Below, piece after piece: positions 1-64,000 of a DNA stretch of 64,000 nucleotides. Source of the stretch: Halothermothrix sp. (GTDB lineage: Bacteria > Bacillota > Halanaerobiia > DY22613); assembly GCA_016841825.1 (NCBI GenBank), contig JAENYK010000010.1, positions 62,001 through 126,000 on the forward strand, given 5' to 3'. Both the position numbers and the translations under genes were made by a program. Position 1 is the stretch's first letter; the number at the start of each line of letters is the position of its first letter. Below the pieces are notes generated by a model. It did no database searches. It was given only the letters and a program-made list of their open reading frames with translations, and had not been told where the DNA came from.

Positions 1-633
1 TTCTGCCTTATGAGCTTCTTCCACTATTGCTCTAATCTCCTCCAGTGTTAATTGAGAAGAACCTGGTTCAACTCCCGCAGTCAAAATTCCACCAGTTGCA
101 ATCACTTTCAGTAGATCTACTCCCTTTTTTAGTTCTTCGCGGGCAGCTTTGCGGGCCTGGTCAGCCCCATCTATCTCCCGGCTGATCTGATATATGTGTC
201 CACCTGTCATTGTTATAGCTTTACCTGACGTCAAAATCTCTGGACCCTGGATCATCCTCTGATTAAAAGCTTTTTTTATCTCCAGTACAATATCCCCATC
301 CCCTCCCAGATCTCTGATTACTGTAACCCCTGCCTGGAGATGCTTCTGTAAATATCTGGATACTATTCTGATTACAGTAAGAATGATTCCTTCCTCCTGC
401 CATTTCCCTACAGGATCTTTATCTCCAGATAGGGTTAGATGGAGATGGGCATCTATCCAACCTGGTAAGACCAGGCATCCCCGGAGATTAACTACTTCCC
501 GACCCGCCTGATTCAAATGTACTCCAATATCTACAATTTTCCCATCATCAATCCACAATTGGCGATTATCATAAAATTCTAAACTCTCACTATCGAAATA
601 TCTGGCACCACAGATAATCAATACTTCACACAT
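1..633 (-). CDS. Amidohydrolase-family metal-dependent hydrolase (N-terminal 211 residues; cut by window edge)
   Basis: The gene starts at ATG 633 behind an AAAAAGG ribosome site and runs off the left edge, so only the first 211 residues are seen. Residues 1-50 form the small beta-sandwich typical of composite amidohydrolases. They are followed by PGWIDAHLHL, whose two histidines (H63, H65) are the first metal ligands of the family. A GVDLLKV segment near residue 185 is where the bridging, usually carboxylated lysine would lie. The family hydrolyses cyclic amides, dipeptides or related C-N bonds in the cytoplasm; imidazolonepropionase-like and Xaa-Pro dipeptidase-like members look closest. 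The substrate cannot be told, because the remaining metal ligands lie outside the window. Confidence 0.8.
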   Translation of the reverse strand, partial: MCEVLIICGARYFDSESLEFYDNRQLWIDDGKIVDIGVHLNQAGREVVNLRGCLVLPGWIDAHLHLTLSGDKDPVGKWQEEGIILTVIRIVSRYLQKHLQAGVTVIRDLGGDGDIVLEIKKAFNQRMIQGPEILTSGKAITMTGGHIYQISREIDGADQARKAAREELKKGVDLLKVIATGGILTAGVEPGSSQLTLEEIRAIVEEAHKAE

Positions 634-961
634 CCTTTTTACTCTTAGTGTGGACTGGGAGAGGGAAATTTATCATAGAAAATTTATCTCTGACAGAAAT
701 CTAGATAAGTTTTTAGAACAATAGTTTTTAGAATAATCTCCAGACATAATCTTTCATCCCAATCATGGAGATCAACTCTGTGAGTTCCATGATTCTATCA
801 ATGCAATTAACTAAAACCTCCAATCACTGAATACGATCTTTATTATCCCCTGTGTTCGATTTAAAATCTGCATCGTCGATTCATATGGTAATCCCAATAT
901 CATCACAGACCTGTCAATCTGTTATATATAATCTGTCTCCCAAATTGCTTCTTTTACTCAT
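634..961. other. Intergenic stretch with no gene seen
   Basis: About 330 AT-rich bases lie between the start of the amidohydrolase and the terminator of the CoA-binding gene. No reading frame with a ribosome site is visible on either strand. The promoter of the amidohydrolase must lie here, but no convincing -35/-10 pair was found. Confidence 0.5.
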
Positions 962-1002
962 AAAAAAAATGGCGCCCGATTTAGAATTATTATCTAAGGG
1001 CG
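962..1002 (-). terminator. Rho-independent terminator of the CoA-binding gene
   Basis: On the minus strand the stem CGCCC/TTAGA pairs with TCTAA/GGGCG around a short loop and is followed by eight T. The 5' arm overlaps the last codons and the stop of the upstream gene, so transcription ends right behind it. Confidence 0.75.
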
Positions 1003-1370
1003 ATCATAATACATTCTTCCCGATTTAAATCAATCTTATCTTTGGCCAAATCTTCAACTTCAGGAGTAGATGCTCCGGGTTGACACCAAAATCTGGGAAT
1101 GTTCAAATCAATAGCCTGTTGTAATATTTGCTGTGTTATCTTCGGTGGCACCACAGAGATTACCATATCTAGCTTATCTGGAATATCGTGTAAAGTAGGA
1201 TAAACCTTAATTCCCAAAATCTCATCTGTATCAAGGTTGGGATTCACAGGATATAGGTGATAATCGGTATTATTTTTTAAAAACTTAAAAATAATGTTCC
1301 CATATTTCTCTTCAGTGGTAGTCGCTCCTACCAGGGCAACATTTTGCAGTTGTTTCAGATCAAAATTCAT
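990..1370 (-). CDS. CoA-binding domain protein (YccU-like)
   Basis: This is a 126-residue, single-domain Rossmann protein of the CoA_binding family. The N-terminal VALVGAT segment is the nucleotide-binding loop. YPVNPN near residue 40 and WCQPGA near residue 95 are typical of the YccU/succinyl-CoA-synthetase-like fold. The start is ATG 1370 behind a long GGAGGGAGGGG ribosome site. Family members bind CoA or a related nucleotide, but a reaction is rarely known. The gene stands alone with its own terminator. Length agrees with the family, so it is probably complete. Confidence 0.8.
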   Translation of the reverse strand: MNFDLKQLQNVALVGATTTEEKYGNIIFKFLKNNTDYHLYPVNPNLDTDEILGIKVYPTLHDIPDKLDMVISVVPPKITQQILQQAIDLNIPRFWCQPGASTPEVEDLAKDKIDLNREECIMIALR

Positions 1371-1662
1371 TAGGTTCCCCTCCCTCCTATTATATATTTA
1401 GGCACATAGCGATTAAAAGAAATGTTATAACTACATTATCGTACCCATCGTCGGTTGGAAATACTATTGTTTCCGGGATAAGGTTTGTCGGGAGTATAGA
1501 TTATATTTTTTCTCTATGTTCAGAAAAAGTGAGTGTTGTTATACTATTCTACTTTTGTTTTCCAATTACCTGTTGATATGTTTCAGAAGAATACCAGGTC
1601 TCACCACAAATCAAATCACCTTCTTTCAATAGTGACCTGGAATCTGCCAGACCAATAATTCC

Positions 1663-1689
1663 AAAAAAAAAGTAGCCAATTCAGCTACT
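1663..1689 (-). terminator. Terminator of the tRNA cluster
   Basis: On the minus strand AGTAGC-TGAATTG-GCTACT forms a compact hairpin followed by nine T. It lies 24 bases behind tRNA-Val, the last gene of the cluster. The next 300 bases toward the CoA-binding gene hold no gene that I can see. Confidence 0.85.
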
Positions 1690-1713
1690 CTCAAAATGTC
1701 AGTATTAAAATTG

Positions 1714-1789
1714 TGGTGGGCGCAATAGGACTCGAACCTATGACCCTCTGCTTGTAAGGCAGATGCTCTCCCAACTGAGCTATGCGCCC
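1714..1789 (-). tRNA. tRNA-Val (anticodon TAC)
   Basis: A 76-nt cloverleaf with acceptor GGGCGCA pairing with TGCGCCC, an encoded CCA end and the T-loop GGTTCGAGTCC. The anticodon stem CTGCC/GGCAG encloses the loop with TAC. It is the last of three tRNA genes on the minus strand. Confidence 0.95.
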
Positions 1790-1799
1790 TTAATCTAAA

Positions 1800-1876
<77 letters not shown>

Positions 1877-1914
1877 ATGAAACGATAATACTGCCACTCT
1901 ACGATATGATAGAA

Positions 1915-2004
1915 TGGTGCGAAGAAAGGGACTCGAACCCCCACGAGCGTTATCTGCTCACTAGAACCTGAATCTAGCGCGTCTGCCAATTCCGCCACCT
2001 TCGC
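1915..2004 (-). tRNA. tRNA-Leu (anticodon CAG)
   Basis: A 90-nt class II tRNA with acceptor GCGAAGG, encoded CCA and anticodon stem CTAGA/TCTAG around CAG. It has the long variable arm expected of leucine tRNA. It is the first gene of the cluster as transcribed. Confidence 0.95.
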
Positions 2005-2330
2005 ACTGGATAGTTAACATCATTAACAGAATAGCATATCCACTCTGTCTTGTCAAGGAGATTAGCTCAAATTTTCTCTGATCGCTTCCTGACAGTAAAC
2101 CAGGTGGTGATTGAATGAACCTGTTTGATGATAGTATCTCTCGGTTGAAGAATATTTATGTGAGTAAAAATAAAGAAATTGCTTTGTTTTGACACTAGAG
2201 TTCTTACATCACTGCGGTTTATTGCAGAAGAATAATTGTAATCTTCAACTTTTAGATTGATGGGAAAAGAGTTAAAATAATTATGTAATCAATTAGTAAA
2301 ATCTTTCAAATTGATCCCACTTATTATCTA
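2005..2330. other. Gap between CRISPR effector operon and tRNA cluster
   Basis: About 325 bases lie downstream of the last effector gene and upstream of tRNA-Leu. No gene and no strong hairpin is seen. The tRNA promoter should lie close to 2010-2060 on the minus strand; TTGTCA-like and TATGCT-like elements occur there but are not decisive. Confidence 0.45.
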
Positions 2331-3275
2331 TTAAATAATCATATTAACATAACCATAAGCATTCATTTTTAACCTTTTTGACGAATTCAAAGCTAACTCC
2401 TTTAATTGAAAAACCGAACCCGGTGTTATCGTATAAATCACTTCAGAAAATTTTTGACCAGCACCAGTCGCAGACCATTCACGTCCAACGATTGGTTCAA
2501 TATCCCCAATAAAATTCATCATATATTGAAAATTAGTATTTTGAGATTTATCAAAAACAATCGGCAGCAGAGCCAATACCCGGTCTTTTTCACCCATCTC
2601 CAGATGAAAACACAGCTCCTCATCTTTACTATCGAACTGCCATTTCCACATTCCAAAGCCACTGAGATTAAAAAGATTTCCCTCTGTGGGTAATTTATTG
2701 ATTTCTACAACTCGTACCCTGCCAAATCCTCTACTCCGATCTCCCCCCAATCCCTGAGTGGTTAGCTTATTAATTAAATCACATACCAGAGTATCCTGTA
2801 AAGAAGTCTTATAAAAGACATACCCCTTAAAACTCAAGCCAGATACCAGATGTTCTATTTCATGCAAAGTATGTTCTCTGGCACTTCCTAGTTCTCCATT
2901 TATAGAAGTCGATGCATAACTGCTAATATATTGACTCTCAAACTCATAAGCAGAAAACAGATCATTTCCTCGTGCATAAAGATACTCTAAACAATTATAC
3001 TGATAAGTTGGAATAACAACTGATTGTCTCTGGAGATCATAAGGATAGAAACAACTAAATCGAAAATTATCCCTAATATATTTACCTTCCGACAGGTATT
3101 TATTCGGATCATAGGTATCCATATTCATGGTTGCTTTTACAGCAGTGGCAGCCCCCCATAAATTTTTACCTGGAATATATCTTCTGGTTAAATCGACCAC
3201 ACCCATTTTTTTATAGCCAAGATGGATTGGAGATAAAGCCTTCAAGATAACCTCATATCCCGACCACTTATTCAT
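2331..3275 (-). CDS. RAMP-superfamily (Cas7-like) type III effector protein, last gene of operon
   Basis: A 314-residue RAMP protein. The N-terminus has LSPIHLG, then GVVDLTRRYIPG, matching the Cas7 arrangement in which an aspartate precedes the IPG loop. GLGGDRSRGFGRV near residue 200 is the glycine-rich loop of the superfamily. ATG 3275 is chosen over an upstream in-frame ATG because it overlaps the end of cmr5 by eight bases, as translationally coupled genes do. It is probably the backbone or capping subunit equivalent to Cmr6 or Csx10. The exact orthology is unclear: in the III-C order this slot is filled by a RAMP protein, but sequence alone does not say which. Confidence 0.65.
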   Translation of the reverse strand: MNKWSGYEVILKALSPIHLGYKKMGVVDLTRRYIPGKNLWGAATAVKATMNMDTYDPNKYLSEGKYIRDNFRFSCFYPYDLQRQSVVIPTYQYNCLEYLYARGNDLFSAYEFESQYISSYASTSINGELGSAREHTLHEIEHLVSGLSFKGYVFYKTSLQDTLVCDLINKLTTQGLGGDRSRGFGRVRVVEINKLPTEGNLFNLSGFGMWKWQFDSKDEELCFHLEMGEKDRVLALLPIVFDKSQNTNFQYMMNFIGDIEPIVGREWSATGAGQKFSEVIYTITPGSVFQLKELALNSSKRLKMNAYGYVNMII

Positions 3276-3684
3276 TATTCTCACCCTGTTCTTCAATTTT
3301 ATCAATAGCTTTTGCTCTATACAATGCATAAGTCAGCATCCCAACTATCAACTTCTTGATAAAAAGCAATTTATCTAAACTTAAATCTTTCAGTTCCATA
3401 AATTTTGCTAATTTATTATCCGCATTCTTTACAGAAAGAGACTGATCATATACTTCAATCAAATTGAATGCTGTATCATAAACTGCTAACCCAATCAATT
3501 TTTCCTCATTTGAACGAGTTGTTAACCAGAGAAAAAAAGCGTAAATTCCATTCTCCTGCAAAATACCGATGGACTTATTCAATACATTGATTATTGTGCT
3601 TTTTTTATTCTCATTTTTGACCTTCTCCACAATAGAGAACCCAGATTCAGCTATTATTCGTTCAAAGTTTTGGGCTGTCTGCAT
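3268..3684 (-). CDS. cmr5: Cmr5-like small subunit of the type III complex (Cas11 class)
   Basis: A small, helical protein of 138 residues without catalytic motifs. ENGIYAFFLWL near residue 45 and the C-terminal helix LFIKKLIVGMLTYALYRAKAI resemble the two conserved helices of Cmr5. In type III-B complexes Cmr5 copies form the inner filament facing the target RNA. The start is ATG 3684, nine bases behind AAGGAG; a longer frame would run far into cmr4. The gene overlaps cmr4 by 23 bases and the last RAMP gene by 8. Its position between cmr4 and a RAMP gene supports the call more than the sequence does. Confidence 0.7.
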   Translation of the reverse strand: MQTAQNFERIIAESGFSIVEKVKNENKKSTIINVLNKSIGILQENGIYAFFLWLTTRSNEEKLIGLAVYDTAFNLIEVYDQSLSVKNADNKLAKFMELKDLSLDKLLFIKKLIVGMLTYALYRAKAIDKIEEQGENNE

Positions 3685-4606
3685 ATTCATCAACTCCTTC
3701 ATTAATGATCTTACAGCCAATCCGACCAAACCCTCTTGTTGACATACCTCCTACACCCAAAAACTCCATATATTGATATCCTATATCAACTAGCTCTTGA
3801 ACGTAGTCAATATCAACTTTAGCTTTATGATAAAAATGTTCAGGATTGAGTAAGGTTGTCACTTGATAGAAAACAGTCATTCTTGGAATAGCTTCATAGG
3901 TAAACAAAGCTTTATCTATGGCTGCACCGGTTGCAGGATCAATAGCTACAGATGTTCTGACTTCCAGATTGTCGTTGACAACATGGTAAAAAATCTTATC
4001 ATTAACCAGAATAATCTTTTGATATACATGTTCTGGAAGATGGCTTTTTAGATATTTCGATAGATTATCTTCTACCTGCTCCTCCGACTCATTACACTGC
4101 TGATTCTGCTCAAATCTAGCTAAAAGAATCCAACTAAGGTTAATATCCTTACCTATAAATTCTTCCGTATTCAAAGGAAAGAATCTGTCATCGGGAATCT
4201 GAAGAGATAATAGCTCTTGTTCTTTAACAACTTCACTTAGATATTCCCTTATCCTCTGAGGTGTCGTTATCCAGACTGGCCCTAGCACAGTTGCGACTGG
4301 GAAAAGTAGTATAAGACCATCATAAAAATTGACTAAGCCTTTAAGTGACTTATAATCTCTGGTTGCCCCAAAAGTATGGCAGATCTTACAATCACCACAG
4401 TTAATATTTCCTCCGCATTTGTTCTCATTAGTCGCCAAAGCAGCATAACCTCTGACTGCACCTGAGATACTAGTCCCAGGGATTTTGGGAATATCATCCA
4501 TATCCCTAGTTATTGAGTTGTCGACTCGATCCATTCGATAACCCCCGGTTCCAATATGGATAGGATCTATCGCAGTCAGTAGCCGCAAATTTTTTTTACA
4601 TATCAT
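3662..4606 (-). CDS. cmr4: Cmr4-like Cas7 backbone nuclease
   Basis: A 314-residue RAMP protein. Residues 16-45 read HIGTGG, then RVDNSITRD, then IPGTSISGAVR, the Cas7/Cmr4 signature. D29 occupies the position of the aspartate that cleaves target RNA at 6-nt steps in Cmr4 and Csm3. A CGGNINCGDCKIC cluster near residue 65-77 probably binds zinc. GGMSTRGFGR at the C-terminal end is the glycine loop. ATG 4606, eight bases from GGAG, is preferred over GTG 4615. The gene overlaps cas10 by 11 bases. Several copies are expected to form the filament that holds the crRNA. Confidence 0.8.
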   Translation of the reverse strand: MICKKNLRLLTAIDPIHIGTGGYRMDRVDNSITRDMDDIPKIPGTSISGAVRGYAALATNENKCGGNINCGDCKICHTFGATRDYKSLKGLVNFYDGLILLFPVATVLGPVWITTPQRIREYLSEVVKEQELLSLQIPDDRFFPLNTEEFIGKDINLSWILLARFEQNQQCNESEEQVEDNLSKYLKSHLPEHVYQKIILVNDKIFYHVVNDNLEVRTSVAIDPATGAAIDKALFTYEAIPRMTVFYQVTTLLNPEHFYHKAKVDIDYVQELVDIGYQYMEFLGVGGMSTRGFGRIGCKIINEGVDEYADSPKL

Positions 4607-7600
4607 AGTGACCACTCCTTTCTATCTGATAACCATAAATGAAAGTCCTCATCTCCATCAAATCAAAAAAACGACCATCTTTCAATATCTGAAAAAACTC
4701 TCTCTTATCATCTTCTGTTGTAAAATAGGTTTCAAAATCACCAACACTATTAACTATTGTGATTAACAGTTGGTCTAAAATCGACTCCTGTCTGGAATCA
4801 CTCTGCCATGACTCAAAGGATTTATAAAAACTCTGCAGTTTCAGAGCTAACAATGTCTCCAAATTTTTCAAGCTGGAAGTTGAAACATTTCGGTCAGTGA
4901 GCTTCTGATTAATTATCGCTAGCTCTAAAAATTCTTCCATAAGTAATGGTCTGGTCTTAATTGGACTAATACGATGATTTCGTTTTAGTAATTTTGAACC
5001 AGAACTATCTAACTTGATATTCACCCTGTCTGCAGTTGTCGCTAAGAAAGTAAAATCTATCAAAGAAGGGGCAAATAATATTTCTGTGGATGGTTGTAGA
5101 TCGTTAATCTGTTGCACCTTTAATTCACCATTTACTCGCGTAACCAAATTAGTATAGTAACGGTCTTCCCAGCTTGAATCCATAGTATCTATCTCTGTAT
5201 CTATGCCACACGATAATTGCTGATGATGAAGAAGATTATCCTTAAATCGAAGATTCAGAGAGTATTTCTTATTGTCACAATTCTCATTGACCTCCTTAAC
5301 CTCTGCCTCTAGTCCATCAACCCGAATCTTCAACTCTTCCAGTTCTTCTTTGTTTTCTTTAGCCTTTTTTCTTTTGTTAGATTTTTCTCCTCCACCAGGT
5401 TTTTTGGTATTTTTAGCGTTTTTACTTTCTTCAGATTTTTCGGATTTGGTAACAATTGTCAGCTCTTGAAGTTCTAAATGATTTATTGACTGTCTAAATT
5501 CGCTAAGCATTCGTTTTCCAGAATCTAAAATCAAATAAAGTGGATACTTATGGCGAGCATAGACCAGTCCGAAATTAAGGCTTAATCTTCCAATAGCTTT
5601 GCCGAATAAACGATTGAATTCATAATAAAGATTCTCGACAACATTAACGCCTTCATTACCTGGAAGCAATAGCATAAATTCGTCCGCCATCTGATAGACA
5701 AACCTAGCTCTCAATACTATCTTTGGATTTAGCTTCAGATGAACATATTTAGTTTTATCTTCTCCATTTTCCTGGACAAATTTTACAGTTTTATCAAAAT
5801 ATTTTTGGATAATCTCCACTACCTCTTCAGAGAAATTCTTTTGAGGATAAGTGATAATTGATTCAATAAAAAGTTTTCCAGTTGCTTCTGATTGCACGAC
5901 CAACTTAAACAGACCATTATGCTGCTTTAACAAAGAATTAAAAACTTCTTTTACCAGCTCAGCATCCTCAATGTAAGATTTAATTACATCTTTTAATCTA
6001 TCCTCATCAAATATGTGAGTCCAAATACCTATATCTGCTTTACCAAAGTCATCACTCTGAATAGTAAAGCTATAACCAGTTAAATTTAAATCCTGTAGAA
6101 GAGATGAGATACTCTGAGTAAAATCCTCCACACTTCTGATAACTGCTCTAAGCCGTGAAGGTCCAGGTTTTTTCGTTTTATTCTTCCCTTGCCCCTGAGT
6201 TGTATAGATATAGTCTCCGCGTAACCAGAAGTCAAACATCCCAATATCACCGACCAGTAATACTATATTCTGATTACCATCCATTATCTGATCCATAAAT
6301 CTTGCATATGTCACCTCAGAATCTGCTGCTAACTGCAATACCTCTCTTCCTTTGCTCTTTCCAACTGTCCTTACATTATAACACCAATCACATATCTTAT
6401 CTTCCCAAATCCCATCATGCCGTCGATTCTCAGGCATCTTACCGCATAGTTGGCACACTCCTCTGCTGTTTTCGTTCCATTTGTTGATCCATGTCAATTC
6501 GGGGGTGTCCATATTCTTCAGATTATAGGGAGCAATCTCCTTCAATAGGTTCTTTTCATAAAGTTTTTTGAGTTTAATAACTGCTGAGCCAAAATTCAAT
6601 GTATTAGACATATAACGACAAGGTTCACAGTTCACCAGTGGAGAGATAACATCTTCAAATCTGGCGAATTCTTTTCTAACAGCATACTCAATATCTATTT
6701 TAAAGTACTTTAAATCGGGAACCAGAAAATAAATTCCATTGATATCTTCATAGATGACATTGCCCAGTGAATAGTCAACTTCAATCAGATCTTTAATCTC
6801 TCTAATCACTTCATCCAAAATCTGCGTACGGCCAATGAAGTCAGGCATCCTGAAGACCTGGGTTCTAAAATCCCGTCCAGGATATTGAATCCCTAAGATA
6901 TGCGGAGTTCCGTATAGGCAGTCAAATAAGTTAACCTTATTCTCCCAACCAGCTCCACCAGTTTCAAAAAGACGAGCGTACTTTGTACCAGAGCCGCCAG
7001 AGTTAATCTTGAAAAATCCAAGTCTATTCTTCGGTTCATGATATGCCGAAACTATTTCTTTAAACTTGTCATGGTTGAATTTTTTCCCACTGCCAACTAA
7101 TATATTGTAATAGATCGTTTGCCCCTCACTTACCTTTTTATTGGTATTTTTCCCTGTGTATTCATAATTTAAATGAGATTTCTTCTTATCGAACCATTTA
7201 ATTTCCTCCAGTTTTGCTTCTGGAAGCTTTTCAGTTGAAAGATAGAGGCTTATACTACCATTAGTAACTAGAAAATTGTAAGATTTATTTAATTTAACAA
7301 TAAAATTTTTATCATCAGTAGAAAGATTATCTTTTCGCAACAACAGTGAAACTATCATCACTTTAGTTATCGTAGCAGTTGAATACCCGTGATCCCAAAC
7401 GGTTGAATCGTTATCAGGAACCAGAGACATAGCCGATGCATTTAACATCTCTTTTGCAAACTCCATCAACTCTTGACGCAATAATGACAGCTGCCTTTCG
7501 TCAGTTTTTTCCAAATTGAAAATCCTACTTAGCAAAGAATTCTCTCCCACAGCTAAACCATTATAGATTTTCTGCCTTATCGCATCCAGATTATCAACAG

Positions 7601-8219
7601 ATTTGTACTCTCCACCAAAAGGATTTGCCACTTTCAATGATCTCCGCATATTTGAATAGTATAAATTCCCGTCTCTCTCTTCTTTTGAGTCAACTGTATC
7701 TGCCTGGGCTATACAATATTCTAAAAAGGAGAGTGGTCTTAGCTTATAAATAAAGTGATGACGAAAGGCTGAGAGAATTACTTCGCTCTCAGGATGACAA
7801 AATTGACTGCAGAATTCATCCAAATTCAATTCACTCCATTTTGTATGCACAGATTTGATATCTAATTTTTCCAGTAATTTAGGATTAATTAATTTTTCTG
7901 GTTCTGATACGCCTCTTCTTTTTCGGTTATTTTTGCTGGTTTTATTTTTCTTCGATTTACCATTAGACTTTTCATCATCATCTTTTTGTCGATATTGACT
8001 ATACAGTACATTTGTCACATCTTTTGAAGGAGAGTCCCTAAAAACTTCATAATCAAAGCCAAGTTCGATCATCGGTCTCATAACATGTAACTCGTGTGGC
8101 CACAAACAATCTTTATCTATAGATATTGGTGAAGCTACTTTACCAATATCGTGGATTAAACCTAACATCTCTCCGATTAAGATGAACTTTCTCTCTTCAA
8201 AACTAAATTGGCGTTCCAC
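4596..8219 (-). CDS. cas10: Very large Cas10 of Csx11 type with intact HD motif and altered palm motif
   Basis: This 1207-residue protein is the large subunit of the type III complex and far exceeds a usual Cmr2 (about 870-1000 residues). HDIGK near residue 25 marks the N-terminal HD nuclease. Two CxxC pairs (CQLCGK and CDWC, about 590-613) form the zinc site. GDIGMFDFW near 656 is the first palm strand. Where active Cas10 has GGDD, this protein has MADEF (about residue 844), so both glycines and one aspartate are changed. A lysine- and glutamate-rich coiled segment (about 920-985) follows. The start is GTG 8219, eight bases behind GGAGG. Size, palm decay and neighbours fit Csx11 of subtype III-C. 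Confidence 0.8.
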   Translation of the reverse strand: MERQFSFEERKFILIGEMLGLIHDIGKVASPISIDKDCLWPHELHVMRPMIELGFDYEVFRDSPSKDVTNVLYSQYRQKDDDEKSNGKSKKNKTSKNNRKRRGVSEPEKLINPKLLEKLDIKSVHTKWSELNLDEFCSQFCHPESEVILSAFRHHFIYKLRPLSFLEYCIAQADTVDSKEERDGNLYYSNMRRSLKVANPFGGEYKSVDNLDAIRQKIYNGLAVGENSLLSRIFNLEKTDERQLSLLRQELMEFAKEMLNASAMSLVPDNDSTVWDHGYSTATITKVMIVSLLLRKDNLSTDDKNFIVKLNKSYNFLVTNGSISLYLSTEKLPEAKLEEIKWFDKKKSHLNYEYTGKNTNKKVSEGQTIYYNILVGSGKKFNHDKFKEIVSAYHEPKNRLGFFKINSGGSGTKYARLFETGGAGWENKVNLFDCLYGTPHILGIQYPGRDFRTQVFRMPDFIGRTQILDEVIREIKDLIEVDYSLGNVIYEDINGIYFLVPDLKYFKIDIEYAVRKEFARFEDVISPLVNCEPCRYMSNTLNFGSAVIKLKKLYEKNLLKEIAPYNLKNMDTPELTWINKWNENSRGVCQLCGKMPENRRHDGIWEDKICDWCYNVRTVGKSKGREVLQLAADSEVTYARFMDQIMDGNQNIVLLVGDIGMFDFWLRGDYIYTTQGQGKNKTKKPGPSRLRAVIRSVEDFTQSISSLLQDLNLTGYSFTIQSDDFGKADIGIWTHIFDEDRLKDVIKSYIEDAELVKEVFNSLLKQHNGLFKLVVQSEATGKLFIESIITYPQKNFSEEVVEIIQKYFDKTVKFVQENGEDKTKYVHLKLNPKIVLRARFVYQMADEFMLLLPGNEGVNVVENLYYEFNRLFGKAIGRLSLNFGLVYARHKYPLYLILDSGKRMLSEFRQSINHLELQELTIVTKSEKSEESKNAKNTKKPGGGEKSNKRKKAKENKEELEELKIRVDGLEAEVKEVNENCDNKKYSLNLRFKDNLLHHQQLSCGIDTEIDTMDSSWEDRYYTNLVTRVNGELKVQQINDLQPSTEILFAPSLIDFTFLATTADRVNIKLDSSGSKLLKRNHRISPIKTRPLLMEEFLELAIINQKLTDRNVSTSSLKNLETLLALKLQSFYKSFESWQSDSRQESILDQLLITIVNSVGDFETYFTTEDDKREFFQILKDGRFFDLMEMRTFIYGYQIERSGHYDM

Positions 8220-9252
8220 CCTGTACACCTCCTCCATCAAGAGTTACTGAGTATTGTCCAAATAAACTTAATGACTTTATTAATTCTTCCAATCGAGAAA
8301 TGAGTTTAATAGAGTTTATTCGTGCCTTACCAAATCCAGCTTTTCTTTTTGCTGATATACCATACTTTTCCAACAAAGAGATTATCCCTTGTTCGATTAT
8401 TGATAAGTCTTGCACAATAATTTTTTTACAATCATCCTGCTCACTGCCTATTACATGAAAAGGTAAATATAAAAAGGTTAACTCCCCTGAAGTTTTTTCT
8501 GGAATAACTTCATATATGATTGGGCCAGTTTTCGATAGACCTGCACGAGTTACTCGATCATGAGGATTAATAACTGCATAGTCCAGTTTATCAAAAAATG
8601 ATGAATAAAAAGAGAGGCTTCCGCGTACCACAATCTCTTCTTTAAACCTACCCTGAGAAACGTCCTGGATTTTCTGCTGAAAATCCTCCAATGAAAAGCC
8701 TTTTGATAAAAACAGGCTATTTAAATAACTGGATACACTCTTCTGTTCAGTACCAAAAAGATAAATTAATCTAATTCTATCCTCGAATATTTTATCTTTT
8801 AATCCTGTATCATTTTGATTGTCTACATCCAGAGAATACTTGTTGACAAAGTTTTTCAGACATACCCAATGAAGATTTCCTTTCCAGCTGGAAGCGTGAA
8901 TCATCGGTAAACCGTACAGATGATCTTTAGTAACAGGATTATCAAAGAAATACAGAGGGTCATCATCTTTACTAAAATATTTCTCCAGAAACATAAATTC
9001 AATCTTAAACAAACAAGCATATGGGTGAAGACAGGCAAAGTTATCTTCTGGGTCAGTCATTTTAATCTTCTGTAAATTGAGATTACCATCCTTAGCTCGC
9101 ATCCAACATCTAAACTCTTTTTCTTTTTCTGATTTAAGATCTTTTTTATCTAAACAGAAAACACTCAGAGCTTTTACTCCAAATTCATCAAAATCCCATT
9201 TATTTAAACCATTATCCTGTAACTTATCCATTACACTATGGTAATAGTCCAT
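8203..9252 (-). CDS. RAMP-superfamily protein, Cmr6-like
   Basis: A 349-residue RAMP protein. GLPMIHASSWKGNLHW near residue 115 matches the GLP-x-I-x-x-SS-x-KG motif of Cmr6-type Cas7 proteins. AKRKAGFGKARI near residue 315 is the glycine loop. ATG 9252 is used: its A is also the last base of the cmr1 stop codon, and GGAGG lies upstream. It overlaps cas10 by 17 bases. By analogy with Cmr6 it would cap the complex at the 3' end of the crRNA. In ordinary III-B loci cmr6 lies last, not between cmr1 and cas10, so the name is tentative. Confidence 0.65.
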   Translation of the reverse strand: MDYYHSVMDKLQDNGLNKWDFDEFGVKALSVFCLDKKDLKSEKEKEFRCWMRAKDGNLNLQKIKMTDPEDNFACLHPYACLFKIEFMFLEKYFSKDDDPLYFFDNPVTKDHLYGLPMIHASSWKGNLHWVCLKNFVNKYSLDVDNQNDTGLKDKIFEDRIRLIYLFGTEQKSVSSYLNSLFLSKGFSLEDFQQKIQDVSQGRFKEEIVVRGSLSFYSSFFDKLDYAVINPHDRVTRAGLSKTGPIIYEVIPEKTSGELTFLYLPFHVIGSEQDDCKKIIVQDLSIIEQGIISLLEKYGISAKRKAGFGKARINSIKLISRLEELIKSLSLFGQYSVTLDGGGVQGGTPI

Positions 9253-10154
9253 CACTTTTTTTGCCTCCTTTCAATCATATTATTTAACTCATTATAGCGC
9301 AGTACCCTATTGGTGTACTGCCCAAAATTAAGCTTATTGAAATCATCTTTATCACATACATATCCCCAGGTTCTTTTCATAATCTTGGCATCATAATCCT
9401 TGTACTGAAAAGAAAAAATTTTTTTAGAAACACCCAATCTTCCTCTCAAAAATTCATATAATTTATAATTTTTACAGTTATATGGGTTTCCTTTTGAGTC
9501 AAGAAGAAGAAAATCATTAATTTGCTTTTTTGTAAAATGGTCATCTATGAACCAAAAATTTCTCAAATCAGGATGGTTTTGATTATTTCTCTTATTGCTT
9601 CCCACAGATTTCAACCAATTTTTAACGTCACTAAAGGAACATGAATTCTGAAAATCGACTATTTCAATTTCAGCAATTCCATCAGAACTTTTCTTTGCGG
9701 GATTTCTTCCTCCAATCGAGCCATATTGGGTAATTATCTTTAATGTATTAGCAAAAAGCCAATAGAGTTCTGGACTAATTGGCCGTAAAGGCATCAGAGC
9801 AATTGTAGCACCCCTATCCACTTCAAGAACTTCTAAAGATCTATCATCTAAACTCCACTTGAATGCTGAAGATAAACCTCCACAACCAAAAAATTGACAT
9901 ACTGGACAAATATCCTTTCTCATTCTACCTATAGCCTGATGATATCCCAAAGTGTCCAACAACTGCTGAAATTTTTGATTATCTAATTCGCACCTGTTTT
10001 CTGAAGTTGGACTACAGGCATATCCGCCCATTCCACGAACTAATGCTTCCATCCACCACCTGATAGAACCAATCAAACCTGTCATGTTAAACCTAGCTTC
10101 ACCATCAATACCTCCAGTGTGAATATTTGTTTTTGGTGTGATTACTAATATCAA
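9252..10154 (-). CDS. cmr1: Cmr1, type III RAMP protein
   Basis: The motifs LIGSIRWWMEALVRG and GGYACSPT (about residues 25-50) and CPVCQFFGCGG (about 100) are the clear hallmark of Cmr1. Cmr1 sits at the 3' end of the crRNA in the III-B complex and helps admit target RNA. The likely start is TTG 10154, eight bases behind GGAGG; GTG 10163 overlaps that site. This is the first gene of the effector operon. The 140 bases upstream are AT-rich and must hold the promoter. The CxxC pairs suggest a bound metal. Confidence 0.88.
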   Translation of the reverse strand: MILVITPKTNIHTGGIDGEARFNMTGLIGSIRWWMEALVRGMGGYACSPTSENRCELDNQKFQQLLDTLGYHQAIGRMRKDICPVCQFFGCGGLSSAFKWSLDDRSLEVLEVDRGATIALMPLRPISPELYWLFANTLKIITQYGSIGGRNPAKKSSDGIAEIEIVDFQNSCSFSDVKNWLKSVGSNKRNNQNHPDLRNFWFIDDHFTKKQINDFLLLDSKGNPYNCKNYKLYEFLRGRLGVSKKIFSFQYKDYDAKIMKRTWGYVCDKDDFNKLNFGQYTNRVLRYNELNNMIERRQKK

Positions 10155-10263
10155 ATTTACCACCTCCGCAATGTTTAGTTAAAAGTTGTCCTCTCTATTT
10201 AATCTCAAATTTTGACATTATATATCATTTTCGACATCAATTACGTATTTCCTCCCTTCCATA

Positions 10264-10298
10264 CCTTTGAAAAATAAAAAACCACCCCAAAGGGTGGT
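10264..10298 (-). terminator. Terminator of the zinc-ribbon gene
   Basis: On the minus strand ACCACCC-tttg-GGGTGGT is followed by TTTTTTATTTTT. It starts six bases behind the stop codon of the 35-residue gene, and separates it from the effector operon downstream. Confidence 0.88.
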
Positions 10299-10303
10299 AG
10301 ATA

Positions 10304-10411
10304 CTAAACAGAAAAGTGATAACCACAGTCCAAACAGACATATTCTGTACCGAGGAAGTTGGTTGGGACTGCTCTACCTCCACACCATGGACATTTTCTA
10401 TCTTCCGCCAT
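10304..10411 (-). CDS. 35-residue zinc-ribbon protein
   Basis: A very small but convincing gene: ATG 10411 lies seven bases behind AGAGGT, and a perfect terminator follows the stop. The 35 residues hold two pairs of cysteines, CPWC at 7-10 and CLDC at 26-29, spaced like a one-domain zinc ribbon. No other domain would fit. Such mini zinc ribbons may bind nucleic acid or protein, but nothing tells which. It stands between the type III effector operon and the first CRISPR array and has its own transcription unit. A longer frame over the same bases is not real, since it ignores this start, stop and terminator. Confidence 0.75.
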   Translation of the reverse strand: MAEDRKCPWCGGRAVPTNFLGTEYVCLDCGYHFSV

Positions 10412-11041
10412 TTAAAACACCTCTTTTCCATAAAATTTATATTTTACTACTTTAATGTATACCACATATAGTTAAAATACCCTTTTTTCAGAAACAGATT
10501 ATCCATCATGCACAATATTTTTTCTATTGGTTATATAAAACTTGTTTCATCTCTTCTACGTATTTGGATAAAAGATAACTTCATATCCCCTCAACCCTGA
10601 TCTGCATAGAGATGTCGTTTTTTTGAATAATCCGGGCATAAACACGAATTCAACCCTTTCCTAAAGTTATAAATATCCAGGGAATTAAGTTAGCGATTGT
10701 TCTATCCTATTGACATGAGAGAACAGATGTGGTATATTTCTAATATAATGTTATAAATATATCTCATTAAAAGTTACTATGCAGTATCGTTTCTGTATTC
10801 TATTTCATTATTGTACTGATGGTCTTTGTGATAAGAGAACAATGAGAGAACTAAGATGGCTTTGACTATAAACTACATGACCAGGGTAAGAGAATTGACT
10901 GTGCTGATCGGTGTACTGCGAAAAGTACCCATAGTTTAGAGAAAGGTTGCTACAATTCCTTATAAAACTTGCCATGGAGCATTCTCATGTGTTTTCCTGC
11001 ACGATAGAGGAATTATTTTTATTTGATAAGGAGGGGGAAAT
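10412..11041. other. 630-base gap upstream of the M23 peptidase gene
   Basis: No gene with a ribosome site is visible on either strand. The stretch holds one strong promoter (10710-10738, plus strand) and 300 bases of untranslated sequence before the peptidase start. The 5' half, next to the zinc-ribbon gene, must hold that gene's promoter. Confidence 0.5.
10710..10738 (+). promoter_or_regulatory. Near-consensus sigma-70-type promoter
   Basis: TTGACA (10710-10715), a 17-base spacer and TATATT (10733-10738). Spacing is ideal and both boxes are near consensus. The first gene downstream is the M23 peptidase, 300 bases away, so the transcript would carry a long leader. Confidence 0.5.
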
Positions 11042-11911
11042 TTGAAAAAATTCGTTCGGCTTTGTGAAAAAATTCAATACTTAGGATTTTTGGGGTTGTT
11101 GAGCTTTATCTTTAACAATAGGCTGTTGAACCTATTTTGGTTATTCTGGTTGTTTGGTCTCGTCAGTATCATTTATAACTTTTCTGTATTTCTCCAGTCA
11201 CTCAAACAATTATGGGGTATGCTGGTCATTCCTTTACGGTATGGCTCTAACCTGCCAGATGCAGAAAATTATCAATGTAAAGTGAAGTATTCTCTACCCT
11301 TTCACGGTACATGGACAGTGGTCAACGGCGGTATTGACAAAACCTCTTCCCATTCCTGGGAAATCAATACACAGCGGTATGCCTATGATTTTGTAATCCT
11401 TGATGAAAAAGGATATAGCTCTTCTGGAGAAAACAAAAAAACAGCAGACTATTATTGTTATGGTAAAAAAATTTTAGCTCCAGCAGATGGTGAAGTGGTT
11501 GAACTTCAGGACAAACATCCTGACAGCCTGTTGTTAGGTGATGGTCAAGTTGATTGTTCTGCAAAAGATATACGGGGCAACTACATTCTTATTCGTCATG
11601 CAGATAAGGAATATGGACTTTTAGCCCATTTGCAACCTGAAAGTATCCGGGTAAAGGTTGGTGACACAGTAAAACGTGGACAGTGTATAGCTTATTGCGG
11701 TAATTCAGGCAATACTTCCGAACCGCATCTCCATTTCCATCTACAAGACGGAATGAGCTTTTATACTTCAGCAGGACTTCCCATTGAATTTGCTGATATA
11801 ACTGTCCAACCTACTCCCAACTATTCTGCATATGATCCTCGCCCCGTTCCAACGGCAGCTATGTCACCAGAAAAATATATTATGCGGGGGCAGAATGTTG
11901 CAAACCTATAG
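11042..11911 (+). CDS. Membrane-anchored M23 (LytM-type) peptidase
   Basis: A 289-residue protein starting at TTG 11042, six bases behind AAGGAGGGGG. Two hydrophobic helices (about residues 12-30 and 32-55) anchor it. The C-terminal half is a LytM-like metallopeptidase fold: RYAYDF near 115, ILAPADGEV near 145, GNYILIRH near 180 and GNSGNTSEPHLHFHL near 220, whose histidines are zinc ligands. Such enzymes cut peptide cross-links of peptidoglycan, or act as inactive scaffolds. The catalytic histidine and aspartate pattern appears intact. It is a lone gene on the plus strand with a terminator behind it, directly before CRISPR array 1. Confidence 0.82.
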   Translation: MKKFVRLCEKIQYLGFLGLLSFIFNNRLLNLFWLFWLFGLVSIIYNFSVFLQSLKQLWGMLVIPLRYGSNLPDAENYQCKVKYSLPFHGTWTVVNGGIDKTSSHSWEINTQRYAYDFVILDEKGYSSSGENKKTADYYCYGKKILAPADGEVVELQDKHPDSLLLGDGQVDCSAKDIRGNYILIRHADKEYGLLAHLQPESIRVKVGDTVKRGQCIAYCGNSGNTSEPHLHFHLQDGMSFYTSAGLPIEFADITVQPTPNYSAYDPRPVPTAAMSPEKYIMRGQNVANL

Positions 11912-11944
11912 TTAGCCTTTTACTGCTCAATAGCAATCCATATG

Positions 11945-11979
11945 AAAACACTATCATATTGACATTAAGATGGTGTTTT
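11945..11979 (+). terminator. Terminator behind the M23 peptidase gene
   Basis: AAAACACTATC pairs over 11 positions (one G-T pair) with GATGGTGTTTT around a 13-base loop. The T-rich 3' arm serves as the U tract. It lies 34 bases behind the stop codon. Confidence 0.65.
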
Positions 11980-12018
11980 ATGTATTTACATAACATAGGA
12001 GTTCTGCAGGCACTAGTA

Positions 12019-12782
12019 GTTTGAATCCACGCACCCGCATAGGGTGCGACAATCCTAGCTATTTTTTGTTAGAAAACGTGCGAATATTTCAATCCACGCA
12101 CCCGCATAGGGTGCGACTTTGTTTTCTTTTATATTCAATAGCTCCCTTCCCGGATTTCAATCCACGCACCCGCATAGGGTGCGACGATCATCACCTCTAG
12201 CTAATAATTCTATGCTGGAATTTCAATCCACGCACCCGCATAGGGTGCGACATCTCTGGAAACTCTTTTATCAGATCATCACCAGATTTCAATCCACGCA
12301 CCCGCATAGGGTGCGACTATCATCCTTGACCATATCTCTATAGTGGTTTCAGATTTCAATCCACGCACCCGCATAGGGTGCGACGAGGCTTTGATGTTAT
12401 GAAAAGATGGGAGTATTTATTTCAATCCACGCACCCGCATAGGGTGCGACTTAGCATATCAGGATCATAAATCTGTGCTTCAAGAATTTCAATCCACGCA
12501 CCCGCATAGGGTGCGACTTAAAGACAAATTAAAACTAACAGCTACAGACTTAATTTCAATCCACGCACCCGCATAGGGTGCGACAATGTCATAATCGGGA
12601 GCATGACAGGTTTGGCTGATTTCAATCCACGCACCCGCATAGGGTGCGACTTTTTGCTGACTTTTTTTTTACCCATCTGGTTATATTTCAATCCACGCAC
12701 CCGCATAGGGTGCGACTTTTTATATATTGCCACATTTTTTTTAATTGAGTATTTCAATCCACGCACCCGCATAGGGTGCGAC
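12019..12782 (-). CRISPR. CRISPR array 1: 12 repeats of 32 bp, 11 spacers, I-C-type repeat (GCATAG variant)
   Basis: Repeats end at 12050, 12117, 12185, 12251, 12317, 12384, 12450, 12517, 12584, 12650, 12716 and 12782; spacers are 34-36 bp. In crRNA sense (minus strand) the repeat begins GTCGCACCC, has a TATGC loop, then GGGTGCG, and ends GTGGATTGAAAT. This is the classic I-C form, with a 7-bp stem and an 11-nt 3' tail. The repeat at 12019-12050 has a changed tail (GTTTGAATCC in place of ATTTCAATCC on the plus strand), marking the old, trailer end. The leader lies at the high-coordinate end. All other repeats are identical, so the array looks well kept. Confidence 0.98.
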
Positions 12783-13085
12783 AGTAGCCCCCAACAGGTT
12801 AGCAATACCAATAGCTCAGATCACAGTTTCCGCGAACCTCCAAATATGATGTATTTTTACCCCCTTCATTTTACAGTAATTTCACGAAAACCTATGTGTG
12901 GCTTTATGCGCGAACCTCCCAGGGTTTTTATGTTCACTTCAGGTTCGCGGAAAATCTACTATATCATCACCCATCCTTCAGGATCATTTTCACAAAAATT
13001 TTTCTAATGTATTCCATAAAATATTTTCCCTAAAGTGAAGTTCAAAAAAATCTATGACGTTAAATATAAGTGGGTTTACCACCCC
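12783..13085 (-). promoter_or_regulatory. Leader of CRISPR array 1
   Basis: The 190 bases next to the newest repeat are nearly identical to those beside arrays 2 and 3; a weaker match to leader 3 goes on to about 13085. Within it TTTCCGCGAACCT (12827-12839) faces its exact inverted copy AGGTTCGCGGAAA (12941-12953). A third half-copy, GCGCGAACCTCC, is at 12908. The leader should hold the array promoter and the site where new spacers are added. The remaining 74 bases up to the next gene show nothing else. Confidence 0.85.
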
Positions 13086-13159
13086 CTATATATATGGTAA
13101 TAAATGTTTCCCGAATTGCTTCAATGGATTTTAACGCAATAATATCTTTCCTAAAAATA

Positions 13160-14266
13160 TCATATTAACTTAATTGGTCTCCATCCTTCTTCTATTCCCT
13201 TAGCATATTTATATAAGTTTCCTATACAACTAAGTAACTCAGCTTTTGAACCATATAAAGAATACCAACCTCGATTGTCATATTTGAATTTTTCCAAAAT
13301 ATATTTCTCTAATTCCTTATTGAATAGGGTGTTGATTCCTAATTTCAGCAGAAACAAATCATCCTCAACTCTTCTAAAAAACATGTGGAAAACATTAGCA
13401 CCCTGAAGATTTTTAAGATAAGATCTAATCAAAATATATCCCGAACTAGTTAATGAATATTGTTTTGGTTCTATATGACGCAATATTCCATCTTCGATAC
13501 TATTACTAACAAAAGAATCTAAGTCCATTTCTTCTTGAAGCTCACTCAAAATATATTTCAGACTATCATCGTTTATAGGCTTACCTTGCCAATCTATAGG
13601 CTGTTTACATTCATCAAGTACCGCACTAAATATATCCTTATACTGCGGAATCACAGAACTAGAATAATTACCCTTAAACATAAAATTACCAGTATAAATC
13701 ATTGTTTTCCATGGTCTCCCATAATTCTTGAGTAAAGTAACGAAAGTGTTGTCATTTGGTTCTGAGACATCAAGATCAGATAAAAGATTCTCAATCTCAG
13801 ATAAAATAACTTCAAAATTCTTATGCTTTTTCATCAAACGATATTTTGACTTATTCCTACTCCACTCTCTGGCAGTGAGTTTCTGTATAAATTTATCGGA
13901 TAAGCAATCAGTTAAATGCATTGTTAATCGATTAATTCTTCCTTCTATATGTAACATAATCCCAAGATCGTTTTCCTGATGGCTTCCTTCAGTGAGTAAA
14001 TCAGAAAATTTTAAGTAAGCATTATCCGTCAAATGAAAGTTTAAGCCTTCGCCTGTCTTATCAATAATATAAGGGGCATACAAAAGACCAATAATTTCAT
14101 CTAACGTTTGAGGATAAGTTAATTGTGCTCGCTGCCCCAACTGGATTAAATCATTCTTATGTATGACATTATTTTGTTTATTCTTCCAAAAATCATAAAT
14201 TAGTTTATAAAAATAATACCTTTTTAAATTAATATTGAGAAAAACTACAAAAGATATTTTATACAT
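13160..14266 (-). CDS. Unknown protein between CRISPR arrays 1 and 2
   Basis: I do not recognise this 368-residue protein. ATG 14266 lies seven bases behind AGGTGG, and codon use resembles its neighbours, so the gene looks real. Residues 20-95 have the helix-turn-helix rhythm of a winged-helix domain, ending in a strand pair near GEGLNFHLTDNAYLKF. A similar pattern near residues 245-290 (ILRHIEPKQYSLTSSGYILI) could be a second one. No transmembrane segment, nuclease motif, CARF motif or cysteine pair is seen. It sits alone between the leader of array 1 and the trailer of array 2, in a place where only CRISPR-linked or passenger genes would be expected. A nucleic-acid-binding role is only a guess. 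Confidence 0.65.
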   Translation of the reverse strand: MYKISFVVFLNINLKRYYFYKLIYDFWKNKQNNVIHKNDLIQLGQRAQLTYPQTLDEIIGLLYAPYIIDKTGEGLNFHLTDNAYLKFSDLLTEGSHQENDLGIMLHIEGRINRLTMHLTDCLSDKFIQKLTAREWSRNKSKYRLMKKHKNFEVILSEIENLLSDLDVSEPNDNTFVTLLKNYGRPWKTMIYTGNFMFKGNYSSSVIPQYKDIFSAVLDECKQPIDWQGKPINDDSLKYILSELQEEMDLDSFVSNSIEDGILRHIEPKQYSLTSSGYILIRSYLKNLQGANVFHMFFRRVEDDLFLLKLGINTLFNKELEKYILEKFKYDNRGWYSLYGSKAELLSCIGNLYKYAKGIEEGWRPIKLI

Positions 14267-14326
14267 TAAAATACCACCTATCTTTAAAGATTAGAATAAT
14301 AACGGACGACATATTTAGCACACTTA

Positions 14327-14578
14327 TCATTCACTAGTGTTTATATAAACTTTACGTAACTTTTGATATATTTGAATCATTCCAATCTCAGTCTTTAATA
14401 GTACCAAATTTGAATTCTTCAGGCATGTTATGCATGGATAAACGTCTCCGTTCACTTCTGCACTACCCTTCCACCGCAATATGGATCGGTTATTTGCTTT
14501 AAGAACCTCCAAATTAAGAAAATCTAATTCTCCAACCAGCTTAAATGAGTCAGCATTTTTACCAATGACCATAATCAT
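14327..14578 (-). CDS. Possible small protein downstream of array 2 (83 residues)
   Basis: A reading frame of 83 residues opens just beyond the degenerate last repeat of array 2. The frame extends up into the repeat, but a start at ATG 14578 or the next ATG is more reasonable. Only a weak AAGAAAG lies upstream. The protein would have one CxxC pair (CITC) and mixed alpha/beta content, with no family I recognise. It could be translated from array read-through. It may also be chance sequence; the gap to the next gene is only 60 bases. Confidence 0.3.
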   Translation of the reverse strand: MIMVIGKNADSFKLVGELDFLNLEVLKANNRSILRWKGSAEVNGDVYPCITCLKNSNLVLLKTEIGMIQIYQKLRKVYINTSE

Positions 14579-14600
14579 TTTCTTTCTTACGGTATGTGTT

Positions 14601-15688
14601 TCTAATCCACGCACCCGCGTAGGGTGCGACTGGCGTGTATAGTGATGTATAAACTTGTATAATATATTTCAATCCACGCACCCGCGTAGGGTGCGACTCG
14701 ATGCAGACGGAACAGTATACAAGTGCAACAGATTTCAATCCACGCACCCGCGTAGGGTGCGACCAACAGATTGAGAGGGATACCTTTAAAATAACCTAAT
14801 TTCAATCCACGCACCCGCGTAGGGTGCGACTCGCTATGGCAAAGGGTGTCCATGACTATAGCCTATTTCAATCCACGCACCCGCGTAGGGTGCGACTTGG
14901 GGCGGTTTGCAATAGGTCCATGTTGACCTATTTCAATCCACGCACCCGCGTAGGGTGCGACGCCTATGCGTGCCTGCGTATGTGTGTATTAAATGATTTC
15001 AATCCACGCATCCGCGTAGGGTGCGACGGGCAGAGGTGATTAATGTGACCAGAGATATTAGTATTTCAATCCACGCACCCGCGTAGGGTGCGACAATTAG
15101 GGGATGTAGTGGAGAGACTAGACTGGCTAATTTCAATCCACGCACCCGCGTAGGGTGCGACAATACCAAAAGAAAAACTAAAGGCAATCAAGGAGATTTC
15201 AATCCACGCACCCGCGTAGGGTGCGACCTTTCTGTCATGATGAGCTTATCAAAGAGGAGGATTTCAATCCACGCACCCGCGTAGGGTGCGACTTGCAATC
15301 CATCAACTATGGAATCTTTGAGACTAATTTCAATCCACGCACCCGCGTAGGGTGCGACTAGCTCGAGCCCCCTTAATGTTTTGATAGCTTTAATTTCAAT
15401 CCACGCACCCGCGTAGGGTGCGACGAATTCCGTTTGGGCTTTGGCGAGCAGATCTGCGATTTCAATCCACGCACCCGCGTAGGGTGCGACGTTCCATTTT
15501 TTAATGCAAATAAAAAAAGAGCCAATTTCAATCCACGCACCCGCGTAGGGTGCGACTTTCGTGCTGCAACTCCATCCTGCATACTGCAATCTATTTCAAT
15601 CCACGCACCCGCGTAGGGTGCGACATAAAGCAGAAAAAGCATTGCTGGAAGTCGATATTTCAATCCACGCACCCGCGTAGGGTGCGAC
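14601..15688 (-). CRISPR. CRISPR array 2: 17 repeats of 32 bp, 16 spacers, I-C-type repeat (GCGTAG variant)
   Basis: Repeats end at 14632, 14697, 14763, 14830, 14896, 14961, 15027, 15094, 15161, 15227, 15292, 15358, 15424, 15490, 15556, 15624 and 15688; spacers are 32-36 bp. The repeat is that of array 1 except for one loop base (TACGC instead of TATGC in crRNA sense). The trailer repeat at 14601 is degenerate in its first bases (TTTCTAATCC on the plus strand). The repeat ending at 15027 has one C-to-T change in the stem (CGCATCCGCG). The leader is at the high-coordinate end. Transcription runs on the minus strand toward the unknown genes at 14.3-13.2 kb. Confidence 0.98.
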
Positions 15689-15881
15689 GGTAGCCCCCAA
15701 AAGGCCAGCAATACCAATAGTTCAGATCACGGTTTCCGCGAACCTCCAAATATGATGTATTTTTACCCCCCTCATTTTACAACAATTTCACGAAAACCTA
15801 TGTGTGGCTTTATGCGCGAACCTCCCAGGGTTTTTATGTTCACTTCAGGTTCGCGGAAAATCTACTATATTATCACCCAAT
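15689..15881 (-). promoter_or_regulatory. Leader of CRISPR array 2
   Basis: About 190 bases almost identical to the leaders of arrays 1 and 3, including the inverted pair TTTCCGCGAACCT (15733-15745) and AGGTTCGCGGAAA (15847-15859). Similarity stops near 15881. The 180 bases from there to the ABC transporter gene hold no gene. Confidence 0.85.
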
Positions 15882-16063
15882 CTTTAGATTCATTGCATCC
15901 AGATGTTTTTCTAATTTATCCCACTCCAAATATCTTAATCTCCAATCAAAAGCGTTTGAACTATTTTATCAACTTTTTTAAGTTTTAAGTGTTCATATAC
16001 TGAGGTTCTACAAGCTTAAATCTTGTATGAAGATATCTATATCCAGAAAACATATTATCAGAA

Positions 16064-17812
16064 TCAAGATACCGCATCAGCATTGTCCTCTCTAAATTGT
16101 TCAGAATATAATCGATAATACACTCCCTCTTTCTTCCCCATCAACTCTTGATGAGTACCTTTTTCTGTAATAATGCCATTTTTTAATACAAATATTTGAT
16201 CAGCTTCCCGAATGGTAGATAATCGGTGAGCAATTACCAGAGTAGTCCTACCAAGCATCAGTTTACTTAAAGCTTCCTGTACAAAATATTCCGATTCGTT
16301 ATCAAGTGCAGAAGTAGCTTCATCTAGTAATAAAATAGGTGCATTTTTTATCACAGCTCTAGCTATAGCAATTCTTTGCCTTTGTCCCCCAGATAAATGT
16401 GTTCCACGCTCTCCAACCACAGTATCATAACCATTCTTTAATTCCATAATAAAATTATGAGCGTTAGCCGCTTTGGCTGCCTCTACGATATCTTCCGTGA
16501 CGGCCTCCTCTTTGCCATGACTAATATTTTCTGCAACGGTTCCATTAAAGAGATACGCATCCTGTGGCACATAAGCAATCTTTTGTCTAATTTCTCTAAT
16601 AGTTTGATCACTTATAAAAGTTTCATCAATAATGATATCCCCTCTGGTACAGGGATAAAAGTTTAAAATCAACTTGAAAATAGTACTTTTACCACTTCCG
16701 CTGGGACCGACCAAAGCTACAACTTTTCCTTTAGAAATCTCAAAAGAAAGATTGTTGAGTATTAAGTCGTCCTGATAAGCAAAACTAACATTCTTGAAAC
16801 CAACCATTATATTTTGCTTTTTATAGCCTTTGGTTTCTTGATAAACCTGTGGTTCCTGCTCTTCATCTATAATTTCAAACAGTCTATCAGCAGCTGCTAA
16901 TGAACTCTGTAACTGAGGAATAAAATTACCAAGTGCTCTAATAAGTTGAATTGGCCCCGCCTGTAACTGTAGAGCTGCAATGATAATACCTGTTTCAATA
17001 TAACCTTGAATAGTTAAATAGGTACCAACCGCAACAATTCCTACAAATCCAGTTGTAGCTACTAAAGCATTTAACATACTAACAATAGCCTCAATATTAA
17101 CTCTTTCATAGGAAGCATCATATACTTGTTGATTATCAATATGAAATTTTTTTGTGTACAAATTTTGCAGATTAAAGCTTCTAATGATATCTACTCCGAC
17201 CAATATATTAGAAAGCTTCTCTGTTAGCATAGCTAAAAAAATTTGAACTCTGGAACTAGCATTTTTGAGTTTTTTCGAAAAATAAACATTAATTATCAAT
17301 GTTATGATCCCACCCAAAACTGTTAACAAGGCCAGATGCCATTCTAAATAAAATATATATGCCAGAGTAAATACACCTGTTACTGCCTGTGTTACGAATT
17401 GAATAAATGTTTGGGAATAGGCTTTTTCAGCTTCACTAATGTCATTGGTCAAACGTGACAGTAAATCTCCACTATGCTTATCTTTAAAAAAATTCATCGG
17501 TAAATTTTTAGAATGGTGAAATACTGTTTTTCTTAAATTACCAGTAGTTTTTGCAGCAACTACATCTACCATATAAGCGAAAAAAGGAAGAATAAGATGA
17601 AAAATCACAATAATTATACCAAAATGGATAAAGTTGGCCAGCATAAATTCCTGATTTTTTACTATAGATGCAGAAAAAATATTTTTGAAAAAATAAGCCA
17701 TGATAACTTGTGTTAATGCAGAGGTCAATGAAACTCCTAAAATTCCAACAATGTATTTAGCAAACATTCCCTTCATAAAATTAAATAAACGAAAAAAGTT
17801 ATTTTTCCTCAT
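16064..17812 (-). CDS. ABC exporter half-transporter (fused membrane and ATPase domains), second of a pair
   Basis: A 582-residue type IV ABC exporter subunit: six membrane helices in residues 1-310, then a nucleotide-binding domain. GPSGSGKST near 365 is Walker A, LSGGQRQR near 465 the signature, ILLLDEATSALD Walker B, and IAHRLST holds the switch histidine. All catalytic residues look intact. The start ATG overlaps the stop of the upstream partner (ATGA), so the two are co-translated and probably form a heterodimer. Such pairs export lipids, peptides or drugs; the substrate is not evident. Flanked by CRISPR arrays on both sides, it may be a passenger. Confidence 0.9.
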   Translation of the reverse strand: MRKNNFFRLFNFMKGMFAKYIVGILGVSLTSALTQVIMAYFFKNIFSASIVKNQEFMLANFIHFGIIIVIFHLILPFFAYMVDVVAAKTTGNLRKTVFHHSKNLPMNFFKDKHSGDLLSRLTNDISEAEKAYSQTFIQFVTQAVTGVFTLAYIFYLEWHLALLTVLGGIITLIINVYFSKKLKNASSRVQIFLAMLTEKLSNILVGVDIIRSFNLQNLYTKKFHIDNQQVYDASYERVNIEAIVSMLNALVATTGFVGIVAVGTYLTIQGYIETGIIIAALQLQAGPIQLIRALGNFIPQLQSSLAAADRLFEIIDEEQEPQVYQETKGYKKQNIMVGFKNVSFAYQDDLILNNLSFEISKGKVVALVGPSGSGKSTIFKLILNFYPCTRGDIIIDETFISDQTIREIRQKIAYVPQDAYLFNGTVAENISHGKEEAVTEDIVEAAKAANAHNFIMELKNGYDTVVGERGTHLSGGQRQRIAIARAVIKNAPILLLDEATSALDNESEYFVQEALSKLMLGRTTLVIAHRLSTIREADQIFVLKNGIITEKGTHQELMGKKEGVYYRLYSEQFREDNADAVS

Positions 17813-19581
17813 TGGTATTTAACCTCATTTCCATCAAACTTCGTCTCCTGATCTCTCAATTGATGGAGATAGAGTTTTCTATATACTCCATTTTGAACTA
17901 TCAAACTTTCATGTGTACCGTGTTCTACTACTCTTCCTTGATCAATCACCAGGATTCGATCGGCTTTTTTTATTGTAGAAAGACGATGTGCAATTACCAA
18001 TGAAGTTCTACCTTTCATGAAATTATCTAAAGCTTCTTGAATCAATGACTCAGATTCACGATCCAGGGCAGAGGTTGCCTCGTCTAATAGTAATATAGGA
18101 GCGTTTTTTAATATAGCACGAGCAATAGAAATCCTTTGCTTTTCTCCACCCGATAATCTGCCCCCTAATTCTCCAACTTCGGTTTCATATCCTCTGGTAA
18201 ATTTCTCAATAAATTGGTCAGCATTAGCAGCCAGGGCAGCGGTATAAATCTCTTCATCTGTGGCTGACAATTTTCCATAGAGAATATTCTCTTTAATCTG
18301 TTCAGGAAATAAATAAGTGTCTTGAGATACCAATGAAATTTGAGATCGTAAAGCATATAAATTCCAATCAGTTAAAGAATTACCAAATATTTTAATTTGA
18401 CCTTTGTAATTGTTGTAAAATCCAATGATCAATTTCATCAATGTTGATTTGCCACTCCCACTAGGGCCAACTAAAGCAACCATCTCTCCTTGCTTTACTT
18501 CAAAAGAAATACTATTAAGAATATTGTCATTATGCTCAGAATACGCAAATGTGACATCGTCAAATTCAATTACATTATCACTATTTTTTAAATCATATAC
18601 CTGGCCGTCTTCTCTCTCTTTGTCCATATCCAATATCTCAAAAATTCTTTCCGCAGCAGCCATATCTCTCTTAGTCAATCCAATTAATCTAGGAATTATT
18701 GCTAGCGGAAAAGACAAATGATTCAAAAGATGGACAAAGGCCAAAAGACTCCCTGGAGTCATCGAACCATTAATTATCCAAAAACTTCCGAAACCAACTG
18801 CAACAGCCATTGGAACAATTGCAAAGAATTGAGAGAAACCACGCATAACTGCATTTCTTTTCCCCAGTGCCTTATTCCAAAATACGATTTTATCTACTGC
18901 CTGATCATATTTATGTCCTAGCTTTGCTTCCAAATTAAATGCTTTTACTATCTCAATACCACTAAAAATGTCCTGTCCAATCGCATTCACAACTCCAAGC
19001 TGTTGTTGTAATTCCTTACCATATATACCCATTGGTTTAGAAATTAAATTCGAACCGAATAAAATAACAGGTAATACTACTAATGTTATTGATGCTAATT
19101 TCCAACTTATAAAAAACAACAAAAACAAAGCCCCTAGAGCCATCAACGGGTTATATATTAAAAGTATGATATTAGATGAAGCAAAAGTTCGGATTCGCAT
19201 AATATCGTTCGTAGCCCGTGAAATATAGTCTCCCGTATGGTTATTTTTCAATACACCATAGGACGCTCTTTGTAACATATCTGCTAACATATCTCTAATT
19301 CTACTAACACCTTGTTCTCCATACTTGCCAATTGTTCTCACATTTAAATACTTTAGTGCAATTTCCAAAACTATTGCTCCTCCAGTTAGATACATAGCCA
19401 CAACAAAAGAACCCATATCTTTTCCCAGAGCTGCATCTAAAAGTCGCTTCATTAAAAAAGAATAGAATAAATTAATGCCTGATAAAGCAAACACTATTAA
19501 TAATCCTATATAAAGCAACCATTTTTGAGGAAAAATTTGATATAATCGGATAGCGTTTTTCAGAGTATTTTGTTTTTTCAA
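17809..19581 (-). CDS. ABC exporter half-transporter, first of a pair
   Basis: A 590-residue partner of the following gene with the same layout: six membrane helices (residues 20-310) and an ATPase domain with GPSGSGKST, LSGGEKQR, ILLLDEATSALD and IAHRLST. The catalytic glutamate after Walker B is present here too, so both sites could hydrolyse ATP, unlike asymmetric pairs. The start is TTG 19581, seven bases behind GGGAGGA; no ATG is near. It is the first gene of a two-gene operon. Best compared with the YheI/YheH and LmrCD class of heterodimeric multidrug exporters. Confidence 0.9.
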   Translation of the reverse strand: MKKQNTLKNAIRLYQIFPQKWLLYIGLLIVFALSGINLFYSFLMKRLLDAALGKDMGSFVVAMYLTGGAIVLEIALKYLNVRTIGKYGEQGVSRIRDMLADMLQRASYGVLKNNHTGDYISRATNDIMRIRTFASSNIILLIYNPLMALGALFLLFFISWKLASITLVVLPVILFGSNLISKPMGIYGKELQQQLGVVNAIGQDIFSGIEIVKAFNLEAKLGHKYDQAVDKIVFWNKALGKRNAVMRGFSQFFAIVPMAVAVGFGSFWIINGSMTPGSLLAFVHLLNHLSFPLAIIPRLIGLTKRDMAAAERIFEILDMDKEREDGQVYDLKNSDNVIEFDDVTFAYSEHNDNILNSISFEVKQGEMVALVGPSGSGKSTLMKLIIGFYNNYKGQIKIFGNSLTDWNLYALRSQISLVSQDTYLFPEQIKENILYGKLSATDEEIYTAALAANADQFIEKFTRGYETEVGELGGRLSGGEKQRISIARAILKNAPILLLDEATSALDRESESLIQEALDNFMKGRTSLVIAHRLSTIKKADRILVIDQGRVVEHGTHESLIVQNGVYRKLYLHQLRDQETKFDGNEVKYQ

Positions 19582-19619
19582 ATTAAATTCCTCCCTATAA
19601 TAAATTATTTGAATATCTT

Positions 19620-19700
19620 ACTACAATCCCTCACAGATAGATTATAATGCTAATCAACACGCACAGATACTGAGTTCATCAATTTGATATTTAGTAATGC
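19620..19700 (-). repeat. Segment matching the relic CRISPR region at 21.2 kb
   Basis: About 80 bases at the trailer side of array 3 resemble 21193-21270. A weak match (about 19 of 30) to the relic 30-nt repeat is followed by a clearer shared stretch (CACGCACAGATAC here, CACGCATAGATAC there). It suggests that array 3 lies inside, or beside, a decayed older locus. Confidence 0.4.
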
Positions 19701-19726
19701 CAATCCAGTTCTTTTTAAGAAAAACT

Positions 19727-20764
19727 ATCTCAATCCCAGCACCCGCGTAGGGTGCGACCTTATCCTAAATTATGAGTACCAAAGCCTAAATCTCATTTCA
19801 ATCCACGCACCCGCGTAGGGTGCGACGGGCTGGAAAATGCTTGTTAATCCTCGTGTTAAATTTCAATCCACGCACCCGCGTAGGGTGCGACCTCCGCACT
19901 TCTTTGAGTGGCAAACCTAACTCCGTATTTCAATCCACGCACCCGCGTAGGGTGCGACCGCTATTTGTCCAAAAAGTAACATAATTTGACTCAATTTCAA
20001 TCCACGCACCCGCGTAGGGTGCGACATAGAGAGTCTAGCTATTGCACATGGTAGCACAAATTTCAATCCACGCACCCGCGTAGGGTGCGACGGATAATGG
20101 ATTTAGTTTCACAAGGAGCTTCAAGAATTTCAATCCACGCACCCGCGTAGGGTGCGACCCAAGCGGAGGGCGGTCGCATTAAGGCTACTTATCGATTTCA
20201 ATCCACGCACCCGCGTAGGGTGCGACTTACATCATTTGTATATAACGAAGCCGGTCTCATATTTCAATCCACGCACCCGCGTAGGGTGCGACAAGAAAAT
20301 CAAAATGCGGCCAAGAAAATGTATCAAATTTCAATCCACGCACCCGCGTAGGGTGCGACTAGGCACATGTATATTCCACACAAATTCAAAAATCTATTTC
20401 AATCCACGCACCCGCGTAGGGTGCGACTAATATTTGCTGGGAGTGTGGCAATCACATATTTATTTCAATCCACGCACCCGCGTAGGGTGCGACTGGAAAT
20501 TATGATGCAGAAGGAGAAGGTGATGGAATTTCAATCCACGCACCCGCGTAGGGTGCGACGCAGGGATAGATTTTTTAGATATTGCAGCAATTATGATTTC
20601 AATCCACGCACCCGCGTAGGGTGCGACAATAATAAGGAGGGCAACAATATGATGATATATTGTATTTCAATCCACGCACCCGCGTAGGGTGCGACTCGCG
20701 TAGCAACGGGCATTGCAACTATTACAGCAAAAATTTCAATCCACGCACCCGCGTAGGGTGCGAC
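19727..20764 (-). CRISPR. CRISPR array 3: 16 repeats of 32 bp, 15 spacers, I-C-type repeat (GCGTAG variant)
   Basis: Repeats end at 19758, 19826, 19891, 19958, 20025, 20091, 20158, 20226, 20292, 20359, 20427, 20493, 20559, 20627, 20695 and 20764; spacers are 33-37 bp. The repeat is identical to that of array 2. The oldest copy (19727-19758) is degenerate: ATCTCAATCCCAGCACCC on the plus strand. The leader lies at the high-coordinate end, as in the other two arrays. No spacer appears in two arrays on reading. Confidence 0.98.
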
Positions 20765-21068
20765 AGTAGCCCCCAAAAGGCTAGCAATACCAATGGCTCA
20801 GATCACGGTTTCCGCGAACCTCCAAATATGATGTATTTTTACCACCCTAATTTTACAACAATTTCACGAAAACCTATGTGTGGCTTTATGCGCGAACCTC
20901 CCAGGGTTTTTATGTTCACTTCAGGTCCGCGGAAAACCTATTATATTACTCTCAACCTTCAGGATTATTTTCACAAAAATATTTCCAATGTAGTTCATTA
21001 AATATTTTCTTTAAATTGAAGTCCAAAGAATAATTTCTTATACCAGATATAAGTGGATTTACCACCCC
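20765..21068 (-). promoter_or_regulatory. Leader of CRISPR array 3
   Basis: The first 190 bases are nearly the same as leaders 1 and 2. The inverted pair is TTTCCGCGAACCT (20809-20821) and AGGTCCGCGGAAA (20923-20935, one base changed). Weaker similarity to the region behind leader 1 continues to about 21068, ending in a shared TTTACCACCCC. From there to the DUF1330 gene (about 470 bases) there is no gene, only the relic array and its leader. Confidence 0.85.
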
Positions 21069-21128
21069 TTTTTAAACACTTATACTAAACCAAAATTATT
21101 AATGTCTTTGCAAAGACATAATAATTTC

Positions 21129-21222
21129 GTTTCAACTCCTCGTAGATAGGCTTAAACTCATTTCCCAAAACAATTCAAATGGGAGATGTAAAGTTTCAAT
21201 TCCTCATAGGTAAGCTATAAAT
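21129..21222 (-). CRISPR. Relic of a second CRISPR type: two decayed 29-30 nt repeats
   Basis: GTTTCAACTCCTCGTAGATA at 21129 and GTTTCAATTCCTCATAGGTA at 21193 each start a 29-30 base unit, 35 bases apart. This is the common I-B-type repeat (crRNA tail ATTGAAAC on the minus strand), seen here with several differences between the two copies. With only two diverged copies the array is probably dead. An 18-bp palindrome, ATGTCTTTG/CAAAGACAT (21102-21119), adjoins it. Confidence 0.55.
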
Positions 21223-21342
21223 CCATTCAGCACGCATAGATACAGGCTTCAGCAAATCAGCGTATAATCGTAAAAATTCCATCTCATTTCAATCAAACTA
21301 ACTCCATTCCAGTATTACCAACAAACTCAGCTGAACAGTTTT

Positions 21343-21386
21343 GTCGTCGACCCCCAGGGATTTTTGCACTACTGACGATCGACGAC
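21343..21386 (-). promoter_or_regulatory. Probable leader remnant of the relic 30-nt repeat array
   Basis: GTCGTCGA (21343-21350) and TCGACGAC (21379-21386) form an inverted repeat around CCCCCAGGGATTTTTGC. Leaders of 30-nt repeat arrays in clostridia often carry this kind of GTCGACGAC element. It lies on the correct side, 120 bases upstream (minus strand) of the first relic repeat. Confidence 0.45.
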
Positions 21387-21542
21387 AGATTATTTACTCA
21401 AAATCTGCAAAATCCTACTATACTGTTTTTCTCTCCCATTAATAAAAATTCCTGCTTTTGAATTCATTTTCTCACTAAGAACCGACAAGTAAACCAATCT
21501 AACTACTCTTCTGCTCAACTCATGAATACGGAGAAATAATTA

Positions 21543-21830
21543 CTATACTCCCTCAACCAATAGAGTATCACACCTGGCCGCCCGCAGTCGATATTGAAGA
21601 ATCTCCTGATATTCCGGTGACTTATACCAGCTCTCAAAAGCAATTCTATCAGGGAATTCGATAATGACCATTCTGCCATAATCCCATACTCCTTCCAATA
21701 CTGTCGGATTTGCATCCACTGCCAGATACTTTCCAGCAAATCTACTAAAGACTTCACCTGCATCTTTTAAATACTTTTTATACTCCTCTTCATCATGAAT
21801 TGCAATCTGAGCGACGAAATAATAACTCAT
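21543..21830 (-). CDS. DUF1330 family protein
   Basis: A 95-residue ferredoxin-like single-domain protein. YYFVAQIAIHDEEEYKKY at the N-terminus, VLEGVWDYGRMVIIEFPD in the middle and FESWYKSPEYQ near residue 70 are typical of the DUF1330 branch of dimeric alpha/beta-barrel proteins. The start is ATG 21830 with AAGGAGGA eight bases upstream. The function of the family is not known. It follows the PLP decarboxylase after 50 bases on the same strand and may be co-transcribed with it. Confidence 0.85.
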   Translation of the reverse strand: MSYYFVAQIAIHDEEEYKKYLKDAGEVFSRFAGKYLAVDANPTVLEGVWDYGRMVIIEFPDRIAFESWYKSPEYQEILQYRLRAARCDTLLVEGV

Positions 21831-21883
21831 TTGACAGTCCTCCTTATCTCTGATAGTTATATTACCAATACAAGATTAGATTA

Positions 21884-23302
21884 CTAATTTCTATCCGCCT
21901 TTAACGCCTCTTCTCTCGCTCTGATAAAAGTATTCACAGAAAGATCAATATCCTGATAAGTGGTCCGATATGAACAAACACTCACCCGGATAACAGGAGT
22001 ATTGTTCCACAACGCACCACCACACCAACATTCTCCGGAAGCCTGAATTCCGTTCAAAATCTTTCTTGTCATCTCCGGATTGGGATCAGAAGTTATAATC
22101 TGATTAAAGACAACCTGATTGTGGATCAAAAAATTATTCTGTTCCAGTTTCGCTGCAAAATAAGCTGCCTTTTCGTGCAAATCTTCGACAAGCTCTGCAA
22201 CCCCCCTTCTGCCCAAAGATTTTAATGCTGCCCATAGCTCAACAGCTCTGGCCCGTCTGGACATATCCGGAGTATAGAGCATGCCATCACGGTTATCACT
22301 GTAGACTATATAAGAACCGGTCATATGCAGAGCTTTTGTCAAAGCTTCTCTGTCGGCACAGATAATGATGCCATTGTCATAAGGAGCATTCAAAGTCTTA
22401 TGGGCATCTAAAGACCAGGAGTCAGCCTGCTCAATCCCTTGAGTCAGATGTCGAAATTCATCAGAAGCTGCAGCCCATAGTCCAAAAGCTCCATCCACAT
22501 GAACCCAGGAACCTGCTCTGCTCGCTCTTTCACACAGATTCTGAAAATCATCAAAAGAACCTGTATTGACATTTCCAGCCTGGAGAATCAAGAGAGTTTT
22601 ATCATCCAGTTCCGGTACCTGAGCAGTTATGATTCTTCCCTGGTCATCCATCGGAACTCGAATAACCCGTTCACTGCCAAGTCCCAGAATTGAAAGGGCT
22701 TTATAGACTGAAGAATGCGCTCCTTCTCCCAGAATAATCTTAATCTCAGGTGCTCCGAACAATCCCTGTTTATTGACATCATAACCTGACTGTTCTAATA
22801 AACGATTCCTCCCTGCCGTCAGTCCACAGAGAGTAGCTGCAGAACTACCGCCAACAAATCCAACAGCAGTCCCCGTAGGAAAACCGAACAATTCTCTAAG
22901 CCAACCTTCACAAACCTCTTCTAAAACAGAGCTTATTGGAGACATGACATATAATGCAGCATTCTGATCCCAGGTATCTACCAACCATTTGACAGCCAAT
23001 GAAGCAGGAATAATTCCACCATTGACAAATCCAAAGTATCGACCTCCGGTCTGAGCAACGGTAGCTGACGATCCATAATGATGGAGCTGTTCAATTATCT
23101 GATACGAATCGGCAGCCTCCAGAGGTAAAGGCTCGCGGAATATTTCTAACCCATCAACTACAGCCTCCTCCGGAAAAACCAATTGAGTGGAGACATTTTG
23201 CATATATTCCACTGCATAATCTTTTGCCTGCTCAAAAAGCTGCCTGGTTGTCGCCTCTCTTCTCAAACGCTCACTTACTATACCTGTTTTTTGTTTACTC
23301 AT
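21884..23302 (-). CDS. Group II PLP-dependent amino-acid decarboxylase
   Basis: A 472-residue fold-type I PLP enzyme. SLDAHKTLNAPYDNG (about residues 290-305) holds the Schiff-base lysine, HVDGAFG the aspartate that binds the pyridine nitrogen, and GGSSAATLCGL contacts the phosphate. It resembles aromatic-L-amino-acid and related decarboxylases that make amines or beta-alanine-like products. The substrate is not clear. ATG 23302, eight bases behind AAGGAGG, is preferred over the longer frame from 23344. The gene diverges from a MocR-type regulator, which often controls the neighbouring gene. Confidence 0.85.
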   Translation of the reverse strand: MSKQKTGIVSERLRREATTRQLFEQAKDYAVEYMQNVSTQLVFPEEAVVDGLEIFREPLPLEAADSYQIIEQLHHYGSSATVAQTGGRYFGFVNGGIIPASLAVKWLVDTWDQNAALYVMSPISSVLEEVCEGWLRELFGFPTGTAVGFVGGSSAATLCGLTAGRNRLLEQSGYDVNKQGLFGAPEIKIILGEGAHSSVYKALSILGLGSERVIRVPMDDQGRIITAQVPELDDKTLLILQAGNVNTGSFDDFQNLCERASRAGSWVHVDGAFGLWAAASDEFRHLTQGIEQADSWSLDAHKTLNAPYDNGIIICADREALTKALHMTGSYIVYSDNRDGMLYTPDMSRRARAVELWAALKSLGRRGVAELVEDLHEKAAYFAAKLEQNNFLIHNQVVFNQIITSDPNPEMTRKILNGIQASGECWCGGALWNNTPVIRVSVCSYRTTYQDIDLSVNTFIRAREEALKADRN

Positions 23303-23370
23303 CAACAAAACCTCCTTAAAATTGTCTGTATTTTTATTTGGCATTTTTCAGACAAATTATTTCATTTGGA

Positions 23371-23438
23371 AAATGTATGTAGTTACTATTTAATTATATG
23401 CTTGAAATTGTATGCAGTCAATGATATAATTGTATGCA
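23371..23438. promoter_or_regulatory. Cluster of ATTGTATGCA repeats between decarboxylase and regulator
   Basis: Two perfect copies of ATTGTATGCA start at 23407 and 23429, 22 bases apart (two helical turns). Degenerate copies lie at 23372 (AATGTATGT) and 23393 (ATTATATGC). MocR regulators usually bind direct repeats in the divergent promoter region, so these are the likely operators for both genes. Confidence 0.6.
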
Positions 23439-23462
23439 AAACAATATTTTTAGGAGGTTATT

Positions 23463-24854
23463 ATGACCAGTAGATCATGGATTCCCCGAATAGATAAAGA
23501 TAGTAAACAGCTAGCCCAGGCGATTGCAGAGGCATTGGAAACAGATATTGCCCGGGGAATACTTAAGCCCAATGATCTATTACCACCTCAAAGAGAGCTG
23601 GCTGATCGACTGGGTGTTAATCTCAGCACCATAACCAGGGCTTTTCGCCTCTGTCAGTTGAAGGGATTAATCTATGGAGTTGTGGGCAGCGGGACATTCA
23701 TCTCCCCGGATGCCAGAGTTCCCCTGACCCTTATTGAACAGGATTCAGCCGAAATAATTGATCTGGGCCAGGTTCTACCTCTCTACTCCTTAGATCAGAG
23801 TACGGCAAATCAGTGCAGAGATTTCCTTCAGACAATGGATTTCGCAAGACTGCTCAGATATACTGAACCCCAGGGGGAGCGTTACCATCGAGCAGTTGGA
23901 GCAGAATGGCTTCAACGCTTTAAGCTAAATCCTGAACCGGAAGAGATAATAATTACCGCCGGTTCCCAGAACGCCCTTGCCAACTGTCTGTTAAGTCTCT
24001 TTAAATATGGCGATCGGATCGCCGTTGATACCTTAACCTATCCGGGGTTTAAGTCATTGGCCGCATTATACGGAATCCGACTTGTTCCCATCGAAATGAC
24101 TGCCCAGGGAATGAATATCGAGACTCTCGAAAAGGTCTGCAAAACCGAGCCGATCAAGGGGATCTATCTGATGCCCGAAGTTCACAATCCAACAACCAGA
24201 TCTATGTCCCAGAGTCAGCGAGAACATATTTCAAAGATAATTAAGCGATATGATCTGATTTTACTGGAAGATGACGCCTATGCTTATACTGGCGATCGGG
24301 ATAATCTTCCAATAACCACCTACCTTCCCCAGCATGGAATCTACCTCGGAGGAACCTCTAAACTCCTTGGCCCCGGATTTAGAATCTCTTTTGTTCAGAC
24401 ACCTGAGAGGTTTCGAGAATCGCTGAAAAAAGGATTACTCCACACAATCTGGATGGCATCCCCGATCACAGCAGAGCTTGTCTGCAGGCTGATCACCAGC
24501 GGTAGAGCCGAGGAGGTCATTGCAGAAAAAAGAAAAGAGGCTCAAAAAAGAAATCAACTGGCTCTGAAGATCTTAGGAGAATACAATCCAACCCATAGAA
24601 CCTATGGTTTTTTCCAATGGTTATATCTACCCGAAAACTGGCATGGTCAGGGATGGTCCTTTGAAATACTGGCCCGTGAGGCAGGGATACAGGTATTCTG
24701 TGGAGAAAAGTTTGTCGTTGGAAGTGGGATAACTCCTCCCGCTATTCGGATCTCCTTATCCGGGCCTGCAGATGATCAGACCCTAAAACAGGGATTGCTC
24801 AGATTAAAGCATCTGTTAGCAAAAGACTATCAAACTGAGTACAGTCAACTCTAA
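23463..24854 (+). CDS. MocR-type GntR/aminotransferase-like transcriptional regulator
   Basis: A 463-residue fusion. Residues 15-80 are a GntR winged helix (LPPQRELADRLGVNLSTITRAF, then GSGTFI). Residues 110-460 are a class I aminotransferase-like domain with EDDAYAYTG and GTSKLLGPGFRISF, the latter carrying the PLP lysine. Such proteins sense PLP or an amino-acid adduct and switch a neighbouring gene. The start ATG 23463 has AGGAGG six bases upstream. The divergent decarboxylase and the repeated sites between them make that gene the likely target. Confidence 0.9.
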   Translation: MTSRSWIPRIDKDSKQLAQAIAEALETDIARGILKPNDLLPPQRELADRLGVNLSTITRAFRLCQLKGLIYGVVGSGTFISPDARVPLTLIEQDSAEIIDLGQVLPLYSLDQSTANQCRDFLQTMDFARLLRYTEPQGERYHRAVGAEWLQRFKLNPEPEEIIITAGSQNALANCLLSLFKYGDRIAVDTLTYPGFKSLAALYGIRLVPIEMTAQGMNIETLEKVCKTEPIKGIYLMPEVHNPTTRSMSQSQREHISKIIKRYDLILLEDDAYAYTGDRDNLPITTYLPQHGIYLGGTSKLLGPGFRISFVQTPERFRESLKKGLLHTIWMASPITAELVCRLITSGRAEEVIAEKRKEAQKRNQLALKILGEYNPTHRTYGFFQWLYLPENWHGQGWSFEILAREAGIQVFCGEKFVVGSGITPPAIRISLSGPADDQTLKQGLLRLKHLLAKDYQTEYSQL

Positions 24855-24896
24855 CGGCACAAGGTTAATCCTCCGAAAAGAACTTCCGATAATTAT

Positions 24897-24926
24897 AGAG
24901 TCCTTGCCGCTGTCAGCAAGGACTCT
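24897..24926. terminator. Hairpin between convergent regulator and chelatase operon
   Basis: AGAGTCCTTGC and GCAAGGACTCT form a perfect 11-bp stem with an 8-base loop. It lies 42 bases behind the plus-strand regulator and 10 bases behind the end of the minus-strand operon, so it can end both. The U tracts are weak. Confidence 0.7.
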
Positions 24927-24936
24927 CTCATAATCC

Positions 24937-27900
24937 TTAATCGTTTAACCCCTCCAAATCACCCTCCAGCTTAAGATACTGTCTTCTAAGCTCCTCCAAA
25001 TCCTCTTCCTTCGGCTTCCAATAGCCCCGCTGTTGGGCTTCCAACAACCTTTCCATAATCTCTAACAATGAGTACTGGTTATTCTCCCGGATTCTGTTTC
25101 TCATCGTTTCATCCAGAACAAATCTTTCATTGGCATCATCAAAAATAGAGTTATCCACCGAACCTGTCGTCGCCGCCAGCCCCAGAAGATTCTCCAGCCG
25201 ATCGGCTAGCTGTTGTCCCCCGTGAAATTGATGCTGCAGCATCCCATCTAACCATTTGGGATTTAACAGGCGGGTTCTACTGCCTCGCTGAATAGATCGT
25301 TGAACATCTTCTGTTCGCGGACGTCCATTGTGGGTATCAGAGATTAACATCATCGCCTTCTTGCCGGAAGTCTCTGCAACGGTTCTGGCCAGTCCGCCAA
25401 AGTATTCATAATAATGATCTAAGTCTGTTAGCTCATAATCTCTGGAACTTCTAATCTGACTGACCAACTCTACCCGGGAAAGATTTTTTGCCAACAGTCC
25501 CGGCATCTCTCTTCCGTAATGATTTTTTGTATAAACATATTGCAGACTGGTCAGATAATTGGTGACCAGATCAGCTTCGCTCTGCCAGTTCCTGCTCTTG
25601 ACCAGCTGATTGACCCCGGTTCCGTATTGAGCAGATTCAGGGCCAAATATTCTGGCATAGGCAAACTCAGACGCTTCCTCAGAACTAAGACCCATCTGCC
25701 GCAGCTCAGTTAATAGTTTGCCAGCATGCTTCTGAATCTGATTCTCCTCTCCTTCATCCGACAATTGACTGACCAGCTCAAAAGCATCATTGATTAATTC
25801 GATCAGATTGGGGAACATATCTCTAAAAAATCCACAAATCTGGATGGTCACATCTACCCGGGGACGTCCCAGCTCTTCCAGAGAAATCACTTCCAGAATA
25901 GGTCTCCAGAGAGTTCCACTTCTACTAATCCTTACACCCAGATAGGAAAGGATCTGTCCAATGGTCTCACCCTGGGTCTTTGAAGTCTCGAGGCCCCAGA
26001 GGATTACCGCAACACTCTCAGGGTATTGTCCATGCACCTGATAATACTGTTCAAGGGTATTTTCGGCAATCTCTTTTCCCCGACGCATTGCCGAGGGAGA
26101 AGGCACTCGTCGAGGGTCAAACTGATAGAGATTACGTCCTGTCGGCAGTAGTTCAGGATTTCGAAAGACATCCCCACCGATACTTGCCGAAATATAACTG
26201 CCAGCTAAACCTTTAAGCAGCCCTTCCAGTTCTCTATTATTCAACAGTGCTGCTTTGATTCTAATCCCCTGCTGTCGGATAGCCTGGTAAAGCTCCAATC
26301 GCTGCTTATCGCCCCCATTTAACTCTGTTTCCTGCATGACAAACCGTTGAATCCACTCCAGAGCTCTCTTCTTCAATCCGAGATATTCCTTCTGGTAACG
26401 ATGCGGAGCTTCGGTTAAAGCCACCCAATCCCAACCTTCATCCTGAGCCAGAAGCTGATATAAAGAAGGCCAGCCATCCCCACTAACCATAAATAACTGT
26501 ACCAGAAACTCAACCACCTCTACAGAGCTAAAACCACTTCCAAAGATATGCAATCTGCCCGGAATCAGGGCACTCTTCATCTCATAAAGGGTCGCCGCCA
26601 ACTCCTCTAACCCTTCCCAGGGCCAGCCAAGTTTCCCTGCAATCTCTCTGATGTCAGCTAAAATGTCTTCCAGGCGGGCAGAGTTCATCAGTTGAGCTTC
26701 CTCATATTCTGCCAGTAAGGCTTCTAAAGCCTGCATCTCCCCATAGAGATCACTCTGCACAAACGGCGGATGTAGATGACTGACCATCACCCCATGACTC
26801 CGCCGCTTAGCAATCATTGACTCTGCCGGGTTACCAGAGTAATAGACATAGAGATGGGGCATCGTTCCCAGCAGATAGTCAGGATAACACTCACCCGAGA
26901 GTCCAGCCTCTTTACCGGGCAGGAATTCGACAGTTCCGTGAGTTCCCAGATGAATGCAGATATCTGCTCCAAATCCCCTCTCCAGCCATTTATAAAAGGC
27001 TACATACTGGTGATGGGGTGGCATAAATTTATCATGATAATCCTTTGCACTGCCCTGAGTATAGTCCTTCCCTTGATAGAAACCTCTGGCCGGCTGCAGT
27101 CCAATAAAGATGTTCCCCTCAACTATTCCCGGCAGCCAGACCTCCTGATCCTCTCCCATAATCTTACCGGGAAACTCTCCCCAATAGTTATCTATCTCAT
27201 CTTTACGCGACCAGTCTGAGGTTAGACTCTGATACTCCGCCGCTGTTACCCGAATACACTTGCTCCTGGCTTGATCCGTCCACTTAGGGGTATTGACCAT
27301 CCCGCCACCGACAAAGATATCTCTTAATTCCCCGGCAGTCCTGGGAGTCAGATTATAACCTTCCGCCGCCAATCTCTTTAAGATAGCTTCCAGAGAACGA
27401 AAGCTGTCCAAAAATGCTCCACTTCCCAGATTACTCTCACCTGGCGGATAATCATAAAAGATGATCGCTGCCCGCCTTTCCCTAACGGATTTCTTCTGCA
27501 GTCTGTTCCAGCTAAGGACTCTACCGAGCAGATGGTCAACCCGTTCCTCAATCAAAGCCAACTCACCGATTCCACTTTCTGCCGACTGTTGAGCTGCAAT
27601 GGGATAAGTTTCGATTACTCCATCAAGCTCTGGCAAAAAGATGGAAATCAGGAATTCACCCGTTTTGACACCGCGACTATCTGCTTTCCACTCTTCAATA
27701 GTTCTTTTGGAGAGAAAAAAGGGATGTAAAACGGGCACATTCAACTCCTGTAACAGCTGAACAGCAGCTTCTGCATCGCCTCCCATTGGCCCCGCCCCCA
27801 GACGAAAGGATAACAAATTTATTAGCACATCTACTTTTATCAGATCATTGATTAAAAACCCTTTGACCTGCTCTAAATCTCTGTCAATCGACCTGGCCAT

Positions 27901-28686
27901 GGCAATGGGGATCAGGTTGAACTTATTTCTCAGCTTTTTCGCCAGCTCTGTTAATATTGGAAAGGTATCTACCGGATAGTTATTGTTACTGAACAGAACT
28001 CCGATTGTAGCCTTTTCTGGAAACAGTGAAACATCCTCCAGATAATGATCGAGATGCCGATACCCCCTTTTCGTTACCGGATCATAGAGGATCACTTCAT
28101 CAATGGTCACTGGGGGTTGATAAGCGGGAAAGTCTTTATAACCCAGATACTCTTTGCCCAGTAAAAAAAGGAGGTTTTCAATATTCTGCTCATCGGCAAA
28201 TTTCCAATATTTACCTAACCAGAAATAGTTGCGCATATCCCGTAATTTACCAATGGGAAAAGCTTCTCCAACTGCTTCCATCCTCTGAATCATCTTCATC
28301 ATTTTGCGCATCCCCGTCTGTTCTGCTGATCTGTTCTCACCCATCCGGCTCATTCTCTGAAGTGAGAACTTACCCAGTCGTGTCAAACCCCTGATCCTCT
28401 GTTCACTGGCATTTAAGACCACAATATCTCCCGGAAAGTCATCCAGATGTGAGTACAAAGCCTGACAGAACTCTTTATCTACCCCCATCAGATCCAGGAG
28501 AACCAACCTTTTCCCCAGAATACTCTGCAAGATCGGTTCCCAATCCTTTTGGGCAAAGGCATCGCTTCCCACATAGTGTAATTCCCAATTGACCCGGTCT
28601 CTCCATTGACTCTGCTCCCAGCGCTCACCTATTTTACGTACCTGGTTAAGCCCGGAAGTTCCCACTGCAATAAAAACAATCTGCAT
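24937..28686 (-). CDS. cobN: CobN-type metallochelatase large subunit (first of two paralogues)
   Basis: A 1249-residue protein of the CobN/BchH class. HLGTHGTVEFLPGKEAG near residue 567 is the conserved core motif, and RRSHGVMVSHL and the C-terminal DDANERFV segment also match the family. With AAA+ I and D subunits, this class inserts cobalt or magnesium into a tetrapyrrole in the cytoplasm. It is the last gene of the 20-kb riboswitch operon and pairs with another CobN-type gene at 37-41 kb that is clearly different in sequence. No bacteriochlorophyll or corrin-ring genes are nearby, so the true substrate is open. Confidence 0.88.
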   Translation of the reverse strand: MQIVFIAVGTSGLNQVRKIGERWEQSQWRDRVNWELHYVGSDAFAQKDWEPILQSILGKRLVLLDLMGVDKEFCQALYSHLDDFPGDIVVLNASEQRIRGLTRLGKFSLQRMSRMGENRSAEQTGMRKMMKMIQRMEAVGEAFPIGKLRDMRNYFWLGKYWKFADEQNIENLLFLLGKEYLGYKDFPAYQPPVTIDEVILYDPVTKRGYRHLDHYLEDVSLFPEKATIGVLFSNNNYPVDTFPILTELAKKLRNKFNLIPIAMARSIDRDLEQVKGFLINDLIKVDVLINLLSFRLGAGPMGGDAEAAVQLLQELNVPVLHPFFLSKRTIEEWKADSRGVKTGEFLISIFLPELDGVIETYPIAAQQSAESGIGELALIEERVDHLLGRVLSWNRLQKKSVRERRAAIIFYDYPPGESNLGSGAFLDSFRSLEAILKRLAAEGYNLTPRTAGELRDIFVGGGMVNTPKWTDQARSKCIRVTAAEYQSLTSDWSRKDEIDNYWGEFPGKIMGEDQEVWLPGIVEGNIFIGLQPARGFYQGKDYTQGSAKDYHDKFMPPHHQYVAFYKWLERGFGADICIHLGTHGTVEFLPGKEAGLSGECYPDYLLGTMPHLYVYYSGNPAESMIAKRRSHGVMVSHLHPPFVQSDLYGEMQALEALLAEYEEAQLMNSARLEDILADIREIAGKLGWPWEGLEELAATLYEMKSALIPGRLHIFGSGFSSVEVVEFLVQLFMVSGDGWPSLYQLLAQDEGWDWVALTEAPHRYQKEYLGLKKRALEWIQRFVMQETELNGGDKQRLELYQAIRQQGIRIKAALLNNRELEGLLKGLAGSYISASIGGDVFRNPELLPTGRNLYQFDPRRVPSPSAMRRGKEIAENTLEQYYQVHGQYPESVAVILWGLETSKTQGETIGQILSYLGVRISRSGTLWRPILEVISLEELGRPRVDVTIQICGFFRDMFPNLIELINDAFELVSQLSDEGEENQIQKHAGKLLTELRQMGLSSEEASEFAYARIFGPESAQYGTGVNQLVKSRNWQSEADLVTNYLTSLQYVYTKNHYGREMPGLLAKNLSRVELVSQIRSSRDYELTDLDHYYEYFGGLARTVAETSGKKAMMLISDTHNGRPRTEDVQRSIQRGSRTRLLNPKWLDGMLQHQFHGGQQLADRLENLLGLAATTGSVDNSIFDDANERFVLDETMRNRIRENNQYSLLEIMERLLEAQQRGYWKPKEEDLEELRRQYLKLEGDLEGLND

Positions 28687-28705
28687 CCTTAAGCCCCCTT
28701 ATAAG

Positions 28706-30109
28706 CTAATCATCTAGATTGAAATATTCAGTAAGCAAACCAGTATTTCCGTCTGCAGCTATTCTGCCATCCTTTAAAATTAGAACCCGTTCTGCAAAAC
28801 ACTGTGCCGACCGCAAATCATGAGTCACCATAATTATAGTAGTCTCTAACTCTCTACGTATCTCAGCTAAAGCTCTGATCAGATTGTCTAAAGAGAGGGA
28901 ATCTAATCCAACAGAGGGTTCATCTAATAGTAAAACCTGCGGTCGGATCGCTGCCATCGCAGTAATGGTTACCAGCCGTTTCTGTCCTTCGCTTAAAGAA
29001 TGGGGATGAACATCCTGCAGAGATTCCAGACCAAATAATTTGATAAAGTATTGAGTATTCTCCGGGCTGTTGGACTGAAAATCTACTTCATTATATACCG
29101 TATCCATAAATAACTGATAGCCAGGATTCTGATAGACGTATCCGATCTGCTGCACTCCATTCTGCTCAAGAGCAGAACTTCTCCAAATCTGACCAGTAAA
29201 CTTTCTGATCAAACCAGCCAGTGCCTTTAACAAAGTAGTCTTTCCTGAACCATTCTCTCCCAGGATGACCAGATTTTCCATCACCATCAGGTTAGCAGTG
29301 AGCTTATTCAATACTGTTTTATCACCATAGCCACAGCTAAAATCAGCTAATTTAAATAGTGGACTACGTTTAATATATAGAGCCGGTTCATGATTTTTAA
29401 ACAACCGACGATATCTGGCTTGAGCCTCTTCACGATTAAGATCTGCTGCAATCTCTCCAGCATCCATCCAGAGCATCCGGGTTATATAAGGTAAGACCAG
29501 ATCTAATCGATGTTCAACGATGATCACTATCTCACCTCTTACTGTTAACTCCTGCAAATATACCAGCAGTTTCTGACTACTCTCACGATCCAGATTGGCG
29601 AAGGGTTCATCCAGAAGGTAGATCCCCTGCTGCATCATCAGCACAGATCCGATGACGAGTCTTGCTTTCTCTCCCCCAGAGAGCTGATCGATCCTGGCAT
29701 CCTCAGCTAACTCAATCAACCGACTGTAACGTTTAACTCTCTGGTCAATCTCAGTCGGCGAAATCCCCAAATTCTCACAACCAAAAGCTAATTCATCTGC
29801 GACAAATAGATTAAAAATCTGGGAGTCGGGTTCTTGTAAGACACTGCCAATATCAAGAGCTATCTGACCCATACTTAAACCACTGTTCTGCACACCATTG
29901 ATCAGGATTGCACCTGTTAACTCGCCAGTGAATATCCTGGGGATAATTCCGTTAATACAAGCCAATAGTGTAGACTTACCAACTCCACTGATCCCAGAGA
30001 TCAACACTAACTCTCCCCCATCTATCTGCAGATTAATCTCTTTTAAGATCCAATCCCTCTGCTCACCGTACCTAAAACAGAGGTTTTTAATTAAAATAGA
30101 CCTATCCAT
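28706..30109 (-). CDS. ECF transporter ATPase with two fused ABC domains
   Basis: A 467-residue duplicated ABC protein. Domain 1 has GISGVGKST and LSGGEKAR; domain 2 has GENGSGKTT and LSEGQKRL. Each has a Walker B (LLDEPFANLD and LLDEPSVGLD). The fused form replaces the EcfA/EcfA' pair. ATG 30109 is preferred; the longer frame would run deep into the upstream ecfT gene, which it still overlaps by 19 bases. With the next two genes upstream it makes a complete energy-coupling-factor vitamin or metal importer. Confidence 0.9.
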   Translation of the reverse strand: MDRSILIKNLCFRYGEQRDWILKEINLQIDGGELVLISGISGVGKSTLLACINGIIPRIFTGELTGAILINGVQNSGLSMGQIALDIGSVLQEPDSQIFNLFVADELAFGCENLGISPTEIDQRVKRYSRLIELAEDARIDQLSGGEKARLVIGSVLMMQQGIYLLDEPFANLDRESSQKLLVYLQELTVRGEIVIIVEHRLDLVLPYITRMLWMDAGEIAADLNREEAQARYRRLFKNHEPALYIKRSPLFKLADFSCGYGDKTVLNKLTANLMVMENLVILGENGSGKTTLLKALAGLIRKFTGQIWRSSALEQNGVQQIGYVYQNPGYQLFMDTVYNEVDFQSNSPENTQYFIKLFGLESLQDVHPHSLSEGQKRLVTITAMAAIRPQVLLLDEPSVGLDSLSLDNLIRALAEIRRELETTIIMVTHDLRSAQCFAERVLILKDGRIAADGNTGLLTEYFNLDD

Positions 30110-30786
30110 TGGATGAACACCACGCTTATTATACAAATTATGAAGCCAAAACTGACAAAGCAATCCTTTACTGACCAGTGAAGAGGACGATAGATAGTAC
30201 CCTTGACCTCAGTAGAAAAACCTCTGGTCTCTAAAGATACAGCCAGTGTATCGGAGATCTTAATCAATCTGATAATCAGCGGCAGAACAAAGGCCCGATA
30301 GGTAATCTGCAGCCCCGCCTTTTTTGGGTTGACTCCGCGAACCATCATCGCTTCTCGAATTCTTTGAATCTCCTCTTTTAAGACAGGAATGAAACGGACA
30401 GTAATCAAAAATCCTAAAGACAACCATCTGGGAGCTCCCACCTGAGTCAAAGATCTGGCTAAACCAGTAGCATCAATGGTCACTACCAGCACTGATGAAA
30501 ATCCCAAAAGAGATATTCTCCCCAGAGTCATTAGACTCCCTATCAGTCCATCTCCCAGTAAAAATGCCAGAAGCCCCACCACTGCCCCTAAAGGGATAAC
30601 AATTCGATAAACCTTTATAACTGCTTTAAAGTAACCGGCAAAGGAGAAGAGGATAACCAAGGAGAAGATAAATATGTACAACAGTCGCACATCTCTAATC
30701 AGCAGTCCCCAACTCAGGGTGACGATCGAATAGATTATATTGCCCAACGGATGCAGGGGTATTTTATTACTATCAACTGACCACAA
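30091..30786 (-). CDS. ecfT: ECF transporter transmembrane coupling protein EcfT
   Basis: About 231 residues with five or more membrane helices. The two cytoplasmic A-R-G-type motifs (MMVRGVNPKK near residue 145 and LETRGF near 185) couple the ATPase to the S component. The start is uncertain: TTG 30786 lies eight bases behind AAGGGAG, whereas GTG 30795 overlaps it. CbiQ of cobalt transporters has the same fold, so a cobalt importer is possible, but the S component next door is not a CbiM. Confidence 0.85.
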   Translation of the reverse strand: MWSVDSNKIPLHPLGNIIYSIVTLSWGLLIRDVRLLYIFIFSLVILFSFAGYFKAVIKVYRIVIPLGAVVGLLAFLLGDGLIGSLMTLGRISLLGFSSVLVVTIDATGLARSLTQVGAPRWLSLGFLITVRFIPVLKEEIQRIREAMMVRGVNPKKAGLQITYRAFVLPLIIRLIKISDTLAVSLETRGFSTEVKGTIYRPLHWSVKDCFVSFGFIICIISVVFIQWIGLF

Positions 30787-30803
30787 TATAATCACTCCCT
30801 TAA

Positions 30804-31343
30804 TCAGACCTGAACTTTTAATACACCAGCCTTTTTCAGTTCTCTTCCAATCTTTATCCCCACAAACGCTCCGACAAAACTAAGGATTCCTGTACCCAAC
30901 AATACCCCACAGATCACAAATGGGTCGGTAATCAGTCGCTGCATACCCGCTCCCCCTGCCCAGGCAGTAATCAGCAGACTAACAGGAATTGTCAGTGGCA
31001 TGTAAAGACCTGCACCAATAAAAACAGCTCGCTCTACATCATAGCTTTTAAAGATTAGCAGCACCAAAAGCTCTGCAATTAATCCTGCCAACAAATTATT
31101 GGCAAACATCACCCAGGACATCATCAGTAAAACCAGACCATTAAATAAAGCTATTAGAAACAGACTACCAATCTTTCTGACCTTCATTAGACCTATTGCC
31201 ATTAATATACCATAAAAGAATGCCGGTGCCAGTGAACGTATCCCCGGAATCGGAATCGCCAGAACCAGTGGTACAGTGACAAAGCCAATGATCGTCACAC
31301 AGGCCGCAATAATTGCCAGAAAAACAATATCGCCAATTTTCAT
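30804..31343 (-). CDS. ECF transporter substrate-binding (S) component, MptD-like
   Basis: A 179-residue integral membrane protein with about six helices and few charged residues. Its pattern resembles the MptD/Trep_Strep group of ECF S components rather than CbiM, BioY or ThiT. The substrate is unknown. ATG 31343 lies nine bases behind AAGGAGG. Being in the same operon as B12 uptake, CbiZ and chelatase genes, it may carry a corrin precursor, a tetrapyrrole or a metal complex. This is inference from position only. Confidence 0.75.
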   Translation of the reverse strand: MKIGDIVFLAIIAACVTIIGFVTVPLVLAIPIPGIRSLAPAFFYGILMAIGLMKVRKIGSLFLIALFNGLVLLMMSWVMFANNLLAGLIAELLVLLIFKSYDVERAVFIGAGLYMPLTIPVSLLITAWAGGAGMQRLITDPFVICGVLLGTGILSFVGAFVGIKIGRELKKAGVLKVQV

Positions 31344-31368
31344 CAATCAAAACCTCCTTAAAAGACCA

Positions 31369-33279
31369 TTAGTTTTTCAGAACCCATTTCAGAGTTGATG
31401 CCAACTCGCCTTCATAAAGATCTTCCAATCTGATATAAAATCCCCCCAACTGATCAGCGATCCGTCGGGCCAGTCCCAATTTGACGAATCCAGCCTCTGT
31501 GTCAACAACGACAAACTGAATTCTCTCACGGGCCACCTCCCCAGCGACGGTAAGTACGTCTGCTAAAGGATCTTCTCCCTTCAATGCCACATTCGTCCGC
31601 CCATCGGAGATCAGGATAACCGTTGGAATAACATCCTGATCCTTGACCCGCAGAGCTTTAATCAATTCTACCGAGCGATTTATCGCCAGAGCCAGAGGAG
31701 TCTTGCCCCCAACGGGAAGCTCCTTTAAACATCTATAAGCCAAATCCACGCTCCGGGTCGGCGGCAGAACCAGCTCTGCCTTCTGGCCCCTAAAGATCAT
31801 CATCCCTACCATATCCCGTTTCTGATAAGCACTGTGCAGTAGGGAGAAAATAGCTCCTTTGGCAGTTTTCATCCGTTCCTGCACTCCCATCGAACCACTG
31901 GCATCTACTAAAAAAAGAATCGTATTACCAACCCGCCTCTCTCTAATCTTCTCCCGAAGATCTTCTGCATGAATGGAGACCGCCATCCCCTTTCGATCAC
32001 GGACGCTCTGATAGGGAGCAGCAGCCCGTAAAGTTGCATCAAAGGCAATATCACTAACTTTTCCTTTAGGTAAACGATATTTTACATATCGCCCTAACCG
32101 GGACTGAGTCCTGGTTTTACTCCTGCGGCCGCTCCCCTGATTACGCATCCGATGATCTACCAGCGGTTTTAGAATATCTTTAGCTTTAAAGGGATCCCCT
32201 ATCTCGAAGACCTGATCCTCTGTAGAAATATCTTCCATAGGCAATGATGATTCTTCTGCTTCTGTCTCGTCTCCTTCTTTAACCTCATCTGATTTTGACA
32301 GCGGCGAACTATTCTCTTCTTCTGTTCTGGGAGGAACATTCTGCAGAGTCGATTGATCCTCTTCTAGAGCTGAATCATCGTCTTCCGCTGCTGAATCATC
32401 CTCCTGTAGATCTGATAAGCTAACCGGTGGAGTTCGCCAGCGATGAGATAAAGCTAAGGGAATAATCTCTTTGATATCATCGACCAATACCTGGTCTCGC
32501 CCATAATAAGCTGCCAATGCCCTGGCCCCTTCTGCTAAAGCAAGATCTCCCCGATGACCTGCAGTGAATGCCTCCAGATTCAGTTCAGCAATTAACTGTA
32601 ACAATCCTGGTGAGATCTTCACTTTAGCCAACTGTTTTTTCGCCTGTAATATCCTTTGCAGTAAATCCTCTTCCTGTTCACGATAATTCTCCAAAAACGA
32701 AGCCGGGTTCTCTTCAAAAGTCAGTCTTTTCTTAACTATCTCCATCCGTCTCCTGGGTTCTTGTGAACCCCTCACTTCTACAAAAAACCCGAACCGATCC
32801 AACAGCTGAGGTTTGAGTTCTCCTTCTTCAGGATTCATTGAACCGATGAGAATAAATGAGGCAGGATGGGAGTGGGAGAGTCCTTCCCTTTCCACGTGAT
32901 TAACCCCCGAAGCGGCAACATCTAAGATCGTGTTGATCAGTGAGTTGGAGAGAAGATTTACCTCATCAATATAGAGGATATTCTTATTGGCAGCTGCCAG
33001 GATTCCAGGTTCAAAGACCTTTTTCCCTTCCTTTAAAGCAGTTTCCATCTGCAAGGTACCGACCACCCGATCTTCGGTGGCGTTTAATGGGAGAGTGACA
33101 ACTTTTAAGCCGGGACACAGCTGAGAGAGTGAACGAACGATAGTGGATTTAGCTGTTCCCTTCTCTCCACAGAGAAGGAGACCACCAATCCGTGGAGAGA
33201 TCAGATTCAGGAGTAGAGCTTTTTTGACCTCCTCCTGGTCAACAATAGCCGAGAAAGGAAATAATACATCCTCCATCAT
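31369..33279 (-). CDS. Chelatase subunit D (AAA+ and von Willebrand A domains)
   Basis: A 636-residue protein with three parts. Residues 1-290 are an AAA+ domain with Walker [10 protein letters not shown]. Residues 290-350 form a very acidic linker. A C-terminal von Willebrand A domain holds the MIDAS motif DASGSMG near residue 456. It matches BchD/ChlD and the I-D hybrids that work with CobN-type subunits. Unlike many D subunits its Walker A looks intact, so it may bind ATP. It overlaps the I gene by four bases. With the I subunit it would power metal insertion by either of the two CobN proteins. Confidence 0.88.
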
Positions 33280-34208
33280 CCCTGAACCTCCCCTAGCTGA
33301 GCACTAATCCACCGGGAGAAATCTGTGAAATCCAGGGAACTCTCTTCAAAAGGTTTTCTGCGCATTCTGTGGGGTAAGACCAGTTCTGCTGCTCTAATGA
33401 TATCCTGCTGAGTTACCTCAGTTCTGAGCCTGTAAGCAGCCAATGTTTTTGCTGTCTTGATAATGGTTATATCTGCCCGATGCCCATCAACCCCCAGTTT
33501 TATGGCAAGTTCAGCGGTAAGCTCCAATAACTGATCCTGCAAACTGACCCGGTTTAATAGTTCCCGGGCATGCTCAATATTGTGTGCCAGCTTCTCCTGT
33601 TCAGCCCGATAATCATTGTAAAATTCCTGCGGATTCTCCTCAAAAGCCAGTCTTCTCCTGATCACCTCAACCCGATCCTCTAGCTTCTGTTCCCCTACTA
33701 CCTCCACAGTCAGACCAAAACGGTCTAACAGCTGAGGACGTAAATCACCCTCTTCAGGGTTCATCGTCCCTACCAGAACAAACCTTGCTGAATGAGAATA
33801 AGAGATACCTTCCCGCTCAACAATATTCACCCCCATAGCAGCGGCATCCAATAACAGGTCAACAATATGATCGTCTAGCAGATTAACCTCATCCACGTAG
33901 AGAATGTTTCCATCAGCTTCTGCCAGAACTCCCGGTTCAAAGCGTTTCTCGCCCGTCTTCAGGGTATGTTCAATATCAAGGGTTCCAACAACCCGATCTT
34001 CCGTACTGCTGATGGGTAGCTCTACCACTTTCTTATCTGGTAAAAGATCTGCTAAAGCTCTAACTGCCGTAGACTTTGCTGTCCCTTTCTCACCACGAAT
34101 TAAAACCCCACCTATTCTGGGGTTAATAACATTTAAAATCAAAGCCTCTTTCATTAGCACCTGGGCGACGATTGCAGTAAATGGATAAATGTCTCTTCTG
34201 ATATTCAT
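33276..34208 (-). CDS. Chelatase AAA+ subunit I
   Basis: A 310-residue AAA+ ATPase of the BchI/ChlI class. GEKGTAKST is Walker [12 protein letters not shown] Walker B, and [19 protein letters not shown] covers the sensor and arginine-finger region. Length agrees with the family, so it is complete. ATG 34208 lies six bases behind AAAGGAAG. BchI forms a hexamer that drives the D subunit. Position, directly before the D gene, is the usual arrangement. Confidence 0.9.
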
Positions 34209-34210
34209 CT

Positions 34211-35392
34211 TTATCTTCCTTTCTTTTTGGCTGCCAGATCTATCTGTGATAGTCTATCCTGGCCTATTTTGACCTCACCTTCCACCTTAATAGCAGTGAG
34301 AATAACTTTTTCAAAGTCAGTTATCAGCTCAGTGATCAAATCTTCACAATCCTCAGCCATAACTAACTGCTCTTTCGACTCTAGATGCCAATACAGATCT
34401 GTCAAAATTAATTTCCCTCCTTCCCTTAGTTCACTATCGTTCAATAAACCCCACTGATATTGATCTAAGAGATGGATATATAAAGATGCGGCTGTAACCC
34501 ATTTGCCTTCAATTTCGAGAGAATCCAGCCGATGCATAAAATCCGTCTTGGGAAGGCAGTCTTCTTCATTAGCTACAGATGATGCCAGATACGAAATCCA
34601 CAGGCTTTCTTCATTTAAACCATAGCGTTTGAATCTCCTGAGAAGACTGTGCTGTTTTTGTGGTGACAGCCCTGTCTGTTTGTCAAGAGCCTCTTTCACT
34701 GCCCCTTTAACGGCTTTACCAATCAACTCCCCAAGTTTGGAATGTTTACCAGCATTAGTCAGATAGATATGTGAATCTAGATTGCAGATCATGATTGTCC
34801 CATCTGTACCAGAACCAGTAGCCAATCCAGTCGAATAATTACTGCCAGCTATCAATTCCTGCAGAGCAGCAGTCTTGGCTTCTGTACAGGTGACCAGTGC
34901 CCTGGTCAGAGTACCGGGAGGGAGATTAGCATTAATCTCCACGATGATATTGATTGTACCGGACTTCTCGGCTAACTTTTGCTTCTCCTGCAGATCTAGT
35001 TCATCATAGGAAGCCTTGTCTCCAGCTCTACCGCCATTTACTTCAACTCCCCCGGTAACGATCGCTGTTACACTAAGCTCTCTAGAGCGTTCAACTATAA
35101 TTGAGAGATTATCCATGGAAGCAGCCGTACTGAGTCCCGTAATCTTTTCAGGATTCAAACCCAACTCCTGCCCAATTAATCGCAAATGCTCTTCATAGGT
35201 AGCAGCTCTCAGCTTACAGCCAATCCCTGCTCCCAGATTCTCATCACGATTGTAAACTGCCTCTAAATCAATATGGTATCCACCATTGAGAACCGATGTA
35301 CTCACCACTCCCCGTCTACCGGTAAATGGGATCACAATTGCTTTTTGATAACGATGTACGGAATCTCCTACTGGCGTTTTGAAAATCAACAT
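34211..35392 (-). CDS. cbiZ: CbiZ-type adenosylcobinamide amidohydrolase with C-terminal extension
   Basis: Residues 1-230 match Cbi[15 protein letters not shown] near 37, [11 protein letters not shown] near 90, SGTDGTIM near 200 and [15 protein letters not shown] near 215. CbiZ cleaves the aminopropanol arm of adenosylcobinamide or pseudocobalamin to give adenosylcobyric acid, so that the lower ligand can be exchanged. The protein has 393 residues, about 160 more than a minimal CbiZ. The extra part is helical and not recognised. Neighbouring B12 import genes and the riboswitch fit a salvage role. Confidence 0.82.
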
Positions 35393-35406
35393 AAAAACCG
35401 TCCTTT

Positions 35407-36384
35407 CTATAATCTCCCGAGGGCTAAATTCTGCTCCCGGATAAAGTTTTCAAACTCTACTGCATCCCTGGGTAAGACTTCAAAAACCGTATACTCGGGT
35501 TCGATCTCTGCAATAATTTTTCGGATAGATTGATCCCTAAAAGGCTGATGACGATCAATCTTCTTGATATGGGGGATCGCTGCCACGTACTGTTCCCAGA
35601 TTCCCTGGATCTCAGCTACTCTTGCTAATTCCTCAGAGTGATCCTCTCTTAAATATTCACCTGGTAAAGACGAACTCAGATGAACTCCCCGAATCTGCTC
35701 TTTTAGCTCCCCTAAATCATCTATCTGCTTCAAAATATAATCACTGGCTTCCTGCTCATCCCGTAAGTTAGAATTGGTGATCATTAGATGAGCTATATCC
35801 AACATCAAACCTTTATTCCGATAGTGAATCTTCTGGAAAAACTTCCGGGTTAACTCATCATCCAGAAGATTCAAGCCTGGCCACCAGAGATTCTCGAAAA
35901 GGAGCACAATATTTTGATCATTCTCTGGAAAAGATTGATTAATCAGTTCTACTGCTGCTTCCAAAACATCCCAGTTAGTATATGTAAAGTTCCAGTTATA
36001 GGTATGCAATAGCTCAACATGACCAACGTGGAAGACCAGATACTTCACCCCCAATCCTTGGGCGATAGCGAACTCTTTTTGATAATGTTCTACCAATAGC
36101 TGGGCATCAAGACCACCATAAAACTGACGAATATTCTCTTCGTTTTTAAACTGTTTTAAAAGAGTCTGACGATCCTCCCGCCAAAAATCCAACCACATCG
36201 GCCAATAACTGAGATGCAAACCGTGAACTAAATCCTCTGGGATCTTAGATAAGTCATAATCACCATGTAGGATTAACTCAATTCCATTCAGTTGATTTCT
36301 CGTAGTGAACTGCTTAATCTGCTCCCAATCGTGGTCAAACCATTCAAGATTCATCGCTGAAGTCGAAAAATTTGTTAAAAACAT
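35407..36384 (-). CDS. TIM-barrel protein of the sugar-phosphate isomerase/epimerase (AP endonuclease 2) fold
   Basis: A 325-residue barrel. FHVGHVELLH near residue 118, LFENLWWPG near 165, LMLDIAHLM near 195, GVHLSS near 237 and VFEVLPRD near 300 mark successive strands. They carry His, Glu and Asp residues of the kind that bind metals in this fold. The fold serves isomerases, nucleases and, in DUF692 relatives, peptide-modifying enzymes, so no reaction can be given. It starts four bases before the radical SAM gene ends, and the two probably act together. ATG 36384 has GGAGGATG just upstream. Confidence 0.7.
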   Translation of the reverse strand: MFLTNFSTSAMNLEWFDHDWEQIKQFTTRNQLNGIELILHGDYDLSKIPEDLVHGLHLSYWPMWLDFWREDRQTLLKQFKNEENIRQFYGGLDAQLLVEHYQKEFAIAQGLGVKYLVFHVGHVELLHTYNWNFTYTNWDVLEAAVELINQSFPENDQNIVLLFENLWWPGLNLLDDELTRKFFQKIHYRNKGLMLDIAHLMITNSNLRDEQEASDYILKQIDDLGELKEQIRGVHLSSSLPGEYLREDHSEELARVAEIQGIWEQYVAAIPHIKKIDRHQPFRDQSIRKIIAEIEPEYTVFEVLPRDAVEFENFIREQNLALGRL

Positions 36385-36387
36385 CGC

Positions 36388-37455
36388 TCATCCTCCAATA
36401 TTCAGATTTCGGGCATAATCAATATATGTCTGACGTAAGATACATTCACCCAGATAGACTCTGTTCAGCTTTCCATAACAGGAATAAGCTCTGGCTATGC
36501 AGCCGCCGCCACACAGGTCTCGATTCTGACAGTTCTGACATCTTAGATCCTCCATTAGATCCACCTGGCTAATAAAGGCCTGCATCTTACTTGAAGGATC
36601 AAACTCAGCATCCAGAATATTTCCATAGCTAAACTCTTGATAGCCTGTCAGCGAAGAACAGGGATATACCTCACCTTCCGGCATAACTGCAAAAGAGGTA
36701 CCTGTGATGGCATAACAGTATCTCTCCCGACTTTGCCCGGTCTGGATTAAGTACTTTATCTTCTCCAATTCTTTAAACTGGATAGGTATTCCTCCTATAC
36801 TGCCGATCTCTACTGCCCGATCGAGAGCTTTTTTTACTTCTCTCTGCAGCATTTTAAAGTCAGTTATCTGAAGATCTAAATCACTTCCGCGACCGATGGG
36901 ACGATAGAGATCGAAATTAACCCCCGCAACATTTCCCAAATAACTCAACAGATCTACAAACTTAACTATCCCGGATAGGTTGTATTTAGTCAAGGTAGCA
37001 GTAATTCCCACCTTAATCCCTAACTGTCCCAGATGATGTAAACCAGTGATCACCCCTTTAGCAGAGCCGCTGCCCTGAGAATCAATCCGGAGTTGATCGT
37101 TGATCTCTGGCCAGCCATCAAGACTTAAACCCATAGCGATCTTCAAACTCTTTAATCTTCCAGCCATTCTTTCATCAATTAACATCCCATTGGTCTGCAG
37201 CTGAAAGTCGATCAGCAAACCTTTCTGCTGACCGTAATCGACGATCTCCTCAATTAAATCTATTCCCAGGAGGGGTTCACCACCAGTAAACTGTACTTTA
37301 AAGGAATCTGACTGTTGCGCGGCATAGTCAATCGCCCGAAAAGCTACTTTCCGACTCATCAGATTATTTCTTTCCCCTGACCGGGCATAACAATATTTAC
37401 AGCGCAGATTACAGTCATCAGTTATCCGTAAAACTAAAAGTTGCAGCCCATCCAT
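36388..37455 (-). CDS. Radical SAM enzyme with C-terminal SPASM domain
   Basis: A 355-residue enzyme. CNLRCKYC (C15, C19, C22) binds the SAM iron-sulfur cluster and FTGGEPLL is the SAM-binding motif. The C-terminal half has the SPASM pattern: CYA, then YPCSS, then CQNCQNRDLCGGGC and a last C, enough for two extra clusters. SPASM enzymes mostly modify ribosomal peptides. I recall a named family (CbpB) described beside CobN-like genes, but could not check whether this belongs to it. ATG 37455 directly follows the cobN stop; a TTG start further upstream would overlap cobN. No substrate peptide adjoins it. Confidence 0.85.
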   Translation of the reverse strand: MDGLQLLVLRITDDCNLRCKYCYARSGERNNLMSRKVAFRAIDYAAQQSDSFKVQFTGGEPLLGIDLIEEIVDYGQQKGLLIDFQLQTNGMLIDERMAGRLKSLKIAMGLSLDGWPEINDQLRIDSQGSGSAKGVITGLHHLGQLGIKVGITATLTKYNLSGIVKFVDLLSYLGNVAGVNFDLYRPIGRGSDLDLQITDFKMLQREVKKALDRAVEIGSIGGIPIQFKELEKIKYLIQTGQSRERYCYAITGTSFAVMPEGEVYPCSSLTGYQEFSYGNILDAEFDPSSKMQAFISQVDLMEDLRCQNCQNRDLCGGGCIARAYSCYGKLNRVYLGECILRQTYIDYARNLNIGG

Positions 37456-37456
37456 C

Positions 37457-40400
37457 TTACAAAGAATCCTCAATACTACCTTCAATTTCCAGATACAGTC
37501 TGGTTAGCTGATCCTTACTCTCAGTAGATGCTTTCCACATCCCCCGCTGAATTGATTCCAGTAAACGATCAATCATACTATGCAGTGCCCATTGATTTAC
37601 CTCTTCAATCCATTTCCGATTTTCTTCATTAAAGATATAATTCTCAGCAATTTTCTCATACATCCAATCGTCAACCACAGCAGAGGTAGCATCCCAGCCA
37701 AAAACGATATCCACCATCGAGGCAAACTCCTGAGCACCTTTATAGCCATGCTCTTTTAAACCCGCGATCCAGCGAGGATTATTGATCCTGGCTCGCATTA
37801 TTCGCGAAGTTTCTTCATGAAGATCCAAAAGCTCTGTTCGCTCTGGATTGGCAGTATTGGCCGAATATGATCTTGGTTTTTGACCACTGTGGGTACGAAC
37901 CGCGGCAATCAAGCCGCCATGATAGTTATAAAAATCGTCACTATCGAACATATCAATCTCCACAGAGGATTCATTCTTCACAGTAACCTGGGTTTTGGCC
38001 AGACGCAGGGCAAAGAGTTCCTGTTTTTTCGCACCATGCAGCTGCCTGTTGTAAGCATGACCTCCCCAGGTAGTATATATTTTACCCAGATCATCGACGT
38101 CCTGCCATTTTCGACTGTTAATTAGAATATCTACACCCGCTCCATAAGTTCCCGGTGGGCAGCCAAAAACCCTGAGCGAAGCTTCAGCAACTGCCTCTTC
38201 TGAGTTGATTCCCCTATTGATCAACTCCTGAACCTCTTGATGAATATGCTTACGGATAAAGTTGTCCTCATAAGCCTCATCTAAAGCGGCGATAAGATTA
38301 ACGGCGTCATCAACTAATCCAATCACATTGGGAAAAGTATCCCTGAACAGACCGGAAATCCTTAAAGTGACATCAATTCGGGATCGCTTTAGCTCCGTAA
38401 GTGGAATAACTTCTAAACCCATCACTCTATCCGTACTTTCCAGCCAGACGGGGCGAACTCCCATCAGATAAAGGATCTCGGCTATATCATCTCCGTATGT
38501 CTTCATTGTCTCCCCGGAATAGACAACGATGGCTACACTCTCTGGATAAGTACCCTCATCCTGCAGATACCTTGCCAGCAGATCATCAGCCAATCTTTTA
38601 CCCACTTCCCAGGAGGACTTTGTCGGAACTGCCCCGGGATCGATGGCATAGAAATTCCGACCAGTGGGCAAGATATTTGGCCGCCCCCGTGTAGGTGCTC
38701 CTGATGGTCCCGGAGAGACAAATCGACCATTTATTCCCTCCACCAGATAGTGTAGCTCATCGGTTGTCCGATTAAGCCGCCAGGTCAACTCATCAGCGAC
38801 AAACTTCAAGCATTGGATAAGGTGAGTGATATCAAAGGTCTGAGTCCCCAGGACATCATAGATTATCTGCTCAATCTGCTCTGAGCGATAATCTGCCTCT
38901 GCCAGTCGATCAATTAAATCTTTACCGATCATAATTAATTGATCAATGACCATCAATCCTGTCTGCCCCGGAGTAACCAGAGCCGTCGGCCTGGACTGAA
39001 GCTCTTCATAGTCCAAACCTTTAGCCTGGGCAATACATTTTAAAAGCGAAGGGGTTTGCCGATTATCAATCCGTACCAGAGCCCGCAGCAGATTTTTATA
39101 GCGTTCTTCGGGATAAATTTGACCAAAAATATGTAATCCATCCTTGATCAGTGAAGATTTTATTCTGGAAGTCCAGGTATGCAGCCGATCGATAAACTCC
39201 ATAAAATCATCAAAAGCTGCGGTTTTTGAGATTTGAATATCCGTGTGCAGATCAATACTTTCCACAAGCGTCCAGATCTGTTCCTGAAGTTCTGGAATCT
39301 TCCTCGAATCAGCAGGCAGTGAATGATAGTACTCCTTCAGCAAATCATCTATCTGGGCCAGTTCATCATAGGTCTCACTCTCTACCAATGATGGGATCAT
39401 ATGCGCCAGGAGAACCGCAGCAGAACGCCGCTTTGCCTGGATTCCCTCACCAGTCACATTTATTATGCAAGGATAAAGATGGGGAAGATCGTCAATGGCG
39501 ATGTCGGGATAACAGTCTGCTGATAGGCCTTTCTCCTTCCCCGGTAACCATTCCAATGTTCCATGAGTTCCCACATGAATGATTACATCAGCGGCAAATC
39601 CCTCCTTAATCCACTTATAAAAAGCAATATATTGATGAGGGCAGACCAGATCTGTACTGTGATAACACTCCTCGGCCTTTTCGGTAAAAGCTCGATGGGG
39701 TTGTAAACCGATGAAGATATTACCATTAAGAATTCCCGGAATCGGCAATTGATCTTGATGAACCATAAAACCACCTGGGGGATGACCCCAATCTTTAATC
39801 ACCTGCTGTTGAACAGTTTCGCTCAGTTTTGAGAACCATTCCCGATAGTGATCTCCAGTTACTATATCCACGCTCTTCTCTAGCATCTGTTCAGGACTTT
39901 GCCAGTTTAAGTCATTGCTAACGCCTTGGATGATCTTCTGGATGATCTCCTGTCCATCGCTAAAATCATAATCAACTCTAACTCCGTCCGCCTTTAGAGC
40001 ATTAATCATCTGAAAGACGCTCTCAGGAGTATCCAGTCCAAAGGCACAGCCGATGGAATCATTCCGTGGAGGAACATTGTGCAAAATTATGGCAATTCGC
40101 TTCTCAGAATTGGACAAACATCTTAACCGCGTCCAATTTAGTGCCAATCTGCAGATTTTATCTATCCGATCTGCTATCGGCCGATAGACGTTTCGCTGAC
40201 CGATCTCATCCTGCAGATATTCAGTATAAGCGATGGGAACGGTAATGATCTGACCATCAAATTCAGGATAATAGATATTGGAGACTAAGGACATCACATC
40301 CAGTCCACTTACAGACTCTTTCCACTGTTCCAGAGTCAGATAAGTAGAGAGAGCCTGTAGAACGGGGACTCCTAAACTTTCAAAGATACTGTCATCAATT

Positions 40401-41209
40401 ATCTGACTCCCATCTCCCGGATCACCGAAGACACTCAACGAAAAACCTATCGTGTTAACCAGCACGTCAATATTTGAATGACCATCTGTCAGCAAATAGT
40501 TATCAATTAACCAGCGGATTCCATGTTTTTCTAACTTTTCCTCCCGGGTAACCCCGGTATAAATGGCGAGAGGAACAGCCCCTAAACTTTTTATTTTTTG
40601 AATTAATGCATCAATATGTTCCAGATTATTCCTGATAATATTATTAACATGAAATAAAATACCAATAGTAGGTTTTTGACGATTTCTGACCTCCGCAATA
40701 TATCTCCTGTCATCGATGATCTCTCTTTCCGGGTCATATACTCCTTCCCATTTAATAACTTTCGGCTCCTGATACTCATACTCCAAACTTCCAAAATTTG
40801 CTGCCATCCATAAGATCAGATTATAGATATTGTCATAATCACCCATAGTAAAATATCGATAGATGGCAAAATAGTCATCCATACTCAACCTAAAGTATTT
40901 TTTTAATTCATTGATCTCATCATTTATCCCTGACTCAAGGTAGGATTTTTTCTTCTCTTTAAAGCTATCGAAAAACTCCCTAAACCTTTTAAATCGAGTG
41001 AATCCTCCATGACAACAGATGAAGACAAAATCACTCTCTGCAGCTAAAGATACTGCCCGTTTAAAACTTTTCAGGTCTTTGTCTAGATCATTGGTATTTA
41101 GCAAATCAATCTGAAACTGATCAGGATAATCACTTTGCAGTGATTGTCTTACCTCTCTCAAGACGTATGATGAGTCATGCATACTGAGGACAAACAATAT
41201 TCTATACAT
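37457..41209 (-). CDS. cobN: CobN-type metallochelatase large subunit (second paralogue)
   Basis: A 1250-residue protein of the CobN/BchH class, similar in length to its paralogue at 25-29 kb. The core motif is HVGTHGTLEWLPGKEKG. The N-terminal 200 residues differ strongly from the paralogue; the C-terminal third is closest. ATG 41209 is preferred, since GTG 41224 overlaps the GGTGGAGAG ribosome site. The gene lies between the corrinoid importer and the radical SAM gene, tightly coupled to both. One set of I and D subunits must serve both large subunits, unless one has lost activity. Confidence 0.87.
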   Translation of the reverse strand: MYRILFVLSMHDSSYVLREVRQSLQSDYPDQFQIDLLNTNDLDKDLKSFKRAVSLAAESDFVFICCHGGFTRFKRFREFFDSFKEKKKSYLESGINDEINELKKYFRLSMDDYFAIYRYFTMGDYDNIYNLILWMAANFGSLEYEYQEPKVIKWEGVYDPEREIIDDRRYIAEVRNRQKPTIGILFHVNNIIRNNLEHIDALIQKIKSLGAVPLAIYTGVTREEKLEKHGIRWLIDNYLLTDGHSNIDVLVNTIGFSLSVFGDPGDGSQIIDDSIFESLGVPVLQALSTYLTLEQWKESVSGLDVMSLVSNIYYPEFDGQIITVPIAYTEYLQDEIGQRNVYRPIADRIDKICRLALNWTRLRCLSNSEKRIAIILHNVPPRNDSIGCAFGLDTPESVFQMINALKADGVRVDYDFSDGQEIIQKIIQGVSNDLNWQSPEQMLEKSVDIVTGDHYREWFSKLSETVQQQVIKDWGHPPGGFMVHQDQLPIPGILNGNIFIGLQPHRAFTEKAEECYHSTDLVCPHQYIAFYKWIKEGFAADVIIHVGTHGTLEWLPGKEKGLSADCYPDIAIDDLPHLYPCIINVTGEGIQAKRRSAAVLLAHMIPSLVESETYDELAQIDDLLKEYYHSLPADSRKIPELQEQIWTLVESIDLHTDIQISKTAAFDDFMEFIDRLHTWTSRIKSSLIKDGLHIFGQIYPEERYKNLLRALVRIDNRQTPSLLKCIAQAKGLDYEELQSRPTALVTPGQTGLMVIDQLIMIGKDLIDRLAEADYRSEQIEQIIYDVLGTQTFDITHLIQCLKFVADELTWRLNRTTDELHYLVEGINGRFVSPGPSGAPTRGRPNILPTGRNFYAIDPGAVPTKSSWEVGKRLADDLLARYLQDEGTYPESVAIVVYSGETMKTYGDDIAEILYLMGVRPVWLESTDRVMGLEVIPLTELKRSRIDVTLRISGLFRDTFPNVIGLVDDAVNLIAALDEAYEDNFIRKHIHQEVQELINRGINSEEAVAEASLRVFGCPPGTYGAGVDILINSRKWQDVDDLGKIYTTWGGHAYNRQLHGAKKQELFALRLAKTQVTVKNESSVEIDMFDSDDFYNYHGGLIAAVRTHSGQKPRSYSANTANPERTELLDLHEETSRIMRARINNPRWIAGLKEHGYKGAQEFASMVDIVFGWDATSAVVDDWMYEKIAENYIFNEENRKWIEEVNQWALHSMIDRLLESIQRGMWKASTESKDQLTRLYLEIEGSIEDSL

Positions 41210-41227
41210 AATATATCTCTCCACCTC

Positions 41228-42439
41228 TCATTTACCCAGGGTAATTTTTTTGACAATATCTGCAATATCCTGACAAAAGATTATTCTTTCTATGTATTGA
41301 TCTGCAGACAGCTGTTGGAATAGTTTTCTGGTCTCTTTTTCCTGGCGCAGGCTGTAGATAGATTTTTTCATTCTAACTGCCTCGACCAACAGCACAAGAT
41401 TGCGTTCATTGCTCTTTCCGATCACAAAACCTGCATCGATCACGGTATCGACTTTTTTCAAAGTATTCAAAGCAGCTGCATATGTTTCTTTTCTAATTAT
41501 CTCAAAAGGCTTTTCACTGATTATGCTGGCTCCAATAGATTTGGCGACAAAATAATCCAGATCGCTTTGGTGAACGATTCCAGTCAAAATCTCATAACCG
41601 TGTTTGTTCAAAGCCCGGTAGAGTCTGCTTCCACTTCCCCCACCGCCTAAGATAAAGGCTAAATTTTTAGCTTGATTGCACAATTCGATTGTCCCCAATT
41701 GATCACTATAATGTGCCATATCAATATCATATAGTTTTTCTATCACCTCACCAGAAAGCACATCCTCTGGACAACCGTAATCCATTATCTTCCCATCTTT
41801 CACTAAGATGACTGTATCAGAACTCTTTAGTGCCAGGTCTATCTCATGCAAAGAGAGAATGACAGTAATCTGTTTCTCCTGACTCATCTGTTTTAAGATA
41901 GAGATCACCTCAAGCTTATGTTTGACATCTAAGTGGATGGTTGGTTCATCTAAAATAATCAGTTCTGGTTCCTGAACAATTGCCCGGGCAATCATCACCT
42001 TCTGCTTCTCGCCATCACTCAGTTCGCTGAAATAACGCTGAGCCAGATTCTCTGCATTGACCATACTTAAAGCTTCCATCGTTATCTTTATATCTTTAGT
42101 AGTCAGTCTCCCAAAAAAACCTGTATGCGGATATCTACCCATCGCTGCTACTTCAAAGACAGTAATTAATCCGGGAGCAGGGCGATCAGTTAAAACCACT
42201 GCCAATAGTTTAGCTAATTTTCGTTGATCAATCCCAGAGAATTCCTGACCTTTAAGCAGAATTGATCCCTTGAGTGGAGAAAGAAACCCTGCAAGAGTAC
42301 GTAAAATTGTGGTTTTTCCTGAACCATTTGGCCCCAGAAGACAAACGATCTGCCCCTTTAATGCTTCCAGATTCACCTGATCGACAACAACTTTGCTCCC
42401 ATATCCCACCGCTAAAGAATCAGTTCTGATAATGCTCAA
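41228..42439 (-). CDS. BtuD/FecE-type ABC ATPase with unusual C-terminal domain
   Basis: Residues 1-255 are a standard corrinoid or siderophore importer ATPase: GPNGSGKTT, signature LSDGEKQK, LIILDEPTIHLD and the switch histidine in SLHEIDLA. Residues 260-403 are extra. They begin with a glycine-rich loop (ILGGGGSGSR) and look like a Rossmann-type domain with a CQDIADIVKKI end. The start is TTG 42439, eight bases behind AGGAGG, and the gene overlaps the permease gene by four bases. The extension may sense or bind a nucleotide-like ligand such as the adenosyl or lower-ligand part of a corrinoid; that is a guess. Confidence 0.82.
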   Translation of the reverse strand: MSIIRTDSLAVGYGSKVVVDQVNLEALKGQIVCLLGPNGSGKTTILRTLAGFLSPLKGSILLKGQEFSGIDQRKLAKLLAVVLTDRPAPGLITVFEVAAMGRYPHTGFFGRLTTKDIKITMEALSMVNAENLAQRYFSELSDGEKQKVMIARAIVQEPELIILDEPTIHLDVKHKLEVISILKQMSQEKQITVILSLHEIDLALKSSDTVILVKDGKIMDYGCPEDVLSGEVIEKLYDIDMAHYSDQLGTIELCNQAKNLAFILGGGGSGSRLYRALNKHGYEILTGIVHQSDLDYFVAKSIGASIISEKPFEIIRKETYAAALNTLKKVDTVIDAGFVIGKSNERNLVLLVEAVRMKKSIYSLRQEKETRKLFQQLSADQYIERIIFCQDIADIVKKITLGK

Positions 42440-43476
42440 AGGACATTCCTCCTTCTCAGTAAGAGAAATATAACAATCGGTGCTCCCAAAAGTGAAGTAA
42501 CTGCACTGATTGGCACTTCGATGGGAGCAAAGACAGTTCTGGCAAATAGATCACATAAACCAGTGATGATTCCTCCTAAAAGAGCAGTTCCGGGAATCAA
42601 GATTTTATTATCGGCAGTTCCAAAGCAGAGTTTTGAGATGTGAGGTACTGAGAGTCCGACAAAAGAGACTGGCCCAGCAAACGCCGTGACCAGACCTGCC
42701 AAAAGACTGGAGATTAGCACAATTATTAGTCTAGTAGCTTTGATATTAACCCCCATACTAATAGCATAACTTTCACCCATCAATAAAGCATTCAGCGGTT
42801 TAGAGATTAATAAGGTGGCCAGGAGAATCGGTAGTGCAATCAAAAGTAACACCGTCACCTTATGCCAGCTAAATCCGGAGAAGCTTCCCATAGTCCACAT
42901 GATAAAGCCTTTAACCTCTTCTTTTTCGGCAAAAGCCATTAAAAAGCTGGTTACAGAACTGCAGAAATACCCGGCCATCAGACCAATGATCAATAAGGTA
43001 ACTACACTTTTGACTTTACGGGAGATCAGTAAGACAACTATCATCACCAGAACTGAACCACTGAAGGCAGCAAGAACGATCAAAAAAGGAATGGCTGTAT
43101 TCAACCCAAAACTAACACCTGCCAATAAGATCAATCCCACGGCCAGAGTCGCTCCGGAGGAGATCCCGAGAACAAAAGGTCCAACCAATGGGTTTCTAAA
43201 AAAAATCTGCAAAAGCAGGCCGGCTACAGCCAGCGAAGATCCACTAATCATGGCAGCCAAAGTACGGGGAAGTCTGATTTGACCGATAATCGCCCGATAG
43301 ACCGATTGTTCTGCCTGTTGATGAAAGACCATCTTCTTAATCTCCCAAAAAACCTGAATCAGTGATATTTTTACCGATCCCAGACCTACGTTTAACAGAA
43401 ATGTCAGGAGTAATAGGACTGACAACACAGTCAAAACCATCGTATAACGCCTGGTCTTCTTAGCAATGATTTCCAT
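42436..43476 (-). CDS. BtuC/FecCD-type ABC permease
   Basis: About 346 residues with some ten membrane helices. GSSLAVAGLLLQIFFRNPLVGPFVLGISSGA near residue 80 is the FecCD-family signature, and VSFVGLSVPHI near 270 is the region that contacts the ATPase. ATG 43476 is used; GTG 43482 is an alternative. With the binding protein before it and the ATPase after it, it makes a complete importer. The cobalamin riboswitch upstream points to corrinoids as cargo. Confidence 0.88.
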   Translation of the reverse strand: MEIIAKKTRRYTMVLTVLSVLLLLTFLLNVGLGSVKISLIQVFWEIKKMVFHQQAEQSVYRAIIGQIRLPRTLAAMISGSSLAVAGLLLQIFFRNPLVGPFVLGISSGATLAVGLILLAGVSFGLNTAIPFLIVLAAFSGSVLVMIVVLLISRKVKSVVTLLIIGLMAGYFCSSVTSFLMAFAEKEEVKGFIMWTMGSFSGFSWHKVTVLLLIALPILLATLLISKPLNALLMGESYAISMGVNIKATRLIIVLISSLLAGLVTAFAGPVSFVGLSVPHISKLCFGTADNKILIPGTALLGGIITGLCDLFARTVFAPIEVPISAVTSLLGAPIVIFLLLRRRNVL

Positions 43477-43517
43477 AATCACACCTCAACTTTATATAAC
43501 TGGCAGTGTCAAACTTC

Positions 43518-44609
43518 TTATTTTTTCAACTGTGTCAGATAATCATTGATCTTCTCTGTGAATAGTGTGGGATGGAAGATCCCTGCCAGTTCAACAATCT
43601 GCAGATGTGTTCTGTCCAGACTCTGATACCAGTTCTCATTATATCTCCAAACATTACCATTTTTCATAGATTTGAGTTCAGCTAAGATTTGAGCCTGCTT
43701 AACGATATCATCTGTGGAAAGAACGTCCCAGCTTGAATAGATGAAAATATCCGCATCAATCGCCTGGACGTAAAATTCTTCCAGCGTTATCTCTGCACTA
43801 CCTGACTCATTAACCCCTAGATGGTTGAATACATAATCTCCCCCTGCCAATGCAATCATCTCAGCTACATAGGAGCCTGCCTGGGGAACATAAACCTTTC
43901 CGTTATAAAGAGAACCCCAGACAACCTTTGGCTGTTCTCTATCAGCAAATACTCCCTGTAAATCTTCAATCTGCTGTAAAGCGCTATCAAAAAATTCTAC
44001 TGCCACATCATCTTTGTTATAAAAAGTCGCCAAAAACTTAATCCATTCCATTCTACCAAAAGCTTTGGATTCTATGTACTCATTATCCACCAGATAGGGG
44101 ATATTTAACTCCTTAAATTTTTCAATCAATGTGGTTTGCGGATAAGATCCAGTGTAAACCACAGCATAGTCTGGGTCAATCTCCTGAATCTTCTCAAAAT
44201 CTGGAGCCCAGTCTTCTCCAACAAATGTTACCGTTCCATTCTGAAGTCCTGTCTTGATTTCATCAATATACCAGGAGTCCAGTGAAGCTGTAACAGCAAC
44301 GACACTGTCTAACACCTCCAGTGGTCTAAGTAGACAAGCTTGAGTTGTCGATGCCAGAAGGACCCGGTCAATAGGCGTATAGATTACAGACAGATTCCCA
44401 TACCCTGTCGGTACTTGCTGTCCCTGCGGAACCAATAGCCAATCCACACCATCTCCATCCGTAACTATCTTATTCCCATTCTCCAGATACTCAATGTTAA
44501 AGGCATTTGTGTACCTTAACTCCAGAATACTACCGGCCGAAACAACTCCGGAAACAAGTAGCACACTGACGACCAACATTAAAATCCATTCATACTTTCT
44601 TCTTAACAT
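43518..44609 (-). CDS. Corrinoid-type ABC substrate-binding protein without lipobox
   Basis: A 363-residue periplasmic-binding-protein fold (BtuF/FepB class). LASTTQACLLRPLEVLDSVVAVTA, VTFVGEDWAPDFEKI and VWGSLYNGKVYVPQAGSY follow the usual order. The N-terminus is a signal peptide (RRK, then a hydrophobic stretch, then VVSAGS) with no cysteine near the cleavage site, so it is a soluble exported protein and not a lipoprotein. ATG 44609 lies six bases behind GGAGGGG. It is the first gene after the riboswitch. Lack of a lipid anchor suggests a cell with an outer membrane. Confidence 0.86.
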   Translation of the reverse strand: MLRRKYEWILMLVVSVLLVSGVVSAGSILELRYTNAFNIEYLENGNKIVTDGDGVDWLLVPQGQQVPTGYGNLSVIYTPIDRVLLASTTQACLLRPLEVLDSVVAVTASLDSWYIDEIKTGLQNGTVTFVGEDWAPDFEKIQEIDPDYAVVYTGSYPQTTLIEKFKELNIPYLVDNEYIESKAFGRMEWIKFLATFYNKDDVAVEFFDSALQQIEDLQGVFADREQPKVVWGSLYNGKVYVPQAGSYVAEMIALAGGDYVFNHLGVNESGSAEITLEEFYVQAIDADIFIYSSWDVLSTDDIVKQAQILAELKSMKNGNVWRYNENWYQSLDRTHLQIVELAGIFHPTLFTEKINDYLTQLKK

Positions 44610-44655
44610 GTAATTCCCCTCCATTTTAAAGTATTCGACTCTTTGAATTTGATCA

Positions 44656-44680
44656 TAAAAAAAGACCCCTTTCGGAGTCA
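44656..44680 (-). terminator. Attenuator between cobalamin riboswitch and importer gene
   Basis: On the minus strand GACTCC-gaaa-GGGGTC (one T-G pair) is followed by eight T. It lies in the 5' leader, 100 bases behind the aptamer and 46 bases before the start of the first gene, as expected for B12-dependent early termination. Confidence 0.85.
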
Positions 44681-44684
44681 TTTT

Positions 44685-44762
44685 TCATTTATGCCAGCCA
44701 AATATGTTTAACACATTTTTGAACAAAAATATGCTAACCCAATATTGGGCAAGTGCATACAT
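44685..44762 (-). CDS. Possible 25-residue leader peptide between riboswitch and attenuator
   Basis: GGAGGG (44765-44770) lies two bases before ATG 44762, which opens a 25-codon frame ending at the attenuator. A second frame from ATG 44758, six bases from the same site, gives 16 residues with two cysteines (CSKMC). The two frames overlap, and neither matches a family I know. The good ribosome site is the only support. It could be a regulatory leader peptide, a small substrate peptide, or chance. Confidence 0.25.
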   Translation of the reverse strand: MYALAQYWVSIFLFKNVLNIFGWHK

Positions 44763-44786
44763 TTCCCTCCGAAATCACACACATAT

Positions 44787-44979
44787 AAAGCTGCAGGCAG
44801 GTTTCCTGACTCACATCTCATCCTACTCCCATTCGCACTATAATGCGCTAAACCTTCCCAGTTTCCAAGTGGTTTAGTTTATGGTTTCGTTAATGTTTAC
44901 AGTAGCGGGGGCTGTGTCGGCTTTACACCGAACTTCCCTTTTAACCTCTTGTTTGATCGCAAGAAGCACCTGTAACTTT
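44787..44979 (-). promoter_or_regulatory. Cobalamin (AdoCbl-type) riboswitch upstream of the B12/chelatase operon
   Basis: Minus strand, in order: P1 strand AAAGTTACAGG, GGGAAGTTCGGTGTAAAGCC, CAGCCCCCGCTACTGT, CCACT...GGGAAGG, then the B12 box GAGTCAGGAAACCTGCC and the closing P1 strand CCTGCAGCTTT. Every conserved block of the class is present. The attenuator follows. It should turn off the 13-gene operon when B12 is plentiful. Confidence 0.95.
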
Positions 44980-45165
44980 TATAATATTTTACTTTCAGAC
45001 CATTTTCATTATATATAAAGAATTTATTGGTGTCAATATACATACTGGAGATAATGTCCACACTTATTTTCCGAATACCTATCTTTTCTGTAAAAATAAA
45101 TAGCTATTGTGCTGTCATTTCCATTGATTCTGATTGCATCAGAAATTAACCTTATAGTAATTATT

Positions 45166-45909
45166 TTAAGCTTCCACCAGATAACACTGGCGTAAACCAA
45201 GTAAAAACAGCACGATAAAGTAAGACACCAAAAGTAATCCATTAATCCAATTAAACTGATTACCCAGGGCCAGTGAACGCAAACCCTGACTTGCATGAGT
45301 TAGCGGAAGCAGATAGATTATCTTTTGAACTATCTCAGGCATATTATCTAAGGAAAAAAATGTCCCACATAAAAATGTCATAGGAGTCATCACAAATGTG
45401 GAGAATCTCCCCATATCGGCATGGGACTGAATGATTAGCGCAGCAAATAGACCAAGTGCAGCAAAAAGTAGTGCATTTAAAATCATTAATAGAATAAACC
45501 AGCCATTCAACATCATCTTCACCCCAAACAAAAAAGAGACAATTAAGATAATCATTCCACCATATAACCCTCTACAGGCGCCGGCGATCACCTTACCCAG
45601 AGCAAAATGGAACATAGAAATCGGTGAGATAATAAACTCTTCAAAGGTTTTATCATATAGACGATGAATATTTAGCAGAACCGCGATCGCGTTATAACTG
45701 GTATTCATCGTTGTCAGAGCGATAATCCCCGGGACCACAAAAGTCATGTATGAATGACCTTCTACCTCCAGTCCCCTGCCCAATCCCCAACCAAAAGCAA
45801 TCATATACAATAGTGGTCCAATTAGGGCAGAACCTGTGATCTGCCAGAACTTCCGCTTAAATAAGACCCATTCTTGCCACAACACTGGTGTAATTCCCAA
45901 TTTACTCAC
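45166..45909 (-). CDS. ABC-2-type transporter permease
   Basis: A 247-residue membrane protein with six helices. The ABC-2 signature is visible: RKFWQITGSALIGPLLYM near residue 18, FVVPGIIALTTM near 58 and LPLTHASQGLRSLALG near 205. This class exports drugs, lipids or polysaccharides, and some members move heme or other cofactors. It overlaps the ATPase gene by eight bases. Control by a cobalamin riboswitch makes a corrinoid- or cobalt-related cargo, or an envelope function that needs B12, possible. Confidence 0.88.
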   Translation of the reverse strand: MSKLGITPVLWQEWVLFKRKFWQITGSALIGPLLYMIAFGWGLGRGLEVEGHSYMTFVVPGIIALTTMNTSYNAIAVLLNIHRLYDKTFEEFIISPISMFHFALGKVIAGACRGLYGGMIILIVSFLFGVKMMLNGWFILLMILNALLFAALGLFAALIIQSHADMGRFSTFVMTPMTFLCGTFFSLDNMPEIVQKIIYLLPLTHASQGLRSLALGNQFNWINGLLLVSYFIVLFLLGLRQCYLVEA

Positions 45910-46753
45910 CTACCCCATGATCTGTTAATTTAACAAAGACATCTTCCAGACAACTTTTGCGCAATGTAACTTTCCCAGAGACCTGATTGGCAAACTCAAG
46001 TCCCCGCTCCCGATCTTTAAAAAATTTGTACTCTGTCTTCCCATCTTTGAAGATCTCTAAAACAAATTCTCCAACCTCATCTTTAAGTTCTGCAGGAGAA
46101 CCCCGATCGATAATCTTCCCGCAATCCATTAAAGCCACATCATCACACAACATCTCTGCCTCTTCAATATAATGGGTTGTCATAAAGACTGTCAGTCCAT
46201 CCTGGTTGAGGTCTTTTAAAAGATCCCAGATCTTTCTTCTGCTATTAGGATCAAGCCCTACCGTCGGTTCATCCAGAAACAGAATAGAAGGTCTATGTAA
46301 AATCGAACGGGCGATCATCACCCTTCGTTTCATTCCACCGGACATCATCCTGATCTGTTTATTCTGGTGCTCAGATAGTTCTACAAACTCCAGAAGTTCC
46401 TGAATCCGTTCATCTCTCACTTTTTTGGACATCTTATGCAATCTGGCATGTAACTGCAAATTCTCCTCGGCTGTCATCTCATTCTCCAGACTGATATGTT
46501 GAGCCACCATCCCAATCTTCCTTTTGAAGTCCAGCTGGTCTCTGGTCAAATCTTTACCGTCAATCAAGATCTGACCCGAAGTCGGTCTAAGTAGAGTAGT
46601 CATCATCCGCAAAGTAGTGGTTTTCCCGGCTCCATTGGGTCCTAATAACCCAAAAAAAGTACCAGCCTGGACGCTCAAATTCATCCGATCAACAACAGCT
46701 TTATCAGCAAATTTACGTGTTAACTCCTTTAACTCGATCATCGCTCTCACCAT
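45902..46753 (-). CDS. ABC-2-type transporter ATPase (DrrA-like)
   Basis: A 283-residue ATPase: GPNGAGKTT (Walker A), MSGGMKRR (signature), ILFLDEPTVGLD (Walker B), and TTHYIEEAE with the switch histidine. The C-terminal 80 residues match the DrrA/CcmA extension. ATG 46753, six bases behind GAGGAGG, is preferred over ATG 46792, which would start ahead of that site. It is the first gene after the second cobalamin riboswitch, with 155 bases of untranslated leader behind the terminator. Confidence 0.9.
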   Translation of the reverse strand: MVRAMIELKELTRKFADKAVVDRMNLSVQAGTFFGLLGPNGAGKTTTLRMMTTLLRPTSGQILIDGKDLTRDQLDFKRKIGMVAQHISLENEMTAEENLQLHARLHKMSKKVRDERIQELLEFVELSEHQNKQIRMMSGGMKRRVMIARSILHRPSILFLDEPTVGLDPNSRRKIWDLLKDLNQDGLTVFMTTHYIEEAEMLCDDVALMDCGKIIDRGSPAELKDEVGEFVLEIFKDGKTEYKFFKDRERGLEFANQVSGKVTLRKSCLEDVFVKLTDHGVGE

Positions 46754-46907
46754 CAATGACCTCCTCTTAACTAAAAATACCTGTTTATTCAATATCCGAC
46801 AGACAACTAATTCAAACTGTACCCTGCATCCCCTAAGAGCAGCTGGTTAGATCGAGCAACTCCAGTTAACTTTGAAATTATGTTCCTCACGGAATGAATT
46901 CACAGTT

Positions 46908-46951
46908 CAATACAAATAAAATAAGCTGCCCATAATTGTAGAAGGCAGCTT
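46908..46951 (-). terminator. Attenuator downstream of the second cobalamin riboswitch
   Basis: On the minus strand AAGCTGCC and GGCAGCTT form an 8-bp stem around a 13-base loop and are followed by ATTTTATTTG. It lies about 90 bases behind the aptamer and 155 bases before the ATPase gene. Confidence 0.75.
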
Positions 46952-47043
46952 GTCAGCAAAATAAGCTAGTCAGCAGAAATTATCTAAACTAACTAACATC
47001 GCTCACCTTCGCCTTCTCTGAGTCGGAAAATAACGAGGTACAA

Positions 47044-47197
47044 CAATAATGGCAAGTCTTCTGGCTTCCAGCTCCATATTAATATCTCCTTCCCACTATT
47101 TACGCAGTGGAGATATTACCAAACCGCTGGTCACAGCTGCGACTACAGCAACGGTCTCTCACCGTTTTCCTTATTAATCCAAACGGAACCATTATTG
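47044..47197 (-). promoter_or_regulatory. Second cobalamin riboswitch, controlling the ABC-2 transporter
   Basis: The ends CAATAATGG and CCATTATTG pair perfectly as P1. Between them lie ACGGTGAGAGACCGT, GCTGTAGTCGCAGCTGTGACC, CCACTG...GTGGGAAGG and AGCCAGAAGACTTGCC, the B12 box. It is shorter (154 nt) than the first riboswitch and departs from consensus in the CCCGC core, so it belongs to a shorter subclass. A terminator follows. Confidence 0.88.
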
Positions 47198-47391
47198 GAA
47201 TAGCTATTTAATTATGGAGTGCATCCAGCATGTATCCTGGTAGTAACTCCAGTCGTACTAGTTAAACTTTGATTTATCACCTCAGTATAACATACCGGGA
47301 AAAACATGTCAATTTCCCAACTGACCTATTCAAGTCTGTAACAACTATTCAGTATTGTTGTTATAGAGATAAACATGCTTAAACACTAAAT

Positions 47392-47438
47392 GGAGGTTGC
47401 TTGTAAATGGCTTCAAAAACCATGTGAAAGCAACCTCC
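47392..47438 (-). terminator. Terminator of the gas-vesicle operon
   Basis: GGAGGTTGCTT and AAGCAACCTCC form a perfect 11-bp stem, with an inner ATGG/CCAT pair. It stands 80 bases behind the gvpA stop and before the riboswitch of the next operon. Confidence 0.8.
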
Positions 47439-47518
47439 TTATAATCAATTTCCTTTATAATCGACCTTTTTTACAAACCTGATTCCAACCAGGATAACGT
47501 TTTTAATCAACCAATACT

Positions 47519-47743
47519 TTATGCAATTTTATGATGATGATGGTCTTTTTCCGTTAACCCCACTGCATCCGCATAACGTAACCAGGTCTCCACGCTTGCA
47601 ATTACAATTCTGGAATCAACTGTTAAGATTTCAATACCAACCAAACTAACACGTGCATATAAATCAATCACAATACCTTTATCTAACACTCGATCTAATA
47701 CTTCTGCTAAGGAAGCTGAATGAATTTCTTTTTTAACTCCCAT
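47519..47743 (-). CDS. gvpA: Gas-vesicle structural protein GvpA
   Basis: A 74-residue, highly typical Gvp[31 protein letters not shown], then [19 protein letters not shown]. GvpA makes the ribbed wall of the vesicle. ATG 47743, eight bases behind AAAGGAG, is preferred over GTG 47752. The C-terminal HHHH run is unusual. It is the last gene of the operon, 92 bases behind gvpJ, whereas gvpA or gvpB usually comes first. A strong ribosome site may allow high synthesis. No separate promoter was recognised in that gap. Confidence 0.93.
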
Positions 47744-47835
47744 GAATCCCACTCCTTTCGGTAATTATACATTGGCCTATCTACTATATAGTATTCTTTG
47801 GCTCGAAAATTGTTACAGTGAATAATTGGTTCTCT

Positions 47836-48141
47836 CTAATACTGTGTTTCAGAACTATTTTGAGTTCTGGACTCTAGAAATTGAATACGATCCTCCATTG
47901 CTTTAATTTTTTCTTTTTCCTGCTTTTCCCCAACTAAGTATGGGTCATGCTCCCACCAGTTTATCCCTAATTCTTTAGCTTTATCAACAGAAGAGACTAG
48001 TAGTCGAATTCGAATCGTCAAAAGCTCAATGTCTGCCAGAGCAATACTAATATCTCCCGCAATGACTATCCCTTTATCCAGAACCCTTTCTAATATTTCC
48101 GCCAAAGACGAACCATCTGTACTCTGCAAATTCTTACCCAT
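47836..48141 (-). CDS. gvpJ: Minor gas-vesicle protein GvpJ (GvpA-like)
   Basis: A 101-residue GvpA relative: [30 protein letters not shown] and IRLLVSSVDKAKELGINWW are GvpJ-type, the latter separating it from GvpA. A hydrophilic tail of 35 residues follows. GvpJ is thought to help begin the cone tips of the vesicle. ATG 48141 lies seven bases behind AAAGGTG. It is 12 bases behind gvpK. Confidence 0.85.
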   Translation of the reverse strand: MGKNLQSTDGSSLAEILERVLDKGIVIAGDISIALADIELLTIRIRLLVSSVDKAKELGINWWEHDPYLVGEKQEKEKIKAMEDRIQFLESRTQNSSETQY

Positions 48142-48153
48142 ATTATCACACCT

Positions 48154-48507
48154 TTACATAAGATTTCCCAGCGGCCCTAAATCTAAATTTAGTTCCTCCC
48201 GATTAAGATTAAATATATCAACTAACTCATCCATTTTTTCTTCCAGTTTCAAAAAAGTCATTCCCATTTCTTCAATCTGCTCATCTGTTAGTGAGCCATT
48301 CTCCATTCGCCGAACTGCCTGTTCTTCCATCAACTTTCTAATCAATTCTACTAAAGTAAGCACCAATTTTGCCAATCCTTGTTCAACATTGTCACGATTA
48401 GCATTCAACTTATCTGTTTTGTTTGTTACCGATTGCTGAGTTTTTAATTGCCCTTCTAACTCCTGGATCGCTCCTTCTGTTCCAATTATGCTTTTATCTT
48501 GTGTCAT
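48154..48507 (-). CDS. gvpK: Gas-vesicle protein GvpK
   Basis: A 117-residue protein. GLAKLVLTLVELIRKLMEEQAVRRM and GSLTDEQIEEMG, then LNLDLGPLGNL at the end, are diagnostic for GvpK. It is an essential but non-structural assembly factor in Bacillus. ATG 48507, seven bases behind GGAGG, is preferred over ATG 48513. It overlaps the preceding gvpF-like gene by 14 bases. Confidence 0.92.
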   Translation of the reverse strand: MTQDKSIIGTEGAIQELEGQLKTQQSVTNKTDKLNANRDNVEQGLAKLVLTLVELIRKLMEEQAVRRMENGSLTDEQIEEMGMTFLKLEEKMDELVDIFNLNREELNLDLGPLGNLM

Positions 48508-49183
48508 TGTCATCCCTCCTCAGCGATAACTCTAATTTTACAAAGTTAAATGGAATCCAGGGTCCGGTTAAGATTATTGAAAGTTCCGGATTATTCTCTT
48601 GATATTGAGTGAATTTCTCACAAAATTGATCACTTAATGCTTGATTTATAAGTAGATGACGACACAAAAAATCCTTATGGTCTATAAATTCGTCAACTTT
48701 ATCAACTACCTCCATATCCAGGCATTCTTGTATTACATCCATTTTTTTGATCTGTTCTTCTCGCTGTGCATATTTAGAAAATAACTCCATCATATATCCT
48801 TTTCCAGTCTTAGAATCCCTTTTTAGTTTTGGCTTCTCCGTTGAATTTACTAAATAGAGTGACCATTCATTCATGCCTTCAATCTTAATTAGCTGAGTCA
48901 TTATCTCTTGATAGTACTTTAACAGTAACTGCTCAATATCTTGTAGTGAATCCAATGCTATTCCATAGGAAATCGGTAATAGTGTACATTGTTTATACCA
49001 TTTTTCTAGTTTTTCATTATATTTTATTAAATTGGTTTCATTCTTCGGGTAAAGTTTCTCCACACGCCCAGCGACCACATATAGGTCATCTTTTTGAACA
49101 TAAACCAATTCTTCTTCAAAAATTCCTGTCTCTGTCGGTGAGACAACCATATCATCATTTAAAAAGCAATATAAAATGAACAT
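48494..49183 (-). CDS. GvpF/GvpL family gas-vesicle protein (third copy in the operon)
   Basis: A 229-residue protein. The N-terminal LYCFLND strand, LLPISYGIALDSLQDIEQLL in the middle and the C-terminal ILTGPWIPFNFV match the GvpF/L family. These proteins bind GvpA subunits before assembly. It is the most diverged of three copies here. In Bacillus only gvpF and gvpL occur, so this copy between gvpS and gvpK is extra. ATG 49183 lies seven bases behind GGAG. Confidence 0.82.
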   Translation of the reverse strand: MFILYCFLNDDMVVSPTETGIFEEELVYVQKDDLYVVAGRVEKLYPKNETNLIKYNEKLEKWYKQCTLLPISYGIALDSLQDIEQLLLKYYQEIMTQLIKIEGMNEWSLYLVNSTEKPKLKRDSKTGKGYMMELFSKYAQREEQIKKMDVIQECLDMEVVDKVDEFIDHKDFLCRHLLINQALSDQFCEKFTQYQENNPELSIILTGPWIPFNFVKLELSLRRDDNDTR

Positions 49184-49186
49184 AAT

Positions 49187-49369
49187 TCATCTCCAATAAC
49201 CTTCGCCTAATGACTCAACAGATGCCAAAACCAATCTCAATCCAACATAGATTAGATCTACATTAGCTATGGAAATAACTAAATCTCCTGAGACCACCAC
49301 TCCTTTGTTGATGACCCGGTTCAAAACTTCTAATAATGTCACTTCTTGCTTTTCTCTCGTTGACTCCAT
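49187..49369 (-). CDS. gvpS: Minor gas-vesicle protein, GvpS-like
   Basis: A 60-residue GvpA relative: TLLEVLNRVINKGVVVSGDLVISIANVDLIYVGL. It matches GvpS of Bacillus both in sequence type and in its place behind gvpL. ATG 49369, six bases behind AGGTG, is preferred over GTG 49378, which overlaps that site. The role is as a minor wall or tip protein. Confidence 0.8.
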   Translation of the reverse strand: MESTREKQEVTLLEVLNRVINKGVVVSGDLVISIANVDLIYVGLRLVLASVESLGEGYWR

Positions 49370-49378
49370 TCTAATCAC

Positions 49379-50164
49379 CTACAATTGACAAAAATTATAG
49401 TTTGGCCAGGGACCACTAAATCTAAACTCGACTCCACTCGGAACAAATTTTTTAATTAACTCATCAATCTTCTCTTTAAATTCCTTTTCAGATCCTTTAT
49501 CTACCAAATAAACTGCATTCAAAATCATTGGTTTATCAGAACCAGTAGTCTGTTTTGAAAGAAGTTTATTCAATTTTCCCGCAGCAGCAACTTCTAATAC
49601 TGCCTGGTGAATTTCATCGGCTATATCAAAACTCATTTTTTCTTTCAATGCTTCCAGCTGTTTTTCCATCCTTTTCTTGATAAAAAAGGTCGCACCAGAT
49701 GTTGATTCCTCCATCTTTTTCTCCATAGCGATAAAATCTGGATGTTTTTTGGCATGAATGGCAATATGATCAGTGTTAATAAAAAGCTTGAGACCCCATT
49801 CTCGTCTTCCCTGAATATCTGAAAAAATCTGTGCAAATTTTTCGTTTTCCCGTTTAATCATGTCACATATACTAGCCTCTGTTAAAAAGATAGTAAACAG
49901 TCGAAGGGGAATAACATCTGCAGACCCTTGTGCAAATTCAATCACCTGTTCATGAACAGCTGCATTCTTGGTTAACCATTCAATGTCCTGTGATAATTCT
50001 TCAATTTGATCTTCAGTGAAGCCTGCCTTATCAATTTCACTATATAGATAGCCATAATGTCCAATACTTCCAGAATAAACCTCCAAACCTTCTACTCCCT
50101 TAAGTTCTACTAATTCTTCAGGCGGCCAACCCTCCCTATTGACAATACAATAGACGTATAGCAC
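49379..50164 (-). CDS. gvpL: GvpL/GvpF family gas-vesicle protein (second copy)
   Basis: A 261-residue protein: LYVYCIVN at the start, DVIPLRLFTIF near residue 80, WGLKLFINTD near 120 and FSGPWPNYNFCQL at the end are typical of the family. By its place behind gvpG it is gvpL. The start is GTG 50164, ten bases behind GAGGAGG. It probably chaperones GvpA and other small vesicle proteins. Confidence 0.87.
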   Translation of the reverse strand: MLYVYCIVNREGWPPEELVELKGVEGLEVYSGSIGHYGYLYSEIDKAGFTEDQIEELSQDIEWLTKNAAVHEQVIEFAQGSADVIPLRLFTIFLTEASICDMIKRENEKFAQIFSDIQGRREWGLKLFINTDHIAIHAKKHPDFIAMEKKMEESTSGATFFIKKRMEKQLEALKEKMSFDIADEIHQAVLEVAAAGKLNKLLSKQTTGSDKPMILNAVYLVDKGSEKEFKEKIDELIKKFVPSGVEFRFSGPWPNYNFCQL

Positions 50165-50169
50165 AGTAA

Positions 50170-50427
50170 TTAACCCTCCTCTTCCTCTTCTAATTCTTCT
50201 TCTATTTCCTCTTCTAATTCCTCTTCTAACTTCATTTCTTTAACCATTCTCAAACGATCAACTATAATTTGCCTATTTGTAAGATAATCGTCTTCTGATA
50301 TCTCACCTAATTCATAGGCAAATTCCAATTCCAATAATTTTTCTTCTAGATGTTCTTCGTTGAAAAATTCTTGGTCTACTTGTTCCTGAATGACTGTAAG
50401 AATATATTTGATTCCTTTAAATAACAT
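50170..50427 (-). CDS. gvpG: Gas-vesicle protein GvpG
   Basis: An 85-residue GvpG: short N-terminal helix, then EEHLEEKLLELEFAYELGEISEDDY, the family core. The C-terminal 20 residues are almost all glutamate, so the tail is extremely acidic, perhaps an adaptation to salt. ATG 50427, six bases behind AGGTG, is preferred over starts at 50436 and 50433, which overlap that site. Confidence 0.87.
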   Translation of the reverse strand: MLFKGIKYILTVIQEQVDQEFFNEEHLEEKLLELEFAYELGEISEDDYLTNRQIIVDRLRMVKEMKLEEELEEEIEEELEEEEEG

Positions 50428-50432
50428 AGTCA

Positions 50433-51152
50433 TCACCTAGCGTAGATTTCTACTCTAAAACGAATAAAGTTGTAAGGAGGCCAGGGTCCAGAAAATCGCA
50501 TCTCCAGTTCGTTTTCATGTTTATTAATCCATTCTTGAAGGACCTGATTAAAATGAGCGGCCTCCTCTTCCTTTACCAGGATAGCTACATTAAATACCAT
50601 GGAATCGCCAATTACGCGATTTTCTTTACAATTCAAAGAAATTGGTTTTACTGTCGTTAATAAATCATCTAAAAATTTCTCTTTTTTCATCTCCAACAGA
50701 TCATTCACTTGTTCCCCTAATGCAATCTTATCTTTATAAGAGTGGATTTCTCTTTGTAATTCAGGAGACATTTTTAGATTTTCAATCTCTTTCTCTTCAT
50801 TCCAAAATGCCCGTAGTCCATATTCGATTTTCCCTTTAACCCGGGGAAATAGTTTAAGCAAATCAATATAAGCCTGATTTAATAGGGATAGAACAGATTT
50901 TTTCTTCTGAAAAACATTTCCAAAACTCATTGGGATAATATCTTGCTCATGCATAACCTCTGATAAGACTTTCATGTGTGCAAAGACATGTTCACGTATG
51001 GGGTCAACAATCTCATCATCAAAAGAGCTAACCACCGCATAGACATTTTTACATTTGATAGTATAAACTGGTTGTTCTTTCAACCCATCAATATGAGTTT
51101 CGAGTCGATTTTTTGTTACACCATACATATAAACATGCTTAAACTCGCTCAT
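50433..51152 (-). CDS. gvpF: GvpF/GvpL family gas-vesicle protein (first copy)
   Basis: A 239-residue protein: HVYMYGVTKN at the start, IIPMSFGNVF near residue 78, YGLRAFWNEEKE near 110 and FSGPWPPYNFIRF at the end. By order it is gvpF. The start lies behind GGGGGAGGAGA and overlaps the small upstream gene by 14 bases. GvpF contacts GvpA and is thought to prevent it from clumping. Confidence 0.87.
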   Translation of the reverse strand: MSEFKHVYMYGVTKNRLETHIDGLKEQPVYTIKCKNVYAVVSSFDDEIVDPIREHVFAHMKVLSEVMHEQDIIPMSFGNVFQKKKSVLSLLNQAYIDLLKLFPRVKGKIEYGLRAFWNEEKEIENLKMSPELQREIHSYKDKIALGEQVNDLLEMKKEKFLDDLLTTVKPISLNCKENRVIGDSMVFNVAILVKEEEAAHFNQVLQEWINKHENELEMRFSGPWPPYNFIRFRVEIYAR

Positions 51153-51303
51153 TCTCCTCCCCCACTTTTTCCGGGTCTAAGCCAACTTTTATTCTTAAAC
51201 CTCTAGCTACGACAAAATCACCTACTTCTTCAACCTGAGCCATAACTCGCCGATCAATACTCTCTTCTTCCATTTCTCCAACAATCTGTAATAATCTTTT
51301 CAT
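51139..51303 (-). CDS. Unassigned 54-residue protein between gvpN and gvpF
   Basis: A small gene with a good site: ATG 51303 lies nine bases behind GAGGTGG, just after the gvpN stop. The protein starts MKRLLQIVGEMEEE and has a likely beta hairpin (VGDFVVARGLRIKVGL) with many acidic residues. It is not GvpA-, G- or O-like. Position inside a translationally coupled operon makes a gas-vesicle function likely. I could not name it. Confidence 0.7.
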   Translation of the reverse strand: MKRLLQIVGEMEEESIDRRVMAQVEEVGDFVVARGLRIKVGLDPEKVGEENERV

Positions 51304-51304
51304 G

Positions 51305-52183
51305 TTATTTAGCCACCTCACTAAAGACATTTTGTAATTGGTTGAATTCTAAGTTCCATTCACTTAAGATGTTTTGGGCCAACCTAACCATTGTTTCACT
51401 ATCTAAAGGTTCTTTGTAACCCAATTCACACCAAATTTTTGCTAACATTATACTTTTCCTTATAGAAAGTTGATGTTCAGAATCACAGATTTCCCGAATC
51501 TTTCGCATAGCTAAAGCTATTTCCCAGGCAAAGCTCCTTTGAATATTTACATGTTTCTCAATAATTGCCACTTCGGTATCGACACTATACTGATTTAATT
51601 TAATCGTCACAACCCGATCCAATAGCGCATCCTGACTCTTATACACTCCTGCATATTCTTCAGGATTACTGGTCAGAATTAGCCTGAAATCTTGATGAAC
51701 ATCCATAAATTCGCCTTCACTCCGAATGGTAGGCATAGCAAGAAGTTTTTCCTCTAAAATTGCCAGAAAAATATTGTTTGTTTCTGGTTTTGAACGGGTA
51801 AATTCATCATAAATTAATGTATAGCCATATTTACAGGCAAGTGCTAATCTTTCATCTATCCAGGTTCGATTTAATATTTCTTCAGTTTTTTTCACAGATT
51901 GAACATAATTATCCATTATTTGAGTGAATTTGAGCCCGCCCTCTGTTCCCACAAGATCGGTGCTCGTATAGTCTTCATTACCATAAATCAGCAAATATGG
52001 TCTATCTAATGAATTAGCTAAATACAATGCGAGAGAGGTTTTTCCAACACCAGAACAACCCTGAAAATGAACGGGAAGACCGGCATTTAAATATACTCTG
52101 GCATCATCTACCTTCTTTTTTATTTCATCTGTCAAAACAAAATTTTTCTCTTTATCTGAAAGACGCTTATTATCATTTTGCAT
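51305..52183 (-). CDS. gvpN: Gas-vesicle AAA+ ATPase GvpN
   Basis: A 292-residue MoxR-type AAA+ protein. GCSGVGKTS near residue 40 is Walker A, TLIYDEFTRSKPETNN Walker B and the adjoining loop, and LTSNPEEYAGV the sensor region. GvpN is needed for vesicles to widen to full size. Its start lies seven bases behind AAGGAGG, 17 bases behind gvpO. Confidence 0.92.
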   Translation of the reverse strand: MQNDNKRLSDKEKNFVLTDEIKKKVDDARVYLNAGLPVHFQGCSGVGKTSLALYLANSLDRPYLLIYGNEDYTSTDLVGTEGGLKFTQIMDNYVQSVKKTEEILNRTWIDERLALACKYGYTLIYDEFTRSKPETNNIFLAILEEKLLAMPTIRSEGEFMDVHQDFRLILTSNPEEYAGVYKSQDALLDRVVTIKLNQYSVDTEVAIIEKHVNIQRSFAWEIALAMRKIREICDSEHQLSIRKSIMLAKIWCELGYKEPLDSETMVRLAQNILSEWNLEFNQLQNVFSEVAK

Positions 52184-52200
52184 CCAAAACCCTCCTTCAT

Positions 52201-52464
52201 TTACTCGGGAAATACTGAACCACGTTCTAATAACCTACTTCTTTGAAAATTGGTAACCTTTAAATTTGAATCAAGATTGATAGTGTAGACAGCTAAGATA
52301 TCATTTTTTGCAAATTTTTGTGTGTACTCAAAATCCTCTAAGACCTCATATTCTACAATCCAGCCATCCTCATCTTTTTCTAGTAAAATAATCTGCCCAT
52401 TAGGTTTATCTAGTGTTTTCCCGAAAAAATCCAACACTGACTGATATACGACTTCGAACGACAT
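52201..52464 (-). CDS. gvpO: GvpO/GvpR-like gas-vesicle protein, first gene of the operon
   Basis: An 87-residue protein: GWIVEYEVLEDFEY, DILAVYTINLDSNLKV and RSRLLERG follow the GvpO pattern (a WxVxVEVxE strand, an LAxYxVxLD strand and a basic end). In haloarchaea GvpO is needed for vesicle formation; Bacillus has GvpR at this place before gvpN. ATG 52464 is eight bases behind GGAGG. The AT-rich 100 bases upstream must hold the operon promoter. Confidence 0.8.
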   Translation of the reverse strand: MSFEVVYQSVLDFFGKTLDKPNGQIILLEKDEDGWIVEYEVLEDFEYTQKFAKNDILAVYTINLDSNLKVTNFQRSRLLERGSVFPE

Positions 52465-52576
52465 GTGATCAACCTCCATTCATTTTATAATACTTTATGC
52501 TATTATTTATGCATCGGTTACAAACATTATGTTTATTATAATATTTAAAGATTAACTTTTGCCCTGGAAAAGACTG

Positions 52577-52685
52577 TATTATGTACACATCCGGATCTAC
52601 AGGGACTCCTAAAGGAGTTATGGTAGAACATCAGGGGGTAGTTCGTTTAGTCAGTAAACCCAACTATCTGGAGTTGACCGACAAT
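52577..52685 (+). pseudogene. Fragment of an NRPS adenylation domain
   Basis: 109 bases match 58226-58334, the A-domain of the last NRPS module, on the opposite strand. Only a few bases differ. Translated on the plus strand it gives [12 protein letters not shown] and the following HQGVVRLV segment. A weaker match may begin near 52563. The frame ends soon after, so it cannot make a working protein. It is a copy cut out of its context by recombination or transposition. Confidence 0.85.
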
Positions 52686-52689
52686 AAAT

Positions 52690-52765
52690 CGAGTTCAGGG
52701 CTTCAACCCTACCTGAAGTAGAACTAGGCAGCTCCCACTTATAGAAGTGAGAGTCATAGAGCTTA
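52690..52765 (+). mobile_element. Probable right-end remnant of an IS200/IS605-type element
   Basis: Directly behind the NRPS fragment lie two nested hairpins: TTCAGG...CCTGAA (with AGGG/CCCT inside) and CTCCCACTT-atag-AAGTGAGAG, then TCAT. Such small subterminal hairpins with a CCCACTT arm are typical of IS200/IS605 ends. No transposase remains, so the call is tentative. Confidence 0.4.
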
Positions 52766-52790
52766 GATATATCTCCCTGTCTCCCAAACA

Positions 52791-52828
52791 ATAAAAAAAT
52801 AGACCTATCTATTTGATAGAGGTCTATT
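52791..52828 (-). terminator. Terminator of the small membrane-protein gene
   Basis: AATAGACCT and AGGTCTATT form a 9-bp stem. On the minus strand it is followed by seven T. It lies 110 bases behind the stop codon at 52938. Confidence 0.8.
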
Positions 52829-52937
52829 AATCTCCAATACTGCTATTGATTTTTTAAATTCAAATAAACAGAAATTTGCCATTGAACGTTTGGTCTTCCA
52901 ACAGTGCAACTAATATCATATTTTTTATGTAATATCA

Positions 52938-53387
52938 CTATTTTAAAGCTTCTCGCGCCTCATCAATAGTAGAATACTCAGAAATATCGTCGACATCACC
53001 AAAACTAAAAGATCCAATTGATTCACGGAAAATAAAACCTTCCTTCTTATAGATAAGAATTTGTATTGATTCTAATTCACGTAGCTCATCAAAGATAGGT
53101 TTTTCAGTTAACTCACTCATAATACTTTTAACAGTTCCATCATTAAAATAGACTATTATATCAGGGTCCAATATGGATAATGCTAAAACAAATTTGCCTT
53201 CTGCTTTAACAACTTTCAAATCCAGATACTCATTCACATAATGCTCTTCTTCCACTTTATCTATAGCATTAGATTTTAAAAGTATTTTTCCATTGTATAG
53301 AGATAAAACATTAACACTAGTAAGCCAGATAAGAACAAAAACTACAACCAAAACCAAAGCAAAGCCAAACACAAATTTTTTAGACAT
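52938..53387 (-). CDS. Small exported or membrane-anchored protein of unknown function
   Basis: A 149-residue protein. Residues 5-24 are one hydrophobic helix (signal anchor), and the rest is a soluble alpha/beta domain of about 120 residues. It has no cysteine and no motif that I recognise. FSFGDVDDISEYSTIDEAREALK at the end could be a small binding helix. ATG 53387 lies five bases behind GGGGAGGA, and it has its own terminator. It is probably extracytoplasmic. Confidence 0.7.
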   Translation of the reverse strand: MSKKFVFGFALVLVVVFVLIWLTSVNVLSLYNGKILLKSNAIDKVEEEHYVNEYLDLKVVKAEGKFVLALSILDPDIIVYFNDGTVKSIMSELTEKPIFDELRELESIQILIYKKEGFIFRESIGSFSFGDVDDISEYSTIDEAREALK

Positions 53388-53506
53388 TCAAATCCTCCCC
53401 TTTATCAATTTGATATTTTTAGATAAATTTCAGACAAAACTGAATATCCCTAACCGACAAATTAAGCTTGAATTCCTAACCTTGAAAACTACCCACCCAA
53501 GCATCA

Positions 53507-54397
53507 TCACAGATAAGTGACATTTTCAACAGCTTCTCCACCCACCATGACCTCTGTAATCTTTCCATCCATGTCTTTAACAATCTCTACATATACTTCT
53601 CCGGCCTTTCCGAGATTATATCCCTGTTCTATGTAAATACAACTCCTCAAACCACCATCAACCAGACCATAATGAACAAGATAACTTCCCAGTGCCCCAT
53701 TAGCAATCCCGGTTACAGGGTCTTCTAATACACCAGCTGTTGGGGCAAAATGCCGAGTATGTGCAGCTGCTCGCTCCGAAAATGTTTCAAAAGTGAATAA
53801 ATGAAATCCATTGGTACCTATCTTCCGACAAAAAGATTCCATTCGCTCAAAATCGGGTTGAATAGATAAGAGTGAATTTAGATCTTTTATCGGAATCATT
53901 AACTTATTTCTCCCTGTTGAGACCATCTGAATTGGCAGATTGATGGAATAATTTTTAAATAAATCTGGTCGAATTCCCAGAATATCTGCAACTGCTTGCT
54001 CATCAATTCTCTCCTGATAAAATATTGGAGGATTTTGATACATGTAATAACAACCATCAGATTTCACACCGCAGCGAATAATTCCAGCCTGTGTCTTTAT
54101 TTTGAGTTCTTTTGCAGACCACTTATTAGTTTGATCTAAAAACGCTATTAAACCAATGGTTCCGTGACCACACAAGGAGACTTCTTCTTTAGGAGAAAAA
54201 AATCTAAACTCATAATCATATTCAGTCTCACTAATACTGGGGAGAATTACTGCGATCTCAGATATTCTATATTTAAATGCAAGCTGCTGATACTCTTCTG
54301 GAGAAACAGATTCTTCCGGAAAATCCACTATTCCAATAATATTTCCTTTTCCAACTTTGTCTGTGAAGACATCATAAAAAATTATCCGTTCATCCAA
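53507..54397 (-). CDS. PhzF-family isomerase
   Basis: A 296-residue protein of the PhzF/diaminopimelate-epimerase fold. FYDVFT at the start, the catalytic-glutamate strand ISEIAVI near residue 47, LCGHGTIG near 75 and EDPVTGIANGALGSYL near 220 are the family signature. The start is TTG 54397, seven bases behind GGGGG. PhzF makes phenazine precursors in pseudomonads, but most homologues have unknown substrates. No phenazine genes lie nearby. Confidence 0.88.
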   Translation of the reverse strand: MDERIIFYDVFTDKVGKGNIIGIVDFPEESVSPEEYQQLAFKYRISEIAVILPSISETEYDYEFRFFSPKEEVSLCGHGTIGLIAFLDQTNKWSAKELKIKTQAGIIRCGVKSDGCYYMYQNPPIFYQERIDEQAVADILGIRPDLFKNYSINLPIQMVSTGRNKLMIPIKDLNSLLSIQPDFERMESFCRKIGTNGFHLFTFETFSERAAAHTRHFAPTAGVLEDPVTGIANGALGSYLVHYGLVDGGLRSCIYIEQGYNLGKAGEVYVEIVKDMDGKITEVMVGGEAVENVTYL

Positions 54398-54553
54398 AAT
54401 ATTACCCCCTTTTAACCCAGAACTTATTAGTAGGTTATGTTCGCTAAAAAATCCTTCATCTACCAGAAAAACACAATATTTTTTTACAAAGTGTCACACT
54501 ATCCATACTCTCAAATAAAAGTGAACATTAGAATCCTGGCTAATTCGTCATCT

Positions 54554-55846
54554 TTAAACTTCTACCACCTGGTCTGTATCCATTGACTTGTCTGCTCTAA
54601 ACCCCAGTAGATGACCATAAATACTATCTTCGATGTTAGTAGTTGAAATAGAAGGTTCTTCACCCCTGATTACCTGAACAAAATCTTCCATCAGACGCAT
54701 ATCGCCACCTCCATGACCATCATTGACGACATCTATTTCAATTATCTCTTCACGATATTCATTCCCTGGACGTAAGTCTGGATAGCGCAAAGTGATCTGC
54801 CCATCTTCCATCACTCCTTCAATCTCTCCTTTACTGCCCAATATATGAATTTTGCGACAGGGTCTGGCTGTACCTCCCACCATATTGTGAGTGGCAGTTG
54901 AACCATCAGCGAATTGAAGGACAACCGATTGATGGTCTACCACATCATTGTCACATTTCCAGATACAGCGGCCATGGGGATTATCGGTCTTCAAAGACTC
55001 AATCATATCTTCCCGGGTAGGATTATCAAGATGTTCAATAAAACTCCAGACATAGAAAGCCCAACGATCTGGATGATCCAGATAGATCTTTTTCGCAGAA
55101 TACAGGCACTCTTCCTCAATAGGACAATCTACCAGACAGCGAGTGCCTGACCTCTCTGGTGCTTTCTCTTTTCGAAAATACATCCGACTTCCAAAACTAT
55201 TGACTTTTACAGGAGGATACCCACTCTTCAGCCAGGTAAGAATATCTAAATCATGACAGCATTTAGCCATCAACATAGTCGAATGACATTTTTCTTTACT
55301 ATTCCATTTTCCCCGGATGTAACTGGCTGACAGATGGTGATAACTCACATGTTCTGCTGTCTGAATATTTATAATCTCACCTACAGCTCCCGCTAAAATC
55401 TGTCTCTTAATCTCAGCATAGAAAGGTGCGTAGCGTAATACATGACAGATCATCACCTTTCTTTCAGTATCTCGTGCCACTTTCAGGAGTTGTAACAAAG
55501 ATTCTTCATCGACGGCAATAGGTTTTTCCAGCAGTAGATGATAACCTGCTTTCAAAATCGGAATTGAAGTCTCAACATGCAAATGATCCATGGTAGCATT
55601 AATCACCGCATCGGCCATTTGCGGATGTTGCAAAAATTCATCAACACTCTCCCAGGAATTTTCAACAGGAGAGTTATGGAGTTCTCTTGCCTGCTCACGC
55701 CGAAATTTTATCGGATCAACCACACCCACAATCTGCAATTCTTCAGGGTGATCTACCGCATATGAAGCATATAAAAGACCCCGATGGCCCGCACCAACGA
55801 TAACTACCGAAACAGGTCGGTCAGATGAAACAGAATTTTGGATCAT
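54554..55846 (-). CDS. Gfo/Idh/MocA-family NAD(P)-dependent oxidoreductase
   Basis: A 430-residue dehydrogenase. VVIVGAGHRG near residue 15 is the NAD(P) loop, and LLEKPIAVDEES near 110 holds the catalytic lysine (EKP). CHDLDILTWL near 205 belongs to the substrate domain. A cysteine-rich insert (CLVDCPIEEEC, about residues 240-255) is uncommon and might bind a metal. The substrate is likely a sugar or cyclitol. ATG 55846 lies eight bases behind AGGA; ATG 55852 overlaps that site. It lies 415 bases downstream of the NRPS gene on the same strand. Confidence 0.87.
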   Translation of the reverse strand: MIQNSVSSDRPVSVVIVGAGHRGLLYASYAVDHPEELQIVGVVDPIKFRREQARELHNSPVENSWESVDEFLQHPQMADAVINATMDHLHVETSIPILKAGYHLLLEKPIAVDEESLLQLLKVARDTERKVMICHVLRYAPFYAEIKRQILAGAVGEIINIQTAEHVSYHHLSASYIRGKWNSKEKCHSTMLMAKCCHDLDILTWLKSGYPPVKVNSFGSRMYFRKEKAPERSGTRCLVDCPIEEECLYSAKKIYLDHPDRWAFYVWSFIEHLDNPTREDMIESLKTDNPHGRCIWKCDNDVVDHQSVVLQFADGSTATHNMVGGTARPCRKIHILGSKGEIEGVMEDGQITLRYPDLRPGNEYREEIIEIDVVNDGHGGGDMRLMEDFVQVIRGEEPSISTTNIEDSIYGHLLGFRADKSMDTDQVVEV

Positions 55847-55852
55847 ATTCAT

Positions 55853-56260
55853 CTTCCTTTCAATATAAAGATTTTCACTAAACCTTCACTAAATCTATGC
55901 TAATATCCTCTATTCTAAATTAAGATTCTTCCAGGAATCCTCTCGCTATAGATTAATCAGAAGAATTTAATTTCAAAAAACATTAAGCAGCCTCAGTCGA
56001 AAAAATTTCGAACTTTGGCTGCTGAAATTAACATCCTCCCCATCTGTCCACAAGATTCACAAACAGGGATTCTTCTTAAAAAACTTTCACGAAATTTATG
56101 TTACGCTATGATAGTTTCTGCACCAGTTAATTGAAACCATTGTGAGGTCGTCTGCTGACAAAAACGCTTATCTACTTCCAGTAGGCGAGTAAAACACAGA
56201 CTTCATATAGTTCATCTGAGATAGTCTGCTAATCCATTGGTTAGTCTGATTGTCCTCTAC
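55853..56260. other. 408-base gap behind the NRPS gene
   Basis: No gene is seen on either strand. Apart from the terminator at 55975-56023 it is plain AT-rich sequence. The promoter of the Gfo/Idh/MocA gene should lie at 55860-55970 on the minus strand. Confidence 0.5.
55975..56023 (-). terminator. Probable terminator of the NRPS gene
   Basis: AGCAGCC and GGCTGCT enclose an inner TCGAAA/TTTCGA pair. On the minus strand TTAATG and then six T follow. It lies 238 bases behind the NRPS stop. Confidence 0.6.
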
Positions 56261-59200
56261 CTACTTTACCTGATTGGTAAATATTTTACAAAACTTCTTG
56301 CCAAATCCAATTACCGCAGGTTTGACAAAGATGGAAAAATGATCTCCTGACACCTGATGCACCATCATCGGTAACTGACAGTAACGATTCCAGTCATCCC
56401 GATTGATAAAATTCTGCTGATTGGCTTCAAAATAGTGCAATTGGCTCTGAATTCGTCGTTTGGGAACATATTTAGCTCTGGCTATTGAGAGATCTCGAAT
56501 AATGTTAACATATTTAATCAGATCATCTTTTCCCAATTGGGCAAAATCAGGAATTGATCTGGCCAACGATTGGGGGATAGACTCTTTAAATTCTGGCGAA
56601 TCGGGATTCAGTTTCTTCATTTGCCTGACCATTTTCCTCCACTCTGGTGTTTTGGGGGGTTGGGAGTCAATTATGGAGATAAATGCTACTTCTTCGCCCA
56701 GAATCTCCAACTGATTGACCATCTCAAAGGCGATAGTTCCCCCAATGCTCCAACCACCGATCTGATAGGGACCTGATGGCTGTACTTCTTGAATAATGGC
56801 TAGATATTTTGCTGCCAGTTCTTCTATGGTTACATCTTGAGATTCATAGTTTTCCATACCTTCCAGCCGGATCCCCCAGTAATTGAACACAGGATCCAGA
56901 TATTCTACCAGTTGCAGATATGCCCCTACTTCACCACTTCCGGCATGGATAAAGAAATGATGTTTATCAGCAGCCTTGCCAGTTCTCAATAAGATGAGAT
57001 TCTTATCCTTCTCCAACTGATTGGCTTTATCTGCATGAGCAGCCTGGTCAATATACCTGGCTAAATCATTAATCTGTGGTCTCTGGAAAATCTCCCGCAG
57101 TGCAATCTCTACTCCCAATTGTTGATAAATCTTTCTGACCAGTACTGTTGCTTTTAGAGATTGACCACCTAGCTCGTAAAAGTCATCGGTAACTCCGACC
57201 CGCTCCACCCCTAAAGTCTCTGCCCAGATGCGTGCCAATTCTATCTCTGTCTCTGTCTCCGGAGCCAGATACTCAGAGCGCAAGATGTTCTTATCTGGCT
57301 CCGGTAATGACTGACGATCAATCTTCCCATTGATATTTAATGGCAGTTTAGCTAACTGAACAAAATAGGCGGGAATCATGTATTCAGGCAGTTCTGTTCC
57401 TACAAACTCTCTCAATTCAGTTATCGATAGTTCCCGATCAGCAGTAATATATGCTGTCAGATCTCTGGTTCCCTGACGGTTGGTATAAGCCAATACTATA
57501 ACTTCCCGTATATCCGGATGACTTAACAGACGATTTTCAATCTCGCCCGGTTCGATTCTAAAACCGCGAACCTTTAGTTGATCATCCATCCGACCCCCGA
57601 ACTCAATAGTACCATCAGAGAGCCATCTACCTTTATCACCAGTTCGATATAGCCTACCTCCGTGAATGAATGGGTTTGCGATAAATTTCTTCCGGGTTAG
57701 CTGATGATTGTTCAGATAACCTCTCGCCAGGCCAGATCCACCTGTATAGATCTCTCCATAAACCCCAATAGGTACTGGATTTAAGTCCTGATCGAGAATA
57801 TAGACAGTCGTATTGTTAATCGGTCTCCCCAGTGGAATACTCAACATATCTGCAGGTACTCCGCTAATCCGGTAACAACAGGTAAATGTAGTGTTTTCCG
57901 TCGGACCATAACCGTTGATCAAAGTCGTCTCAGGCAGTAATTCCAGTGCTTTTCTGATATGTGCTACCGACAATGCTTCACCTCCAACCAGTAAATTTCT
58001 TAAACCTTGCAGAGCTTCGGGTACCTCATCAATTATCCGATTGAATAAAGAGGAGGTCAGCCAACAGGTTGTCACCTGCTGCTGTTGCATTAATTGTGAT
58101 AGATCGTTTAGAGATAGTACCAGTTCCCGGGGAACCAGAATCAACTGGCAGCCATTTAGCAGGCTGACCCAGATTTCAAAGGTGGAGGCATCAAAGGTAT
58201 ATGGTGCCATCTGCATAATCCGCTCATTGTCGGTCAACTCCAGATAGTTGGGTTCTCTGACTAAACGAACTACCCCCTGATGTTCTACCATAACTCCTTT
58301 CGGAGTTCCTGTAGATCCAGATGTGTACATAATATAGATCAGGTCTTCCGGACTATTGATATCTTCCAGATTAGTCGAAGGATAATCTGCTAACTCCAGG
58401 TGAGCAATATCCAGCATCTCTCCTGTCCAGTGAGTCAGGTTCTCGATTATCTGACGCGACTCCTCGTTCTGTTCGTCTTCGCTGTTAATTAATACCAATT
58501 TTGTATCACTATCTGTCAACATGTACTGAATTCGCTTTCTGGGATAACTGGCATCTATTGGCAGGTAACAGCCGCCGGCTTTTAAAACTGCCAAAAGGCT
58601 GACTATCAGCTCAGGTGATTGATTCAGAACCAGGCCGACAGGTGTATTGATCTCAACTCCCCGCTCCCGCAAAACTCTTGCCAATCGATTGGCCCGTTCA
58701 TTCAGTTCCCGATAAGCAATGGTCTTATTTTGACTGCTGACAGCTACTCTCTCCGGAGTTTTTACCACTTGTTCTGCAAAAAGTTGCTGAACAGTTCTGG
58801 TAATCGGCAGCCGAACGGTCTCCTGCCAGCTGGCCAAAATCTGCTCCCTCTCTTCAGTGGTCGCCAGATCAATCTCGGCAATCAGTCTGTCTGGATTTCT
58901 GACCACTTGCCGAATTAGCTGACTAAAATGTCCCGCCATCCGTTCCACTGTCGACTTCTTCCAGAGACTGGTGCGATATTCCAGACTGAAGTGAATAGTT
59001 TCACCGACTTCTGCTGCAAATAGACTCAGGTCAAATTTGGCCACAGTTTTTTCAACTCTGTATGGAGAGATCTGTAAATTGGTCTCTCCTGCTGGTGTCG
59101 TATCCATATTCTGCAGGGTAAATAACACGTCAAAGAGAGGATTGCGGCTCATATCTCTTACTAAATCTAGCTTATCAACTAACATTTCAAATTGATAACT

Positions 59201-62200
59201 CTGATTTTCGTATGCCTGAAAGGTATTATTTCGCACTTCGGCTAAAAACTCACGATAAGTCATCCTGGCCTGCGGTTTATTCCGTAAAGCCAGAGTATTG
59301 ACAAACATCCCAATGATTTTCTCCGTATCTGCATGATCTCTACCCGCTATCGGAGTTCCTATGATAATATCATCCTGGCCTGAGTACTTTGCGATGAACA
59401 GATTATATATGGCCAGTAAGACGATAAACAGCGTGGCATCACTGTTAACAGCCAATTCCTTTAACTTCAGAGTCAGTTCAGAATCTATGCTAAAGCTAAC
59501 CTGATCACCATCATAGGTCATAACCGATGGACGGGCTTTATCTAATGGTAAGTCCAGAACCGAAAGCTGATCAGTGAATTGGTTTAACCAATATTGTTCC
59601 TGTTGTTGACCCAACTCAGAATTCAACAAACTATTCTGAGCTACCGCATAATCTCTGTATTGAATATCTAACGCAGGCAAATCCTGACCTGCATATAGCT
59701 GAGCAAATTCCCGCATCAAAATGCCCATGGAAGTTCCATCAGAGATGATATGGTGCAGGTCATAGATAAAGAGATGAGTTTCAGGCTCAAGCTCAATTAA
59801 TCCCACTCTGAATAAAGGTGCTTTATCTAACTCAAATGGTCGGATAAAAGCCCTGATTAACTCGGCGAGCTGTTCTTCATTTCCCTGAAGATATTCGATT
59901 CTGACCTGGACATTCTGGTGAACGATTTGAACTGGCTCACTCTTTATCATGGCAAAGGATGTTCTCAAAGATTCGTGGCGTTGAACTAATTTGCGGATAG
60001 TCTGCGCAAAACGTTCCCTATCCAATCTGCCTTTAATCCTGACCACCTGGGGCATATTATAGGTAACACTCTTCTGCATAAATTGATCCAAAATATATAG
60101 TCTCTTCTGGGCTGAAGATACAGGATAATACTCCCGGTCTTCAATCCTTTCAATCTTTAGATAATTCCCCCGTTGTGTGTTGGCGATTAATCTGCCAAGA
60201 GCTTGCACAGTCTTTTTGATAAAAACCTGTTTAACCTGAAGATTAACTCCGAGTTCTCTGTAAATTCTGGCAACCAGAGTTGTCGCCTTTAAAGAATTAC
60301 CTCCTAGTACATAAAAATTATCATTTATGCCAACTTGCTCTACCCCCAAAATCTCTGACCAGATGTGAGTCAACTTTTCTTCAATTTCATTGGTCGGTGC
60401 CAGGTACTCAGTTCTAACCAGATTCTTTCCGGGATCTGGCAGAGCCTGTCGATCAATTTTCCCAGTAGAGGTTATCGGCATCTTCTCTAGCTGGATAAAA
60501 TATCCGGGAATCATAAACTCTGGCAGATCAAGTTCTAAATATATCCGCAGGTCATTTAATGCGATAGTACCATCGGCGGTAAAATAGGCAGCCAGGTCTT
60601 TCATACCTTGCGTATTTTCAATGGCTGCTACCACGACCTCCCGAATCTGTGGGTATCCAGATAGATGAGCCTCAATCTCTCCCGGTTCAACCCGATACCC
60701 ACGAATCTTCACCTGTTCATCATTCCGTCCAACAAATTCAATCAAACCAGCAGTCAACCATTTACCCCGATCACCCGTGCGATAGAGCAGACCTTCACCT
60801 GTAAAGTGGTTATGGATAAATGATGCCCTGGTTTGCTCAGGTCTGTTGAGATATCCCCGTGCTACTCCCGGTCCTCCAACAAATATCTCCCCCACAACCC
60901 CTTCGGCTACAGGATTGAGATAAGCATCCAGAATATAAATCTGTGTATTGAGAATCGGCTTACCAATAGGAACCGCCCGGAAAGTTTCCCAACTATCTTC
61001 AGCGATCCAGGCTGTTGTAAATATCGTAGTCTCAGTGGGGCCATAAAGATTTCGATAGATCAATTTATTTCGCCAACGATCCACCAACTGCCGACTTATT
61101 GTTGATCCACCTGTACACAGGATTCTCAAAGAGTCCAGCCTCTCTGGTGACAGATATTCCAGATAGACTGGTGGTAACTGCAGAACGCTAATCTGATTTT
61201 TCTGCAAGAACTCTTCAAACCGGCGATAATCATTAATAATCTCCTCAGATACCAGATATAATGCAGCACCAGTGAAGAATGCCATCCAGATTTCAAATAC
61301 CGAGGGGTCAAAAGTCCAGGGGGAGAATTGAACCACCCGATCGGTTGATGTGACCTTGAGTTCTTCGACAATAAATCCCCGCAAATTTGCAACCCCTTTG
61401 TGTTCTAACAATACCCCCTTGGGCTGCCCGGTTGAACCAGAGGTATAGATTATATAGGCCAGATCCGAGACACTATTCAGGTTATCTAAGTTAGAAGCAG
61501 CATATCTCTGCAGCTCCAATCTGTCAAAATCCAGGATTGCACTCTGGAGATCCATTTCCAGTGCAGCAGCTATCTCTTCAAAGGCTAATTCAGATCCTTC
61601 CGATAGTTTCTGGAGATACTCTTCTTTTGTTAATAGTAGATGGGCTCCACTGTCAGCCAGAAGATAATTTATCCGACTCACAGGATACTTCAGACTGATC
61701 GGTAGATAACACCCTCCCGCCTTGAGCACACCCAAAATACTGACCAGCATTTCCACCGAGCGATCAAACATCAATCCCACAGGAACATCAACCTGAACAC
61801 CCCGTTCCCGCAAGAATCTGGCCAGCTGATTGGCCCGTTGATTCAATTCCCAATAGGTTATCTCGCCATCTGAACTGACCACTGCTATCTGCTCTGGGTC
61901 TCTGATCACCTGATCTTCAAAAAACTGATGGATGGGTCTGGATATAAAGGTCGCTTTAGTATCATTCCACTGATAGACTATCCGTTCCTTTTCAGCAGTA
62001 GTCAGCATCTGAATAGCAGATAGCTTCTCTGTTGGGTCTTCCACCACTGCTTTCAGAAGATTGATAAAGTGTCTGGCCATTCTTTCGATCGTCTGTTTCT
62101 TAAATAGACTGGTACGGTACTCAATAGTAAAGAAATACCCGGCTCTTCCTTCCATGCCAGTCAGAGTTAGATCAAACTTGGCCACCTTATTCGCATAATT

Positions 62201-64000
62201 CAGTGGTTTAATCTGTAAATCCCTGATGTTCAAAGATGAATTATCCATGTTCTGCAAGACAAACATCACGTCAAATAAAGGATTCCGGCTCAGGTTCCGC
62301 GGCAACTCCAATCTCTCTACCAACATCTCGAATTGATAGTTCTGGTTGGCATAAGCGGCAAAAGTATCTTCTGTTACTTCCTTAATGAACTCTGCAAAAG
62401 TAATATCCCCCACCGGTCTGCTGCGCAAAGCCAGCGTATTGACAAACATCCCAATAATGTTCTCCAACTGAAGATGATCTCTACCTGCAGTAGGTGAACC
62501 GATAATGATATCCTCCTGACCAGTGTATCTGGCCAGTAAGAGATTATAAATCGCCAGTAGAATCATAAAAGGTGTAGCATCATAGAGGGCAGCCAATTGA
62601 TTGAGCCTATCTGACACCTCCCGATCTATCTGAAAATTAACCCGTTCACCTTCAAAGGTTAAGACTGCAGGGCGAGGTTTATCTGTTGGTAGATCCAATG
62701 TAGGAATCTCTCCCCTGAATCGCTCAACCCAATATTCTTCCTGCTCTTGCCCTTTTTTTGCAGTTAGCAGCTGATTTTGCCAGGCTGCATAATCCCGATA
62801 TTGTAACTTCAACTCTGGAAGCTCTTCTCCAGAATATAGAGCGACAAATTCTCTGAGCAAGATACCGATAGAAGTACCGTCAGTGATAATATGATGCAGA
62901 TCATAGATCAACAGATGTCGTGTTGTCCCCAATTGAATCAATCCCACCCTTAACAAAGGTGCTGTACTGAGATCAAAAGAACGGACAAAAGATTTTACCA
63001 ATTCCAGGGGCTCTGAATCGGTCAGCTCTGCAGATTCCATCTCCCCATAGAGATTATCCGGAGCGTCCTCCTTCTGCAAACCAGCAGAAGTTACTCGAAA
63101 ATATTCTATCTCCAGCAATACGTCCTGGTGAATCTGCTGAACAGGCTCCCCCTGAATAATGGTAAAGGAAGTTCGCAAAGACTCATGACGTTGAACCAGT
63201 GTCTGCAGAACTGTAGTCAATCTCTCCAGATCAAGGGGACCTTCCAAAATTCCTGCCCAGGGCAGATTATATGCAGTGCTATGTTCAGAGATCTGATCCA
63301 GGAGAAATAACCGTTTCTGGGCAGATGAGACGGGGTAAAAGGATCTATCGGGAAGCTTTTCGATAGACGCATAACTACCTTTTTCTGCAGCTGCCAGGAA
63401 TTCAGCAATTCCACTGACCGTCTGCCGGCGAAATATTTCCCTGATCGGTATATTGACATCAAACTCTTGGTAGATCCTGGAGACCAGATAAGTAGCTTTT
63501 AAAGAATTTCCACCAATCTCATAAAAATTATCGGTAATTCCTATCTGTTCTACCCCCAGGACTTCAGACCAGATCTCAACCAGACTCTCCTCCAGTTGAT
63601 TGGTTGGAGCCACATATCCTGTCTGCAGAAGTGTCTTGACAGGTTCAGGCAGAGCCTGACGGTCGATTTTTCCGTTAATATTTAAAGGCATCTCCGGTAA
63701 CTGCACAAAATAGGTCGGAACCATATATTCAGGTAATTCTGCAGTGATGTATTCCCGTAACTCTGTGCTAGAAAACTCCCGTTCACCGACGATGTAGGCA
63801 GCCAGATCTTTTAATCCACGACTATCCATATAAGGAACAACCACTGTCTCTCTAATCTCAGGATGAGCCAAAAGATGATTTTCAATCTCTCCCGGCTCGA
63901 TTCTAAAACCACGGATCTTCAACTGATCATCTAGCCGCCCCCAAAACTCAATATTACCATCAGGAAGCCAACGTGCCAGATCACCTGTTTTATACATCTT
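56261..64000 (-). CDS. Non-ribosomal peptide synthetase, C-terminal part (A-PCP / C-A-PCP / C-A-PCP-TE), cut by window edge
   Basis: 2579 residues are visible; the start lies beyond the right edge. Counting from the edge: end of an A domain (1-115), PCP (about 125-210, GGNSLKAT), C (220-650, HHIITDG near 368), A (690-1180, YTSGSTG near 850), PCP (near 1229), C (1290-1715, HHIISDG near 1416), A (1735-2230), PCP (near 2275) and a type I thioesterase (2346-2578, GWSIGG near 2418, late histidine in SGDHFS near 2553). The last A domain reads DAFWLGGTFK at the ten specificity positions, one change from the valine code. The middle one reads about DPFQCGLIFK, which I cannot assign. Both C domains look active. 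The chain is released here by the TE. Confidence 0.93.
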   Translation of the reverse strand, partial: KMYKTGDLARWLPDGNIEFWGRLDDQLKIRGFRIEPGEIENHLLAHPEIRETVVVPYMDSRGLKDLAAYIVGEREFSSTELREYITAELPEYMVPTYFVQLPEMPLNINGKIDRQALPEPVKTLLQTGYVAPTNQLEESLVEIWSEVLGVEQIGITDNFYEIGGNSLKATYLVSRIYQEFDVNIPIREIFRRQTVSGIAEFLAAAEKGSYASIEKLPDRSFYPVSSAQKRLFLLDQISEHSTAYNLPWAGILEGPLDLERLTTVLQTLVQRHESLRTSFTIIQGEPVQQIHQDVLLEIEYFRVTSAGLQKEDAPDNLYGEMESAELTDSEPLELVKSFVRSFDLSTAPLLRVGLIQLGTTRHLLIYDLHHIITDGTSIGILLREFVALYSGEELPELKLQYRDYAAWQNQLLTAKKGQEQEEYWVERFRGEIPTLDLPTDKPRPAVLTFEGERVNFQIDREVSDRLNQLAALYDATPFMILLAIYNLLLARYTGQEDIIIGSPTAGRDHLQLENIIGMFVNTLALRSRPVGDITFAEFIKEVTEDTFAAYANQNYQFEMLVERLELPRNLSRNPLFDVMFVLQNMDNSSLNIRDLQIKPLNYANKVAKFDLTLTGMEGRAGYFFTIEYRTSLFKKQTIERMARHFINLLKAVVEDPTEKLSAIQMLTTAEKERIVYQWNDTKATFISRPIHQFFEDQVIRDPEQIAVVSSDGEITYWELNQRANQLARFLRERGVQVDVPVGLMFDRSVEMLVSILGVLKAGGCYLPISLKYPVSRINYLLADSGAHLLLTKEEYLQKLSEGSELAFEEIAAALEMDLQSAILDFDRLELQRYAASNLDNLNSVSDLAYIIYTSGSTGQPKGVLLEHKGVANLRGFIVEELKVTSTDRVVQFSPWTFDPSVFEIWMAFFTGAALYLVSEEIINDYRRFEEFLQKNQISVLQLPPVYLEYLSPERLDSLRILCTGGSTISRQLVDRWRNKLIYRNLYGPTETTIFTTAWIAEDSWETFRAVPIGKPILNTQIYILDAYLNPVAEGVVGEIFVGGPGVARGYLNRPEQTRASFIHNHFTGEGLLYRTGDRGKWLTAGLIEFVGRNDEQVKIRGYRVEPGEIEAHLSGYPQIREVVVAAIENTQGMKDLAAYFTADGTIALNDLRIYLELDLPEFMIPGYFIQLEKMPITSTGKIDRQALPDPGKNLVRTEYLAPTNEIEEKLTHIWSEILGVEQVGINDNFYVLGGNSLKATTLVARIYRELGVNLQVKQVFIKKTVQALGRLIANTQRGNYLKIERIEDREYYPVSSAQKRLYILDQFMQKSVTYNMPQVVRIKGRLDRERFAQTIRKLVQRHESLRTSFAMIKSEPVQIVHQNVQVRIEYLQGNEEQLAELIRAFIRPFELDKAPLFRVGLIELEPETHLFIYDLHHIISDGTSMGILMREFAQLYAGQDLPALDIQYRDYAVAQNSLLNSELGQQQEQYWLNQFTDQLSVLDLPLDKARPSVMTYDGDQVSFSIDSELTLKLKELAVNSDATLFIVLLAIYNLFIAKYSGQDDIIIGTPIAGRDHADTEKIIGMFVNTLALRNKPQARMTYREFLAEVRNNTFQAYENQSYQFEMLVDKLDLVRDMSRNPLFDVLFTLQNMDTTPAGETNLQISPYRVEKTVAKFDLSLFAAEVGETIHFSLEYRTSLWKKSTVERMAGHFSQLIRQVVRNPDRLIAEIDLATTEEREQILASWQETVRLPITRTVQQLFAEQVVKTPERVAVSSQNKTIAYRELNERANRLARVLRERGVEINTPVGLVLNQSPELIVSLLAVLKAGGCYLPIDASYPRKRIQYMLTDSDTKLVLINSEDEQNEESRQIIENLTHWTGEMLDIAHLELADYPSTNLEDINSPEDLIYIMYTSGSTGTPKGVMVEHQGVVRLVREPNYLELTDNERIMQMAPYTFDASTFEIWVSLLNGCQLILVPRELVLSLNDLSQLMQQQQVTTCWLTSSLFNRIIDEVPEALQGLRNLLVGGEALSVAHIRKALELLPETTLINGYGPTENTTFTCCYRISGVPADMLSIPLGRPINNTTVYILDQDLNPVPIGVYGEIYTGGSGLARGYLNNHQLTRKKFIANPFIHGGRLYRTGDKGRWLSDGTIEFGGRMDDQLKVRGFRIEPGEIENRLLSHPDIREVIVLAYTNRQGTRDLTAYITADRELSITELREFVGTELPEYMIPAYFVQLAKLPLNINGKIDRQSLPEPDKNILRSEYLAPETETEIELARIWAETLGVERVGVTDDFYELGGQSLKATVLVRKIYQQLGVEIALREIFQRPQINDLARYIDQAAHADKANQLEKDKNLILLRTGKAADKHHFFIHAGSGEVGAYLQLVEYLDPVFNYWGIRLEGMENYESQDVTIEELAAKYLAIIQEVQPSGPYQIGGWSIGGTIAFEMVNQLEILGEEVAFISIIDSQPPKTPEWRKMVRQMKKLNPDSPEFKESIPQSLARSIPDFAQLGKDDLIKYVNIIRDLSIARAKYVPKRRIQSQLHYFEANQQNFINRDDWNRYCQLPMMVHQVSGDHFSIFVKPAVIGFGKKFCKIFTNQVK

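Follow-up and report, generated by a model that had tools for sequence, protein, structure and literature searches.

A 64,000-nucleotide stretch of contig JAENYK010000010.1 from Halothermothrix sp. (hereafter, the window) contains three type I-C CRISPR arrays located after a type III operon (2331-10163). Beside the third of these lies a minimal CRISPR array of another kind, which occupies 21129-21222 on the minus strand and has its leader at the right (21223-21386; Table 1). The leader-proximal repeat scores 38.4 bits against the Rfam model CRISPR-DR2 (RF01315; gathering score, 37). Its first 28 nucleotides are those of the repeat of another genome from the same family (G001). On the minus strand, this repeat ends in ATTGAAAC, which we take to be the usual kind of crRNA 5' handle; given the GAAAC at that end, the array is read leftward from a leader at the right. 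A degenerate repeat pattern allowing up to three mismatches hits the window exactly twice, whereas 100 dinucleotide-preserving shuffles contain no hit. Repeat plus spacer give a period of 64 bp. The 44-bp element stands 120 bp from the repeat, in the main distance class, and 41 of its 44 positions fit the family consensus. DR2-type membership is thus indicated by the repeat model, by two repeats enclosing a 34-nucleotide spacer, and by a leader element on the correct side. A scan of the leader returned four promoter-like sites, compared with 2.3 in shuffled sequence, and no terminator-like site; the one weak promoter-like site on its minus strand is within chance expectation.

Table 1. Positions of the small array, its leader, and neighboring CRISPR features within the window
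Feature	Position	Strand	Basis
Degraded repeat of a second, decayed array	19620..19649	-	20/30 to consensus; local alignment
Truncated leader of the decayed copy	19650..19739	-	alignment to 21197-21312
Type I-C array 3 (neighbor)	19727..20764	-	repeat family D1
I-C leader of array 3	20765..21030	-	direct repeats D4, D5
Degenerate leader-distal (terminal) repeat	21129..21158	-	23/30 identical to proximal repeat
Single spacer, 34 nt	21159..21192	-	between both repeats
Leader-proximal repeat, intact, CRISPR-DR2 type	21193..21222	-	Rfam RF01315; G001 identity
Leader body, 120 bp	21223..21342	-	aligns with G001 leaders; length in main class
44-bp leader element, half-sites GTCGTCGA/TCGACGAC, core TTTTTGCACTA (plus-strand reading)	21343..21386	-	family consensus

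A preliminary description of this DNA had reported two diverged repeats of a second CRISPR type, correctly oriented behind an inverted pair typical of leaders, with a possible 35-base fossil spacer (21158-21192) between them. Both repeats are present, but the right-hand one is not diverged; a unit does separate them, but it spans 34 nucleotides (21159-21192). The assignment to a second type agrees with the CRISPR-DR2 score of 21193-21222 and with the recurrence of leader and repeat in relatives. The orientation was also correctly called, with leader and element on the expected side, as in relatives; a correction is that the array is read on the minus strand. The inverted pair proved to be a leader feature of exactly 44 bp that is conserved beside arrays in many genomes.

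Two features of local sequence were recorded in addition. The spacer is partly self-complementary (CATTTCCCA ... TGGGAGATG, with one G-T), and the gap separating the small array from the I-C leader holds a nearly perfect 29-bp palindrome (21096-21124). The palindrome was considered as a conserved part of the unit and rejected, being found elsewhere among the fetched loci only in L179.

Array 3 shares its repeat type with a I-C locus that includes Cas8c on contig C41. Its leader carries the direct repeats D4, present in three copies (arrays 1-3), and D5, present in two (arrays 1 and 3). The type III operon encodes Cmr1, Cmr4, a weak Cmr6-like protein, a Csx10-like protein, and a Csx11-like Cas10, with no Cas1 or Cas6 among the proteins scanned. 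Within the scanned part of the window, the cas genes are those of type III, and none of the DR2-associated type was recognized. Relatives of the Csx11-like Cas10 occur in 3 of 121 genomes (own included); a link between the operon and DR2 arrays was discarded after none of five repeats sought was found in the G001 stretches around the Csx11-like Cas10 copies. Elsewhere in the genome are a type III-A locus, a type I-C locus, and a type I-B Cas1, with separate repeats for each. The type I-B Cas1b and Cas6 genes reside on other contigs, and the Cas1b adjoins an array with a different repeat. Several Cas6-like matches, two of them with internal stop codons, lie by the III-A locus (G000:C2:249.8-253.5 kb; L091-L092). 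The window also contains a 112-nucleotide inverted repeat (52574-52685 and 58226-58337), the arms of which are 95% complementary and separated by 5,540 nucleotides.

Relatives of the array and their cas genes

The preliminary description had proposed searching for related repeats and comparing the leader, and both searches returned relatives. Intact arrays with the DR2 repeat (two or fewer mismatches) were found in 4 of 61 genomes, own included; G001, the one other same-family genome in that sample, contains the repeat 43 times. Positions 21193-21394 match a profile built from ten G001 leaders with small gaps only (nhmmer E = 6.6e-25). At E ≤ 0.001, 31 of 151 genomes, counting this one, contain a match to leader plus repeat. 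About 25 kb of G001 form a CRISPR island with about ten DR2 leaders, in which DR2 arrays alternate with arrays of two other repeat types (G001:C1:715-740 kb; L062-L063). No Cas1 was found in this complete genome, and one Cas6 is far from the island. The window likewise interleaves I-C and DR2 arrays, as G001 does three types, an arrangement relevant to the growth and loss of array islands.

Several lines of evidence connect the DR2 arrays with type I-B systems. Cas8b and/or Cas1b adjoin such arrays in four genomes (G041, G115, G143, and G099), and Cas1b does so in another (G133). Furthermore, Cas1b is present in 14 of 21 genomes with a repeat or leader match, as opposed to 16 of 59 without (Fisher p = 0.003). 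The assignment is not exclusive, since a type III-A Cas10 gene adjoins such arrays in G095. Among 103 fetched genome loci, a Cas1b relative was found in 17, Cas8b in 3, and Csm1 in 4; most such arrays are therefore without cas genes in the fetched stretch. Compared with the RF01315 arrays of Bacillota, which in several genomes stand beside type I-B cas genes, the array described here has the same repeat sequence and length, and spacer length, leader, 44-bp element, and orientation are held in common. It differs in containing one spacer only and in the lack of recognized cas genes of that type in the scanned part of the window. In our assessment, the unit is very probably a residual array with one spacer and an intact leader, belonging to the DR2 repeat family associated with type I-B and adjoining I-C array 3.

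State of the array and its spacer

The locus at 21129-21386 had been described as decayed, and a non-functional fossil would account for an array of just two repeats whose terminal repeat has 7 differences from the proximal repeat over 30 positions. The genome, rated 99.7% complete, also contains no other copy of the DR2 repeat at up to three mismatches and no second copy of the 21223-21386 leader, contrary to the suggestion that the host might still have such arrays elsewhere. The pattern of conservation points the other way. Mean identity to the G001 leaders is 0.87 for the repeat, 1.00 for the first four leader bases, and 0.83 for the element, yet only 0.46 for the leader body and 0.42 for sequence outside these parts, such that the proximal repeat, leader start, and element were kept while the body diverged. 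Degeneracy of the terminal repeat is likewise normal: in 70 related arrays with at least two repeats, the end repeat matches the proximal repeat at 19-30 of 30 positions, a range that includes the 23 observed here, while internal repeats average 29.8 of 30. Nor is the small size exceptional, as 6 of 81 arrays with this leader, none of them cut by a contig end, have two repeats (21129-21222 and five others) and 11 have one. Degradation beyond that of related arrays was not observed. Taken together, the ordinary end repeat and the conserved leader parts indicate a short array with a normal degenerate end rather than an eroded one; we consider a fossil unlikely, and the leader may still be used.

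Two repeats around one guide, located beside CRISPR loci, also recall CreTA (PMC8501985), in which a minimal CRISPR with two degenerate repeats supplies a guide that represses a neighboring small RNA toxin gene. Relative to CreTA, the array here differs in having an intact leader, an intact proximal repeat, and no neighboring target that we could find. The leader is full and canonical, element included, and the proximal repeat is not degenerate. Across the window and eight stretches of the same genome, the spacer has no 10-nucleotide seed match, and its best ungapped match (22 of 34) is what shuffled spacers attain (21-23); no partial complementarity of the guide to a neighboring promoter was found. 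A CreTA-like function is thus highly improbable. A search of phage data with the spacer had also been suggested, and no convincing target emerged. Scanning viral contigs with spacer fragments three times yielded 0, 2, and 1 stretches, with whole-spacer agreements of 22, 26, and 27 of 34 that are too weak to count as targets; of 27 matched phage records, the best 10 all had an E of 3. In 101 relatives, the only match at up to three mismatches was the array itself. The spacer has no identifiable target in the data searched.

A copy to which the term "decayed" does apply lies to the left of I-C array 3, where the preliminary description had missed a second array of the DR2 kind, with a degraded repeat and a truncated leader (19582-19739). 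The copy at about 19620-19739 was recognized by pairwise alignment, with 500 shuffles and real stretches of the window as controls. Positions 19624-19740 and 21197-21312 are identical in 77 of 117 columns (66%), with a local alignment score of 34.8 compared with at most 21.1 for 500 dinucleotide shuffles and 22.4 for the best unrelated stretch of the window. The profile of G001 leaders did not detect 19620-19739, returning only the two known repeats of the window at better than E = 0.05. The decayed leader has lost its 44-bp element, and its last bases overlap the end repeat of array 3. This copy resembles the intact leader here more than the latter resembles the G001 leaders, a sign that a duplication may have occurred within this lineage. 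The one-spacer array itself is an ordinary leftover; its conserved leader element deserves the closer attention.

Occurrence and spacing of the leader element

A pattern comprising the arms and part of the core matched genome contigs at 103 stretches and viral contigs at 3, and 109 elements were collected in total. Ten lay within 150 bases of a contig end and were left out of the flank count; rows L137, L144, L158, and L182 were re-sorted by hand because their array calls were due to chance or masked bases. The array-side flank reached 150 bases or more for 99 elements: an array stands there in 75 cases, one lone repeat in 15, a degraded repeat in 2, and nothing in 7. A repeat or array is thus found on the expected side in 92 of 99, mostly 96-146 bp away, with single repeats at 118-144 bp and degraded repeats at 121-130 bp. 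Arrays also occur within 600 bases on the opposite side of seven elements, of which five belong to one array cluster. When the core was searched for without the arms, 24 of 398 genomes yielded 33 places and a reversed control yielded none; the element in this window does not fit the core pattern exactly. For the 30 such loci that were fetched, both arms were present at 6 or more of 7 positions in 26, one weak arm in 1, and neither in 3. The element is a hallmark of the DR2 array family and is recognizable enough to find CRISPR leaders where one repeat or none remains.

Spacing between repeat and element is not continuous. In 102 non-redundant leaders, distances cluster near 97, 107, 121, 133, and 145 bp. 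Using one leader per organism (n = 81, with L178-L200 each treated as its own organism), the best period was 12.3 bp with a strength of 0.66, compared with 0.37 at 10.5 bp. The strength at 12.3 bp was not reached in 5,000 sets of jittered distances (p = 0.0002), a null that does not model ancestry. A weaker version of the 44-bp element stands in the type I-B leader of the same genome, at a preferred distance of 133 bp from the repeat of that leader; its two arms depart from consensus in their outer triplets.

A literature search covering titles and the starts of abstracts gave no description of the 44-bp element, and a query with the arm sequence returned one unrelated paper. A 2025 leader-motif catalogue (cited in PMC12259127) and a 2021 phasing study may already list it.

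Possible role of the leader element

The symmetry of the element could reflect either a protein site or a fold. Structured RNA or cruciform-forming DNA is suggested by the predicted single-stranded DNA fold (-11.5 kcal/mol, z = -4.1) and by the outermost pair, which is altered on both sides in 3 of the 103 elements of a looser collection. Across 88 distinct elements, however, facing positions 8-14 pair at or hardly above the rate expected from independence, and changes at position 7 are not matched in its partner; since the search pattern dictated positions 0-6, these carry no information on covariation. With compensatory change almost absent from the arms, a DNA site bound by protein seems more plausible than an RNA stem. 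If a single protein reads the inverted half-sites, both the pairing rate and the outer-pair changes are explained, whereas a stem explains only the latter. We therefore regard a structural role as quite unlikely.

As a protein-bound site, the element may serve as a double-stranded DNA docking site with two inverted half-sites around a fixed core, and the bound protein would position the Cas1b-Cas2 integrase at the leader-repeat junction. We give such a docking role in spacer insertion by Cas1b-type systems an even chance. The leader would also drive transcription of the array. Docking of the integrase is the most likely role of the element, but G001 keeps about ten such leaders with no Cas1 found, which does not favor a role in insertion only, and the element may act in transcription. 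Distance steps of about 12 bp, rather than the 10.5 bp of a plain helical turn, speak against docking.

Among the closest known systems are the IHF-dependent type I-E and I-F leaders, in which a conserved DNA motif upstream of the first repeat likewise lies at preferred distances from it. Relative to these, the element here has a different sequence and steps of about 12 bp; we know of no protein that binds it. More tentatively, and with less confidence than for docking itself, the element might bind a non-IHF DNA-bending protein or a Cas1b-Cas2 accessory factor, anchor insertion in type I-B and some type III arrays across Bacillota, need distance steps of about 12 bp, and allow an integrase from another locus to serve orphan leaders such as the present one in trans. 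For the present locus, the unit was probably left behind when arrays of the DR2 kind were reduced or lost, and the type I-B system encoded on another contig could in principle still fill it or read it in trans. The fixed layout of the element offers a direct test of insertion targeting in Bacillota type I-B systems. Leader elements with DR2 arrays also occur in IMG/VR viral contigs (L201-L203).

Follow-up and report, generated by a model that had tools for sequence, protein, structure and literature searches.

Among the described systems closest to the locus reported here is operon-2 of Dehalobacter restrictus (Dehre_0281-0291), in which fepB is Dehre_0281, cbiZ is present twice (Dehre_0282 and Dehre_0285) and cobN is Dehre_0287; under corrinoid starvation, the transcript of its first gene rises 346-fold and its proteins rise 46-fold as an average over the operon (PMC4285132). 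A further point of reference is CbiR, a member of the AP endonuclease 2 superfamily that splits adenosylcobalamin into cobinamide-phosphate and alpha-ribazole; BLAST similarity to Akkermansia CbiR with E below 1e-14 has served as a criterion for this family, and the Akkermansia protein has 282 homologues (PMC7733943). SPASM radical SAM enzymes can act on tetrapyrroles, e.g., AhbD (PMC10452713), and CobN-like HmuS/BtuS proteins de-chelate heme (PMC12583661; PMC6460266). In the literature, we found no paper connecting SPASM enzymes with CobN salvage operons and no description of a B12-salvage step that uses a corrin-modifying SPASM enzyme together with a class I chelatase. Strict anaerobes that make B12 by the early-cobalt route, in which CobN is not needed, also keep this late-acting protein in their B12-starvation operons, and the literature offered no account of its role there.

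The window analysed here is the whole 64,000-nucleotide stretch of Halothermothrix sp. DNA. Thirteen of its genes, all on the minus strand from 44681 to 24937 and with a largest intergenic gap of 35 bp, form one operon behind a cobalamin riboswitch. The features are given below in gene order, with the two cysteine motifs of the radical SAM enzyme placed after that enzyme.

44779-44988, minus strand: cobalamin riboswitch at the operon head (RF00174, 102.8 bits, E 1.3e-24)
43518-44681, minus strand: BtuF-like binding protein (Peripla_BP_2, 89.5 bits)
42436-43482, minus strand: BtuC-like permease (FecCD, 267.8 bits)
41228-42439, minus strand: BtuD-like ATPase with a C-terminal extension (best NCBIfam match the corrinoid ABC ATPase PRK09536, below cut-off)
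37457-41224, minus strand: CobN of the clade linked to the radical SAM enzyme (CobN-R), with the canonical SDD at 1094-1096 (TIGR02257, 979.5 bits, cut-off 822; tree and residues)
36388-37455, minus strand: SPASM radical SAM enzyme (rSAM), 355 aa (Radical_SAM/SPASM; AF2 pLDDT 92)
37390-37413, minus strand: CX3CX2C radical SAM cluster motif of rSAM (positions 12, 16 and 19 of alignment A3)
36442-36717, minus strand: seven-Cys SPASM motif of rSAM (A3 C244, C263, C303, C306, C312, C316 and C335)
35407-36384, minus strand: TIM barrel, probable CbiR-type cobamide phosphodiesterase, 325 aa (PF01261, nine metal ligands, fold, gene clusters of relatives)
34211-35392, minus strand: CbiZ, adenosylcobinamide amidohydrolase (PF01955, 183.5 bits, gathering cut-off 27)
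33276-34208, minus strand: ChlI-type AAA+ chelatase subunit (TIGR02442, 445 bits, and TIGR02030, 365 bits, both below cut-off)
31369-33279, minus strand: ChlI-ChlD-type chelatase subunit (TIGR02442, 706 bits, below cut-off 779)
28706-31346, minus strand: ECF-type importer, in the order S component (weak Trep_Strep match), CbiQ-type T component and double ATPase (A)
24937-28686, minus strand: BchH/CobN-type protein, the second large subunit of a class I chelatase (TIGR02025, 856 bits, cut-off 829)

A preliminary description of this DNA had noticed a SPASM enzyme and a TIM barrel lying between cobN and cbiZ and had tied the former to corrinoid and chelatase genes. Both open reading frames are indeed found there, Pfam and NCBIfam agree with their classification, and the tie is borne out by the co-occurrence and gene neighbourhoods described below. 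The ATG of rSAM lies one base past the cobN stop codon (TAAGATG). On balance, we favour reading the locus as a B12-repressed operon for corrinoid uptake and remodelling, with rSAM tied to the route of the chelatase. It is the riboswitch and the neighbouring genes that lead us to call the FecCD-type transporter a B12 importer. The 3' end of the operon (24937-31346) consists of the ECF importer and the BchH-type chelatase subunit, a pairing that suggests a second tetrapyrrole substrate using the same AAA+ motor. Upstream of the operon, at 45166-46792, lies a two-gene ABC-2/DrrA-type exporter with a cobalamin riboswitch of its own (47034-47208), and this exporter recurs in many rSAM islands.

Pfam matches rSAM with Radical_SAM at 70.8 bits (cut-off 29.5) and with SPASM at 21.0 bits, slightly below the cut-off of 21.5. 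Across 15 orthologues (alignment A3), the cysteines of CX3CX2C and the seven SPASM cysteines are all invariant. No eighth SPASM Cys is invariant in this alignment; judging by comparison with published structures (PMC10452713), one site of auxiliary cluster I could therefore be open, like that of CteB. Set against 14 paralogues, the invariant residues specific to the family include Q52, Q82, Q84, D179, R182, R186, E228, S265 and R319 (A3 numbering), and the motif D179-L-x-R182-xx-G-R186 is likewise family-specific. In the AlphaFold model, Q52, Q82, Q84 and D179 map to the predicted barrel strands 48-55, 78-85 and 173-180. These residues are compatible with one conserved substrate, whose identity they do not indicate.

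The NCBIfam profiles nearest to rSAM are PapB (NF047865; 178.9 bits, curated cut-off 340), DynA (144 bits) and the SCIFF maturase (143 bits), and the nearest structures to its model are CteB (TM 0.83), the anaerobic sulfatase maturase anSME (0.81) and ChlB (0.79). No NCBIfam cut-off is reached by the window's rSAM, including those of the peptide-modifying families, and the best E-values across the 15 members do no better; all orthologues miss the PapB cut-off (best E 1.7e-52). rSAM resembles the thioether-forming maturases PapB and CteB in profile, in fold and in having no invariant eighth SPASM Cys, and differs from them in its family-specific residues and in having neither an N-terminal leader-binding domain nor a precursor gene. 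The match to anSME (TIGR03942) reaches 116 bits against a cut-off of 349, and the residue following the second SPASM Cys, where the catalytic Asp of anSME presumably sits, is Ser, Ala or Gly in the rSAM family. The preliminary description had brought up CbpB (TIGR04163, rSAM_cobopep), a SPASM enzyme that it placed beside CobN-like genes; here the score is 115.0 bits, with a curated cut-off of 375, and no CbpA-type peptide is seen at the rSAM loci, so rSAM can be called neither CbpB nor PapB. AhbC, AhbD and NirJ are also radical SAM/SPASM enzymes, some with two auxiliary clusters, and have tetrapyrrole substrates, but their profiles match rSAM weakly and far below cut-off (AhbD, TIGR04545, 96.6 bits against 500; NirJ2, 108 bits), and AhbD has eight SPASM cysteines rather than seven. 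We conclude that rSAM represents a SPASM family of its own, unassigned and seemingly not described before, with a link to one clade of chelatases.

The boundaries of this family are clear in the genomes sampled. The window's own genome holds 40 rSAM matches, the best paralogue scoring 120 bits, whereas orthologues across the phylum score about 146-350 bits, well apart from paralogues, and cluster apart from ten outgroup SPASM proteins in a tree with moderate support (88/97). Orthologues (L050-L062 and L025) occur in 15 of the 299 phylum genomes sampled. A scan of genome contigs with one query sequence returned L025 as its sole match, and viral contigs yielded no relative. Fifteen of the 17 genomes with CobN-R carry rSAM, as do none of the 282 others (Fisher p about 2e-23, a value that ignores kinship and treats related genomes as independent). 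The rSAM-CobN pairing recurs in many families of the phylum, far beyond what chance would give. Within 20-kb neighbourhoods, rSAM islands contain CobN-R with BtuFCD, CbiZ, ChlI/ChlID and a DrrA-type exporter, in several cases a carbon-nitrogen hydrolase, and usually lie near cobalamin riboswitches; the linked-clade CobN of genomes G116 and G252 is roughly 13-16 kb from rSAM. Two further genomes (G168 and G334) hold CobN-R and the remainder of the island without rSAM, so the chelatase can do without this enzyme.

Some features of these islands were noted in passing. Tandem carbon-nitrogen hydrolase (nitrilase/amidase) genes recur (L025:2277-3992, L051:2348-4177 and L126:16507-18148), with a single-domain form in some islands. 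In one island (L129:461-10504, genome G302), which is apparently decaying, rSAM is broken into two fragments and CobN is split. DUF4430 proteins adjoin islands at L052:9574-14949, L055:9638-15000, L056:5637-8723 and L057:15887-18955, some with toroid repeats and/or S-layer domains and several near cobalamin riboswitches; by their resemblance to animal intrinsic factor/transcobalamin, they may be surface B12 binders.

In a CobN tree, the 15 rSAM-linked proteins form one clade (100/99) and ten others form a second (100/100), with the window's BchH-type protein standing alone. Positions 1094-1096 are Ser-Asp-Asp in linked CobN and Cys in most others. We would like to note that the second clade, which has no rSAM (L073, L074, L079-L084, L086 and L091), carries Cys-Cys-Cys where the linked proteins have Ser-Asp-Asp (1094-1096) and further conserved cysteines near window-CobN positions 512, 513 and 517; its members possibly handle a different metal or a cluster.

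The TIM barrel had been described as coupled to rSAM, a pairing we reject, as it is absent from every other rSAM island examined. It looks instead like CbiR. AP_endonuc_2 (PF01261), the superfamily domain of CbiR, matches it at 41.0 bits (cut-off 31.1), and endonuclease IV is its best fold match in Foldseek. As would be expected of the metal ligands of a CbiR, H57, H119, E164, D196, H199, H235, D277, H279 and E302 are invariant in alignment A2, and these nine correspond, in residue type and in sequence order, to what we take to be the ligands of the trinuclear metal centre of endonuclease IV. Relatives from the same class share 32-34% identity (A2), and their genes cluster with those for CobT, a BzaB-family protein resembling ThiC, and two proteins whose family and position are those of CblT and CblS (an ECF S component and a PurM-like protein, respectively). 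In the window and at L018-L024, the TIM barrel gene has cobamide genes of the same orientation beside it, again as for CbiR. Akkermansia CbiR (Amuc_1679; PMC7733943) is likewise an AP_endonuc_2 TIM barrel with conserved His/Asp/Glu metal ligands, encoded beside cobamide genes and transporters, whereas the window's gene adjoins CbiZ and CobN rather than cobT/cobS, and the similarity measured is a distant, endonuclease IV-like one. Taken together, the TIM barrel is very probably CbiR, a cobamide phosphodiesterase.

This assignment would extend CbiR to an operon with an adjoining CbiZ, in a genome without detectable CobT, and suggests recycling of the lower-ligand nucleoside. CobS and CbiD are present in the window's own genome, and no match to CobT was found in this draft assembly. 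Elsewhere in the same genome, L168:661-2444 carries a cobalamin riboswitch, a CobA-like adenosyltransferase, CblT and CblS. Since CblS, CblT and CobS are present and CobT was not found, recycled or imported alpha-ribazole may supply the lower ligand. In the corrinoid uptake and remodelling that we favour, BtuFCD would import cobamides, CbiR would cut them at the phosphoribosyl bond with release of alpha-ribazole, CbiZ would cut the amide bond with release of cobyric acid, and the freed corrin ring and lower-ligand nucleoside would be reused through CblT/CblS/CobS, while rSAM would process a corrinoid or tetrapyrrole passing through the CobN-ChlI-ChlID chelatase.

The preliminary description had named a peptide that binds cobalt or a corrinoid, or else a modified cofactor, as a possible product, and it saw no peptide gene beside rSAM. 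The latter observation holds more widely: when all frames of 18-100 codons outside long genes were scanned at 16 loci, no small open reading frame was conserved apart from riboswitch sequences. Two widespread families of small frames were discarded as peptides, being frames across cobalamin riboswitches on either strand; the remaining shared frames are limited to few, mostly close, relatives, and Cys-rich frames less than 2 kb from rSAM are not conserved, so the scan of 16 loci also revealed no Cys-rich cognate precursor gene of the ranthipeptide/sactipeptide kind. Since conserved small frames are lacking throughout the loci scanned, the simple peptide reading is refuted by the standard that the preliminary description had itself set. 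Its more specific form, in which rSAM and the TIM barrel jointly make a CbpB-like peptide that binds cobalt or a corrinoid, could draw on the SPASM fold, the corrinoid neighbourhood and the DrrA-type exporter of many loci, but is highly improbable given the CbpB score, the missing peptide and a TIM barrel that is missing from other rSAM loci and accounted for as CbiR. Since CteB and the sulfatase maturase are the nearest structures, a peptide or protein substrate is nevertheless quite possible. We give about the same weight to rSAM being a maturase that marks (by a thioether, formylglycine-like or similar modification) an island protein such as CobN-R or BtuF, or a peptide encoded elsewhere. 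PapB, CteB and anSME are its nearest relatives in profile and structure, anSME is similar in size and also has no leader-binding domain, the seven SPASM cysteines would allow the open auxiliary cluster I site used by thioether-forming enzymes, and the link to one protein, CobN-R, is tight. Against this stand the 16 loci without a conserved small frame and the Ser/Ala/Gly at the place of the anSME Asp. Furthermore, of 198 CobN positions invariant in the genomes with rSAM, none is changed in both CobN-R genomes without it; this sets aside the idea that CobN is the obligate substrate and bears a special residue marking it as such, although a universally conserved residue could still be the target.

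A tetrapyrrole substrate comes close to being probable in our judgement; we give it slightly more weight than a peptide or protein, with a small share left for other roles. What counts against it is that the nearest profiles and folds belong to enzymes that modify peptides or proteins, and that the missing eighth Cys would liken rSAM to the thioether-forming CteB. That rSAM is specifically a corrin- or tetrapyrrole-modifying partner of the class I chelatase, e.g., one readying corrinoids, once imported, to take up or exchange cobalt, is a tentative proposal, and in so definite a form rather unlikely. CbiD, of the anaerobic early-cobalt route, is present in 15 of 15 rSAM genomes; as CobN is not needed in this route, CobN-R is likely a salvage enzyme. 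The same superfluity of an inserting CobN in hosts that make corrins by the early-cobalt route, along with the de-chelating HmuS/BtuS proteins, could be taken to mean that the chelatase extracts cobalt in the way that HmuS extracts iron from heme, with rSAM aiding corrin breakdown in an operon that harvests cobalt. We regard this as improbable: CobN-R keeps the SDD motif and usually lies beside the AAA+ ChlI/ChlID subunits that drive metal insertion, and the operon, which B12 represses, encodes remodelling enzymes that conserve the corrin ring. A radical enzyme co-inherited with the CobN-R clade suggests a chemical step that has so far escaped notice.

One rSAM genome (G234; loci L128/L060) appears to be that of Dehalobacter restrictus PER-K23. 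Its island runs BtuF-CbiZ-BtuC-BtuD-CbiZ-BtuF-CobN-ChlID-ChlI-rSAM-ABC-ABC behind a cobalamin riboswitch, an order that fits operon-2, and the rSAM orthologue, as the tenth gene, would be Dehre_0290 by counting genes on. Operon-2 shares BtuFCD, CbiZ, CobN, the chelatase subunits and the cobalamin riboswitch with the window, and differs in having two cbiZ genes and no CbiR-like TIM barrel; rSAM is absent from three of the four other searched genomes of the genus, just as operon-2 is missing from other strains, and the main text of the operon-2 paper makes no mention of rSAM (PMC4285132). As a family member appears in this cultivated, B12-dependent dechlorinator, the role of rSAM is experimentally testable. 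Elsewhere in the window, we noted a lone CRISPR repeat-like match at 21193-21222 (38.4, cut-off 37) and a 2578-codon open reading frame on the minus strand at 56261-63997.
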